43,282 nt of DNA, taken from contig QEVM01000036.1 in the NCBI GenBank assembly GCA_003576805.1, positions 1 to 43,282 of the forward strand, read 5' to 3'. Positions 1 through 43,282 of this stretch are shown here, in pieces. This DNA is from Pseudomonadota bacterium. Lineage in GTDB: Bacteria > Myxococcota_A > UBA9160 > PR03. The translations under genes and the position numbers were made by a program. Every line of letters starts with the position of its first letter. The first letter of the stretch is position 1. The notes beneath the pieces were generated by a model. The model made no database searches. It saw nothing but the letters and a program-made list of their open reading frames with translations, and was not told the origin of the DNA.

Positions 1-1
1 T

Positions 2-238
2 CCGCTCGTCGTAGTGGAGTTCGCCCACGTCGGTAACGCTGCGTACGTGTACGGGGAGGAAAACCTACGTTGGATCGAGTCGAGGCGGTCCCCCATCGTG
101 AGCTCGTACAAGGATCGGTCGCGGCTTGCACGCCACCCTGCCTCGAACGACGGGGCTCGGATCATCCACTCGCCCGGCTGGGAGCACGCGGCTGCCGCGA
201 TGCTGGACCGCCTGATCCGACTCGAGAGGTCTCGCTAG
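2..238 (+). CDS. 3' fragment of an upstream gene, possibly zorC (EH-signature domain)
   Basis: Only the C-terminal part is present. The frame is open from the first bases of the window to TAG at 236-238, about 78 residues, so the GTG at 14 need not be the real start. Visible motifs are VVVEFAHVGNAAYVY and, further on, ARIIHSPGWEHA. A glutamate and a histidine in a short C-terminal domain recall the EH-signature domain of ZorC, and the next gene, a SNF2 helicase, starts one base after this stop, which is the zorC-zorD order of type I Zorya. The assignment rests on context and memory of the family; the fragment alone cannot prove it. The two genes are almost certainly co-transcribed and translationally coupled. 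Confidence 0.5.
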   Translation, partial: PLVVVEFAHVGNAAYVYGEENLRWIESRRSPIVSSYKDRSRLARHPASNDGARIIHSPGWEHAAAAMLDRLIRLERSR

Positions 239-239
239 C

Positions 240-2942
240 GTGTCGTTGACGATCAGCGTCGAGTACCAAACCGATGGCGCTGTGCTCACCGCCACACCTG
301 CCATCGCCCTCCCCCTCGCGCGCACGGTCGCTTCGTCGACGTCGCAAACGGAACAAGCCCACATTCTCGAAGACCTCTGGTCGAACGAGTTGCTCGAGCA
401 GACGGCACCAGGCCGCTACTTCGTCCGTTGGGCGTCGCTGTTCGATCTCGACGCAACAGCAAGCGAAGCGCTCGGACTGCCGCGACCCGAGGAAGTGGAC
501 GTCGAGCTCACGTCGAGTGGCATCCCGGGAGGCGCGTTCTCGATCGACTTCAGCCTCCGTCACAGACAGGAAGGGACGCTGCCTCCAGAGCATCGACTCG
601 GCCCAGCGTACCTGTTCCCGGATGGCAAGCGCATCCTCGTGCCTCAATCCGTCTGGGACCTGATCTGCCAGGTCGAGAATCGGCCAGGTTCCACGCGCGC
701 GCAGGATGCCTTCGAGTACATCGCGCGCTGCAAGCGGGCCGCTCTCGCCGCTGGCGCCCGCCTCGACGGCTTTCTCGACCAGCAGGACGTCGTCTTCGCG
801 TCCAAGCTCGATGTGATCCCGACGGAGACCGAAGACGGCGTCGAGATCGCGGTCTCCGTCGAAGGTCTCGAACCCGACGCGATCGTCTCTTCTGCGGGCA
901 CCCCTCGCCCGGTCGTTACTGCACCGACCGCGGATGGCCGGACGAAGCGCATCGTCGTTCCTCCTGAGCTTCGCGACAGCATCCGCCGTGTCCGGAGCCG
1001 GCGGCACCTCCGCAACAGCGAAATCCCTGAGTTCCTCACCAACCCCGACCAGTTCTTGCCGCCCGGAGTGGACCTCACCGATTTCAGCAAGCGCGTACGA
1101 GGTTTCCGGACACGGGTCTACAACAGCCGTCCGTACCTCCACGTTACGAGAAGCGAGCGCGGCTGGCTCGAGTTCGACGCAGGCGTTCACCTCGAGTCGG
1201 CAAACGAAGACGATCGCGCAGCGGAGGACCCGCGCGTTCCGCTCACTCCGGACGCGTATGAAGCGCTTGCCAGGGAGGCGCGACGAACCGGCTCGAGATA
1301 CGTACGCCACGGCGACGCGTGGGTGGAGATCGACCCGGCTACGTCCGACCAATTCCTCGAAACAGTTCAACGCGTTCGCGCCGCGAAGAGCCAAGGGGCC
1401 GGAGCGATCGCAGCTCTGCAGCTCGACGTCATCCCGAACGTCGAGCTGCTGGAGTTCGACGTATCCCTGCCGCAGGATCTCGTACAGCGGCGTCCGTGGG
1501 AGCAGGAGTTGCCGACCACCAGGCCGCCAGCGTCCCTCGAGGCGACGCTGGACGAAGTGCAGCTAATCGGATTCCGGTGGCTCCAGTACCTCTCGGGCAA
1601 AGGTATGGGAGGATTGCTCGCGGACGAGATGGGAGTCGGGAAGACGCTGCAAGTGATTGCACATCTTCTGTGCCTTCACGAGCAAGGAGCGGCCACCCCG
1701 TCGCTCATCGTGCTGCCAAAGACATTGATCGCGAACTGGTTCCGAGAGATCCGACGATTCGCGCCGTCGCTGAGCCCGGTCCACGTGCACGACGGGCCCG
1801 CGAGAACCAATGCGATCGACGACCTCCAGAAGTACCCGATCGTACTCACCAGCTACGACGTCGCGCGCAGCGATCAACTCCTCCTGGGAACGGTCGACTG
1901 GAAGGTCGTCGTCGCCGACGAAGCGCAGTTCGTGAAGAATCCCACCGCTTCTCGGACGTCCGCCGTGAAGGCGCTGAAGGCGGTTCAGCCGCTCGCACTC
2001 ACGGGAACTCCGGTCGAAAACGGCCTTCTCGAATTCTGGTGCATCATGGATTTCGTACGGCCGGGCCTGTTGAAGAGCAGATCCGAGTTCCGCGACGACT
2101 ATGAGAGCCGGCTCGCGAGGGCGAAGACGGAAGAACAACGGAAGCCGATCGTCGCGGACCTCCTCGAGCGCCTCGATCCTCACTATCTGCGAAGAAAGAA
2201 GGACGAGGTGCTCCGCTCGCTCCCGCCGAAGAGAGTGATCGAGGAATCTGACATCCTTCTGAGCTCGCAGCAGCGCTCGCTCTACCTCCAGTGCCTTGAA
2301 GCCACCCGCGCGGGAGGGCGAGGAGCGGTGCTCGCAGGAATTGGCCGTCTTCTACGCATCTGCGCCCACGGCCGACTGGAATCTGCGGATTGGGTGGGGC
2401 TGAGCAGCCAACAGCTCGTCGATGAATGCCCGAAGCTGGAGCGGACGTTGCAGCGCATCGAGCAAATCCGCGCAGCCGGCGAGAAGGTCCTGATCTTCGC
2501 GGAGTGGAAGGAGATGCAGCGGATCCTCCAGAAGGTGCTCTACGACAGGTTTGGAATCTGGGCCGACATCGTGAATGGCGATGTCACCGACCGCCGCCAG
2601 GAGCTTCTCGATTCGTTCCGCGCGACCACCGGCTTTGCGGCCGTCATCCTATCGGTTCAGGTCGCAGGCTTCGGCATCAACCTTGTCGAGGCGAACCACG
2701 TGATTCACTACACGCGCCCTTGGAACCCTGCCAAGGAGAACCAAGCGACCGACCGGGTGCATCGACGCGGCCAAAAACGGCCGGTAGAGATCTACCTTCC
2801 CATCGTCGGAGGGACGGTGGAAAGCCGGCTTGCCGAGCTTCTGCGAGAGAAGGAGCAACTGGCGCGCGACGTCATGCGGCCCTCGAGCGAGCGACTCGTA
2901 TCGGCGGAAGACCTACTCGCAGGCGCCGACCTCACGACCTGA
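240..2942 (+). CDS. SNF2-family DEAD/DEAH helicase, ZorD-like
   Basis: This 900-residue protein has a C-terminal SNF2 (SF2) ATPase motor behind a long N-terminal region of about 440 residues without a motif I recognise. Motor motifs are ADEMGVGKT (Walker A, about residue 460-467), VVVADEAQFVKN (motif II, about 560), LTGTPVEN (motif III), and in the second RecA lobe VAGFGINLVEANHVIHYTRPW with the arginine-finger segment QATDRVHRRGQKRP (about 833). SNF2 motors translocate on double-stranded DNA. The GTG start follows the previous stop by one base. Stand-alone SNF2 proteins of this size with a large N-terminal region occur in Zorya (ZorD) and DISARM (DrmD); no DISARM methylase or DUF1998 gene is visible, so ZorD is preferred. 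A helicase of another defence operon remains possible. Confidence 0.9.
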   Translation: MSLTISVEYQTDGAVLTATPAIALPLARTVASSTSQTEQAHILEDLWSNELLEQTAPGRYFVRWASLFDLDATASEALGLPRPEEVDVELTSSGIPGGAFSIDFSLRHRQEGTLPPEHRLGPAYLFPDGKRILVPQSVWDLICQVENRPGSTRAQDAFEYIARCKRAALAAGARLDGFLDQQDVVFASKLDVIPTETEDGVEIAVSVEGLEPDAIVSSAGTPRPVVTAPTADGRTKRIVVPPELRDSIRRVRSRRHLRNSEIPEFLTNPDQFLPPGVDLTDFSKRVRGFRTRVYNSRPYLHVTRSERGWLEFDAGVHLESANEDDRAAEDPRVPLTPDAYEALAREARRTGSRYVRHGDAWVEIDPATSDQFLETVQRVRAAKSQGAGAIAALQLDVIPNVELLEFDVSLPQDLVQRRPWEQELPTTRPPASLEATLDEVQLIGFRWLQYLSGKGMGGLLADEMGVGKTLQVIAHLLCLHEQGAATPSLIVLPKTLIANWFREIRRFAPSLSPVHVHDGPARTNAIDDLQKYPIVLTSYDVARSDQLLLGTVDWKVVVADEAQFVKNPTASRTSAVKALKAVQPLALTGTPVENGLLEFWCIMDFVRPGLLKSRSEFRDDYESRLARAKTEEQRKPIVADLLERLDPHYLRRKKDEVLRSLPPKRVIEESDILLSSQQRSLYLQCLEATRAGGRGAVLAGIGRLLRICAHGRLESADWVGLSSQQLVDECPKLERTLQRIEQIRAAGEKVLIFAEWKEMQRILQKVLYDRFGIWADIVNGDVTDRRQELLDSFRATTGFAAVILSVQVAGFGINLVEANHVIHYTRPWNPAKENQATDRVHRRGQKRPVEIYLPIVGGTVESRLAELLREKEQLARDVMRPSSERLVSAEDLLAGADLTT

Positions 2943-2994
2943 AGCGATCTCCGCTCCGCGACTCAAGAACAGCTTTTGGATCGAGCGCAGCAGC

Positions 2995-5082
2995 ATGGAC
3001 TTCCTCATCGCCGACACCTTCACCACCAGCCTCGCCGCCTTGACCAACGACGAGCAGAAGCTCGTCAAGACGACTGCCTTCGATCTCCAGATGAACCCGG
3101 CGAGCCCGGGGATGCGATTCCACAAGCTCGATCGCGCGAAGGACAAAGGCTTCTGGTCCGTGCGCGTCGGCAGCGACATCCGGCTCATCGTCCACAAGAC
3201 GGCCGGTAGTCTGCTGCTCTGCTACGTCGATCATCACGACGCCGCGTATCGCTGGGCGGAACGGCGGCGGATCGAGCGGCATCCGACGACGGGGGCGGCG
3301 CAGCTCGTAGAGATTCGCGAGACGGTGCGAGAGATCAGCGTGCCGCCGGCCGTCGATGTTGCCCCGGAAGAGGCTCCCGCGCCTGCGAAGCCTCGGATCT
3401 TCGCGTCGGTGCCGGATGGCGAGCTCCTCGCACTCGGCGTACCGGAGGATTGGCTCGCAGAGGTTCGCTCCGCAGACGAAGACACCCTGCTGGACCTCGC
3501 GCAGCACCTTCCGGCGGAGGCGGGAGAAGCGCTCCTGGTCCTCGCGACCGGCGGGACGCCGGATCGACCGGTGCAGATCGAGGCCGGCGCTGACCCGTTC
3601 TCGCATCCCGATGCGCAGCGACGCTTCCGGGTGATGACGAACGCCGACGAGCTGGCCCAAGCGCTCGAGGCGCCCTGGGAGAAATGGATCGTCTTTCTCC
3701 ACCCCGCGCAGCGGCGCGTGGTGGATCGTCGCTATGGCGGTCCGGCGCGCGTCTTCGGATCTGCGGGCACGGGCAAGACGATCGTCGCACTGCACCGAGC
3801 GGTGCACCTCGCTCGGGCGAATCCGAGGTCTCGCGTCCTGCTCACCACGTTCAGCGAGACCCTCGCGAACGCGCTCGCACGCAAGCTCGTCCTACTCGTT
3901 GGCGAGGACGGCGAGCTGCGAAAGCGGATCGCCGTGCGCCCGGTCGACGCGGTCGGCTGCGACGTCCTCGGCAAGGCGCTGCGCCGGGACGCGATCGCAG
4001 ATGCCACCGCCGTGCGGCGCCTGCTCCAGCGCGCAGGCGAAGGAGCCCCGCCACACCGATTCGCGCAACGGTTCATCGAGAGCGAGTGGCACGACGTGGT
4101 GGACGCATGGCAGCTCGACACGTGGGAGGCCTATCGCGACGTCGCGCGGCTCGGTCGGAAGACACGCATCGGTGAGCAGCAGAGAGCGGTGCTCTGGTCG
4201 ATCTTCGAGCGGCTCCGCGCGCTGCTCAGCGACGCGGCACTCGTCACGCTTGCCGGCGCCCATGCGCGCGCCACGGCGCTCCTCGCGAGCGGCTCGCCCC
4301 GCCCTTTCGACTTCCTGGTCGTGGACGAGGCGCAGGATCTCGGCGTGCCCCATCTCCGGCTGCTTGCCGCGCTGGCCGGCGACCGACCGGATGCACTCTT
4401 CTTCGCTGGCGATTTGGGTCAGCGAATCCTCCAGACCCCGTTCTCGTGGCGAGCGCTCGGGATCGACGTCCGCGGGCGATCCTCGACGCTCCGCATCAAC
4501 TACCGCACGTCCCATGAGATCCGGCGCCGCGCGGATCTCCTGCTTCCCCCCGCACTCAGCGACGTGGACGGCAACTTCGAGGAACGCCGCGGAACCATCT
4601 CGGCATTCCACGGCGCCGAGCCCACGATCCAGGTCTTCGATTCGACCACGGCTGAAGCAGTTGCGGTGGCCGAATGGCTGGCAGCGAGACGCGCGGACGG
4701 AGTGTCGCCTCACGAGATCGCTCTCTTCGTGCGTTCGGAGGCCGAAATCCCGCGCGCGGCCGCTGCCGCGCGGCAAGCCGGAATCGACTCGGTCATGCTC
4801 GATGGAAGTTCAGATGCGCGTGGCGGCGCGGTCGCGATCGGCACCATGCACCTCGCGAAGGGCCTCGAGTTCCGGGCCGTCGCGGTGATGGCCTGCGACG
4901 ACGAGATCCTACCCTCGCAGGAGCGCATCGAGTCGGTGGGCGACGACGCGGACCTCGCCGACGTCTATGACACCGAGCGCCACCTCCTCTACGTGGCGTG
5001 CACGCGCGCGCGCGACCACCTGCTCGCGACTGGTGTCACGCCCGCTTCGGAGTTCCTGGACGACTTGCGAGGGTCGCGATGA
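2995..5082 (+). CDS. UvrD/Rep-type (SF1) helicase with N-terminal RelE/ParE-like domain
   Basis: A 695-residue protein. Residues 1 to about 90 look like a RelE/ParE-type fold: FRFHKL-type strand as MRFHKLDRAKDKGFWSVRVG, then DIRLIVHKT and LLLCYVDHHDAAYRWAERR. A linker of about 150 residues leads to an SF1A motor: GSAGTGKT (Walker A, about residue 255), FDFLVVDEAQDL (about 443), FFAGDLGQRI, LRINYRTSHEI (motif IV), IGTMHLAKGLEFRAV (motif V) and LLYVACTRARDHL (motif VI). The frame is open further upstream, but ATG 2995 is chosen because the RelE-like domain starts there and it avoids overlap with the SNF2 gene, which ends 52 bp earlier. Whether the RelE-like part is an active RNase or a nucleic-acid clamp cannot be told. 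Likely the second helicase of the defence operon. Confidence 0.88.
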   Translation: MDFLIADTFTTSLAALTNDEQKLVKTTAFDLQMNPASPGMRFHKLDRAKDKGFWSVRVGSDIRLIVHKTAGSLLLCYVDHHDAAYRWAERRRIERHPTTGAAQLVEIRETVREISVPPAVDVAPEEAPAPAKPRIFASVPDGELLALGVPEDWLAEVRSADEDTLLDLAQHLPAEAGEALLVLATGGTPDRPVQIEAGADPFSHPDAQRRFRVMTNADELAQALEAPWEKWIVFLHPAQRRVVDRRYGGPARVFGSAGTGKTIVALHRAVHLARANPRSRVLLTTFSETLANALARKLVLLVGEDGELRKRIAVRPVDAVGCDVLGKALRRDAIADATAVRRLLQRAGEGAPPHRFAQRFIESEWHDVVDAWQLDTWEAYRDVARLGRKTRIGEQQRAVLWSIFERLRALLSDAALVTLAGAHARATALLASGSPRPFDFLVVDEAQDLGVPHLRLLAALAGDRPDALFFAGDLGQRILQTPFSWRALGIDVRGRSSTLRINYRTSHEIRRRADLLLPPALSDVDGNFEERRGTISAFHGAEPTIQVFDSTTAEAVAVAEWLAARRADGVSPHEIALFVRSEAEIPRAAAAARQAGIDSVMLDGSSDARGGAVAIGTMHLAKGLEFRAVAVMACDDEILPSQERIESVGDDADLADVYDTERHLLYVACTRARDHLLATGVTPASEFLDDLRGSR

Positions 5083-5116
5083 GGATCGTGCGACACATCG
5101 AGCAGGGTGAATCCAA

Positions 5117-6985
5117 GTGATCGTCTACTCCGAGACCAAGACTCGCTTTCGCGAGGACGTCTTCTCGAACAAGATCGAGACCGTGATTCTCGATCTCTTC
5201 AAAACGAAGATGAAGCGCTCGATCGGGACGAGTGAGGTCGCGTCCTGGAAGAACTCGATGCAGTACATGGACCGCATCCTCGAGGATGCCGGCATACCCG
5301 ACGATTCGAGGGTCGGGATCGAGTACACGATCCCACAGAGCGCCAAGCGCATCGACTTCCTTCTCACGGGGAAGAACGCGCAGGATCAGGATACCGTCGT
5401 CATCATCGAGCTGAAGCAGTGGCAGCAAGTCAAGCCGACCGTGAAGGACGCAATCGTTCGGACTGCTTTGGGCGGCGCCGAGGTAGAGACGACGCATCCG
5501 TCGTACCAGGCTTGGACGTACGCGGCCCTTCTCGAGGACTACAACGAGACCGTCCAGAAGGAGAAGGTCCGACTCTTCCCGTGCGCCTATCTCCACAACT
5601 GCGTCGCGGCGCACGTAGTCCGCTCACCGTTCTACGCAGAGCACCTGAAGAAGGCGCCCGTCTTCGTTCGGGAAGACGCCCAGGCCCTTCGCGACTTCAT
5701 CAAGCAGCACGTCAAGCACGGTGACCGTGGCGACCTCCTCTATCGCATCGAGCACGGTCGGATCCGCCCCTCCAAGAACCTGGCCGACGCCCTGCTCTCG
5801 ATGCTGCAGGGAAACCCCGAGTTCAAGCTGATCGACGACCAGAAGCTGGTCTACGAGACGGCCTTGTCACTCGCCGGCGAGGCACAGGTCGGCGGAAAGC
5901 AGGTCCTGATCGTGGAGGGCGGGCCGGGCACGGGCAAGTCCGTTGTCGCGATCAACCTCCTGGTCGAGCTCACCCGGCGAGAGCTGGTCGCTCAATACGC
6001 ATCGCGCAACGCAGCGCCGCGCGCCGTCTACGAGAGCAAGCTCGTCGGCCATTTTCGCAAGTCTCGTATCTCGAATCTCTTCGCGGGGTCTGGCGCCTTC
6101 CTCGACGCCGCCCCCGACGTCTTCGACGCGCTGATCGTGGACGAAGCGCATCGTCTGAACGAGAAATCCGGCCTCTACCAGAATCTCGGCGAGAACCAGA
6201 TCAAGGAGATCATGCGGGCAGCGAAGCTCAGCATTTTCTTCATCGACGAGGACCAGCGCGTGACGCTGAACGACATCGGCGAGAAGGCGGAGATCCGCCG
6301 CTGGGCGGAGTCGCTCGGTGCGACCGTGCAGGAGCTCGCGCTCGAGTCTCAGTTCCGGTGCAACGGATCGGACGGCTACCTCGCCTGGGTGGACCACGCC
6401 TTGCAAATTCACGAGACAGCAAACGTCGATCTCGACGGGATCGACTTCGAATTCCGAGTCTGCGACTCCGCGTCGCAACTCAGAGACGCGATCTTCGAGA
6501 GGAACCAGCCTGGCAACAAGGCACGACTCGTCGCCGGCTATTGCTGGCCCTGGACCAGCAAGAAGGATCCGTCGGCGATGGACATCGTGTTCCCGGGCAC
6601 CGATTTCGCGATGCAGTGGAACCTGGCCGACGACGGCAGCCTTTGGATCGTGAAGCCCGACTCCGTCAAGGAGGTCGGTTGCATCCACACCTGCCAGGGT
6701 CTCGAGCTCGAGTACGTCGGAGTCATCATCGGGGCCGACCTGGTCGTCCGCGATGGCAGGGTCGAAGTGGACGTGTCGAAGCGCGCACGCGCGGATCGGA
6801 CCGTCCACGGGTACAAGAAGCTCGCGAAGGCCAACCCCGCCGAGGCGCGCCAGGTGGGTGACCGAATCGTCAAGAACACCTACCGGACTCTGATGACGAG
6901 AGGATCGAAGGGCTGCTTCGTCTTCTGCGTGGACCCGGAGACCAACGCCTACTTCAAGTCCTTCGTGCCTTCGCTCGCGCGGTAG
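5117..6985 (+). CDS. DUF2075/Schlafen-like helicase with N-terminal PD-(D/E)XK-like nuclease
   Basis: A 622-residue protein starting at GTG 5117, 34 bp after the UvrD-like gene, with a GGTGA ribosome-binding sequence upstream. The N-terminal quarter has RIDFLLTG followed about 18 residues later by VVIIELKQW, the D...ExK arrangement of PD-(D/E)XK nucleases (about residues 78-100). The ATPase part carries VEGGPGTGKSVVAINLL (Walker A, about 268), DALIVDEAHRL (about 341), FFIDEDQRVT, LESQFRCNGSDGYL and GCIHTCQGLELEYVGVII, matching the DUF2075 (Schlafen group 3-like) helicase family. It probably cleaves or unwinds invading nucleic acid. It ends exactly where the convergent mazG-like gene ends, with no intergenic base. 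Confidence 0.87.
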   Translation: MIVYSETKTRFREDVFSNKIETVILDLFKTKMKRSIGTSEVASWKNSMQYMDRILEDAGIPDDSRVGIEYTIPQSAKRIDFLLTGKNAQDQDTVVIIELKQWQQVKPTVKDAIVRTALGGAEVETTHPSYQAWTYAALLEDYNETVQKEKVRLFPCAYLHNCVAAHVVRSPFYAEHLKKAPVFVREDAQALRDFIKQHVKHGDRGDLLYRIEHGRIRPSKNLADALLSMLQGNPEFKLIDDQKLVYETALSLAGEAQVGGKQVLIVEGGPGTGKSVVAINLLVELTRRELVAQYASRNAAPRAVYESKLVGHFRKSRISNLFAGSGAFLDAAPDVFDALIVDEAHRLNEKSGLYQNLGENQIKEIMRAAKLSIFFIDEDQRVTLNDIGEKAEIRRWAESLGATVQELALESQFRCNGSDGYLAWVDHALQIHETANVDLDGIDFEFRVCDSASQLRDAIFERNQPGNKARLVAGYCWPWTSKKDPSAMDIVFPGTDFAMQWNLADDGSLWIVKPDSVKEVGCIHTCQGLELEYVGVIIGADLVVRDGRVEVDVSKRARADRTVHGYKKLAKANPAEARQVGDRIVKNTYRTLMTRGSKGCFVFCVDPETNAYFKSFVPSLAR

Positions 6986-7345
6986 TCATTCCGCCTTGCG
7001 GTTGCTGCCCCGAGACGTCTCCACCGGATAGCGCTTCGCGTTCACGGCGAGCTTGTCGAGGACGGCGCGTCCGAGGTCGATCTCGTACCGCTGCGCCATG
7101 CGCAACAGGAAGATGGCGACGTCGGCCATCTCGCCGGCGATCTCGTCTCTCGCCGACGGGTCGCGGAAGAGCGCATCGACCTCGTCTTCCGAGCGAAACC
7201 GAAAGTGCTCGAGCAGCTCACCAGCTTCCGTCGCGACGCCGATGGCGAGATCCTTCGCGCCGTGGAAGCGATCCCAATCGCGCGCTTCGCAGAACGCACG
7301 GATGGCGTCCTGGAGAGATTGCACGCTCGTCGGCTGCGTGGACAT
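6986..7345 (-). CDS. MazG-like nucleotide pyrophosphohydrolase
   Basis: A 119-residue protein of the all-alpha NTP pyrophosphohydrolase fold, which hydrolyses (d)NTPs to NMP and pyrophosphate. Motifs are DWDRFHGAKDLAIGVATEAGELLEHF, with the metal-binding EAGELLE, and DEIAGEMADVAIFLLRMA, the second acidic motif, followed by a basic tail KLAVNAKRYPVE. ATG 7345 is preferred; an in-frame GTG eight codons upstream is possible. The stop abuts the stop of the DUF2075-type gene. MazG-like enzymes are often found in defence islands, where they can deplete nucleotides or remove altered ones, so this may be the last member of the module despite its opposite orientation. Confidence 0.85.
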   Translation of the reverse strand: MSTQPTSVQSLQDAIRAFCEARDWDRFHGAKDLAIGVATEAGELLEHFRFRSEDEVDALFRDPSARDEIAGEMADVAIFLLRMAQRYEIDLGRAVLDKLAVNAKRYPVETSRGSNRKAE

Positions 7346-7435
7346 GCGCGCAGCATCATATCCAAACACTGCTCTCTGCTCCCCCGGTCAGCGGCCATCC
7401 GTGTCTGGTGCAAGATGCAAGGCCAAGCGAACCGC

Positions 7436-7862
7436 TCAGCGACGAACCTCGATTACCATTATCCTCGACCGCGCCCGCGACCCACCCACGTACAGCTGCC
7501 TCTCCCCACTCGTCCCCTCGCCCGCCACCACATCGAGCACGACAAAGTCGATCTCGCCCTCTTCCGCGGGCGCGCCGCGACCGCCCGGCAGCACGAAGCG
7601 GCGCGAGTGCAGCACGAGCCAGGGGTCCTTCGGGAGCCCATCGCGTAGGCAATCGAAGACCCGCTTCTCGGAGACCGGCGCCGGGCGCCAGGCGTCCGAC
7701 ATCCTGACTCAGCTGGTCGGGCCGTAGGTCCTCGCTCCACTCGAGCGCGGTCGAATCGCTCGTGTAGCGCGGCCCCCTTCCTGCGTGGCGCAGCACGACG
7801 TCCTCGATCCGCGTCGAATCGAGTGCCAGCAGGCCGTCGACGGTGCGCGCCTCCTGACGCAT
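7436..7862 (-). pseudogene. Remnant of a NERD-domain nuclease gene plus an unknown fragment
   Basis: Reading from ATG 7702, 88 residues contain SEKRVFDCLRDGL, WLVLHSRRFVLPG, EEGEIDFVVLD and a final IMVIEVRR. This is the NERD fold (nuclease-related domain), with the E-x-D and E-V-(K) catalytic strands, and it stops just after the second strand where NERD-helicases normally continue for hundreds of residues. Upstream, in another frame (7862 to about 7706), lie 52 coding-like residues starting MRQEARTVDGLLALDSTR that I do not recognise. The two pieces look like leftovers at the edge of the defence region. A short stand-alone NERD protein cannot be excluded. Confidence 0.5.
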
Positions 7863-7905
7863 GCGCGAAACGCAGGGCTCGCGAGTGGGCCAGCGAGCGT
7901 GCCGG

Positions 7906-7921
7906 CATGATCGCCGTCATA
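7906..7921. promoter_or_regulatory. Palindromic operator O1
   Basis: CATGATCGCCGTCATA, one mismatch from ATGAC-N4-GTCAT in the left half. Its centre is 96.5 bp from the ATG of the diiron gene at 8010. The following bases (ACCCGG, then CGGCAGCGATG) resemble those after operator O2, which suggests a shared promoter layout. Confidence 0.6.
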
Positions 7922-8009
7922 CCCGGCCGCTGGCCGCGGCAGCGATGTTCCGGGCATCAACGCTCCGCGACCGCCCGGGCGGTGCGCGCCCACAGGAGAA
8001 TCCCGAGCG

Positions 8010-8897
8010 ATGGCCGACTTCCTCTCGATGTACTCGATCCAGCACTGGCTCGCATCCTGTCCGCAGGGCTACCTGGCGGGCACCGAGTTCGGGCACGCCC
8101 CGCACGAACGCGAGCCTGGCCTCGTCCTCGAGGACCCCCTGCTCCGCGAGCAGGCCATCGGCACCACGGTGCAGCTCGTCGTCGGCGAGCGTTGCGCGTT
8201 GGCGGCCTCGTCCGGGCTCGTCAACGCAGCGCCCGACGAGGCGAGCAAGTGCTTCCTCGCCACGCAGACGCTCGACGAAGCACGCCACGTCGAGGTGTTC
8301 TCGCAGCGGCTCCAGGACCTGGGCGTGAAGCGGAGCGAGCTCGAGGACACGATCCGCCAGTTCGCAAACCCGAACCTGGTGCGCTTCGCCGAAGTCCTGC
8401 TCGAGAAGGTCGACCGCAAGGACTTCGTAGCCGGCGTCGTCGGCCAGAACATCGTGCTCGAAGGCATGGCCTTCAGCGTGTTCGAGATGATGCACGCCGG
8501 CATGCAGGACGTGAACCCGAAGTTCGCGCACACGCTGTCCGGCACGATCGCCGACGAGCGCCGCCACGTCGGCTTCGGCGAGAACCGGATCGGCTCGCTG
8601 ATCGCGCAGCACCCGGAGAAGAAGCCCGAGATCGAGCGCATGCAGAAGGAGATGTCCTACTGGATGCTGGCGACCTTCGCGGACTCGTTCCGGAACTCGC
8701 CCGCGCGCGAGGAGATGCGGAAGCTGCGGGCCAACCTCTCGGGCTACGGCTCGGCGCCGGCGAAGTGGCAGGGAGCCGATCTCACGGCGCTGGAGCCGGC
8801 CGAGATGGAGCGGCTCCTCGCCGACACGGTGCTCAAGGAGTTCAAGGTACGCCTGGGCCGGATCGGCATCGAGTACCAGACGCCCGCGCAGCCCTGA
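8010..8897 (+). CDS. Ferritin-like diiron oxidase/oxygenase, paralogue 1
   Basis: A 295-residue protein with the four-helix diiron signature: GERCALAAS (first Glu), TLDEARHVEVFSQR (ExxH), VLEGMAFSVFE (third Glu) and IADERRHVGFGENR (second ExxH). This is the ferritin-like superfamily that includes AurF-type N-oxygenases and R2-like oxidases, which activate O2. The N-terminus carries WLASCPQGYLAGTEFG. It is the first gene of a tight operon; its TGA overlaps the next ATG (TGATG). The substrate is unknown. It is downstream of operator O1, so probably expressed with the nitrite-reduction genes. Two further paralogues lie in the same cluster. Confidence 0.8.
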   Translation: MADFLSMYSIQHWLASCPQGYLAGTEFGHAPHEREPGLVLEDPLLREQAIGTTVQLVVGERCALAASSGLVNAAPDEASKCFLATQTLDEARHVEVFSQRLQDLGVKRSELEDTIRQFANPNLVRFAEVLLEKVDRKDFVAGVVGQNIVLEGMAFSVFEMMHAGMQDVNPKFAHTLSGTIADERRHVGFGENRIGSLIAQHPEKKPEIERMQKEMSYWMLATFADSFRNSPAREEMRKLRANLSGYGSAPAKWQGADLTALEPAEMERLLADTVLKEFKVRLGRIGIEYQTPAQP

Positions 8898-9169
8898 TGG
8901 GCGGAGGAGAGGACGAGTCGGGCGCCGGCCGATCTCCACAGCTCGATCCGCGCGCCTTCCACCAAGAGGTGCACTCGTTCGAGTTCTGGTTCCAGTCCGT
9001 CACGGGCTACCTGGCGGGCACCCACTTCGGGCAGCGGCCCGGCACTCCCGACGAGGCGCTCGCGCCCGCGGAGCGCGAGCGCCTCGTCACCGTGCTGTGC
9101 AACTCTGGCAAGCGCCCCGAGCTCGGCCGCAGCTACCTCGAGACGGTGGCGCGCCTGGGGTTCCGGTGA
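8897..9169 (+). CDS. Small protein sharing the GYLAGT-x-FG motif with diiron paralogue 1
   Basis: A 90-residue protein starting at ATG 8897, overlapping the previous stop by one base. The segment FEFWFQSVTGYLAGTHFG matches the N-terminal stretch of the preceding diiron protein (WLASCPQGYLAGTEFG), but no metal-ligand helices follow. It may be a detached N-terminal domain or a partner that copies the binding surface of the diiron enzyme. Its stop overlaps the next start (TGATG at 9167-9171). No known family recognised. Confidence 0.65.
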   Translation: MGGGEDESGAGRSPQLDPRAFHQEVHSFEFWFQSVTGYLAGTHFGQRPGTPDEALAPAERERLVTVLCNSGKRPELGRSYLETVARLGFR

Positions 9170-9459
9170 TGGTCGATCCTCTCGAACGAGAGGCGGACGA
9201 CGCTCCGCGCCGGCGCTTCCTGCTCGAAGAGACGGGCTTCGACGAGGTGCCGCCGAAGTACCGCCGCTTCTACCGCCGCTGGCAGGGCGCCAGTGACAGG
9301 CTCGGCCCCAACGAGGCGATCTGTCCGGTCTGCAAGGTCGTGATCCGCTCGACCCGCGAGCTGCGCGAGGGCGATCGCGTGTACTGCATGCCGTGCATGT
9401 CGCGCCTCGTGCTGGTGCGCGCCGGCGACGGCGCGCTGGAGGCGCGGGTCGCCTACTGA
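9169..9459 (+). CDS. Small zinc-ribbon protein
   Basis: A 96-residue protein, third gene of the O1 operon. The C-terminal half has ICPVCKVVIRST and then VYCMPCMSRLV, two CxxC knuckles about 22 residues apart, typical of a zinc or rubredoxin-like ribbon. The N-terminal half is charged (PPKYRRFYRRWQ). The start at 9169 is fixed by the overlap with the previous stop. Its 3' end overlaps the convergent radical SAM gene by 7 bp. A possible role is as a small metal or redox partner for the diiron protein; this is inference. Confidence 0.65.
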   Translation: MVDPLEREADDAPRRRFLLEETGFDEVPPKYRRFYRRWQGASDRLGPNEAICPVCKVVIRSTRELREGDRVYCMPCMSRLVLVRAGDGALEARVAY

Positions 9460-10358
9460 CTCTGCGTAGACGGGCGGGCGAGCTTCGCCGCGAGGTGGAA
9501 GACCACCCACGCTCCACAGCGGTCGCAATCGACGTCATTGCCGTAGCAGCAGAACGGCGTGGCGAAGCGGTCGTGCTCCATGTAGAGCGGCAGGACGTGA
9601 CGCTTCGCGGGGCACGCGTCGGTGACCCGCTTGCAATGCTCGGGCAGCATCAACTCCAGCGAGCGGGTCGAGTTGCGGATGAAGCCCGGATGCTCGCGCC
9701 CGAGCCGCATCACCTCGCGCACGGCGGCCGCGCGCTCCTGGTTGGTGGGCCAGGCGTCGTCGCCCGCGTCGCCCGCCCGTGGCACGTAGAACGAGAACGT
9801 CATCCAGCCGGCGCGGGTTCCGCGCACGGCCTCGACGAGCTCCTCCAGGCGGTGCTGGTTCCGGCGTGTGACGACCGCCTGCACCTGGACCGGGCTCGCG
9901 AAGCGTTCGGGAATCCGCGACAGCGTCCGGATCACGCGGCGGAAGACGCCCGCGCCGCGAATCCGGTCGTTCAGGTCCTCCGGTCCATCGAGGCTCACGA
10001 CGTAGAGCGCGCCCGGGCCGAAATCGACGAGCGGAACGGTGCCGTTCGTGGTGACCGTGTTGCGGGAAAAGAGTCGGAGGCCGCGCTCGAGGAGGTGGGG
10101 CTTCAGCAGCGGCTCACCGCCCATCCAGAGCATCGAGACGATGCCGTGGCGGTCGCGGAGCGCGCGCAGCGTCTCGAGGATCTCGTCGTCACGCATCCCG
10201 TCGCGGATCGACCGCGAGGCCTGGTTCGGATTTCCGTCCCGGAACACGAAGCAGTGCGAACACGACAAGTTGCAATGGTTGGTGACGTTGACCAACGCCG
10301 CCGGGTAGCGGGCATCGTCGCGATAGGAGCCGGTGAGGCGGGCGCGGATCTTTTTCAC
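9453..10358 (-). CDS. Radical SAM protein with C-terminal Cys-rich (SPASM-like) region
   Basis: A 301-residue protein. NHCNLSCSHCFVF gives the CxxxCxxC motif that holds the [4Fe-4S] cluster for S-adenosylmethionine cleavage; LWMGGEPLLKP is the SAM-binding GGE motif. The C-terminus has eight cysteines, including EHCKRVTDACPAK, FCCYGND and DCDRCGAW, suggesting auxiliary cluster(s) as in SPASM proteins. GTG 10358 is chosen because longer versions would read through operator O2. The gap from operator centre to start is only 46.5 bp, so the mRNA may be nearly leaderless. The gene is divergent from diiron paralogue 2 and both probably share O2. Substrate unknown. Confidence 0.82.
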   Translation of the reverse strand: MKKIRARLTGSYRDDARYPAALVNVTNHCNLSCSHCFVFRDGNPNQASRSIRDGMRDDEILETLRALRDRHGIVSMLWMGGEPLLKPHLLERGLRLFSRNTVTTNGTVPLVDFGPGALYVVSLDGPEDLNDRIRGAGVFRRVIRTLSRIPERFASPVQVQAVVTRRNQHRLEELVEAVRGTRAGWMTFSFYVPRAGDAGDDAWPTNQERAAAVREVMRLGREHPGFIRNSTRSLELMLPEHCKRVTDACPAKRHVLPLYMEHDRFATPFCCYGNDVDCDRCGAWVVFHLAAKLARPSTQSQ

Positions 10359-10396
10359 GGCCGTGCATCTTCTATCCCAGCGCCGGAGCGCGGAAC

Positions 10397-10412
10397 TATG
10401 ACCGACGTCATA
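10397..10412. promoter_or_regulatory. Palindromic operator O2 between divergent genes
   Basis: TATGACCGACGTCATA, perfect ATGAC-N4-GTCAT half-sites. Its centre lies 97.5 bp from the rightward diiron start (10502) and 46.5 bp from the leftward radical SAM start (10358). CAGCAT at 10435-10440 sits where a -10 element would be if the site were at -41.5 for rightward transcription. Confidence 0.7.
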
Positions 10413-10501
10413 CCCGGACGTGAGCTCGCGACGGCAGCATGCCCCCGCCATCCGAGTCGGCCGATTCGCGGCCGTCCGCGGCCCGTGGAGGATTGCACCG
10501 C

Positions 10502-11458
10502 ATGCCCGTCGACGAGCTCGTCACCTCGCTGAAGACACTCTGGCGGTTCGACTACGAGCCGAAGGTCAAGGCCTTGCGCGACCTGTACGAGGTGGCGAAG
10601 AAGGAGCAGTGGAACGCCTCCGCAGACATCCCGTGGAAGCTCGAGACCGAGCACCCGGGCGAAGTGCTGGACCCGCGACAAGACATGTTCCGGGATCTCG
10701 ACGTCGTGAAGGCGCTGCCCGAGGACAAGCAGACCGAGGTCTCGGTCCGCAACGCTGCGTGGATCCTGTCCCAGTTCATGCACGGCGAGCAGGGGGCCCT
10801 GCTCTGCTGTGGACAGCTCATCGAGGTGGTGCCCGACATCGACGGCAAGCTGTACGCGGCCACCCAGGTGGTGGACGAGGCTCGACACGTCGAAGTGTTC
10901 CACCGCTACATCACGCGGCTGCACGGCGTGTACCCGATGGACCCCACGCTGCAGGCCGTGCTCAACCAGATCCTGGAGGCCGACCTCTGGCAGATGAAGT
11001 GCGTCGGAATGCAGGTGATCGTCGAGGGACTCGCGATGGGCACCTTCAAGATCATGAAGGAGGGGACGAAGGACGAGCTGTTCCGCCGGATCGTCGGCCT
11101 CACCTCCCAGGACGAGGCGCGTCACGTCTCCTACGGCCTGATCTACATGAAGGACGAGCTCCCGCGCATGTCGGAGCCCGACCGCGCGCGCGTGGAGGAC
11201 TTCGCGTTCGCAGCCGTCGACGCCCTGTGCGGGCGGCGGCCGGGCACCGGGCTCCTGACGCAGGGGGCGATCCTCGAGGAGGTCGGCGTGAACCTCGGGG
11301 CGGCGGTCGCGGAGATCCAGGCGAAGCTCGGCGATCCCGAGTTCGTGGCTTCCCAGCCGGACCCGTTCCGCGACTACGTCATGCCGCAGCTCACGCGGCT
11401 CGGAATCATCACCGAGCGGACCGCCCCGCGGTACCGCGAGCTGGGCTTCGCCGTGTAG
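10502..11458 (+). CDS. Ferritin-like diiron oxidase/oxygenase, paralogue 2
   Basis: A 318-residue protein. Motifs are KKEQWNASADIPWKLE near the N-terminus, HGEQGALLCCGQ (first Glu), VVDEARHVEVFHRY (ExxH), VIVEGLAMGTFK (third Glu) and SQDEARHVSYGLIY (second ExxH). It shares the QWN...D-(I/V)-PW element with paralogue 3, so these two are closer to each other than to paralogue 1. The ATG at 10502 has GGAGG upstream at good distance; the ATG at 10439 has no such site and lies near the predicted transcription start. It is the first gene of a probable operon with the Coq4-like and NorE-like genes. Likely an O2-dependent oxidase; substrate unknown. Confidence 0.82.
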   Translation: MPVDELVTSLKTLWRFDYEPKVKALRDLYEVAKKEQWNASADIPWKLETEHPGEVLDPRQDMFRDLDVVKALPEDKQTEVSVRNAAWILSQFMHGEQGALLCCGQLIEVVPDIDGKLYAATQVVDEARHVEVFHRYITRLHGVYPMDPTLQAVLNQILEADLWQMKCVGMQVIVEGLAMGTFKIMKEGTKDELFRRIVGLTSQDEARHVSYGLIYMKDELPRMSEPDRARVEDFAFAAVDALCGRRPGTGLLTQGAILEEVGVNLGAAVAEIQAKLGDPEFVASQPDPFRDYVMPQLTRLGIITERTAPRYRELGFAV

Positions 11459-11485
11459 GGTCCCTTCCCTGCGGTCGGCTTCCTT

Positions 11486-12220
11486 GTGAGAGGGCTCGTG
11501 GCAGCACGCAATCGCCTCCGTCCCCTGGTCGCGCTGCGCGCCATGCGCAGGCTCGGCCAGGACCCGGACGACACGGCGCAGGCGATCGTGGTGATCGCGG
11601 CGCTGGCCGGAGGCTCGAACCAACGGCTCCTGCGCCGCTTCCGCCGCTCGCCGCGCGCGGAAGCGATCCTGCGCGAGCGCCGCGACCTGTATGGCCTGCT
11701 GGGCGACCTCGACGGTCTGCTGACGCTGCCGGCGGGCTCGCTCGGCCGGGCGATCGGCGACTGGTTCGCGCGCGAGCAGATCGGCGCACAGGGCCTCGCG
11801 CAGGCCGCCACGACGGCGCGCGCTCAGCTCGGGACGACCCCGCCCGACGGCGGTGACGAGCAGGTGTTCCTCGCCCGGCTGCTCAACCTGCACGACGTCT
11901 TCCACGTGCTGACCGGCTACGACCGCGATCTCCGCGGCGAGGCGGCGGTGCTCGCCTTCACGCTGGCGCAGACGCGGAGCCCGGGCATCGCCTACATCGT
12001 CCTGCGTATCCTGCTGCGCGCGGGCTGGCGGTCGGAGATGGGGCGGCTCATTCGGCAGGGCTTCCGGCGAGGTCTCCACTCGGCCTGGCTGATCGACGAG
12101 GACTGGGAGGCGCTGCTGGCCCGGCCGCTCGACGAGGTCCGCGACCGGCTCGGAATCGGGAAGCCGCCGATCTACGAGCAGGTGCGATCGCCCGCGGCCC
12201 CCGCGCTGACGGCTGGCTGA
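11486..12220 (+). CDS. coq4: Coq4-family protein
   Basis: A 244-residue protein. LHDVFHVLTGYDRDLRGEAAVLAF contains the Coq4 metal motif HDxxH-x(11)-E, and the C-terminus has DEDWEALLARPLDEVRDRLGI followed by PPIYEQ, also typical. Coq4 acts in ubiquinone biosynthesis; recent work links it to C1 decarboxylation and hydroxylation of the quinone ring. The GTG start at 11486 is 27 bp after the diiron stop; a GTG at 11498 is an alternative. Pairing of a Coq4-like and a diiron enzyme recalls the Coq4/Coq7 partnership, but the diiron protein is not Coq7. It could modify a quinone or another aromatic compound. Confidence 0.8.
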   Translation: MRGLVAARNRLRPLVALRAMRRLGQDPDDTAQAIVVIAALAGGSNQRLLRRFRRSPRAEAILRERRDLYGLLGDLDGLLTLPAGSLGRAIGDWFAREQIGAQGLAQAATTARAQLGTTPPDGGDEQVFLARLLNLHDVFHVLTGYDRDLRGEAAVLAFTLAQTRSPGIAYIVLRILLRAGWRSEMGRLIRQGFRRGLHSAWLIDEDWEALLARPLDEVRDRLGIGKPPIYEQVRSPAAPALTAG

Positions 12221-12272
12221 GGGCGGACGGCCGGATGCCCGTTACGATCGGTGGTATCGGACAGCCACCATC

Positions 12273-12887
12273 GTGGAACGCAACGTCATCCTGCTCCGGC
12301 CGCAGCGACGCACGCGGGGGATCGCCGCCGACCACGGCATGCTCGCAGCGATCGTCCTCGTGGTCATCGAGGCTCTGCTCTTCGTCGGCTTGGTGAGCGC
12401 CTTCTGGCTCACCCGGGCGGAGGCCGGCGGCGCTTGGCCGCCGTCCGGCCAGCCGTGGTTCCCGCCGGAGGAGCTGGCGATCAACACCGTCGCGCTTCTA
12501 GCGAGCGGCGCGCTCGTCTCCTGGGCGGCCCGCACCTGGGAGAACCCGGAGGCACGGATCGCGCCGGTGCTGTTCGCCGCGATGCTGCTCGGCGGCTTCT
12601 TCCTGTTCTTCCAGGGCGTCGTCTGGCTCCACCTCATCCGCGAGGGGCTGAGCCTGACCTCGAGCCATCACGGCAGGTTCTTCTGCCTGATCCATGTGCT
12701 GCACGCCATGCACACCGTCGGCGCGCTGGCGCTGCTCGGCATCGTGTGGCTGCGCCTCGAGCCGCTCCGCGACGACGGCGTGCAATCCAGGGAGCGCATG
12801 TGGGGCAGCGCCTTCTCGGCGGCGCGCATTCCCTGGTACTTCGCGGTCGGAAGCTGGCCCGTGCTCTATTTCAGCCTCTATCTCTGA
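12273..12887 (+). CDS. norE: Heme-copper oxidase subunit III-like membrane protein (NorE-like)
   Basis: A 204-residue integral membrane protein with about five hydrophobic helices: HGMLAAIVLVVIEALLFVG, ELAINTVALLASGAL, APVLFAAMLLGGFFLFFQG, VLHAMHTVGALALLGIVWL and a C-terminal YFAVGSWPVLYFSLYL. The order and the HLIREGL and HVLHAMHTVG segments match cytochrome c oxidase subunit III, and the short form found in denitrification loci is NorE. Its exact job in NO metabolism is not settled. GTG 12273 is 52 bp after the Coq4-like gene, so probably the same operon. It overlaps the convergent small membrane gene by 10 bp. Confidence 0.75.
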   Translation: MERNVILLRPQRRTRGIAADHGMLAAIVLVVIEALLFVGLVSAFWLTRAEAGGAWPPSGQPWFPPEELAINTVALLASGALVSWAARTWENPEARIAPVLFAAMLLGGFFLFFQGVVWLHLIREGLSLTSSHHGRFFCLIHVLHAMHTVGALALLGIVWLRLEPLRDDGVQSRERMWGSAFSAARIPWYFAVGSWPVLYFSLYL

Positions 12888-13177
12888 GAGCCCTTCTCGT
12901 CCGACTCGACCACCCTACCGAACTCCCAGGCGGTGTCGTGATGGTGGTAGAGCCAGACGGCCTCGTGGGTCGTCCCGCCCGGATCGCGGTAGGAGATCCG
13001 ACATCGGACGCTTTCGGCTGAGCCCATCTCGGCTCCCGAATCCAGCAGCACGTCGCCCGGATCCGCGACGTACGTATACGCGAGGACCAACGCAACGGCC
13101 GTGAACAGGAGCGCGTAGTACTTCCACATCCCCGAACCCCGACCGGTTGTGGGCGCCTCGACCGTCCCTGCCGTCAT
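12878..13177 (-). CDS. Small single-span membrane protein
   Basis: A 99-residue protein with an N-terminal cytoplasmic tail, one membrane helix (MWKYYALLFTAVALVLAYTYV) and a soluble domain of about 60 residues containing SVRCRISYRDP and AVWLYHHHDTAWEFG. The ATG at 13177 overlaps the ferredoxin stop (ATGA) and is preceded by a strong AAGGAGG. It is the last gene of the nod-ferredoxin operon. The three consecutive histidines might bind metal. No family recognised; a membrane anchor or partner for the ferredoxin or the Nod/NOR-like enzyme is a guess. Confidence 0.7.
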   Translation of the reverse strand: MTAGTVEAPTTGRGSGMWKYYALLFTAVALVLAYTYVADPGDVLLDSGAEMGSAESVRCRISYRDPGGTTHEAVWLYHHHDTAWEFGRVVESDEKGSQR

Positions 13178-13569
13178 TCGTCCTCCTTGCGGGCCGGCGA
13201 GCTGGGGGGGCCCTGGAACAGATCCCCGAACCTGCGGGCCAGCTGGCCGAGCGCGGAGCCGAGCGTTCGCTGGTCGGCCCGGAAGCGAGAAGTCTCCGGC
13301 CCGAGCTGCAGTTTGCGGCCGCTTCCGGCGTGCAGCTTCTGCGCGCGCTCGAACAGCACCTCCTCGGTCTCCGGGTTGTCCGGGTCGACCACGCAGCAGT
13401 CGACGGGACAGACCCGCTCGCACTGCTGCGTGTGGTGGAACCCGACGCACTCGCTGCAGAGGGCGGGGTCGATCACGTAGATGTCCGGCCCCTTGGAGAT
13501 GCCCCCGCTCGGACACACGCTCTCGCAAGCGCCGCAGTTCACGCAGGCTTCGGTGATCTTGTTGGCCAT
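13174..13569 (-). CDS. Ferredoxin with two [4Fe-4S] motifs and a C-terminal extension
   Basis: A 131-residue protein. ACVNCGACESVCPSGGI and CSECVGFHHTQQCERVCPVDC are the two cluster-binding motifs of a YfhL/Alvin-type 2[4Fe-4S] ferredoxin, with the usual insertion between cysteines of the second motif. A further 55 residues follow, rich in Arg, Gln and Leu, which could dock a partner. It lies 74 bp downstream of the NOR/Nod-like gene, with a strong hairpin between, and overlaps the next gene by 4 bp. It probably carries electrons to an enzyme of this cluster, perhaps a radical SAM or diiron protein. Confidence 0.85.
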   Translation of the reverse strand: MANKITEACVNCGACESVCPSGGISKGPDIYVIDPALCSECVGFHHTQQCERVCPVDCCVVDPDNPETEEVLFERAQKLHAGSGRKLQLGPETSRFRADQRTLGSALGQLARRFGDLFQGPPSSPARKEDE

Positions 13570-13582
13570 GGCGATCGCCCCC

Positions 13583-13616
13583 GCTAGCAGCCCGACCCGA
13601 GAGTCGGGCTGCTAGC
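13583..13616 (-). terminator. Strong hairpin between nod and ferredoxin genes
   Basis: Perfect inverted repeat: 13583-13596 pairs with 13603-13616, a 14-bp stem with a 6-nt loop. There is no T-run on either side, so this may be a partial terminator, an attenuator or an mRNA-stabilising hairpin that lowers expression of the two downstream genes. Confidence 0.65.
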
Positions 13617-13643
13617 GCGCCGAAGGCGGGCGAAGTTCATCGG

Positions 13644-15968
13644 CTAGGCCGCCCAGTGCTTCTCGTAGACGGTCCACTCGCCCTCGGACTCGAGCTCCGG
13701 CGTCTCCCTGCGCATGCGGGTGGCGTTCTTCAGGAAGAACCACATCAAGGGCAGCACGCCACCCACGATGAACAGCGTTCCGCCGATCGAGCGCAGGTAG
13801 GTCAGGGTCTTCCACACGGGCCCCGTCAGGACCTCCTGCGTCCGGGCGAACCACAGGCCCTCCTGGAGCACGATCATGAGCTGATAGACGCCCACCGGGA
13901 ACAGGTCGAGCATCATCATCAGCAGCAGGCCGATCTGCAGGGACCAGAACGACGTCTTGACCAGCTTCTCGCTCCAGTCGTGCTTGTGGAGCAGGTGCTG
14001 CATGCAGAACAGCATCCCACCGATCGCGATGTTGCCCTTCACCCCGAACATGGCGGCGTGCGCGTGGTTGCCGGTCAGGTACGTGGCGTGCTCGTAGTAG
14101 TTCACGATCGGCAGGTTGATCAGCGAGCCGAACAGCCCGGCCCCGAAGATGTTCCAGAAGTTCACCGCGAGGATGAAGAGCCAGACGCCCTCCATCACGA
14201 ACACCTGCCGGCCCGCCGCCACGTGCCCGCGTGCGTTGCCCGCCTCCGACTTCATGCGCCACGCGTCGAGCGTGAGCAGGAGCAGCGGCAGCACCTGCAG
14301 CGTGGAGAAGACGCCGCCGACCGCGATGATCCCCGTCGGCTTGGCGATCCAGTAGAAGTTGTGGGAGATGCCCAGCGTCGCGGTGACGAGGAACATCATG
14401 ACGGCAAGGAAGATCACGCGCTCGCACATCATCCTCGAGATCAGGCCCATCTGGACGAGCATGTAGCCGACGATCACCGTGGTGAAGACCTCGAAGGTCA
14501 CCTCCACCCACATGTGCACCACCATCCAGCGCCAGTAGTCGGCCACGGCCCAGTTCTGGTCCGGGGAGATCATCAGCCCGAAGAACAGGAAGGCGACCAT
14601 GATTCCGCTGCCGTAGAGGAGCCACGAGGGGACCGACCAGATGTTCTTGGTCGTCAGCCACGGCCGGACCGCGCGGTAGATGATGTAGATCCAGAGCGCG
14701 AACGAGGCCAGCAGCGTGTACTGGAAGGCCCGGCCGAGCTCCATGAACTCCCAGCCCTGGCTTCCGAACCAGTACGCGGCGGCGCCGGTGATCATCCCGG
14801 TCTGCCCGGCGTAGATCCCGACCAGCGCCCCGACACCCGTCACGATGCAGATGCCGAACAGCAGGTTGATCAGGAAGAGCTGTCCATCCGGAACCCGCGA
14901 GATCCGGGGCAGGAAGAACAGCGTGTAGCCGACCCACGCCATGAAGAACCAGTAGATCTGAAACAGCGTGTGGTAGCTGCGCAGGACCGTGAAGGGGATG
15001 ATGCTCGCGAGCGAGACGCCGAACGGGCGAACGAAGTCGGTGGCGGCGAGCATGCCGGCCAGCACCTGCGCGCCGAACAGCAGGATCGCGAGCACGAAGA
15101 ACTTGTACGTCGCCCGCTGGGTCGCGCGTACGCGGCCCTGTTCGAGGTCGTTCGTGGTGAGCGACGTCCCGTTCCCCGTGAACGGATCGCCCTCCTCCTT
15201 GAACTGGCCGTAGATGTAGAGGACCACCAGGATGCCCGCGAACAGGCCGAAGATCGAGATCACGCTCCAGAGCAAGGTCTGGTTGGTCGGCAGGTTCCCG
15301 GCCGCCGGGTCGTAGGGCCAGTTGTGCGTGTAGCTGTAGTCCTGGCCCGGCCGCTGGGCGCCGGCGACCCAGGCTCCCCAGTAGAAGAACGCGGTCAGCG
15401 CCGCGATGTCGTCGGGGTCGCTGATGAATCCCGCGGGATCGAAGGCCTCGTCGTAGTCGGGATCGTTGAACATCCGGTTGTAGTGGATCTTCAACTCCTC
15501 GAACGCGTGGATCTGGGCGTCGTTGAGCACGATGTGGCCCGCGGCTTCGTCCCAGGTGTTGGTCTTGATCTCGCGGGTCACGCGGACCCCGATCGCATCC
15601 GCGTCGTACTGGCTCGGCGTGCCTCCGCCGTTCTGCCGCTCGTAGAAGGACCGCATCGCGACGACGGTGCGGTGCAGCGCGTCGGCGGTGAAGTCCGGTC
15701 CGCGCTCCGCGCCGTCGCCCCAGAACGAGCCGTAGGTCATCAGGCCCCGGAGGTGGAACACCTCCTGTCCCTTCTTGATCTGCTCGACGGGGATCACCAC
15801 CTCCCCCGTCGACGAGACGTAGTCGGTGAGCGGCGGCGCTCCGGTGTAGGTCTCCGTGCCGAGATAGACGAGTCCACTCAGGCAGATCGCGGCGACGATC
15901 AGGAAGTGGACCCACCACGTCTTCTTGTCGTGGAGTACCTGGGCGAGGTTCCTCTTCGCGTTGCTCAT
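13644..15968 (-). CDS. nod: Putative nitric oxide dismutase (qNor-like, Nod-type active site)
   Basis: A 774-residue membrane protein with the build of single-chain quinol NO reductase: an N-terminal NorC-like part (VIPVEQIKKGQEVFHLRG, SFWGDGAERGPDFT) and a NorB-like multi-helix core. FeB-site motif HMWVE (H485, E489) and heme-ligand region GNHAHAAMFG (H635, H637) are present. Two features depart from qNor. The HH pair that supplies two FeB ligands reads SHNFYW, with Asn at 537. The quinol-site region expected as AHxxVE reads AATDFV, so His and Glu are Ala309 and Val313. These substitutions are those described for nitric oxide dismutase of Methylomirabilis, which makes N2 and O2 from NO without external electrons. 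ATG 15968 gives the usual N-terminus. Its function as Nod is inferred; a divergent or inactive qNor is the alternative. Confidence 0.85.
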   Translation of the reverse strand: MSNAKRNLAQVLHDKKTWWVHFLIVAAICLSGLVYLGTETYTGAPPLTDYVSSTGEVVIPVEQIKKGQEVFHLRGLMTYGSFWGDGAERGPDFTADALHRTVVAMRSFYERQNGGGTPSQYDADAIGVRVTREIKTNTWDEAAGHIVLNDAQIHAFEELKIHYNRMFNDPDYDEAFDPAGFISDPDDIAALTAFFYWGAWVAGAQRPGQDYSYTHNWPYDPAAGNLPTNQTLLWSVISIFGLFAGILVVLYIYGQFKEEGDPFTGNGTSLTTNDLEQGRVRATQRATYKFFVLAILLFGAQVLAGMLAATDFVRPFGVSLASIIPFTVLRSYHTLFQIYWFFMAWVGYTLFFLPRISRVPDGQLFLINLLFGICIVTGVGALVGIYAGQTGMITGAAAYWFGSQGWEFMELGRAFQYTLLASFALWIYIIYRAVRPWLTTKNIWSVPSWLLYGSGIMVAFLFFGLMISPDQNWAVADYWRWMVVHMWVEVTFEVFTTVIVGYMLVQMGLISRMMCERVIFLAVMMFLVTATLGISHNFYWIAKPTGIIAVGGVFSTLQVLPLLLLTLDAWRMKSEAGNARGHVAAGRQVFVMEGVWLFILAVNFWNIFGAGLFGSLINLPIVNYYEHATYLTGNHAHAAMFGVKGNIAIGGMLFCMQHLLHKHDWSEKLVKTSFWSLQIGLLLMMMLDLFPVGVYQLMIVLQEGLWFARTQEVLTGPVWKTLTYLRSIGGTLFIVGGVLPLMWFFLKNATRMRRETPELESEGEWTVYEKHWAA

Positions 15969-16052
15969 GCTCGGCTTCGGCTCCCTGCGCCTTTCCGGCG
16001 CCCTTGCGAGGCGACGACACGCCGTCGATGCGCGGTCTCCGGGCAGCGGCGG

Positions 16053-16072
16053 CACCGGGACGATTCCCGGTG
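16053..16072 (-). promoter_or_regulatory. Leader hairpin upstream of nod
   Basis: 16053-16060 pairs with 16065-16072, an 8-bp stem with a 4-nt loop, in the space between operator O3 and the nod start codon. If transcription begins about 41 bases from the centre of O3, the nod mRNA has a leader of about 160 bases that contains this hairpin. The rest of the leader shows nothing I can name. Confidence 0.4.
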
Positions 16073-16159
16073 TGACGCACTTTACGGAGGGCTCGGCGCG
16101 GCCCGCATCAGTCGTTCGGCCGATGCCGGAGTGGAAGACCCGGGCGCGTGGCGTCCTGC

Positions 16160-16175
16160 TATGACCGCGGTCATA
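16160..16175. promoter_or_regulatory. Palindromic operator O3 between nod and a small ferredoxin gene
   Basis: TATGACCGCGGTCATA, a fully self-complementary 16-mer. It is 199.5 bp (centre to start) from nod on the left and 31.5 bp from the ferredoxin ATG on the right. The short right-hand distance means that gene is either leaderless from a later start or not activated from -41.5. Confidence 0.72.
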
Positions 16176-16198
16176 GGAAGGGCCACGAGCCCTCCGGC

Positions 16199-16426
16199 AT
16201 GCTGCCGCGCGTGGCAGCGGGCGCACGGCGATTCGGAGTGGACCGGGATCTCTGCATCGGATGCAAGCTGTGCGAGGAGCGGGCGCCGGAGAACTTCGAG
16301 GTGCCGCCCGGCGAGTCCTGGTCGCGCGTCTTCCAGCAGCCGCGCGACGAACTGGAGGAACGCGCCTGCCTGGAGGCGCAGGAGTACTGCCCGACGGCCT
16401 GCGTCTACGAAGACGAGACGTCGTGA
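16199..16426 (+). CDS. Small single-cluster ferredoxin
   Basis: A 75-residue protein. VDRDLCIGCKLCEERAPENF and, near the end, EYCPTACVYED provide C..C..C....C ligands for one cluster, in the pattern of short [3Fe-4S]/[4Fe-4S] ferredoxins that often serve monooxygenases or P450s. ATG 16199 is the first start after operator O3; GTG codons at 16211 and 16238 are possible if transcription starts later. It could feed electrons to the diiron oxygenases. The 3' end overlaps the convergent phyH-like gene by 22 bp. Confidence 0.78.
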   Translation: MLPRVAAGARRFGVDRDLCIGCKLCEERAPENFEVPPGESWSRVFQQPRDELEERACLEAQEYCPTACVYEDETS

Positions 16427-17259
16427 CCCGGCTCCGCTCCGACTCGCGGTGAGGAAATGCGGGAGTCGCGCGCGCGAATGTTCCGCACTTCGCTCGTGCG
16501 CCAGCGCCGCAGGCCGGCCGGCTGGTAGGCCGCCACGAACACGCGACGGCTCGAGCGGCCCCGGTTGCCGCGCGACCCGTGCACCAGGTCGCGGTGGAAG
16601 GTGACGACCGAGCCGGCAGGGAGCTCGATCGCCCGGGGCGTGCCAGGGACGCCACGCACATCGGTGTACAAGGCGCCGAGCGTCCCGCGATTCGCGAGGC
16701 TCGGGAGGTGCCCGAACCGGTGGCTGCCGGGAATCACCCAGAGACAGCCGTTCTCCTCGCTCGCATCGTCCAGGTAGACGAGCACGCTCACGATCCGGTC
16801 GAGCCGCTCTGCTCCGTACACCCAGTACGGGCTCTCCTGGTGCCAGGGAAAGGGGGCGCCGCCCGGGCGCTTCACGTTGAGCTTGTCGCTGAACAGGCTC
16901 AGCGCCTCGCAGCCGAGCACGCTGCGCACGGGACCCCACAGCCGCGGGTCGTCGACCAGCGCGGCGAGGTGCGGATCGAGATGATGGCAAGGCTCCATCG
17001 AGCGGATCGCCCGCAGCTCTTCGCGCCACTCCCATTTGATCGTCGAGCCCCGCAGCACCTGATAGCGCTGGTTGTCGATCTGCTCGACGGGCGTCACGGG
17101 CTCGGCTTCGGCCGCGTCGAGGATGGCTCGGTGCACGCGCTCGGCGGCCTCGCGCAGCGGCCCGAGCTCCGCCTCGGAGAAGACGGCCGCGCGCGCGAAG
17201 AACCCGAGCTGCTCGAATTGCACGCACTCGTCCGGGGCGGCACGCGTCTGCGGATCCAC
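16405..17259 (-). CDS. Phytanoyl-CoA dioxygenase (PhyH) family Fe(II)/2-oxoglutarate oxygenase
   Basis: A 284-residue protein. PFPWHQESPYWVY carries the HxE metal-binding pair (variant of HxD), and HRDLVHGSRGNRGRSSRRVF carries the distal His and the Arg that binds 2-oxoglutarate; LNVKRPGG and LVYLDDASEENGCLWVIPGSH are also typical of PhyH proteins. Such enzymes use O2 and 2-oxoglutarate to hydroxylate a substrate, unknown here. GTG 17259 has GGAGGG a few bases upstream and lies 29 bp after nirV, so it is the third gene of the nirK operon. An O2-requiring enzyme in a nitrite-reduction operon fits the model of internally made O2. Confidence 0.85.
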   Translation of the reverse strand: MDPQTRAAPDECVQFEQLGFFARAAVFSEAELGPLREAAERVHRAILDAAEAEPVTPVEQIDNQRYQVLRGSTIKWEWREELRAIRSMEPCHHLDPHLAALVDDPRLWGPVRSVLGCEALSLFSDKLNVKRPGGAPFPWHQESPYWVYGAERLDRIVSVLVYLDDASEENGCLWVIPGSHRFGHLPSLANRGTLGALYTDVRGVPGTPRAIELPAGSVVTFHRDLVHGSRGNRGRSSRRVFVAAYQPAGLRRWRTSEVRNIRARDSRISSPRVGAEPGHDVSSS

Positions 17260-17288
17260 GGGGTCCCTCCTCTCCGAGCAGTGCAAGC

Positions 17289-18059
17289 TCACCGCGCGCT
17301 GCGCGCGCAGCGGAATCCGAGGTGGTGCAGTGCGAAGCGCGCCTGGAGGCTCGAGCGGAAGGCGTGGCGCATCAGGCCGGCGTAGTCCTCCACGTCTGCG
17401 GCGCCGGCCGCGCTCCCGCCACACCAGGCGTCCAGCTGGCGGTCTGCCTTCCGGCGGCCTTCGAGCGCGGCGCGGCTCTTCTCGAAGTCGGAGACCCACT
17501 CGAAGAGCACGCCGTGCTGGTCACGCAGGCCGTAGCGGTTCGGCGGGGACGCGCCCGCGTCGGGAAGAGGCCGCCGGGGACGACCGTAGAAGGCGAGCAC
17601 GCGCTCGCGGATCTCCACCTGCTCCTCGGGCCCGGCGGGCGCGGCCGCCCACTCCCACTCGGCCTCCGTCGGCAGGCGCGCGTCCCGGGCGCCGCAGTAG
17701 CTCCGCGCGGCGAACCAGGAGACGAACGTGATCGGCTGGCGCGGCCGCACCCGCGACCCGAGCTCGAGGTCGCCGGCCCAGTGGGCGAGGTAGAACGCGT
17801 CGGCGACGTCGGGCGACACCTGCGAGCGACGCCAGCGCGAATGCGCGCGCACGAAGGCGAGGAACTCGGCGGTGGTCACCGGTCGCTCGTCGAGCCAGAA
17901 CGCCTCGACCCAGCTTCCTGCGGCCGCGCCCAGTGTCGAGTGGACGGGCACGTGGTAGCCGGCCGGAACGAGCCGCATCCCCGGCGGCGGACTGGCTGCC
18001 TCCGCTGCTGCGGCGGCGGCGAGCCCGACCAGTGCGATGAGGGCGCAGCGACGCTTCAG
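17289..18059 (-). CDS. nirV: NirV-like protein, SUMF1/formylglycine-generating-enzyme fold, exported
   Basis: The FGE-sulfatase (SUMF1) fold is shown by PVTTAEFLAFVRAH, PITFVSWFAARSYCG, RLPTEAEWEWAA, NRYGLRDQHGVLFEWVSDF and the C-terminal LGFRCAR. NirV proteins of this fold are encoded next to nirK in many denitrifiers; their role is still unclear. An ATG at 17978 would give 229 residues and no export signal. The upstream frame encodes LKRRCALIALVGLAAAAAAEA, a good Sec signal peptide, beginning at a CTG that overlaps the nirK stop (CTGA) and has GGAG five bases before it. No ATG, GTG or TTG exists between the preceding in-frame stop and ATG 17978, so I choose the CTG start, giving 256 residues. 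The start is inferred; the product call is firm. Confidence 0.75.
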   Translation of the reverse strand: MKRRCALIALVGLAAAAAAEAASPPPGMRLVPAGYHVPVHSTLGAAAGSWVEAFWLDERPVTTAEFLAFVRAHSRWRRSQVSPDVADAFYLAHWAGDLELGSRVRPRQPITFVSWFAARSYCGARDARLPTEAEWEWAAAPAGPEEQVEIRERVLAFYGRPRRPLPDAGASPPNRYGLRDQHGVLFEWVSDFEKSRAALEGRRKADRQLDAWCGGSAAGAADVEDYAGLMRHAFRSSLQARFALHHLGFRCARSAR

Positions 18060-19534
18060 GGTCGCTCCGCCTTCTGCGCTCCGCGGAGCGCTTCACGCGC
18101 GAGCGCGACATCTTCGTCGCGCACCGCGTCGCCGCGGTTGCCGAAGCTGCTGCGCACGAAGGTCAGCACGTCGGCGATCTCGCGGTCGGCGAGATGCGCC
18201 AGCGGCGGCATCACGCCGTCGTAGGTCTTGCCGTTCACGACCACCGGGCCGGACAGTCCCGCGAGCACGACCTGGATCGAGCGTTCCTTGTCCATCAGGT
18301 AGTCGCTGCCGGCGAGCGGCGGAAAGGCGTCACCCATCCCCTCGCCGTCGGGCTGGTGGCAGGTCGCGCAAACGGATCGGTACACGGCCAGGCCGCGTGC
18401 CCGGCGGGCCGCGGGTGAATCGTCGCCCGCGTCGCTGGCGCCGGCGCGCATCGCGGCCGGCGTGGTGCCCGGCGCGTCGCTGTCGGTCCGATAGATCGCC
18501 TCCTTCTGCCGCCCGGAGTACACGATCCGGTTCGCCGGGCCGCTCACCTCGAGCATGCCGATCGTGCCCTTGTGGAAGGCGCGGAAGAGCGAGTGGTCCA
18601 CGAGGACGTAGCTGCCCGGCACCTGCGTCTGAAACTCCACGACCGCCGATCCGCCGGCGGGAATCAGCGTGGTCTGGACGTCGCGCTGCACACTCGGGCT
18701 GCCCTCCGGGTGGACGACGTCGAAGATCTCGCCGATCACGTGGAACGAGCTCACCAGGTTCGGACCGCCGTTCCCCAGGAACAGGCGTACGGTTTCGCCC
18801 ACCTCGGCACGCAGGGCGTCGTCCCCGGCCAGCGATCCCTCTCGCCCGTTGAACAGCACGTAGGAGGGGTCCTCGTCGATCGCGCGCTCCATGTCGAACG
18901 GCTGATGGCCCGGCTCGCGAAAGTTCCCCCGCGTGTAGAAGTCGCCCTGCACGACGTAGTACTCCCGCTCGACTGATCGCCAGCCTTCCTCGGGCTCGAT
19001 CACGATCATTCCGTACATGCCGTTGGCGACGTGCATGCCGACCGGCGCCGTCGCGCAGTGGTACATGTACACACCCGTGTTCAGGGCCCGGAAGGTGAAC
19101 TGGCTGCGATGCCCCGGTGCCGTGAAGGTGCTCGCGGCGCCACCGCCCGGTCCTGTGACGGCGTGCAGATCGATGTTGTGCGGCATGGTGTTGTCGGGAT
19201 GGTTCATGAGATGCAGCTCGACCAGATCGCCGCGCCGCACGCGGATCATCGGTCCGGGTACCGAACCGCCGAAGGTCCAGAACGTGTATTGGACGCCGTC
19301 GGCGATCTCCTTCACGACCTCGCGCACCTCGATCTCCGCCACCACCCGCGCCGGGTAGTCGCGGTGCACCGGAGGCGCTGGACGGGGCGCCATCCCGAGC
19401 TCGGCTCTCACGACCGGAAGCGTGGTCGGATCGATCTCGGGCAGGCTCGTCGGCGACGCCGGAGCCAGCGAGACCTCGGCTCCGCAGGCAAGGCTCATCA
19501 GCACGCAGCAGACAAGGCCCACCGCTCGTTTCAA
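18056..19534 (-). CDS. nirK: Copper nitrite reductase, AniA-type (class II), with C-terminal cytochrome c
   Basis: A 492-residue protein. It reduces nitrite to NO in the periplasm. First cupredoxin domain: MPHNIDLHAVTG and YHCATAPVGMHVANGMYG supply type 1 ligands (His, Cys, His, Met) and type 2 histidines plus the catalytic Asp; the spacing around Cys is that of Neisseria AniA. Second domain: SFHVIGEIFDVVHPEG and VDHSLFRAFHKGTIG with the remaining catalytic and type 2 histidines. After a linker, VCATCHQPDGEGMG is a CxxCH heme-c site with a distal MPPLAHL Met, so a cytochrome c is fused to the C-terminus as in Ralstonia-type three-domain NirK. TTG 19534 follows GAGGTGG; the N-terminus ends in LMSLAC, a lipobox, so it is probably a lipoprotein. 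First gene of nirK-nirV-phyH, 95.5 bp from O4. Confidence 0.95.
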   Translation of the reverse strand: MKRAVGLVCCVLMSLACGAEVSLAPASPTSLPEIDPTTLPVVRAELGMAPRPAPPVHRDYPARVVAEIEVREVVKEIADGVQYTFWTFGGSVPGPMIRVRRGDLVELHLMNHPDNTMPHNIDLHAVTGPGGGAASTFTAPGHRSQFTFRALNTGVYMYHCATAPVGMHVANGMYGMIVIEPEEGWRSVEREYYVVQGDFYTRGNFREPGHQPFDMERAIDEDPSYVLFNGREGSLAGDDALRAEVGETVRLFLGNGGPNLVSSFHVIGEIFDVVHPEGSPSVQRDVQTTLIPAGGSAVVEFQTQVPGSYVLVDHSLFRAFHKGTIGMLEVSGPANRIVYSGRQKEAIYRTDSDAPGTTPAAMRAGASDAGDDSPAARRARGLAVYRSVCATCHQPDGEGMGDAFPPLAGSDYLMDKERSIQVVLAGLSGPVVVNGKTYDGVMPPLAHLADREIADVLTFVRSSFGNRGDAVRDEDVALAREALRGAQKAERP

Positions 19535-19621
19535 TTCCCACCTCGATTCGCGCTGACTGCGGCTCGCGACACGTGGAGCCGCCGCGCCGCGCAGACAGGA
19601 GCACTTCCGGGAAGATCGGCG

Positions 19622-19637
19622 TATGACGGATGTCATG
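19622..19637. promoter_or_regulatory. Palindromic operator O4 upstream of nirK
   Basis: TATGACGGATGTCATG, perfect ATGAC-N4-GTCAT core. Its centre is 95.5 bp from the nirK start, nearly the same distance as O1 and O2 to their diiron genes (96.5 and 97.5), so the promoters are probably built alike. No intact gene lies to its right. The stretch 19638-19842 shows nothing I can name. Confidence 0.72.
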
Positions 19638-19842
19638 TCGCTCGCCGAACCCGGTGGTCTGCGCCTGGGGCTCCCTCGAAGGCGGAGGCCACCACGACGG
19701 CCCGGAAGCAGGACCCGAACCCACTCGACTTTCAGCTCCTGGTACTGCTCGTTGCCGTCGGGGCGCAGGCGCTTCTCGCGCTCGACATCTCGCGGTTCCT
19801 GGATGACCCCTGCGTCGAGACCGCTTTCACGCGCGCGCCCTG

Positions 19843-20143
19843 ACGGACGAGGTCGAGGTCGTGGTGATCGGGGCGGGGTCGGCGGGCTCCTGACTGGCGC
19901 CCGGCTGCGCGAGATCGGAGTCCGGCACATCCGCTTCATCGACAGCGCCGCGTTCCACGCGAGCCGTTGGGACTTCGCCTACACGGGCGGCGATTCGCAC
20001 GGGAACCTGACGGGGCTGCGCGGCAAGCGCGTCGGCATCATCGGCACCGGCGCCACGGCGGTCCAGATCGTCCCGCACGTCGCCGAGGCGGCGGAGCACC
20101 GGAGGGCGATCGCGTTCGCCGCCCTGCTCGGGCTCGGTCGGCG
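19843..20143 (+). pseudogene. Remnant of a Baeyer-Villiger-type flavin monooxygenase
   Basis: Three pieces of an FAD/NADPH monooxygenase are fused. [14 protein letters not shown] is the FAD Rossmann start; a one-base shift at about 19887 leads into [19 protein letters not shown]; then a large internal deletion joins to [14 protein letters not shown] and [19 protein letters not shown], the NADPH Rossmann motif of BVMOs. The C-terminal half is missing. An intact enzyme would be about 500 residues. It is one more O2-dependent enzyme in the cluster, now dead. The sequence from 20144 to the stop of the next gene has no further homology I can see. Confidence 0.75.
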
Positions 20144-20182
20144 GCTCCGGCCGCGGCGCGGCGGAGGGCGGCGCGCTGCGGC

Positions 20183-20479
20183 TTAGCGCGATCGCAGCAC
20201 GAATCCGCACTGGAGGCAGTGGCCGGGAGTCCAGCGCAGGGCTAGGTGCGCGCGGCACGCGGGGCAGCGCCAGTTCATCCACGAGAAGACCACCGTGACC
20301 CCGAGCAGGAATACGGCACCGAGGATGATCGGCAGGAGGCCGAAGTCGGCCGCGTAGCGACGGGCGTTGGCGAGCAGTAACACCGCGCCGCCAAGGGGCA
20401 CCAAGGCAGCCGCCTGATAGAGCCGCGTCTGCCGGAACCTGGCCTTCAGCGCAGCCGTTCGGTTGTCGCCGAACTTCAC
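20183..20479 (-). CDS. Small membrane protein with C-terminal zinc ribbon
   Basis: A 98-residue protein with two membrane helices ([18 protein letters not shown] and [19 protein letters not shown]) and a C-terminal zinc ribbon, [14 protein letters not shown] then [14 protein letters not shown] 20479 is chosen because it is exactly 41.5 bp from the centre of operator O5; if the site acts from -41.5, transcription would start at the start codon and the message would be leaderless. Function unknown. It is monocistronic. Confidence 0.65.
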
Positions 20480-20512
20480 GCCTCCAGCCTCGGCGCCGTT
20501 TCGGCGGGCCGA

Positions 20513-20528
20513 TATGACCGTGGTCATA
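20513..20528. promoter_or_regulatory. Palindromic operator O5
   Basis: TATGACCGTGGTCATA, perfect half-sites and perfect outer T and A. Its centre is 41.5 bp from the leftward GTG at 20479. To the right are only gene remnants, so on that side it may once have served a gene now lost. Confidence 0.7.
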
Positions 20529-20566
20529 GGAAGCCGCGAGCGGAGCGACACGCGGCGACGAGCTGA

Positions 20567-20822
20567 CTGCTCGAAGAGCGGGAATGGGACCATGCCTGGG
20601 GAGCGGGCACGGCCATCAACCGGCCCAAGGACGACACCCGCAGCTTCGATCGGCGCAACGCGCAGCTCTCCTTCGAAGACGTCGTCGTGCTCGACCCCGT
20701 CGCCTTCGAGCTGCACCCCGTGCGCCCGATGACCGCGCCCGATCGGGAACGTATGCGGCGCAGCCTCACGATCGACATCCAGATTCCGAGCGGAACCCGC
20801 CGAAGGGCCCCGAAGCGGGGAC
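20567..20822 (+). pseudogene. C-terminal fragment of an unknown gene
   Basis: After a TGA at 20564-20566 the frame reads about 85 residues with natural composition, including REWDHAWGAGTAINRP, FDRRNAQLSFEDVVVLDPV and RERMRRSLTIDIQIPSG. There is no usable start codon at its beginning, so the 5' part has been lost. I do not recognise the family. It lies directly right of operator O5, which suggests a once regulated gene. Confidence 0.4.
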
Positions 20823-20892
20823 GTGTCCGACAAGCCCTGCATCTACGTCCACACCAACCAGCGCCAGTACGTCCGGCTGACGATGCTCGCGC
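20823..20892 (+). pseudogene. N-terminal stub of a GT8-like paralogue
   Basis: A GTG start followed by MSDKPCIYVHTNQRQYV matches the N-terminus of the protein at 24371 (QKPCVFIHVNHKQIL). After about 23 residues the match and the coding character end. It looks like the first piece of a second copy of that gene, cut by a deletion. From 20893 to 21080 I see no further recognisable coding. Confidence 0.5.
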
Positions 20893-21080
20893 GTGGCGCG
20901 GCATGCACGGATCGCCAGGGCGGCGAAGGCGGGGCGGACGCGACAGCCAGGCCGCCGAAGGAGGCGTGCGCTCCAACACTTCACGGCGTCGAGACGGACG
21001 CGGCCCCGAGCCATCCCCTCGCACGGCATCGCCGCTCACGATGCCCTGCTCGAACGATCAGGAGGTCGATCGCGGCGTGA

Positions 21081-21212
21081 TCCACGACCCGCCTGGGGCT
21101 GGACCCTCTTCGCCTCGTGTGGAGCCTCGCGGCCCGCATCTCTGCGTGCTCGGCCGGGAACGCCTGCCACTGCGTCGCGACGTTCCGCTACGCGCTGCCA
21201 GCGTCGACCTGA
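21081..21212 (+). pseudogene. Short gene remnant with paired cysteines
   Basis: Between stops at 21078 and 21210 the frame reads LGLDPLRLVWSLAARISACS followed by AGNACHCVATFRYALPAST. Codon choice is strongly coding-like (G or C in most third positions). A helix with two close cysteines recalls the AhpD/carboxymuconolactone decarboxylase fold, but the match is weak and the usual His is absent. Only a fragment remains. Confidence 0.3.
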
Positions 21213-21227
21213 CCGGCTGCCGCCCCC

Positions 21228-21243
21228 TATGACATCGGTCATA
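21228..21243. promoter_or_regulatory. Palindromic operator O6 upstream of diiron paralogue 3
   Basis: TATGACATCGGTCATA, perfect ATGAC and GTCAT halves. Its centre is 78.5 bp from ATG 21314. Confidence 0.7.
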
Positions 21244-21313
21244 CCGCGGAGACGGGCGCGGGCCGAACGTCGGGACTGCGATCCCTGGCCCGCGGGACTG
21301 CAAGGAGGACCCG

Positions 21314-22402
21314 ATGTCTGCATACAGCCCGGTCGTGGAAGAAGGACTCGAGCGCATGCTCGCGATGGTGCGAGGCGACTTCGATCTCTCCTGGATGGAC
21401 TCGAATCCCACCGGCTGGGGCCATCGCGTCCAGCCGGGCGCCAGCGGTCTCGGCCTGCGCGACGTGGATACCGGCGCCTACGGTGTCGTGCCCGAGTACG
21501 GGTCGAGCCACGGGAGCATGGCGCCGCGCGGTTGCTTCGTGCCCGCCGACACGCCGTCGCTCGGCATGTACGACCTGAACGAGAAGGCCACGGTCTGGTC
21601 GGACAACGCCGCCATGCTCTACGACGAGGCCGTCACCCGGCAGTGGAACTCGGTGACGGACGTGCCCTGGCACAAGCTCCAGAAGCTGCCGGACGACATC
21701 GAGAAGGCCGTGTGCCAGATGTGCACGAACTTCACGGAGGTCGAGTTCGTCGCGGGCGACATGCCGGCCAAGTGGCTGTGCCACATCAACCACGACTTCC
21801 ACGAGGTGAAGCTGTTCCTGGCGACGCAGATCATGGACGAAGCACGCCACATGGACGTGTTTCGGAAGCGGGCGCTGGCCAACGGCGGCGGCCTGCTGAT
21901 GGCGTCCCCGGGCAACGAGGCGCTGCTGGCGGCCATCCTCCAGGCTCCCAACTACACGACCGCCAGTGCCTTGATGCACATCTTCGGCGAGGGCTTCATC
22001 CTGACGCTGTTCCGGGCGGGGGAGTTCCTGGCGCCCACCGAGGTGGAGAAGACGATCTTCCGCCTCTGCATGCAGGACGAGGCGCGCCACGTGGCGTACG
22101 GCGTCAAGCACCTCCAGTACTTCGTCGCCCGGCACCCGGAGATGATGGAGGAGATCCATCACATCCTGGGTCTCGGCGAGGAGGCGATCTTCCGGCTGAC
22201 CCTCGAGCCCCAGACGCTCGAGCCTCGGGCGATCCTCGCCGGCAAGGGCGTCGAGAACATCCAGCTCGGGATGACACGGCTCGCCTTCCTGTACAACAAG
22301 CAGATCACGGAGTACCTGCAGCGGCTCAAGATCGCCGGCATCGATCGGCTGCCGCGCATGAAGATTCCCGCCGAGCTGCCCGCGCTGGGTCCGGAGGTCT
22401 GA
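21314..22402 (+). CDS. Ferritin-like diiron oxidase/oxygenase, paralogue 3
   Basis: A 362-residue protein, the longest of the three. Diiron motifs are NFTEVEFVAGD (first Glu), QIMDEARHMDVFRKR (ExxH), FGEGFILTLFR (third Glu) and CMQDEARHVAYGVKH (second ExxH). TRQWNSVTDVPWHKL matches paralogue 2. An extra N-terminal 70 residues precede the fold. ATG 21314 has AAGGAGG at ideal spacing. The next gene starts 3 bp after the stop. Like its paralogues it should activate O2 at a di-iron or mixed-metal centre; N-oxygenation (AurF type) is one known chemistry of this superfamily. Confidence 0.83.
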   Translation: MSAYSPVVEEGLERMLAMVRGDFDLSWMDSNPTGWGHRVQPGASGLGLRDVDTGAYGVVPEYGSSHGSMAPRGCFVPADTPSLGMYDLNEKATVWSDNAAMLYDEAVTRQWNSVTDVPWHKLQKLPDDIEKAVCQMCTNFTEVEFVAGDMPAKWLCHINHDFHEVKLFLATQIMDEARHMDVFRKRALANGGGLLMASPGNEALLAAILQAPNYTTASALMHIFGEGFILTLFRAGEFLAPTEVEKTIFRLCMQDEARHVAYGVKHLQYFVARHPEMMEEIHHILGLGEEAIFRLTLEPQTLEPRAILAGKGVENIQLGMTRLAFLYNKQITEYLQRLKIAGIDRLPRMKIPAELPALGPEV

Positions 22403-22405
22403 ACG

Positions 22406-22870
22406 ATGTCGAGCGCCGTTTGCTTTCCCTCGGTCGACTGGTTCGAGCGGCTCGCCAACGCCATGCGGAAGGAAGTCGAGCGCTTCCAGGAGCTGGGAAC
22501 CACCGATTGCACGATGGTCGTGAAGGTCGATCTCGGCGCGCTCGGGACCAGGATCTACGAGATCGGGTTCGAGGGCTTCGAGATCACGGAGATCCGCGAG
22601 CTCTCGTCTCTCGAGCAGGCCAAGGCGAGCCACTTCGTCGTCGAGGGCTCACTCGAGGCCTGGCGCGAGATGATCGAAAACATCCGCCGCAACGGCGCTC
22701 CGGACCTCGAGCACACGCTCAACTATTTGACGCTGCCGGACGTTCCCTTGCGGGTCAGCGGGCCCGACCAGCTCGAGATCGACGCCTTCTACCGCTACAA
22801 CGAGACGATCCAGCGCTTCTTCAACGGCGCCGCGGGGATCGCTACCCGCTACGAGCGGGTAGCGATCTGA
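22406..22870 (+). CDS. Small SCP2-like protein, partner of diiron paralogue 3
   Basis: A 154-residue protein, 3 bp after the diiron gene. FPSVDWFERLANAMRKEVER, YEIGFEGFEITEIRELSS and HFVVEGSLEAWREMIENI resemble the sterol-carrier-protein-2 fold, a small hydrophobic-ligand binding domain. The match is from memory of the fold and is moderate. If right, it may deliver a lipid or quinone-like substrate to the diiron enzyme. Its last codons and stop lie inside a perfect hairpin. Confidence 0.65.
   Translation: MSSAVCFPSVDWFERLANAMRKEVERFQELGTTDCTMVVKVDLGALGTRIYEIGFEGFEITEIRELSSLEQAKASHFVVEGSLEAWREMIENIRRNGAPDLEHTLNYLTLPDVPLRVSGPDQLEIDAFYRYNETIQRFFNGAAGIATRYERVAI
22837..22867 (+). terminator. Hairpin overlapping the end of the SCP2-like gene
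   Basis: 22837-22850 pairs perfectly with 22854-22867: a 14-bp stem with a 3-nt loop that ends one base before the TGA stop. There is no T-run. It is a likely transcription stop or processing site after the diiron-SCP2 pair. Confidence 0.6.
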
Positions 22871-22946
22871 GCCGGGCGAGAACACGAAAACGGAGCGGAG
22901 CTCTCGAGAGCGTGATCGCGTTCGGGCGGACCCCAGCGGTGGGTTG

Positions 22947-24059
22947 ATGCGCGGTGCAGCCGCCGCGACGTCGCTCCCTCCGTCGCTCGGTAGCTGGAGG
23001 CGGCCGCGCCTGCATGGAGCGAGCGTCGCGCGCATGGTTCGCGAGCTCGACGCCGGCGTGCTGCGCTTCCACCTCGAGTACGAGCTGCGCCTGTGGCTCC
23101 GGCGCCGGGTCGCGGGCCTTCACACGGAACACCCGACGGCGCTCTACCTCGAGACGTCGAGCTACTGCGAGGGCGCCTGCGCGGACTGCTACGTACCGGC
23201 CGTCGACCGCCGCCGGCACCTCGAGCTCGATGCCGACACCCTCGAGCGGCTGATCGCCGACGCCGAACGCCTGCCTCTCGCCTTCGTCTGCCTGGTCGGC
23301 GGCGAGCCGCTCGACGGCTCGGTCGCGGAGCGGAACTTGCGGCTGGTGCGCGAGCACCCGCGGACGCGCTTTCTGATCTGCACCAGCGGCGAGCCGCAGA
23401 TCGGCCGGGATCTCGTGCGCGAGCTCGGGACGCTGTGCAACCTCTCGCTGCTCGTATCCTTCGAAGGTCTCGCCGAGACGCATCGGCGCATTCGGCCGCG
23501 AGGCAGCTTCGAGCGCGCGTGCGCCGCGGTGCACACCTATCGGCGACAGGGCCGCGGCATGTGCGGAGCGAGCATCACGCTACGGACCGACAACTGGCGC
23601 GAGGCCACGAGCCGGGCCTTCGTCGAGTCTCTAACCGCCGCCGGCTGCCACTTCCTGTCGTACGCCCCGTGCGAAACCCGCGACGGCCGTCAAGCGTTGG
23701 ACCCCGAACGGTACGCCCACGCTCTGGCGCGGCTGGCCGCGCTCTCCGCCTCGGCGACGGCGCTGATTTTCTGCCACCCGTTCGGCCAGATCCTCGGTGG
23801 GAAGGTTCCGACGGTGCAGCGACTTCGAAGCCTGACGGTCGACTACGCCGGCAACGTCTACACCGCACGCCGCGGGCCCTCGTTCGGAAACGTCCACCGA
23901 ACCGACCTCTCCACGCTGCTCGCGCGACCCGACCTCCGGGCGTCCTACGGCGTGCCGGAGGCGACCGGCGCCGCTCCGGCTCCAGCTTCTCGACACCAGG
24001 GCGGAGATCGAGGTGGGCTGCGAGGCGTGGCGGCGGCGAGTGACGGGAGCTGCGGGTGA
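22947..24059 (+). CDS. Radical SAM protein, second copy
   Basis: A 370-residue protein. TSSYCEGACADCYVPAVD contains CxxxCxxC for the [4Fe-4S] cluster and LVGGEPLDG the GGE motif; a later VDYAGNVYTARRGPSFGNVH resembles a SPASM-type tail but lacks its cysteines. ATG 22947 is preferred; ATG 23034 also fits. The last 25 or so residues look low-complexity, while a different frame there reads QLLDTRAEIEVGCEAWRRR, so the 3' end may carry a small frameshift. It differs clearly from the radical SAM protein at 9453. Substrate unknown; it could mature a peptide or build a cofactor for the diiron enzymes. Confidence 0.78.
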   Translation: MRGAAAATSLPPSLGSWRRPRLHGASVARMVRELDAGVLRFHLEYELRLWLRRRVAGLHTEHPTALYLETSSYCEGACADCYVPAVDRRRHLELDADTLERLIADAERLPLAFVCLVGGEPLDGSVAERNLRLVREHPRTRFLICTSGEPQIGRDLVRELGTLCNLSLLVSFEGLAETHRRIRPRGSFERACAAVHTYRRQGRGMCGASITLRTDNWREATSRAFVESLTAAGCHFLSYAPCETRDGRQALDPERYAHALARLAALSASATALIFCHPFGQILGGKVPTVQRLRSLTVDYAGNVYTARRGPSFGNVHRTDLSTLLARPDLRASYGVPEATGAAPAPASRHQGGDRGGLRGVAAASDGSCG

Positions 24060-24070
24060 CGTCCGTCATC
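24055..24070. promoter_or_regulatory. Weak copy of the palindrome, O7
   Basis: GGTGACGTCCGTCATC: the left half is GTGAC instead of ATGAC. It overlaps the stop codon of the radical SAM gene and is 308 bp from the next start, so it may be non-functional or a distal site paired with O8. Confidence 0.35.
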
Positions 24071-24232
24071 GCGCTCCGCCGGCTCGGAAACCCCGGCTCC
24101 GGAGCGCGCTCGCTCGGACCGCGTAGGAGCCTGCGCAAGGGCGGCGACGCGCAAGGTCCGTGCGGCGGATGTCGGGACGCCGGTCCGGTTCACGACCGCG
24201 GGGCCGCGCCCGGAGAGCCCCGCGACCGGCTG

Positions 24233-24248
24233 CATGACCGCGGTCATA
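24233..24248. promoter_or_regulatory. Palindromic operator O8 upstream of the GT8-like gene
   Basis: CATGACCGCGGTCATA, with a core identical to O3. Its centre is 130.5 bp from ATG 24371. The rest of the 310-base gap between genes holds only O7 and a ribosome-binding site. Confidence 0.68.
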
Positions 24249-24370
24249 CGCAGTGCCTTGGACGGGCGGCTATACGCTGCGCCGTGACCTGCCAGGAGGC
24301 CGTGCGGAGCCAGCGCGGCGACTCGACGCGATCTGGCAGGTCCGCACTACACACGGAGGGTGGGACAGAC

Positions 24371-25339
24371 ATGGCGATTTCCACATCGGACTCGACGCCG
24401 GAGCGCAGCACGCAGAAGCCGTGCGTGTTCATCCACGTCAACCACAAGCAGATCCTCGGTGCCATCGTGGGGGCGCACTCGCTGCGCCGCAACAGCGCGC
24501 ACGCCGACCGCTTCGACGTGCGCTTGATCGAGACGAAGGATCACACCTTCCTTCAGGAGCGCGAGGGTCAGCCCTTCCTGCGCAACGGCGTGATGCGGCC
24601 GTGGCGGAACAACGATCTGCAGTCGTTCACGCCGCTGCGCTTCATGCCGCCCGAGCTGATGGGCTACAGCGGACGCGCCGTCGTGATCGACCCGGACGTC
24701 TTCGCGGTCGGCGACGTCTGGGAGCTGCTGTCGCGGGACATGTGCGGGAAGGCGATCATGTGCCGGCCGCGCACCCGCACGAGCCGGAGCATCCACGGGC
24801 CCATGGCCACCAGCGTGATGCTGCTCGACTGCGCGAAGCTGCGTCACTGGCAGGTCGAGAAGCAGTTCAACGAGATGTTCGACGGGAAGCTCGATTACAA
24901 GGACTGGATCACGCTGCGACACGAAGATCGAGACACGATCGGGCTCTTCGAGAACCACTGGAACGATCTCGACGTCCTCACCAGGGACACGAAGATGCTG
25001 CACACCACGAAGCGCTGGACGCAGCCCTGGAAGGCAGGACTGCCGATCGACTTCACGCCGGCCGACAAGTTCCCGCAGTTCCCCCCGATCGGCTGGCTGA
25101 TGCGCTGGCGGCGCGAGCTGTTCGGGGATTACGCGTTCCTGGGTCGCTATCGCCGGCACCCCGATCGCAACCAGGAGAACTTCTTCTTCGGCCTGCTGCG
25201 CGAGTGCATCGACAACGGCAGCGTGACCGAGCAGATGGTCCGGGACCAGATGCGGCACGACCACGTGCGCCACGACGCCCTGCGCGTGGTCCATGAGGTG
25301 CCCCCGCTCCAGCAGACGCTCGCGTTGCTCCCCGCCTAG
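24371..25339 (+). CDS. GT8-like (nucleotide-sugar transferase fold) protein
   Basis: A 322-residue protein. QKPCVFIHVNHKQILGAIV then GAHSLRRNS is the opening strand-helix of family 8-like glycosyltransferases, and YSGRAVVIDPDVFAVGDV contains a D-x-D motif for metal and nucleotide sugar. HGPMATSVMLLDCAKLRHW and a C-terminal RHDALRVVHEV follow. GGAGGG precedes ATG 24371. The acceptor is unknown. A truncated second copy lies at 20823, so the family was duplicated inside this cluster. Context: under operator O8 and 28 bp before the LuxR-type gene. Confidence 0.7.
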   Translation: MAISTSDSTPERSTQKPCVFIHVNHKQILGAIVGAHSLRRNSAHADRFDVRLIETKDHTFLQEREGQPFLRNGVMRPWRNNDLQSFTPLRFMPPELMGYSGRAVVIDPDVFAVGDVWELLSRDMCGKAIMCRPRTRTSRSIHGPMATSVMLLDCAKLRHWQVEKQFNEMFDGKLDYKDWITLRHEDRDTIGLFENHWNDLDVLTRDTKMLHTTKRWTQPWKAGLPIDFTPADKFPQFPPIGWLMRWRRELFGDYAFLGRYRRHPDRNQENFFFGLLRECIDNGSVTEQMVRDQMRHDHVRHDALRVVHEVPPLQQTLALLPA

Positions 25340-25367
25340 CCGACAGGATGCAAGGGGAGCCGCGGAC

Positions 25368-25892
25368 ATGACCGCCGAAGCGAGCCTGCGGGCAGCGCCC
25401 GCGGTCGTCGTGGCGCAGGAGGACGGGCGGCTGGTCGCGCTCGACGCGGGCGCTCGCCGCCTGCTCGGGGACGCCCTGGGTCGGGAGTGCTGGCGCGCCA
25501 TCGGAGAACTGAGGGATGCCGAAGGCCTGCCCTGCCGCACCCACTGTGTGCGCGCGCTGCTGGAGCGGGGCACGATGGCGGCGCAGCACTCACGGGTCCT
25601 GCTGGGCGGAGTGCGCCACTCGCTCAGCTGCCTGGCGCTCGACGGACGCGTCGTCTGCCTGTTGAGCCCCGCTTCGGATCAGCGTCCCACGGCCTGGCAG
25701 CTGCTGAGCGCGCGCGAGCGCGAGGTGCTGCGGCTCCTGTCCGAAGGCCTCACCACCGGTGCGATTGCCGCGCGCCTCGAGCTGAGCGAGGCGACCGTGC
25801 GCACCCACGTCGAGCACATGCGGGAGAAGCTCGGAGTGAGCACGCGCGCCGCGCTCGTCTCGCGCGGATACACGCTCGGCTTCCTGGGCTAG
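25368..25892 (+). CDS. PAS-like/LuxR-type transcriptional regulator
   Basis: A 174-residue protein. The first 110 residues form a PAS-like sensor region (VVAQEDGRLVALDAGARRLL, with Cys at ECWRAI and LPCRTHCVRALLE). The C-terminal 65 residues are a LuxR/GerE helix-turn-helix: LSAREREVLRLLSEGLTTG, LELSEATVRTHVEHM, REKLGVSTRAALV. ATG 25368 follows GGGGAG. The CRTHC pair could hold an Fe-S cluster or react with NO or O2. It is the only regulator inside the palindrome-marked cluster and so a candidate reader of that palindrome, although LuxR-type sites usually look different. Confidence 0.82.
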   Translation: MTAEASLRAAPAVVVAQEDGRLVALDAGARRLLGDALGRECWRAIGELRDAEGLPCRTHCVRALLERGTMAAQHSRVLLGGVRHSLSCLALDGRVVCLLSPASDQRPTAWQLLSAREREVLRLLSEGLTTGAIAARLELSEATVRTHVEHMREKLGVSTRAALVSRGYTLGFLG

Positions 25893-26008
25893 CCGCCGAC
25901 GCCGGTCGCGAGCAGGTCGCCGGGCTCGCCGCAGGACACGCGGTGCTCGGGGCGATCGCGTCGCATTCGTGTGGCGGCTGCCGACCAGATCGGCGCGCGA
26001 ACGGCGGA

Positions 26009-26024
26009 TATGACGGTCATCATG
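26009..26024. promoter_or_regulatory. Palindromic operator O9 upstream of mobB
   Basis: TATGACGGTCATCATG: ATGAC-N4-ATCAT, one mismatch in the right half. Its centre is 84.5 bp from ATG 26101. It is the last copy on the right; none was noticed from here to the window end. Confidence 0.55.
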
Positions 26025-26100
26025 TCCGCCCCTTCGCCGCTTTCCTAGTCTGATCGGCGAGGTCGGCGGGAGGCGCCGTCGGAGGGGGAGCGTGGAGTAG

Positions 26101-26612
26101 ATGGCGAGGGAGCGGAAGCGGCCAGGTTTCGTGATCGGCGTGGTAGGCCGAGCGAGCGTCGGGAAGACCTCGCTGCTGGAGCTCTTGATCCCGGCCCTCG
26201 AAGCGGGGGGGCCGCGGTCGGCGCGGCGAAGCACGCATCGCACGGGTTCCTGGCCGATCGGCCTGGAACGGACTCGCACCGATCGTACGAGTCCCGCGCC
26301 CGCGCCGTGGCGTTGCTCTCCAGTGAGCCGAGCGTCACGCTCGTGCGTCGCCGGAAACCGCCCGCCGTCGACACCGCGCTCGCGGCGCTGCCCGCCGACC
26401 TCGACCGGATGCTGGTCGAAGGCTTCTCGTGGGAGCCGATTCCGCGCGTGGTCGTCACCGGCCCCGGGCGCGAACATAGAGCTGCGTCGCGCCGCCGGTC
26501 TCCCATGCGCGCCATGCGGCGGGCATTCTACACAGGACGGCGTGGCGGAGACGCGAAATGCGACCGATCCCTGCCGCCGGGTCACCGCCTGGGACGGGAC
26601 TGCAGCCGGTAG
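26101..26612 (+). pseudogene. mobB: mobB, molybdopterin-guanine dinucleotide adapter, frameshifted
   Basis: MobB is a GTP-binding adapter for attaching GMP to molybdenum cofactor. FVIGVVGRASVGKTSLLELL is the P-loop at residues 10-29. After a run of seven G (26205-26211) the family sequence continues in another frame: GAAVGAAKHASHGFLADRP, DSHRSYESRARAVALLSS and LDRMLVEGFSWEPIPRVVV. One added G would restore a protein of about 170 residues. The cause may be a true mutation, slippage-based switching or a homopolymer sequencing error. Mo cofactor would be needed for nitrate reductase, which is not in the window. Confidence 0.8.
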
Positions 26613-26929
26613 AGCACGTCCCAGACCGCGTGATACAGCTGGGCGCGCTTCGAGCCTTGGCGCTTCGCGACCTCGTCCTTGAAGTTGTCGTAGTCGATCG
26701 AACCGACGAGCCGACGCATCGCGTCAGCGACGGCCTTCCGCGGCGCCTGCGCGCGGTACCGATAGTCGGCCCGCTCGTCCTCCGCGACCGCGCCGAGCTC
26801 GGGCAGGAATCGTTCCCGCAGCGCGTCGAGATCCTCACGCACGCGAGCGCGCACGGTGAGCGTGCCCGGATCGCGGTCCCAGGACTTCTCGACGATGCTG
26901 AAGAAGCCGATCGGCGTGAGGATCCACAT
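26582..26929 (-). CDS. Conserved small protein of unknown function
   Basis: A 115-residue protein beginning MWILTPIGFFSIVEKSWDR, with GTLTVRARVREDLDALRERF, ADYRYRAQAPRKAVADAM, SIDYDNFKDEVAKRQG and HAVWDVLYRLQ. I recall uncharacterised bacterial proteins with this pattern but no function. GGAAGG lies about 10 bases before ATG 26929. It is 18 bp after a small upstream frame and overlaps the mobB tail by 31 bp, convergently. Confidence 0.7.
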   Translation of the reverse strand: MWILTPIGFFSIVEKSWDRDPGTLTVRARVREDLDALRERFLPELGAVAEDERADYRYRAQAPRKAVADAMRRLVGSIDYDNFKDEVAKRQGSKRAQLYHAVWDVLYRLQSRPRR

Positions 26930-26947
26930 CGCTTCGCTTCCTTCCCG

Positions 26948-27178
26948 TCAGCTCTTTGCGCCGACGATCGTGACGCCCGCGCCGCTCGTGCCGGTGCGGT
27001 TCCGGACGAGCAGACGAGACGGCAAGCTTCGGGCCGCTCGCGGTCCTTCTCCGTGATTCCCGGAAGTCTCGCGAGGTCCAGCGTGTCGGCGAGTTCCGCG
27101 AGCTTCACGCGGCTCGCGATCGGAGTTCGGGTCGCGCGGCGGACGCGACTTCGATGGACCGGGGATTGTGGAAGCCAT
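26948..27178 (-). CDS. Small protein, frame possibly shifted twice
   Basis: ATG 27178 with GGAAGG upstream opens a 76-residue frame that starts MASTIPGPSKSRPPRDP and ends VRNRTGTSGAGVTIVGAKS. Codon usage and content in the middle, however, favour a neighbouring frame reading TPIASRVKLAELADTLDLAR then LPGITEKDRE. So an original protein of about 75 residues may carry two compensating indels. Followed after 18 bp by the 115-residue gene, probably as an operon. The space 27179-27341 holds only ribosome-binding sites. Confidence 0.4.
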   Translation of the reverse strand: MASTIPGPSKSRPPRDPNSDREPREARGTRRHAGPRETSGNHGEGPRAARSLPSRLLVRNRTGTSGAGVTIVGAKS

Positions 27179-27341
27179 GCTCGTCCCTTCCTTTGCGACA
27201 CACGAAGCATGAGGCCAACATGAGACGGATGAGGTCCAAGAGCGCCGAGGTGGCTGGTAGGTGAGCGCCAAGGCTCCACATGCGTGGCGTCGCCAATGAG
27301 GTGCTCAGACCGGCCAGCCCCGATCCTCACGGAGAACCACA

Positions 27342-28766
27342 GTGCCGCCGTCCAAGCTCCAAGGCCCCATCCCCGGCGACCCCTTCCTCGTCGGCATCGC
27401 AGATCCCTCCGCCGCCGGCTACGTCCGCGAGGAGTGGTTCCTCTCGGGCACCGCGTCGAGCTACGCGCTGCGCGGCGAGCGCGGTGAAGACGGACGCTGG
27501 GAGGCCGCGCGCGACGCGAGGGCTCCGTTCCTGACGCGCATCGTCGTGCTTCGCCCCGAAGACCCGGCGCGCTTCGACGGCACCACGCTGGTCGAGTGGA
27601 TGAACGTGAGCGGCGGCATCGATGCGGCGCCCGACTGCTTCTTCCTGCGCCGACACCTGATGCGGTCGGGATCGGCGTGGGTGGGCGTGTCGGCGCAGAA
27701 GGCGGGCATCGACGGCGGCGGGCTCGTGCCGGGCATGCCGCTCAAGCAGGCGAACGCCGCGCGCTACGGATCGCTCGTGCATCCCGGCGACGCGTTCGCG
27801 TTCGACGTCTACACGCAGGTCGGTCGCGCGCTGCGGACGCCGGGGTCCGGGCCGCTGGGACCGCTGCGGGCGCGGCGCCTGGTCGCGATCGGGGAGTCGC
27901 AGTCGGCGAGCTTCCTCGTCACGTACGTCAACGCGGTGGACCCGATCGAGCGCTGCTACGACGCTTTCCTGATCCACGGGCGGCCGGGCAGCGCCGCCGG
28001 GCTCGACGGCACGTTCATCCGCAGCGCCAACGTGGGCGGCGATCTCGCGAAGCGGACCGCGCTCGCGACGGACGGCTTCCGGATCCGCGAGGACGTGCGC
28101 GTGCCGGTGCTGACGTTCCAGAGCGAGACCGACGTGGTGACGCTCGGCGGCGGCCGCGCGCGCCAGTCCGACTCGGAGCGCGTGCGCCTCTGGGAGCTGG
28201 CGGGCGCGGCGCACTTCGACACGTACGGTCTCGTCGCGACGCACGTGGATCGCGAAGGGATCGCGGTCGAGGAGCTCGCGCGGCACCTCGCGCCGACGGC
28301 GAACGTCGCGGGCATGGCGGCCGCGTCGCTGGTGAACTCGGGACCGCAGCAGCACTACGTGCTGAACGCCGCGCTCGGCGCGCTCGTGCGCTGGCTGCGC
28401 GACGGGACGCCGGCGCCCGAAGCGCCGCGCCTCGCGTCGCCGGACGCGAGCCCGACCACGCTCGTGCGCGACGACTTCGGCATCGTGCGCGGCGGCATCC
28501 GCACGCCCTGGGTCGACGCGCCCACCGCCGTGCTCTCCGGCGACCCGCCGGGCGGCGACGGCTTCCTCTTCCTGTTCGGAAGGACCGTGCCGTTCGCCGA
28601 CGACGCGCTCGCGGCGCTCTATCCCGGCGGACCGGACGAGCACCTCGCGCGCTTCGACGCCGCGACGGAAGCGGCGCTGCGCGCGGGATTCCTGCTCGAT
28701 GCGGACGCCGCGGAGATCCGCGCGCTCGCGCGGCACGGGCGGCAGCCGTCGGGATGGACGGTGTGA
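27342..28766 (+). CDS. Alpha/beta-hydrolase-domain protein (Abhydrolase_10 type)
   Basis: A 474-residue cytoplasmic protein (no signal peptide). GTTLVEWMNVSGGIDAAP is a conserved segment, LVAIGESQSASFLVTYV carries the nucleophile elbow GESQS with the catalytic Ser, and ELAGAAHFDTYG probably the His. The family is a large alpha/beta hydrolase group with unknown substrates, often seen in bacteria that use lipids, steroids or terpenoids. GTG 27342 follows GGAG at a suitable distance. It is monocistronic, 97 bp before the next gene. Confidence 0.85.
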   Translation: MPPSKLQGPIPGDPFLVGIADPSAAGYVREEWFLSGTASSYALRGERGEDGRWEAARDARAPFLTRIVVLRPEDPARFDGTTLVEWMNVSGGIDAAPDCFFLRRHLMRSGSAWVGVSAQKAGIDGGGLVPGMPLKQANAARYGSLVHPGDAFAFDVYTQVGRALRTPGSGPLGPLRARRLVAIGESQSASFLVTYVNAVDPIERCYDAFLIHGRPGSAAGLDGTFIRSANVGGDLAKRTALATDGFRIREDVRVPVLTFQSETDVVTLGGGRARQSDSERVRLWELAGAAHFDTYGLVATHVDREGIAVEELARHLAPTANVAGMAAASLVNSGPQQHYVLNAALGALVRWLRDGTPAPEAPRLASPDASPTTLVRDDFGIVRGGIRTPWVDAPTAVLSGDPPGGDGFLFLFGRTVPFADDALAALYPGGPDEHLARFDAATEAALRAGFLLDADAAEIRALARHGRQPSGWTV

Positions 28767-28862
28767 ACGCTGCGCCGAGCTGCGCCCCTCGAACCGTGAC
28801 CGCATCTGACACACCCCTCGTGCATCGTCTGCGGTATCCCTCCCGCCTCGATCGGAGCGCGC

Positions 28863-31800
28863 GTGCAGCACCGCGACGGACGGCTCGTCGTCTCGCCCAC
28901 GGATCTCGCGGAGTTCCTGCGCTCGCGCTTCGCGTGCTGGATGACGCGGGCGGCGCTCGAGCGACCGGAGCTGCGGCCGGGGCGCGACGCGGAGGATCCC
29001 GAGTCGCTGCCCGACGTCGGCGAGATCCTGAAGCAGCGGGGCTTCGAGCACGAGGCGCGCGTGCTGGCGAAGCTGCGCGACGCGGGGCGCGACGTGGTCG
29101 AGCTGGCGGTGCACGGCGACGACTCACACGCGCGCACGCTCGAGGCGATGCGGGCGGGGCGCGAGGTGATCTTCCAGGCGCACCTCGCGCGGCCGCCGTT
29201 CGCCGGCGTGGCGGACTTCCTGGTGCGCGTGCCCGGCGCGTCGGAGCTCGGCGACTTTCACTACGAGGTCTGGGACGCGAAGCTCGCGCGGCACGTGCGG
29301 CCGACGCACGTGATCCAGCTCTGCTGCTACGCGGACATGCTCGAGGCCGTGCAGGGCGTGCGGCCGGGCGAGGTGCAGGTCGTGCTCGGCGATGGCCGGG
29401 AGAAGCGGCTGCGGCTCGCCGAGTTCTTCTATTTCCATCGCGCGCTGCGGCGCGAGCTGCTCGCGTTCCTCGAAGCTTGGCGCGCGGACGCGCCGCCGTT
29501 TCCGGATCCGGCGGCGGATCACGGCGCGTGGCAGGAGGAGGCGGATCGGCGGCTCGCGGCGTCGGACCACGTGATGCTGGTCGCAGGGTGCACGGCGGCG
29601 CAGGCGAAGAAGCTCGCGAAGGCGGGCATCGAGACGGCGTCGCAGCTCGCGGACGCGACGGCGGCGCGCATCTCCGGCATGGACGAGCGCATCTTCGCGA
29701 AGCTGTGCGAGCAGGCGCGGCTGCAGCGCGATTCCGCGGGCCTCGCGTCGCCGCGCTTCCGCGTGCTCGACGCGGACGACGTCGAAGAGGGCAAGGGCTT
29801 CGCGATGCTGCCGCCCGCGTCGGCGGGCGACGTCTGCTTCGATCTCGAAGGCGATCCGCTCGAGGTGGACGGGCTCGAGTATCTGTGGGGCGTCACGTAC
29901 CGCGACGACGCGGGCGCGCTCGCCTACCGCGACTGGTGGGCGCACGACCGCGCCGGCGAGCGGTCCGCGCTCGAGTCGTTCCTCGACTGGCTCGCGGAGC
30001 GGCGCGCGCGCTTCCCCGATCTGCACGTCTTCCACTACGCCCCGTACGAGACCGCCGTGTTGAAGCGCCTCGCCGGCCGCGAGGGCACGCGCGAGGACCT
30101 GCTCGACGACCTCCTGCGCAGCGGCGTCTTCGTCGATCTCTTCTCGGTCGTGCGCCACGGCCTTCGCGTGGGCGAGCCGCGCTACTCGCTGAAGAACGTC
30201 GAGCGGCTCTACCGCGGCGCGCGCACCGGCGAGGTCGCGAGCGGCATGGAGTCGGTCGTCGCGTACGACGCGTGGCGGCAGTCCGGCGAGCCGCGCGACG
30301 CCGCGGCCTCGCCGCTGCTGCGCCGCATCCGCGACTACAACGAGGAGGACTGCCGCTCGACCTCGGAGCTGCTCGACTGGCTGCGCGCGCGGCAGCACGA
30401 GTGCGGCATCGCGTTCCGCCCGAAGCGCCCGGACGAAGAGCAGGCGGAGGAGAAGTCCGAGCGCGCGATCCAGCGCGCCGCCGAACGCGCCGAGCGCCAG
30501 GCGCTCGCCGCGCGGCTCCTCGCGGAGATCCCGCCGAGCGACGCCGAGCGCGCGGGCGATCCGGAGCGCTGGACGGTCCAGGAGCTGCTCGCGCAGATGC
30601 TCGAGTACCACCACCGCGAGGCGCGTCCGGTGTGGTGGGAGCTCTTCGCGCGCGCCGAGCAGAGCGTGGAGGAGCGCTACGAGCAGATCGACTGCCTCGC
30701 GGGGCTCGTGCGCACCGAGCGCGCGCCCTTCGCGATCAAGAAGTCGCTCGGCTTCGAGTACCGCTACGACCCGGCGCAGGACACGAAGATCGGCGAAGGC
30801 AGCGAGTGCGCTCTCGCGCAGCACCCCTTCCTCACGGTCGAGGTCTACGCGCTCGAACCGGACACGGGGGTCGCGGTGCTCAAGGTCACCGAGAAGGCGC
30901 TCGCCAAGGCGGGCCTCGCAGCGCTTCCGGACGCGCTCTGCCTGATCGAGTTCAAGCTTGTTCCCACGGAGACGCTCGAGCGGTCGCTCACCGACCTCGC
31001 GCGCACCTTCGAGGCGACGCACGACGTGTCGCCCGTCGTGCGCGACCTCTTGCTGCGCCGCCCGCCGCGGATTCGCGGCCAGTCGGGCAAGTCCGTTCGC
31101 CACGAGGGCGAATCCGCCGCCGACGCGCTCGTTCGCGCCGTCGCAGCGCTCGACAGCTCCGTGCTTTGCGTACAGGGCCCGCCCGGATCGGGCAAGACGA
31201 CGTCGAGCGCGCGCGCCATCTGCGCGCTGTTGCGCGCGGGCAAGAAGGTCGGGATCGCGTGCAACAGCCACGCTGCGATCGCCAACTTGATGCGCGCGTG
31301 CGCCGACGAGAACGGTGGCGCGCTCGACTGCGTGAAGGTCGACGGGAAGCCGGGCACGCCCGAGGTGCCGACGTTCTCGGGCTGTGAGCACGTCCCAGGT
31401 CGCGCCGATGTCGCCTCCTACCTCGACCGCGTGTCGCTGATCGGCGGCACCGCCTGGTGCTTCAGCCGCCCCGAGCTGCGCGGCCGGCTCGATTGCCTCT
31501 TCGTCGACGAAGCCAGCCAGGTGTCGCTCGCGAACGTCGTCGCGATGAGCCGCGCCGCGCGCAACCTCGTGCTGGTCGGCGACCAGATGCAGCTCTCGCA
31601 GCCGACGCGCGCGGTGCACCCGGGAGAGAGCGGCCGCTCCGCGCTCGACTACGCGCTGGGCGGAGCGACGACCATCCCCGACGAACGCGGCCTCTTCCTC
31701 GAGACGACGCACCGCCTGCACCCGACCATCTGCGAGTACGTCTCGGGCGCGTTCTACGAAGACCGCCTGCAGCCGGCGCCCGGCAACGAACGCCGCGTCC

Positions 31801-32330
31801 TACGAGCGTCGCAGCGAAGCGACGGCGCGCTCGCTGCGCTCGAAGCCGGGCTCGTCTTCGTGCCCGTGCCCCACACGGGCAACACGCAGTGCAGCGACGA
31901 GGAGGCGGCCGCCGTGCGCGCGCTCGTCGCGCAGCTCGTCGGGCGTCGCCACACCGACCGCGAGGGCAAGCCGGCCGGCGAGATCGGGCTCGACGACATC
32001 CTCGTCGTCGCGCCCTACAACGCCCAGGTCCGCACGCTGGAGCACGCGCTCCCGCCGCGCGCCCGCATCGGCACCGTCGACCGCTTCCAGGGTCAACAGG
32101 CGCCGGTCGTCGTCGTGTCGATGTGCGCCAGCGAGCCGGCGCTCTCCCCGCGCGGCATCGGCTTCCTCTTCCACCCGAACCGCCTCAACGTCGCCGTGTC
32201 GCGCGCCCAGTGCCTCGCGCTCGTCGTCGGCGCCCCCGCCCTCGCGACCCCGTCCTGCCGCAGCGTCGACGAGATGCGGCTGGTGAATCGGATGTGTCGG
32301 TTGCTCGAGCACGCGACCGCCGCGGCTTAG
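28863..32330 (+). CDS. TM0106-type RecB-like nuclease / RNase H-fold / DNA2-UPF1-like helicase fusion
   Basis: A 1155-residue fusion protein. The N-terminal part has FAGVADFLVRV, YEVWDAKLARHV and IQLCCYADML, the D...(D/E)xK...QxxxY pattern of RecB-like nucleases (about residues 115-165). Then a short helix-hairpin-helix region (ASQLADATAARISGMDE). The middle has VCFDLEGDPL, FHYAPYETAVLKRLA and RDYNEEDCRST, the DEDD exonuclease-like RNase H fold (about 320-500). The C-terminal SF1B helicase has QGPPGSGKTTSSARAI (about 772), LFVDEASQVSLANV (about 881), LVGDQMQLSQP, TVDRFQGQQAPVVVV and RLNVAVSRAQCLALV. Start GTG 28863. It could serve DNA repair or defence; it stands alone. Confidence 0.9.
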   Translation: MQHRDGRLVVSPTDLAEFLRSRFACWMTRAALERPELRPGRDAEDPESLPDVGEILKQRGFEHEARVLAKLRDAGRDVVELAVHGDDSHARTLEAMRAGREVIFQAHLARPPFAGVADFLVRVPGASELGDFHYEVWDAKLARHVRPTHVIQLCCYADMLEAVQGVRPGEVQVVLGDGREKRLRLAEFFYFHRALRRELLAFLEAWRADAPPFPDPAADHGAWQEEADRRLAASDHVMLVAGCTAAQAKKLAKAGIETASQLADATAARISGMDERIFAKLCEQARLQRDSAGLASPRFRVLDADDVEEGKGFAMLPPASAGDVCFDLEGDPLEVDGLEYLWGVTYRDDAGALAYRDWWAHDRAGERSALESFLDWLAERRARFPDLHVFHYAPYETAVLKRLAGREGTREDLLDDLLRSGVFVDLFSVVRHGLRVGEPRYSLKNVERLYRGARTGEVASGMESVVAYDAWRQSGEPRDAAASPLLRRIRDYNEEDCRSTSELLDWLRARQHECGIAFRPKRPDEEQAEEKSERAIQRAAERAERQALAARLLAEIPPSDAERAGDPERWTVQELLAQMLEYHHREARPVWWELFARAEQSVEERYEQIDCLAGLVRTERAPFAIKKSLGFEYRYDPAQDTKIGEGSECALAQHPFLTVEVYALEPDTGVAVLKVTEKALAKAGLAALPDALCLIEFKLVPTETLERSLTDLARTFEATHDVSPVVRDLLLRRPPRIRGQSGKSVRHEGESAADALVRAVAALDSSVLCVQGPPGSGKTTSSARAICALLRAGKKVGIACNSHAAIANLMRACADENGGALDCVKVDGKPGTPEVPTFSGCEHVPGRADVASYLDRVSLIGGTAWCFSRPELRGRLDCLFVDEASQVSLANVVAMSRAARNLVLVGDQMQLSQPTRAVHPGESGRSALDYALGGATTIPDERGLFLETTHRLHPTICEYVSGAFYEDRLQPAPGNERRVLRASQRSDGALAALEAGLVFVPVPHTGNTQCSDEEAAAVRALVAQLVGRRHTDREGKPAGEIGLDDILVVAPYNAQVRTLEHALPPRARIGTVDRFQGQQAPVVVVSMCASEPALSPRGIGFLFHPNRLNVAVSRAQCLALVVGAPALATPSCRSVDEMRLVNRMCRLLEHATAAA

Positions 32331-32351
32331 GCGCGCGCGTTTGCGCTTCCC

Positions 32352-34253
32352 TCAACACCACACCAGCTCCGCCTTCTCCCCGCGCCTCCCCGCGACGATC
32401 GCCACCTGCCCCCAGCGCCGCGCGAGCGCGACCGCTTCATCCCGCGCGATGCCGAGGACGAGGAAGCTCGCCTCGGGCGGCCAGGCGTCGCTCGTGCCGG
32501 CGCCTCGGCCGCGGAAGTAGGGGCGGCCCGAGGCCGCGAGCTCGCGTTCGAGCGCGGCGTTGGCGGCGGCGTTGGAGTCGGCGTCGCGCAGCTCGCCGTG
32601 CGGGTTGTGGGCAGTGACGTAGGCCCACGCGTCGAGGCCCTTCGCTTCGAGCAGCGCGTCGAGCGCGGCGGAGCGTTCGTCGATGCGGATCGTGAAGGCG
32701 ACGGCGCCGTCGGCGACCTCGTAGCGCGTGGTGCGGTACGCGTCGGCGCGCGCGGCCGAGGTGATGGTGGCCGCGCCGGGCGCGACGACCGCCGTCTGCT
32801 GCGCCGGCTCCGGCTCCGGCTCGCCGATCACGAGCGCGCGGAGCTTGTGCTGATCGCGGCGGAGCTGCTCGCGCGCGAAGCGGAGCTGCTCGATGCGGCC
32901 GCGGCGCAGCGCGTGGTAGGCGGTGAGGCGCAGGTTCTCCGTCCACAAGCGGATCAGCGCGAACCAGCGGCTCGACAGCCAGCCGACGACGGGCAGCAGC
33001 ATCAGCGCGGCGATCGCCTCGGCGCGGCCGAGGTCGGCCCAGCGGCGCAGCAGTAGGAACACGACGGTGTAGGACGCGGCGAACGCCTGGATACCGATCC
33101 ACAGCTCGTAGGCGGCGAGCTGCGTCGGATTGGCTGCGAATCGTCGGGCGGCCCACGACGTCACGTGGCGCGGCAGCCGGTTGATGAGCCAGCCGAAGCC
33201 GGCGAGCGGCGCGCCGAGCACGCCGGCGACCGCGGCGGGCAGCGTCTGGCGCAGCAGCGGCAGCGCGCTGACCTCGCGTTGCAGCATCTCCTCGGTGAGG
33301 CGCATGCACTCGAGCGCGGCGCGGTAGGCGGTGATGCGGCGCTGCAGGCCGAGCGCCCACGCCGGCTGGAAGCGCCCGTAGTACTCGACCGCCTGCGCGA
33401 TGGCGCGCTTCACCTCGATGCGGCGGGTCGCCTCGTCCGCGATCTCGGGCAGGATGCGCGGGTCGGCGATCCAGTCGGCGCCGAACACTTCGTAGGCGGC
33501 GCTCACGATCGGCGCCTGGGTCAGATCGTCGAGGTGGATGACGAGCGACTCGATGCGCTCGCGCAGCGCGTCGGTGAGCGCGTTCACCGTCGCGACGGGA
33601 TCCGCGCGGTACGCCGCCGCGTGCCGCGCCAGCACGATCGGCGTGCCGACGCGCAGCAGCAGGTCGCTGCGGTGCGCGCCCGGCTGCGAGAAGTTGATGC
33701 CGATCGGGACCACGCGCACGCCGAGCTCGAAGCCGCGGCCGGCCTCGGCGCCGAGCCCGATGCGCATCGCGCCGGTGCGCATCTCCTTCACCTGCGGATC
33801 GACGTGGGTGATGCCCTCCGGAAAGATCCCGATCGCGCCGCCGGCCTCGAGCAGCGCGTGGCAGCCGCGGAAGACGTCGGCGTTGCGGCCCATCTCGCCC
33901 GCGGCGTCCATCTTGCGGTAGATCGGGATGACGCCGAGCCGCGTCAGCAGCCGCGCGCGCCAGGGCGCGTCGAAGAGGGTGCTGCGCGCGACGAAGTGCA
34001 CCTTGCGCGGCGTCGCGAGCCCGATCGAGAAGCTGTCGACGATGCCGCTCGGGTGGTTCGCCGCGAGGATCAGCGGCCCCGTGGCGGGAATGTGCTCGGC
34101 GCCGCGGATCTCGATGCGGCGGAACGCGACGCGCATCACGAACGCGATCACCGCGCGCGCGGCGCGGTAGAGGCGGTCGGCGGCGGGCTGGAGCGCGATG
34201 CCGGCGAGGGGATCCTCGGCGCGCGGCGCGGTCGGCGTCTCGGGCTCGGACAT
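32352..34253 (-). CDS. PlsC-type acyltransferase fused to DUF3293
   Basis: A 633-residue protein. The N-terminal 250 residues are a lysophospholipid acyltransferase: [16 protein letters not shown] (variant HX5D catalytic motif), [26 protein letters not shown] and [13 protein letters not shown] long middle region has membrane-like segments ([55 protein letters not shown]). The last 135 residues ([51 protein letters not shown]) match DUF3293. ATG 34253 gives a normal N-terminus, but the frame continues upstream into an HD-hydrolase relic. PlsC-DUF3293 joining is unusual as far as I know. Confidence 0.85.
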
Positions 34254-34316
34254 GGGCGCGGAACGTATCGGCGCGCGCGCCCGATTGCGACGCCGCGCGC
34301 GGCACGGCGCTCGTCT

Positions 34317-34754
34317 CCCGAGCTTCGCCCGCCCCGCCGCGAGCGCCGCGTCGAACGCCGCCTCCAGCGCCGCGTCGACGCCGCGACATCCGGCGACGAC
34401 GCGCTCGCTCCAGTCGAGGTACTCGACGCGGCGCTCGCGTCCCAGTCGGCGGGCGGCGACTCGGTGACGTCGCGCACGCTCGCGATCTTGTCGGCGATCT
34501 TCACCAGCTTCGCCTTCGCCGCGAGCTGCCGCGCGTGCTCGAGCTGGAGGCGCTTGCGCACCCTCTTCTCGAGGCGCTTGTCGTCGGTCACCGCCGCGAC
34601 GATCGCGGCGACCTCGGCGCCGAAGCGTCCCGCGAGATCCTCGCGCGTCGTGTCGGTCCTCGATCGTGTCGTGCAGCACGGCGGCTTGGAGCACGGCGAG
34701 GTCGCCGACGCCTCCGACGCGCGCGAGCCGCTCGGCGACCGCGATCGGGTGGTT
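34317..34754 (-). pseudogene. MESH1/HDDC3-type HD hydrolase relic with two frameshifts
   Basis: The family hydrolyses (p)ppGpp or related nucleotides. Pieces in order: [20 protein letters not shown] then [13 protein letters not shown] (HD motif); after a shift near 34656, [55 protein letters not shown]; after a second shift near 34440, [18 protein letters not shown] and [11 protein letters not shown]. The N-terminal helix with the first metal-binding His is absent. The two shifts cancel, so the first and last parts are in the same frame as the PlsC gene. Confidence 0.75.
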
Positions 34755-34768
34755 TCGGCGATGGCCGT

Positions 34769-34897
34769 TCAGTCCGTTCCGATGGCGTACTCGATGCGAT
34801 CCATTTCGACCAGCTCGACGTGGACGCAGCGAAGAAAGGCGGCCAGGAAGAACACGGCGGAGAGGGCCATCAGCGATCGTCGAAGCCAGTCGTTCAT
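34769..34897 (-). CDS. 42-residue single-span membrane peptide
   Basis: ATG 34897 with GAGGGAG six to twelve bases upstream opens 42 codons: MNDWLRR, then the membrane helix [18 protein letters not shown], then an acidic tail [15 protein letters not shown] and TGA. The positive residues before and acidic residues after the helix suggest a tail facing outside or the periplasm. It starts 46 bp after the AAA+ ATPase gene and probably shares its message. Function unknown; small membrane peptides linked to regulated ATPases can be toxins, sensors or assembly factors. Confidence 0.55.
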
Positions 34898-34943
34898 CTT
34901 TCACTCCCTCGAAGCATTGGGCAAAGGGCAGGACGACCCGCGT

Positions 34944-37082
34944 CTAGAACCCGATCCGCCCGGGCCCGCGCACGCGTGCGTGCGTCTCCGCGGCGAGCTC
35001 GCGCACGAACGCGTCGGGGCCCGGCTGCGCGCCGACGGCGCGCAGCCGTCGCAGCGCCGCGGCGAAGTCGCCGGGCGCGAGCGGGCCGGCTTCGTCGAGG
35101 GCGCGGCGCACGCGCGGCTCCTCGCGCAGCGACGGACGCGCGGCGCCGCCGAGCTCGGCGAGGCAGCGCCCGAGCAGCGTCCACGCCTGCGCGGGCGCGA
35201 GCCAGCCGAACTCGATCTTGAACACGAAGCGGCGCAGCGAGGCGGCGTCGAGCGCGTCGGCGAGATTGGTGGTGCAGGCGACGACGCCGCGGAACGACTC
35301 GAGCTGCTGGAGGAACTCGTTCACCTGCGACGCCTCCCACGCGTGCTGCGCGCGGCGGCGGTCGCGCAAGAAGCCGTCGGCCTCGTCGAAGAGCAGCACG
35401 GCGTCGTCGCGCTCGGCCTCTTCGAAGGCGGCCGCGATGCGCTGCTCGGTCTCGCCGACGAACGGCGAGAGCAGGTCGGAGGCGCGCTTGGCGACGAGCG
35501 GGCGGTCCATGCGGTGCGCGAGCCAGCGCACGAACTCGGTCTTCCCCGTGCCGGGCGGGCCGTGCAGGCAGAGCGAGAGGCCGGGCGCGGCGCTCGGCTT
35601 CCAGTCGGCCAGCCGGTCCGCAAGCGCGGCGAGGTCCACCGAGCAGGCGACCGCAGCGACGTCGTAGCGCGCGGCGTCGAAAACGGTGCGCCGCAGCGGA
35701 TCGCTGCCGGTCAGCAGCTTCTCGATCGGCGCGAGCACGCGCTCGACGGCGCCGCGGTCGGGAACGCCGTCGGCGGCCAGCATGCGCGCCGTCGCGACCG
35801 CGCTGCCGAGCTGCGCCGGGCTCGCGGAGAAGCGCTCGGCGATCGCGTCGATGTCGCCCGCCGCGAGCCGGTGCGCCGCGCCGAGGTGCCGCGCCAGCAC
35901 GCGCGCGCGCTGCCGCGCGCCGAGCGGCGCCAGCTCCATCGCGAAGCGGAAGCGGCGCACGAACGCGGGGTCGAGCCCGGCGAGCGAGTTGGTGATCCAG
36001 ATCGTCGGCACGGGATTCGTCTCGAGGTGCCGGTTGAACGCCTGCTTCGAGATGCCGTCGAGCGAGCCGCCGCGCACCAGGATCTGGAACGCGCTCGCGA
36101 AGAGGTCTTCGAGCTCGTCGAACACCAGCAGGCCGCGGCCGCGCGGCACCAGGCGCTGGCCGAGCAGCAGCGAGCCGAGCCGCCCGCGCGCGACGTCGCC
36201 GTCCTCGCGCTCGCGGCTGGCGGCGTAGACGGGAACGCCGAGCTCGCGGCCGAGCAGCGCCGCGAGCGCCGTCTTGCCCGTGCCGGTCGGTCCGTGCAGG
36301 AGCACGTTGACGCCCGCCGCGCCGGACGCGAGCGCGGCCGCGAGCAGTCGCTTCGCGGTGTCGGCGGCGGCGCCGACGTGCGCGAAGTCGGCCCACGCGA
36401 GCGGCTGCGCCTCGAGCTCCGGCACGAAGCGCGCGGCGAGGCTGCGTTCGTCGAGCGCGGGCACGAGCAGGAGGTCCAGGACGCCGCGCTTGAGCTCGAG
36501 CTTGTGCGCCAGCGGAAAGGTGTCGCTCTCGTCCACCGACACGAGCCCGCTGCCGAGCAGGCGTGCGTCGGGCGCGAGCGCGCGCAGCACGCGCGCCTGC
36601 GTCGCGCCGATCGCGGCGGCGGCGAGCGCGGCGGCGCCCGCGAGCGTCTGGTCGCCGAAGCCGTTGGCCAGCTCCTTCAGCTCCGGCGCCGCGTGCAGCA
36701 CGACGAGGAGCTGGAGCAACGCGCGCTGGTCGGCGTCGAGCCCGAGGATCGCCGCGAGCCGCGCCAGATTGTCGGCGACCGGCGCGCCGCACGCGCGCGG
36801 CGGGCGCGGCGCGCGGCCGGTCTCGCGCAGGTAGGCGCGCAGCGCCGCGCGCACCGCGCCGAGGTCGTCCTCGTCGAGCGCCGCCGGATCGCGGCCGGCA
36901 AGCGCTGCGCCGGTGCCCGCGAGGACGAGGAGGACCTCGCACGGACCGACCCGGCGCAGCGTGCGCACGTCGAGCGTGCGCAGGTGGGTGCCGACGACCA
37001 GGTTGTGGGCGTAGTCGTGCGCCGCGTGCGCGAACGGGCTCGCTTCCTCCGATCCCGGCAACGCAGTGCGACGACGTCGCAT
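34944..37082 (-). CDS. Tandem AAA+ ATPase
   Basis: A 712-residue protein with an N-terminal region of about 230 residues and two AAA+ modules. First: NVLLHGPTGTGKTALAALLG, RGLLVFDELEDLFAS, PTIWITNSLAGLDPAFVRRF. Second: SLCLHGPPGTGKTEFVRWLA, LLSPFVGETEQRIAAAF, DAVLLFDEADGFLRDR, VVACTTNLADALDAASLRRF. Both Walker A and B motifs are intact, and arginine fingers follow each N-x-L segment, so both should bind and hydrolyse ATP, probably as a ring that remodels proteins. ATG 37082 has AGGGGG upstream; a GTG at 37121 is possible. It is divergent from the WYL regulator with only 47 bp between, so control by that regulator is likely. Confidence 0.87.
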   Translation of the reverse strand: MRRRRTALPGSEEASPFAHAAHDYAHNLVVGTHLRTLDVRTLRRVGPCEVLLVLAGTGAALAGRDPAALDEDDLGAVRAALRAYLRETGRAPRPPRACGAPVADNLARLAAILGLDADQRALLQLLVVLHAAPELKELANGFGDQTLAGAAALAAAAIGATQARVLRALAPDARLLGSGLVSVDESDTFPLAHKLELKRGVLDLLLVPALDERSLAARFVPELEAQPLAWADFAHVGAAADTAKRLLAAALASGAAGVNVLLHGPTGTGKTALAALLGRELGVPVYAASREREDGDVARGRLGSLLLGQRLVPRGRGLLVFDELEDLFASAFQILVRGGSLDGISKQAFNRHLETNPVPTIWITNSLAGLDPAFVRRFRFAMELAPLGARQRARVLARHLGAAHRLAAGDIDAIAERFSASPAQLGSAVATARMLAADGVPDRGAVERVLAPIEKLLTGSDPLRRTVFDAARYDVAAVACSVDLAALADRLADWKPSAAPGLSLCLHGPPGTGKTEFVRWLAHRMDRPLVAKRASDLLSPFVGETEQRIAAAFEEAERDDAVLLFDEADGFLRDRRRAQHAWEASQVNEFLQQLESFRGVVACTTNLADALDAASLRRFVFKIEFGWLAPAQAWTLLGRCLAELGGAARPSLREEPRVRRALDEAGPLAPGDFAAALRRLRAVGAQPGPDAFVRELAAETHARVRGPGRIGF

Positions 37083-37129
37083 CGATGGCCCCCTGGCGAC
37101 ACCGGCACGATACGGGGACACTGGGACGG

Positions 37130-38275
37130 ATGAGGTCCAAGTCGAGCGCCGAGCCGCGCGGCGCGCAGCGGGTCCGCGGCCGTCCTCCGAAGGCGAAAGC
37201 CCGACGCAAGTCCGCGACGCGGCGCGCGGCGCCGAGCCGCAACGACCAGGTCGTCCGCGTGCTCCAGATCCTTCGCGACCTGGACCACGTAGGCGGGCTC
37301 GACCTGTACGAGCTCGCCGACCGCTACGGCACCGCGGTCCGCACCATCCGGCGCGATCTCGCAGCGCTCGAGCAGGCGGGCTTCCCGCTCGTGTCGGAGC
37401 GCGACGGCGCGCGCAAGCGCTACCGCATCGACTTCAGCGGCGCGCTCGGCCGGCTGACCTCGCTGCTCGACGCGAGCCACTACCTGGCGCTGCGCGTCGC
37501 GATGGCGCCGGGCGCGCCGCTGCAGAACCGCTCGAGCGTGTTCGCGACGCTCGAGGACCTCGGCGCCAAGATCGAACGCGCGATCGGCGCGGCGGGCCGC
37601 GAGCGGCTCGCGGCGATCGAGCGCTGCTTCTACACGCACGAGCGACGCGCCTATCGCGACGCCGCGCCGGACCGGCTGTGGCCGCTCGTCGACGCGATCG
37701 CCGAGCGCAGGCTGTGCCGCGTGACGTACCGCGCCCCGCGCGCCGACGCGCGCGACAAGACGTTCGTCGTGCTGCCGCTCCAGCTCTTCACGTGGGAGGG
37801 CAGCCTCTATCTCACCTGTCACGCGCCGCGCCACGACAGCCTGCTGAAGCTCAATCTGCAGCGGCTGCGCGCGCTGCGCGTGCTGGCGCGGCGCGCCGAG
37901 CCGCCGGCCGGCTTCGATCCGACCGCCTTCGAGCACGCCGCCTTCGGCATCTTCGTGGGCGGCGCGCCGACGAGCTATCGGCTGCGCTTCGACGCGACCG
38001 CCGCGCCGTACATCCGCGAGCGCGTCTGGCACCCCACCCAGCAGCTCCGCGAGCTGCCGGCCGGCGGCGTCGAGCTCGCCTTCCACTGCCACGCCTCGTA
38101 CGAGGTCGGCGCGTGGGTGCAGGGCTGGGGCGAGCACGTGGTGGTGGAGTCGCCGGCGTCGCTGCGCGCGGAGCTCGCGCGGCTCGGCGGCTGGCTCACC
38201 GCCTCGTACGCGGCAGCCGGTGAGCGCCCGTCCCCGCCGCCCGCGCCGCGACGCGGCGGCGCGCGAGCACGTTGA
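37130..38275 (+). CDS. HTH-WYL domain transcriptional regulator
   Basis: A 381-residue protein. After a basic N-terminal tail (RGRPPKAKARRKSATRRAA) comes a DeoR-like winged helix, LYELADRYGTAVRTIRRDLA then ALEQAGFPL, and then a WYL ligand-binding domain (LWPLVDAIAERRLCRVTYRA, FVVLPLQLFTWEGSLYLTC) and a WCX-type C-terminus (LRFDATAAPYIRERVWHPTQ, VVESPASLRAELARLGGWL). WYL proteins often sense nucleotides or nucleic acid and control DNA-damage or phage-defence genes. It is transcribed away from the AAA+ gene across a 47-bp gap that should contain both promoters. Confidence 0.9.
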   Translation: MRSKSSAEPRGAQRVRGRPPKAKARRKSATRRAAPSRNDQVVRVLQILRDLDHVGGLDLYELADRYGTAVRTIRRDLAALEQAGFPLVSERDGARKRYRIDFSGALGRLTSLLDASHYLALRVAMAPGAPLQNRSSVFATLEDLGAKIERAIGAAGRERLAAIERCFYTHERRAYRDAAPDRLWPLVDAIAERRLCRVTYRAPRADARDKTFVVLPLQLFTWEGSLYLTCHAPRHDSLLKLNLQRLRALRVLARRAEPPAGFDPTAFEHAAFGIFVGGAPTSYRLRFDATAAPYIRERVWHPTQQLRELPAGGVELAFHCHASYEVGAWVQGWGEHVVVESPASLRAELARLGGWLTASYAAAGERPSPPPAPRRGGARAR

Positions 38276-38464
38276 GCCCGCGTCGCAGCAGAGTTGTAGA
38301 AACCACCGCGGTCCGGGCTGCGGGAACCGTCTTTGTCGTTGTGGTTTACACGATATTTCGCGCAGTTGGACGAGGCCCCGCCGCGCGGCGCACCCGCTGC
38401 GCGAGGCACGGCCGTTGCAGTTGCGCGAACGCGCCGCGCGATTCTTCAACCTGGGAGCGATGCG

Positions 38465-38635
38465 TTGCAGGCTTCTTCTCCGTTTGGATCCGCACTCGTC
38501 CTCGTCTCGTGCCACCGCTGCCGCCGACTCCACCCTGCCCCGCTGACGGACGCCTCGAACCACGTGTGCCCCGCGTGCGCCGTCGCCGCGCCCCCGCGCG
38601 TCCCGGCGCTCCGCCGAGGACCGCGCGCGCGCTGA
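38465..38635 (+). CDS. Possible small zinc-ribbon protein
   Basis: In the 448-base space between the WYL and SDR genes one frame has VSCHRCRRLHPAPL and NHVCPACAVAAPP, two CxxC knuckles 20 residues apart. TTG 38465 preceded by GGGAG would give 56 residues. Codon use is only partly convincing and the C-terminus is Arg-rich. The frame is open further upstream without clear coding character. The first 190 bases of the gap are relatively AT-rich around 38331-38360 and may hold a promoter; the last 90 show nothing else. Confidence 0.35.
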   Translation: MQASSPFGSALVLVSCHRCRRLHPAPLTDASNHVCPACAVAAPPRVPALRRGPRAR

Positions 38636-38723
38636 CGCTCGGCCCCGGCCGCGCGCGCGTTCGCACGGTGCTCCGCGTGCCCGCGCGGCACGCCCGCCAT
38701 CGGCTCACGCCGACGAGACGGCG

Positions 38724-39512
38724 ATGATCCTCGACCGCTTCCGCGTGACCGACCGCGTCGCCGTCGTCACGGGCGCCGGGCGCGGCATCGGGCGCGCCAG
38801 CGCGCTCGCGCTCGCGGAGGCCGGCGCCGACGTCGCGGTCGCCGCGCGGCGGCGCGACGATCTCGAGGCCGTCGTCGCGGAGATCGAGCGGCGCGGGCGC
38901 CGCGGCCTCGCGGTGCCGTGCGACGTCAACGCCGGCGAGCAGCTCGACGCGCTCGTCGAGCAGACGCTGGCCGCGTTCGGCCGCATCGACGTCGTCGTGA
39001 ACAACGCCGGCGGCACGCCGCCGACGCCGATGCTCCAGCTCACGGACGAGGCCTTCGAGGCGGCGTTCCACTTCAACGTGACGTCGGCGCTGCGGCTCTC
39101 CCGCAAGGCGATCCCGTCGATGCTCGCCGGCGACGGCGGCGCGATCGTCAACGTCTCGTCCGCGCTCGCGCACATGGTCGAGTCCGGCTTCGTCGCGTAC
39201 GGCACCGCGAAGGCGGCGCTCTCGCACCTGACGCGCCTGATGGCGGCGGAGTTCGCTCCGCGCGTGCGCGTCAACGCGCTCGCCGTCGGCGCGACGGTCA
39301 CCGACGCGCTCTCGCCGTTCCTCGCGGCCGGCGACCTCCAGAAGCAGATGGAGGCGCTGACCCCGATGGCCCGCCTCGGCACGCCCGAGGACATCGCGTG
39401 CGCCGTGCTCTATCTGGCGTCGCCGGCGGCCGGCTGGGTGACCGGCAAGGTCTTCGAGATCGACGGCGGAACGGTCGACTCGAACTGGCCGATCCGCATT
39501 CCCGGCGATTGA
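38724..39512 (+). CDS. Short-chain dehydrogenase/reductase (SDR)
   Basis: A 262-residue protein of the classical SDR family. VAVVTGAGRGIGRASALALA is the TGxxxGxG cofactor motif, with Arg residues after strand 2 (VAVAARRRDDL) that favour NADP(H). VVVNNAGGTPPT follows, then the catalytic set Ser (IVNVSSALAHM) and Tyr-Lys (VAYGTAKAAL). The C-terminus LASPAAGWVTGKVFEIDGGT is typical. These enzymes oxidise or reduce alcohols and ketones; the substrate cannot be told. ATG 38724 with weak upstream signal. Confidence 0.93.
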   Translation: MILDRFRVTDRVAVVTGAGRGIGRASALALAEAGADVAVAARRRDDLEAVVAEIERRGRRGLAVPCDVNAGEQLDALVEQTLAAFGRIDVVVNNAGGTPPTPMLQLTDEAFEAAFHFNVTSALRLSRKAIPSMLAGDGGAIVNVSSALAHMVESGFVAYGTAKAALSHLTRLMAAEFAPRVRVNALAVGATVTDALSPFLAAGDLQKQMEALTPMARLGTPEDIACAVLYLASPAAGWVTGKVFEIDGGTVDSNWPIRIPGD

Positions 39513-39598
39513 GCCGCCTCCCCGCGCGCGCCGCGCCATCCGGAGCATGCCCTGAGGAAGTCCTGAGAATCGTTTCCGGCCTCCTGGAGACAGACTGC

Positions 39599-39617
39599 TC
39601 GAACGCAAGACGTTCGA
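39599..39617. promoter_or_regulatory. Inverted repeat before a small gene
   Basis: TCGAACG at 39599-39605 and CGTTCGA at 39611-39617, 5-base loop. It sits just upstream of a strong AGGAGG at 39621. It may be an operator or a leader hairpin that controls access to the ribosome-binding site. Confidence 0.35.
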
Positions 39618-39660
39618 ACCAGGAGGAACGAAGAGTGATCCCGCGTGCGCCGCCGACGCC

Positions 39661-39900
39661 GTGGGCGAGGGCGTCAACTACCGCAAGACGGCCGCGTGGA
39701 TCCGCAACACGGCGCAGCAGCGCTGCCTCGTGCCCGCCGTCGGCCTGATGTGCGAGCTGTACGGCGAAGGCGAGGACCTGGAGTCGATGTGGAGCGAGCC
39801 GCTCGGCGGCGCCGTCCCCGATCTCGCGGGCTACACCAACTTCTGTGACTGGTACGACTCGCTGACCGCTCCGGACCTGCCCGACTACACCACGAAGTAG
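39661..39900 (+). CDS. Small Cys-containing protein, N-terminus uncertain
   Basis: The frame ending at 39900 reads YRKTAAWIRNTAQQRCLVP, VGLMCELYGEGEDLESMW, and GYTNFCDWYDSLTAPDL. Upstream in the same frame, without a stop, is SDPACAADAVGEG. The strong AGGAGG at 39621 points to GTG 39635, which is in a different frame. So either the start is GTG 39661, or the true 5' part (perhaps a signal peptide) has been lost or shifted. Four cysteines in the extended frame suggest an exported protein. No family recognised. Confidence 0.45.
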   Translation: MGEGVNYRKTAAWIRNTAQQRCLVPAVGLMCELYGEGEDLESMWSEPLGGAVPDLAGYTNFCDWYDSLTAPDLPDYTTK

Positions 39901-39912
39901 TCGCCGGAGCGG

Positions 39913-39946
39913 CGAGCGCGGCGGCTCGAGCGAGCCGCCGCGCTCG
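39913..39946. terminator. Bidirectional hairpin terminator
   Basis: 39913-39928 is the reverse complement of 39931-39946, a stem of up to 16 bp around a minimal loop. It lies between the convergent genes ending at 39900 and 39958, where a two-way terminator is expected. No T-run is present. Confidence 0.65.
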
Positions 39947-39957
39947 AACCCGCGTCT

Positions 39958-40614
39958 TCAGTCTTCGCCGAGGCGCTCGGCGAGGTCGAGCACGCGCTCG
40001 CGATCCTCGCGCGGCATGCGCGCGAGGAGCCGCCGCAGGCGCGTCAGCATCGTCTCGAGATGCGGATCGTGCCCGGTCCGCTCGTCGAAGCGGCCCTCGC
40101 GCAGCGCGCGCGGCGACTTGCGCCGCGCCGCGCCGGGCTTCGTCGCCTCCGGCTGCTCCGCCTTGTCCCACACCCGCGTCAGGGCGCTGTCGCGGAACCA
40201 GCGGAGCTGGCGCGCGCGCGCGCCGAACGCGTGCGGCGGCTCGACCAGCGAGAGCAGGCGCTCGTGGCTCGGGCCCGGCTCGAGCGGGGGCGCGTCCGCG
40301 CCGGGCTCGGGGGCGGGCGCCTCGCCGCGGATGCGGACCGCCCACTCCTCGGCCGCAGCGAGCAGCTCCGACACCGAGATCCCCAGCGCCTTCGCGATCG
40401 CCTGCTGCGCGGAGGCGCCGGCCTGCTTCTTCCCGTTCTCGATCTCGGCGAGGTAGCTGTACGAGAGCCCGGCGCGCTCGGCGAGCTCGGGCCGGCCGAT
40501 GTCGAGCCCGGTCCGGATCACCTTGATGGCGCGGCCGAGGGCCTCGGTCAGCGCCGGGTCGTCGCGCGGCGGATCCCCCGGCCCTCCGCCTGCGCTCGTG
40601 TCGTCGTCCGTCAA
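39958..40614 (-). CDS. XRE-family helix-turn-helix regulator
   Basis: A 218-residue protein. LGRAIKVIRTGLDIGRPELA, ERAGLSYSYLAEIENGKKQA and IAKALGISVSELLAAAEEW form a Cro/CI-type helix-turn-helix at residues 25-90. The rest is Pro- and Arg-rich with a terminal helical segment (LRRLLARMPREDRERVLDLA). TTG 40614 has GGGAAG in front. Repeats in the upstream region suggest autoregulation. Target genes unknown. Confidence 0.87.
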   Translation of the reverse strand: MTDDDTSAGGGPGDPPRDDPALTEALGRAIKVIRTGLDIGRPELAERAGLSYSYLAEIENGKKQAGASAQQAIAKALGISVSELLAAAEEWAVRIRGEAPAPEPGADAPPLEPGPSHERLLSLVEPPHAFGARARQLRWFRDSALTRVWDKAEQPEATKPGAARRKSPRALREGRFDERTGHDPHLETMLTRLRRLLARMPREDRERVLDLAERLGED

Positions 40615-40626
40615 TTCTTCCCAGCC

Positions 40627-40686
40627 TTATAGGGAGAGAGCCCTGATAGGGAAACATTTCGGGGAGGGGATGCCCGCACCCTATCA
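40627..40686. promoter_or_regulatory. Candidate operator repeats of the XRE regulator
   Basis: TTATAGGG at 40627, TGATAGGG at 40644 (17 bp on, direct) and CCCTATCA at 40679 (inverted). They lie just before the XRE start codon in a locally AT-rich stretch that probably holds its promoter. The rest of the gap, 40687-40995, includes an AT-rich run at 40705-40760 but no gene I can support. Confidence 0.45.
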
Positions 40687-40995
40687 AAAGTCTCCTCGCG
40701 AAGTGTTGTTTTGTTTTCAAGCTGCGTTATTTCTACGCCATCATCGACATTCTGATGCAGGGAGGGTGGTTTCCGGTCCCGTCGGCCCAGCGCGGCGTCC
40801 CGAGGGACGGCCGCGTCGGTCAGCAGGGCGATCGGGCACGCGCCTCCCGTGCAGGGAGTGCGCAGCGCCGAGACGCCCACGGCCGCGGCCCCGCGGTGGG
40901 CGAAAGCGCAGCGGAAGACCGGATCCGACACATCCGTGCGTGAGGATGTCGCGCGCGCCTCGAATCCCCGAGCGCGCGACCGAGGAGCCTCACCC

Positions 40996-41974
40996 ATGAT
41001 CAGCAGCCTCCACGTCCTCCGCGCTCCCGTCGCCGACTTCCTCACCCGCCTCTCGCTCGGCCCGCGCCAGTCCCACGCGTCGCTGGCGCTCTGGCCGCTC
41101 GTGCTGCGGACCGACACCGGAGCTTCCGCGACGCCGCCCTTCGTACCGCTCGCCGACGCCGTCGAGGCGGACGCGCTGCGCGTCGACGAGGTGAGCCCCG
41201 GTGGCATGGTCCCGCACGTCCGCGTCGAGAACGACGGCGACACCGCCGTGCTCGTGCTGTTCGGCGAGGAGCTGCGCGGCGCGAAACAGATCGCGTCGCC
41301 AACGCGAGCTTCCTGATCGGACCGAGAGCCAGGTCGTGATCGACGTGTCGTGCGTCGAGCAGGGGCGCTGGGAGCGCCGGCCGGGCGTTCGGTTCTCGCC
41401 GAGCCGCGAGGTGCTGTCGACGTCGGTGCGCAAGAAGATGGCGCTCAAGGTCGCCGACTCGCGCTCGCGCGGCCGCTCCTTCGCGGCGGATCAGATCGAA
41501 GTGTGGGACGAGGTCGCAGCACGTCTCGGGCACTCCGGCACGAGCACGCGGAGCTCCGCCTACGCCGACTATGTCGCGGCGCGGCAACACGACGTGCGCG
41601 ACTTCACCGCCTCGTTCCAACCGCTCCCCGATCAGGTCGGATTCGTCGCGGCGATCGGCGGCGCGATCGCCGGGCTCGAGACGATCGGGCGGCCCGAGGC
41701 GTTCGCGCGCGCGTTCGCCGGGCTCGTGCGCGCCTACGCCATCGACGCCGTGGACGCGGAGCTGGTGAAGCAGCGCGGAACGGCGCGCAACGGCGCGCGC
41801 CGCTTCGAGGCGCCCGAGCCGTTCCTGCGCGCGCTCGCCGCGGCGCCCGCCGACGCGAGCGCTTCGCTCGGACTCGGCGAGGACGTGCGTCTCGACGACG
41901 GACAGGTCGCGGGCTGCGCGCTCGTCGCGGGCGACGTCGTGCACCTCACCGCGTTCCCCTGCGAAATGGTGTGA
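40996..41974 (+). pseudogene. ARPP-1-domain gene with two single-base deletions
   Basis: ATG 40996 has AGGAG upstream. The first frame reads LHVLRAPVADFLTRLSLGP to LFGEELRGAKQ and stops at 41316. Losing one A near 41289 and one base near 41322 explains the rest: restoring both gives KQNRVANASFLIG, then ESQVVIDVSCVEQGRWERRP and FAAIGGAIAGLETIGRPEAF-like sequence to 41974, about 325 residues. The GEEL-GAKQNR and SCVEQGRW motifs are those of the ARPP-1 domain family, of unknown function. Either a recent pseudogene or sequence errors. Confidence 0.72.
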
Positions 41975-41980
41975 CCCGGG

Positions 41981-41998
41981 CCCGCGCCTCGGCGCGGG
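41981..41998 (+). terminator. GC-rich hairpin after the ARPP-1 gene
   Basis: CCCGCGCC-TC-GGCGCGGG, an 8-bp perfect stem seven bases after the stop codon. A plausible terminator, without T-run. Confidence 0.5.
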
Positions 41999-42134
41999 AG
42001 ACCGTGCGCGCGGCAGCGCGGCGGAGAGCGCGCGAGGTTTCTCCGGCTCTCGCACCCCGCCGCGCTCCGCGCGCGCCACGCGCGCGACGCCCGCGCACGT
42101 TGCGGATCCGCGTCGCCGCCGTACCGTGCCGCGC

Positions 42135-42623
42135 ATGGACAAGCGCGCGCTCGTTCGGCAGCTCATCGCCAAGCTGGAGGACGCGCTGCTCGTCGCCGAG
42201 CGCGCGCGCGACGCGGCCGAGACGGAGGCGCGCGAGGGCGCGACGCCGGCCGAGAAGCGCGACGACGCGCGCGTCGCGCTCGAGTGGTCGAACCTCGCGC
42301 GCGGGCAGGACCGGCGCGCGGCGCAGCTCCGCGCCGATCTCGCGGCGCTCGAGAGCTTCGCGCCCGCGCCGCTGCCCGAAGGCGCCGCCGTCGCGCTCGG
42401 CGCCGTCGTCGAGGTCGAGCACGACGACGGCGGCCTCACCGTCTTCCTCGCGCCCGCCGGCGCCGGCGAGGAGCTGACGGGCCCCGGCGGCGACGGCTTC
42501 CTCACCGTCGTCACGCCCCACTCCCCGCTCGGCCGCGCCGTCCTCGGCCGCCGCGCCGGCGACGTCGCCACCGCCCGCATCGCCGGCGAGCAGCGCGAGT
42601 GGAGCATCACGTGGGTGGAGTAG
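42135..42623 (+). CDS. GreA/GreB-like transcription factor
   Basis: A 162-residue protein. The N-terminal half is a helical hairpin with RALVRQLIAKLEDALLVAER and long charged helices, as in the coiled coil of GreA. The C-terminal half (ALGAVVEVEHDDGGLTVFLA, FLTVVTPHSPLGRAVLGRRA) matches the GreA/B C-terminal FKBP-like domain that docks on RNA polymerase. It may act as a GreA paralogue that modulates polymerase. ATG 42135 is chosen; an in-frame start nine bases upstream is possible. Confidence 0.8.
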   Translation: MDKRALVRQLIAKLEDALLVAERARDAAETEAREGATPAEKRDDARVALEWSNLARGQDRRAAQLRADLAALESFAPAPLPEGAAVALGAVVEVEHDDGGLTVFLAPAGAGEELTGPGGDGFLTVVTPHSPLGRAVLGRRAGDVATARIAGEQREWSITWVE

Positions 42624-42636
42624 CGGTCGCGGCTCG

Positions 42637-43282
42637 CTAGCCCGCCGGCGTCGGCTCGAGCGCGGTGGGCGCGAGGCGGACGCCGATCGGGCCGCGCGGG
42701 ACGAAGACGCGGCGCGGCGAGGCGTCGCCGCTGCGTTGGATCTCGACGGCGACCAGCTCGCCGGGGCGGCCCGTGACGGTGGCCTGGCGCAGCTCGCCGG
42801 CGTCGAGCACGAGGCGGTCGTCGTAACGCACGATCACGTCACCGCGCTCGAGCCCGATGCTGGCCGCGGTGCTGCCCTCGAGCACCTCGGCGACGGCGAC
42901 TCGGTTCGGCACGCCGGTCATGTAGAGCGCCCAGTCGTAGAGCGACTCGTCGAACTCGCTGCGCAGCGCGGCGAAGGCGTCGTCGATGGCGCGGCTCTCG
43001 GAGACGAAGCGCGGCGACTGCAGCCAGCCTTCGCGCGTGGCGCGGTCGCGCAGGTAGAGGCGTTCGAGCTCGATCTCGTCGAGCCGGCTGCGGAAGCGCT
43101 CCACGTCCTCGCGGCGGAAGCCGAGCGCGACGAGTCGGTCGACGTCGAACGAGGGCGGCGCCGCCAGCGCGGCCGCGCCGTGACGATCCGGCGCCGGCGC
43201 CGACGCTGTTTCGCTCTCGGACTCGCGCGCGGCGTTCGCTGCGTCGCCGGCGCGCGTCGCGCTCGGCGGCGCGGCGGCGCCG
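42637..43282 (-). CDS. PDZ-domain protein, 5' end beyond the window
   Basis: The frame is open from the window end to TAG at 42637, about 214 residues. The visible N-terminal part is Ala- and Pro-rich, then FDVDRLVALGFRREDVERF, a helical region (FVSESRAIDDAFAALRSEF) and YDWALYMTGVPNRVAVAEV. The PDZ domain follows: LEGSTAASIGLERGDVIVRY to VAVEIQRSG at the C-terminus. An apparent GTG start at 43102-43104 is internal, since the coding character continues upstream. PDZ domains bind peptide C-termini, often in periplasmic proteases or secretion proteins; the rest of the protein is needed to decide. Confidence 0.8.
   Translation of the reverse strand, partial: GAAAPPSATRAGDAANAARESESETASAPAPDRHGAAALAAPPSFDVDRLVALGFRREDVERFRSRLDEIELERLYLRDRATREGWLQSPRFVSESRAIDDAFAALRSEFDESLYDWALYMTGVPNRVAVAEVLEGSTAASIGLERGDVIVRYDDRLVLDAGELRQATVTGRPGELVAVEIQRSGDASPRRVFVPRGPIGVRLAPTALEPTPAG

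Follow-up and report, generated by a model that had tools for sequence, protein, structure and literature searches.

The closest described counterparts of the locus reported here are the putative nitric oxide dismutases (Nods) of Methylomirabilis (DAMO_2434/2437) and HdN1. As published, a Nod is marked by an Asn, a Gln and a lost quinol site (PMC3413370), and 55 of 88 environmental nod clones are reported to combine H328T with E332R (PMC10286720). Nod has not yet been isolated and opposing results are on record (PMC13386854), and foraminiferal nor genes with nod characters accompany N2O production (PMC6636425). In Methylomirabilis, nod lies near pmoA-C, and a 2026 study of 66 nod-bearing MAGs describes no clear O2-consuming enzyme system beside nod (both PMC13386854). 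Here, by contrast, the neighbours of nod are nirK and genes for diiron proteins. Since that survey names no clear O2 consumer beside nod, the present cluster offers a direct test of the use of Nod-derived O2 outside methanotrophs, as the candidate users found here carry the same signal as nod and nirK. Literature on nitric oxide dismutase in Myxococcota came down to PMC13386854 and PMC8906906. A search combining dismutase, oxygenic denitrification and diiron found no paper, which is a weak negative as most subscription papers and bioRxiv lay outside its scope.

The window (the whole stretch of DNA analysed, 43,282 nucleotides) contains a gene, nod, for a putative nitric oxide dismutase of 774 aa (P0002), identified from Pfam domains, hallmark residues and a tree. 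The preliminary description had placed it at 13644..15968. These coordinates are correct. However, nod is encoded on the minus strand, with its ATG at 15968 and its stop at 13644, and the plus strand holds only an unrelated frame. The product contains Pfam COX1 and NorB_cytochrome_c-like domains, both above cut-off. Its best solved-structure matches are qNors (3AYF at E 3e-123), with two cNors ranking last among the 13 matches. Residues were compared in the numbering of Geobacillus qNor 3AYF using a 102-row alignment, with which a pairwise alignment concurs for His328 and Glu332. The protein shares with the qNors (Geobacillus 3AYF, Alcaligenes 6QQ5) its architecture, the active-site His485 (508) and Glu489 (512), His536 (559) and the heme ligands His635 and His637 (651/653); the active-site and heme residues had already been described as retained. 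In contrast, the quinol-site His, Glu, Phe and Asp, the FeB ligand His560 and Glu581 are all changed. Asn537, within the motif SHNFYW, takes the place of His560 as originally proposed. The loss of the quinol-site His and Glu also stands, although at other positions: His328 corresponds to Thr310 rather than Ala309, and Glu332 to Arg314 rather than Val313. Ile699, suggested as the position of the quinol-site Asp, was rejected, as Gly730 occupies the Asp746 column. Phe336 falls in a gap, meaning that all four quinol-site residues (328, 332, 336 and 746) are lost, and the qNor signature of His328, Asp746 and FeB His560 reads Thr, Gly and Asn. A third published hallmark, the replacement of Glu581 by Gln558, had been overlooked.

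When 5.8 billion proteins were searched and 8000 candidates scored, 1473 of these proved to be relatives, of which 120 were listed. Asn and Gln are present in 121 of 121 rows (the window protein plus the 120 listed of 1473 homologues), and a sequencing error at Asn537, like a chance substitution, can therefore be rejected. Within the alignment, Asn560 and Gln581 occur in all 81 Nod-classed rows (75 Nods, four duplicate entries for genes among them, and the diverged L131 and L063_7339), whereas His and Glu occur in all 19 qNor rows (17 from the same phylum and two PDB chains). Thr and Arg at 328 and 332, the pattern of the window protein, are found in 31 of the 75 Nod rows. In a quick LG+G4 tree of 97 rows, the 75 Nod rows (one duplicating another) form a single clade (SH-aLRT 100) that includes HdN1 (L054) and Methylomirabilis (MAG L032). 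The 19 qNors fall outside it and three diverged rows branch in between, the program flagging long branches for diverged rows. The window protein belongs to the Nod clade, in line with the identity proposed in the preliminary description. Like the putative Nods of Methylomirabilis and HdN1, it has Asn and Gln at the two hallmark sites and no quinol site, and it is of the same fold family. It is 63-64% identical to L054 and L032, and 32-37% identical to qNors of the same phylum. A misread true qNor was rejected, with pairwise alignment, multiple alignment and tree all concurring. The assignment to the Nod family is thus backed by every published residue hallmark as well as the tree, and sequence comparison supports nod as a newly found member of an established family whose biochemistry is unproven. 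The novelty is in the surroundings of nod, not in the gene itself, and the preliminary description had missed both the wider putative regulon and the candidate O2 users.

Within the Nod clade, the window protein sits in a 13-row group (support 100) with three MAGs titled Deltaproteobacteria, whose NCBI lineage is Myxococcota, and with proteins source-named Myxococcota and Sandaracinaceae. The host is therefore likely to be myxococcal. A GTDB genome scan for nod provided 72 loci. In a sample of the phylum, Nod was found in 13 of 377 genomes at a threshold of at least 60% identity over at least 200 aa, which excludes G207 (47%), G095 (fragments) and G253 (27 aa).

Several other members of the family deserve mention. 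L131 (G207:C425:4464-6683) is Nod-like, 47% identical to the window protein, with Asn560, Gln581 and a Gly for Glu332; it retains the quinol-site His328, Phe336 and Asp746, and from its sequence may be an evolutionary intermediate. L007 (G143:C65:21856-23577) is a second Nod-like copy directly after a Nod gene (about 42-44% identity), lying at a contig end and with one internal TGA. All Nod hallmarks are present in the cultured Magnetovibrio blakemorei MV-1 (L070), Roseovarius amoyensis GCL-8 (L035) and Terasakiella brassicae (L052), which are possible laboratory models for Nod.

Gene frames in the window were set by GC3 per codon position. The nearby nirK noted in the preliminary description was recovered at 18056..19534 (minus strand); it encodes a copper nitrite reductase (TIGR02376, 347 bits, cut-off 296) fused to a C-terminal cytochrome c domain (PF00034). 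Between nirK and nod, also on the minus strand, are a gene for a formylglycine-generating-enzyme-like protein (17289..17978, PF03781, 91 bits), which we take to be NirV-like, and a PhyH-family gene for an Fe(II)/2-oxoglutarate oxygenase-like protein (16405..17250, start estimated, PF05721, 104 bits). Directly 3′ of nod is a YfhL-family 4Fe-4S ferredoxin gene (13174..13569, minus, NF033683, 93.6 bits, cut-off 86), of a type found near nod at 10 of the 80 loci, including the window. Its stop is overlapped by the start of a gene for a small protein (12878..13177, minus) with one likely membrane helix by eye. This protein gave no match in a Pfam scan and has relatives in 7 of 72 nod loci. In G114, a genome of the same family, the order nirK, formylglycine-generating-enzyme-like gene, PhyH, nod, ferredoxin and small protein is as in the window. 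Further on, on the plus strand, are a cytochrome oxidase subunit III-like gene (12273..12887, PF00510, 49 bits), presumably NorE-like, whose relatives adjoin nod in 4 of 72 loci, and a Coq4-like gene (11486..12220, PF05019, 57 bits).

A perfect palindrome, ATGACNNNNGTCAT, precedes several genes of the window, nod and nirK among them. Nine copies were found in the 5.54 Mb genome, against one of a reversed control pattern. Six of them are in the window, where 100 shuffles yielded none. The copy at 16161..16174 (ATGACCGCGGTCAT) is about 190 bp 5′ of the nod start, and that at 19623..19636 lies before nirK. A third (10398..10411) separates the diverging genes of a diiron protein, diB, and a radical SAM protein (9453..10451 as listed, minus, PF04055, 55 bits; start taken as <10398), and a fourth (21229..21242) is about 70 bp 5′ of another diiron gene, diC. 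The remaining two precede a small protein gene (20183 to about 20480, minus; palindrome 20514..20527) and a glycosyltransferase-looking gene without a Pfam match (24371-25339; palindrome 24234..24247), which is followed by a LuxR/GerE regulator (25368..25892, plus, PF00196, 63 bits). All nine copies are confined to contigs C27, C323 and C355, the three outside the window being on C323 and C355, and on C355 the palindrome is beside a cytochrome c gene and a gene that by eye looks like MobB. Consequently, no perfect palindrome is present on the contigs carrying the cNor (C417), NosZ (C412) or five other COX1-family genes of the host, and the idea of a palindrome before cNor or NosZ was dropped. 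One-mismatch versions do occur elsewhere, for instance inside the cNor norB and in an oxidase stretch.

The palindrome is likely to be a shared switch of nod, nirK and the diiron genes. A 5-4-5 layout is that of Crp/Fnr family operators, and from this layout the palindrome is probably read by one putative regulator of the Crp/Fnr type. An arrangement in G346, where a hemerythrin gene has one palindrome in front of it and a regulator gene of the Crp/Fnr type after it, fits such an operator. Among same-phylum nod stretches, however, only 5 of 13 contain a perfect palindrome (the window, G114, G060, G153 and G143). G114 has two 5′ of nirK and, on C31, one upstream of a Coq4-like relative, while in G060 the palindrome precedes coq4. 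Across the 72 public nod loci there are eight with a perfect copy; the four outside the same-phylum group (L023, L047, L054 and L061) look like background.

Three genes in the window encode diiron-type proteins. The product of diB (10439..11458, plus) exceeds the Pfam cut-off for the AurF family (PF11583, 54 vs 29.6 bits), and its candidate ligands, assigned by motif (E117, E147, H150, E196, E226 and H229), are invariant in 30 of 30 relatives. A structural model (pLDDT 82) has AurF as its best match and also resembles aldehyde deformylating oxygenase (ADO), R2lox and CmlI. By these sequence features diB is an AurF-family, diiron oxygenase-like protein. The family has a great many members: of 7999 candidates scored, 7991 match. 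For diC (21314..22402, plus), a sequence search gave a single match up to E 1, at E 0.13. The fold that comes closest to its model (pLDDT 75) is that of the azoxy synthase VlmB (8wvr; E 3.3e-4, TM 0.51), followed by R2lox, methane monooxygenase (MMOH) and PaaC, with ADO also matched. Candidate ligands E176, H179, E226 and H259 are present in 30 of 30 relatives and E256 in 29 of 30. The third, diA (8010..8897, plus), is ferritin-like, matches the R2lox model NF006200 at E 5.5e-8, below its cut-off, and groups with diB and diC in ORF clustering; it has a one-mismatch palindrome upstream, at 7907. Directly after diC is a gene for a 154-aa protein of unknown family (22406..22870, plus, no Pfam match). 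Among the 50 listed matches of each model, diB and diC hit mostly two-metal-site oxygenases and oxidases. diB has the fold and the carboxylate/His ligand pattern of AurF, VlmB, R2lox and ADO, and diC appears to resemble them in the same way, but sequence identity in the listed matches is only 11-20%. We therefore infer O2 use by diB and diC from fold, a common palindrome signal and co-occurrence with Nod.

This co-occurrence was seen without preset families. Clustering of ORFs within 9 kb of nod at 80 loci recovered the diiron family in 10 loci (16 genes). At a threshold of at least 55% identity, diB is present in at least 12 of 13 Nod genomes but was found in only 5 of 364 others, or 5 of 77 when the comparison is kept to the same order and class, all counts being lower bounds as at most five candidates per genome were scored. 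Of the 32 diB genes in Nod genomes, 7 are no more than 10 kb from nod, where 0.15 would be expected, and a perfect palindrome lies within 400 bp 5′ of 9 of 46 diB genes in 17 genomes (0.027 expected). P-values for co-occurrence are inflated by kinship, as related genomes are not independent. A run of diC, the small 154-aa gene and nod is present in L037 and L042 with a palindrome 5′ of diC, and L068 has diC and the small gene upstream of nod without one. Because the Nods of these three loci are in a different clade from that of the window, diC and nod probably became associated on more than one occasion, judging from the sequences. In the phylum sample, diC as a Nod-specific partner is unsupported: orthologues of at least 73% identity are present in seven genomes without Nod, and in the three of these that could be checked there was no palindrome on the diC contig.

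The best explanation of these data, to which we give about an even chance, is that the Nod-family protein splits NO supplied by NirK into N2 and O2, and that the palindrome-bearing AurF-like and VlmB-like diiron proteins use this O2. From its family membership, NirK would reduce nitrite to NO, and Nod would convert NO to N2 and O2, because a Nod that lacks the quinol site would not be expected to draw electrons from quinol. In anoxia diB and diC would then spend the O2 made by Nod, perhaps with the ferredoxin as electron donor, and one regulator at the palindrome would respond to low O2 or to nitrogen oxides.

In relatives, the palindrome is also associated with molybdenum enzymes. Of 70 type II DMSO-reductase-family genes, 6 have it immediately in front, against 0.037 expected, and six more have it 2.35-2.62 kb upstream; in G114 the intervening gap contains MobB and the beta subunit. 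The 70 typed matches (one partial, at 308 bits) come from 14 genomes with complete palindrome lists, the count leaving out G324, G266, G350 and G220 (5 matches, no palindrome in genome) as well as shorter or incomplete matches, of which three exceeded 600 bits. A single alpha subunit, that of G114, was scanned; its top-scoring model is that of type II DMSO reductase (920 bits, just short of the cut-off of 985), with ethylbenzene dehydrogenase next (698 bits, cut-off 2000), and the G114 beta subunit is above the cut-off of its own model. Ethylbenzene dehydrogenase hydroxylates without O2. As the palindrome is also found before Mo hydroxylase-like genes that need no O2, it may mark anoxic growth in general. 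A wider proposal is that one palindrome runs anoxic hydroxylation in this myxococcal order, with O2 from NirK and Nod passing to diA, diB and diC for a non-methane, probably lipid-like substrate, and with an expanded set of ethylbenzene dehydrogenase-like Mo enzymes, hydroxylating without O2, under that palindrome in relatives. We advance this tentatively, as somewhat short of an even chance. If true, biological O2 from NO would serve oxygenase chemistry well beyond methane and alkanes. Palindromes were observed 63-165 bp before type II DMSO-reductase-family genes in G075:C202, G230:C142, G065:C45 and G238:C63, and the family is expanded in G230 (19 matches) and G075 (17 matches).

The host may have other means of handling O2 and NO. 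It encodes a cNor-type norC-norB pair (C417), a NosZ propeller domain (C412) and, in addition, five COX1-family proteins besides Nod, with which it may respire external O2 and clear NO otherwise. The O2 of the Nod-family protein could thus be respired by terminal oxidases, or the protein could serve mainly in NO removal, leaving the diiron genes as independent neighbours in an anoxia regulon. Besides the five COX1-family genes, the palindromes before O2-independent Mo enzymes fit such a scheme, as do G280 and G350 (67% complete), in which diB has a palindrome and no Nod was detected. LuxR and NsrR near nod have been read as a possible sign of NO detoxification (PMC13386854). In our data, LuxR/GerE relatives are near nod in 13 other loci of 80 examined, the copy in the window being beyond the 9-kb range. 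Nevertheless, the perfect palindrome that precedes nirK, nod, diB and diC is missing from the oxidase, cNor and NosZ contigs, and diB follows Nod in at least 12 of 13 genomes. On balance, we consider this alternative rather unlikely.

It is also conceivable, but improbable, that the protein is a divergent NO reductase yielding N2O, in which Asn and Gln merely retune the site and the neighbouring ferredoxin or some other donor supplies the electrons. At 26 of 80 loci from several phyla (L054, L014 and L015 among them), genes for 4Fe-4S ferredoxins of two types do occur no more than 9 kb from nod, the heme ligands and most FeB ligands are retained, and the foraminiferal nod-like genes accompany N2O (PMC6636425). 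Set against this, Glu581 is lost in 81 of 81 Nod rows, 80 of them (all but L131) also lack His328 and Asp746, and the host already has a cNor-type pair. Finally, a cluster making an N-N or N-O natural product, with NirK, Nod and the AurF/VlmB-like enzymes handling reactive nitrogen, is suggested by the best folds (azoxy synthase for diC, N-oxygenase for diB) and by the two radical SAM genes (the second at 22947..24059, plus, PF04055, 52.5 bits) and glycosyltransferase-looking gene close by, but is highly improbable given the very large diB family and the lack of assembly-line genes in the scan of window ORFs, which covered part of its genes.

Two further stretches of the window may be noted. 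The start of an ORF at 26101-26682, which has no NCBIfam or Pfam match, resembles the MobB found after LuxR in G114, and this ORF is possibly a decayed MobB copy. At 240-6985, genes for SNF2-type, UvrD-type and Schlafen-group-3 helicases stand in a row, possibly as a defence-like or repair cluster.
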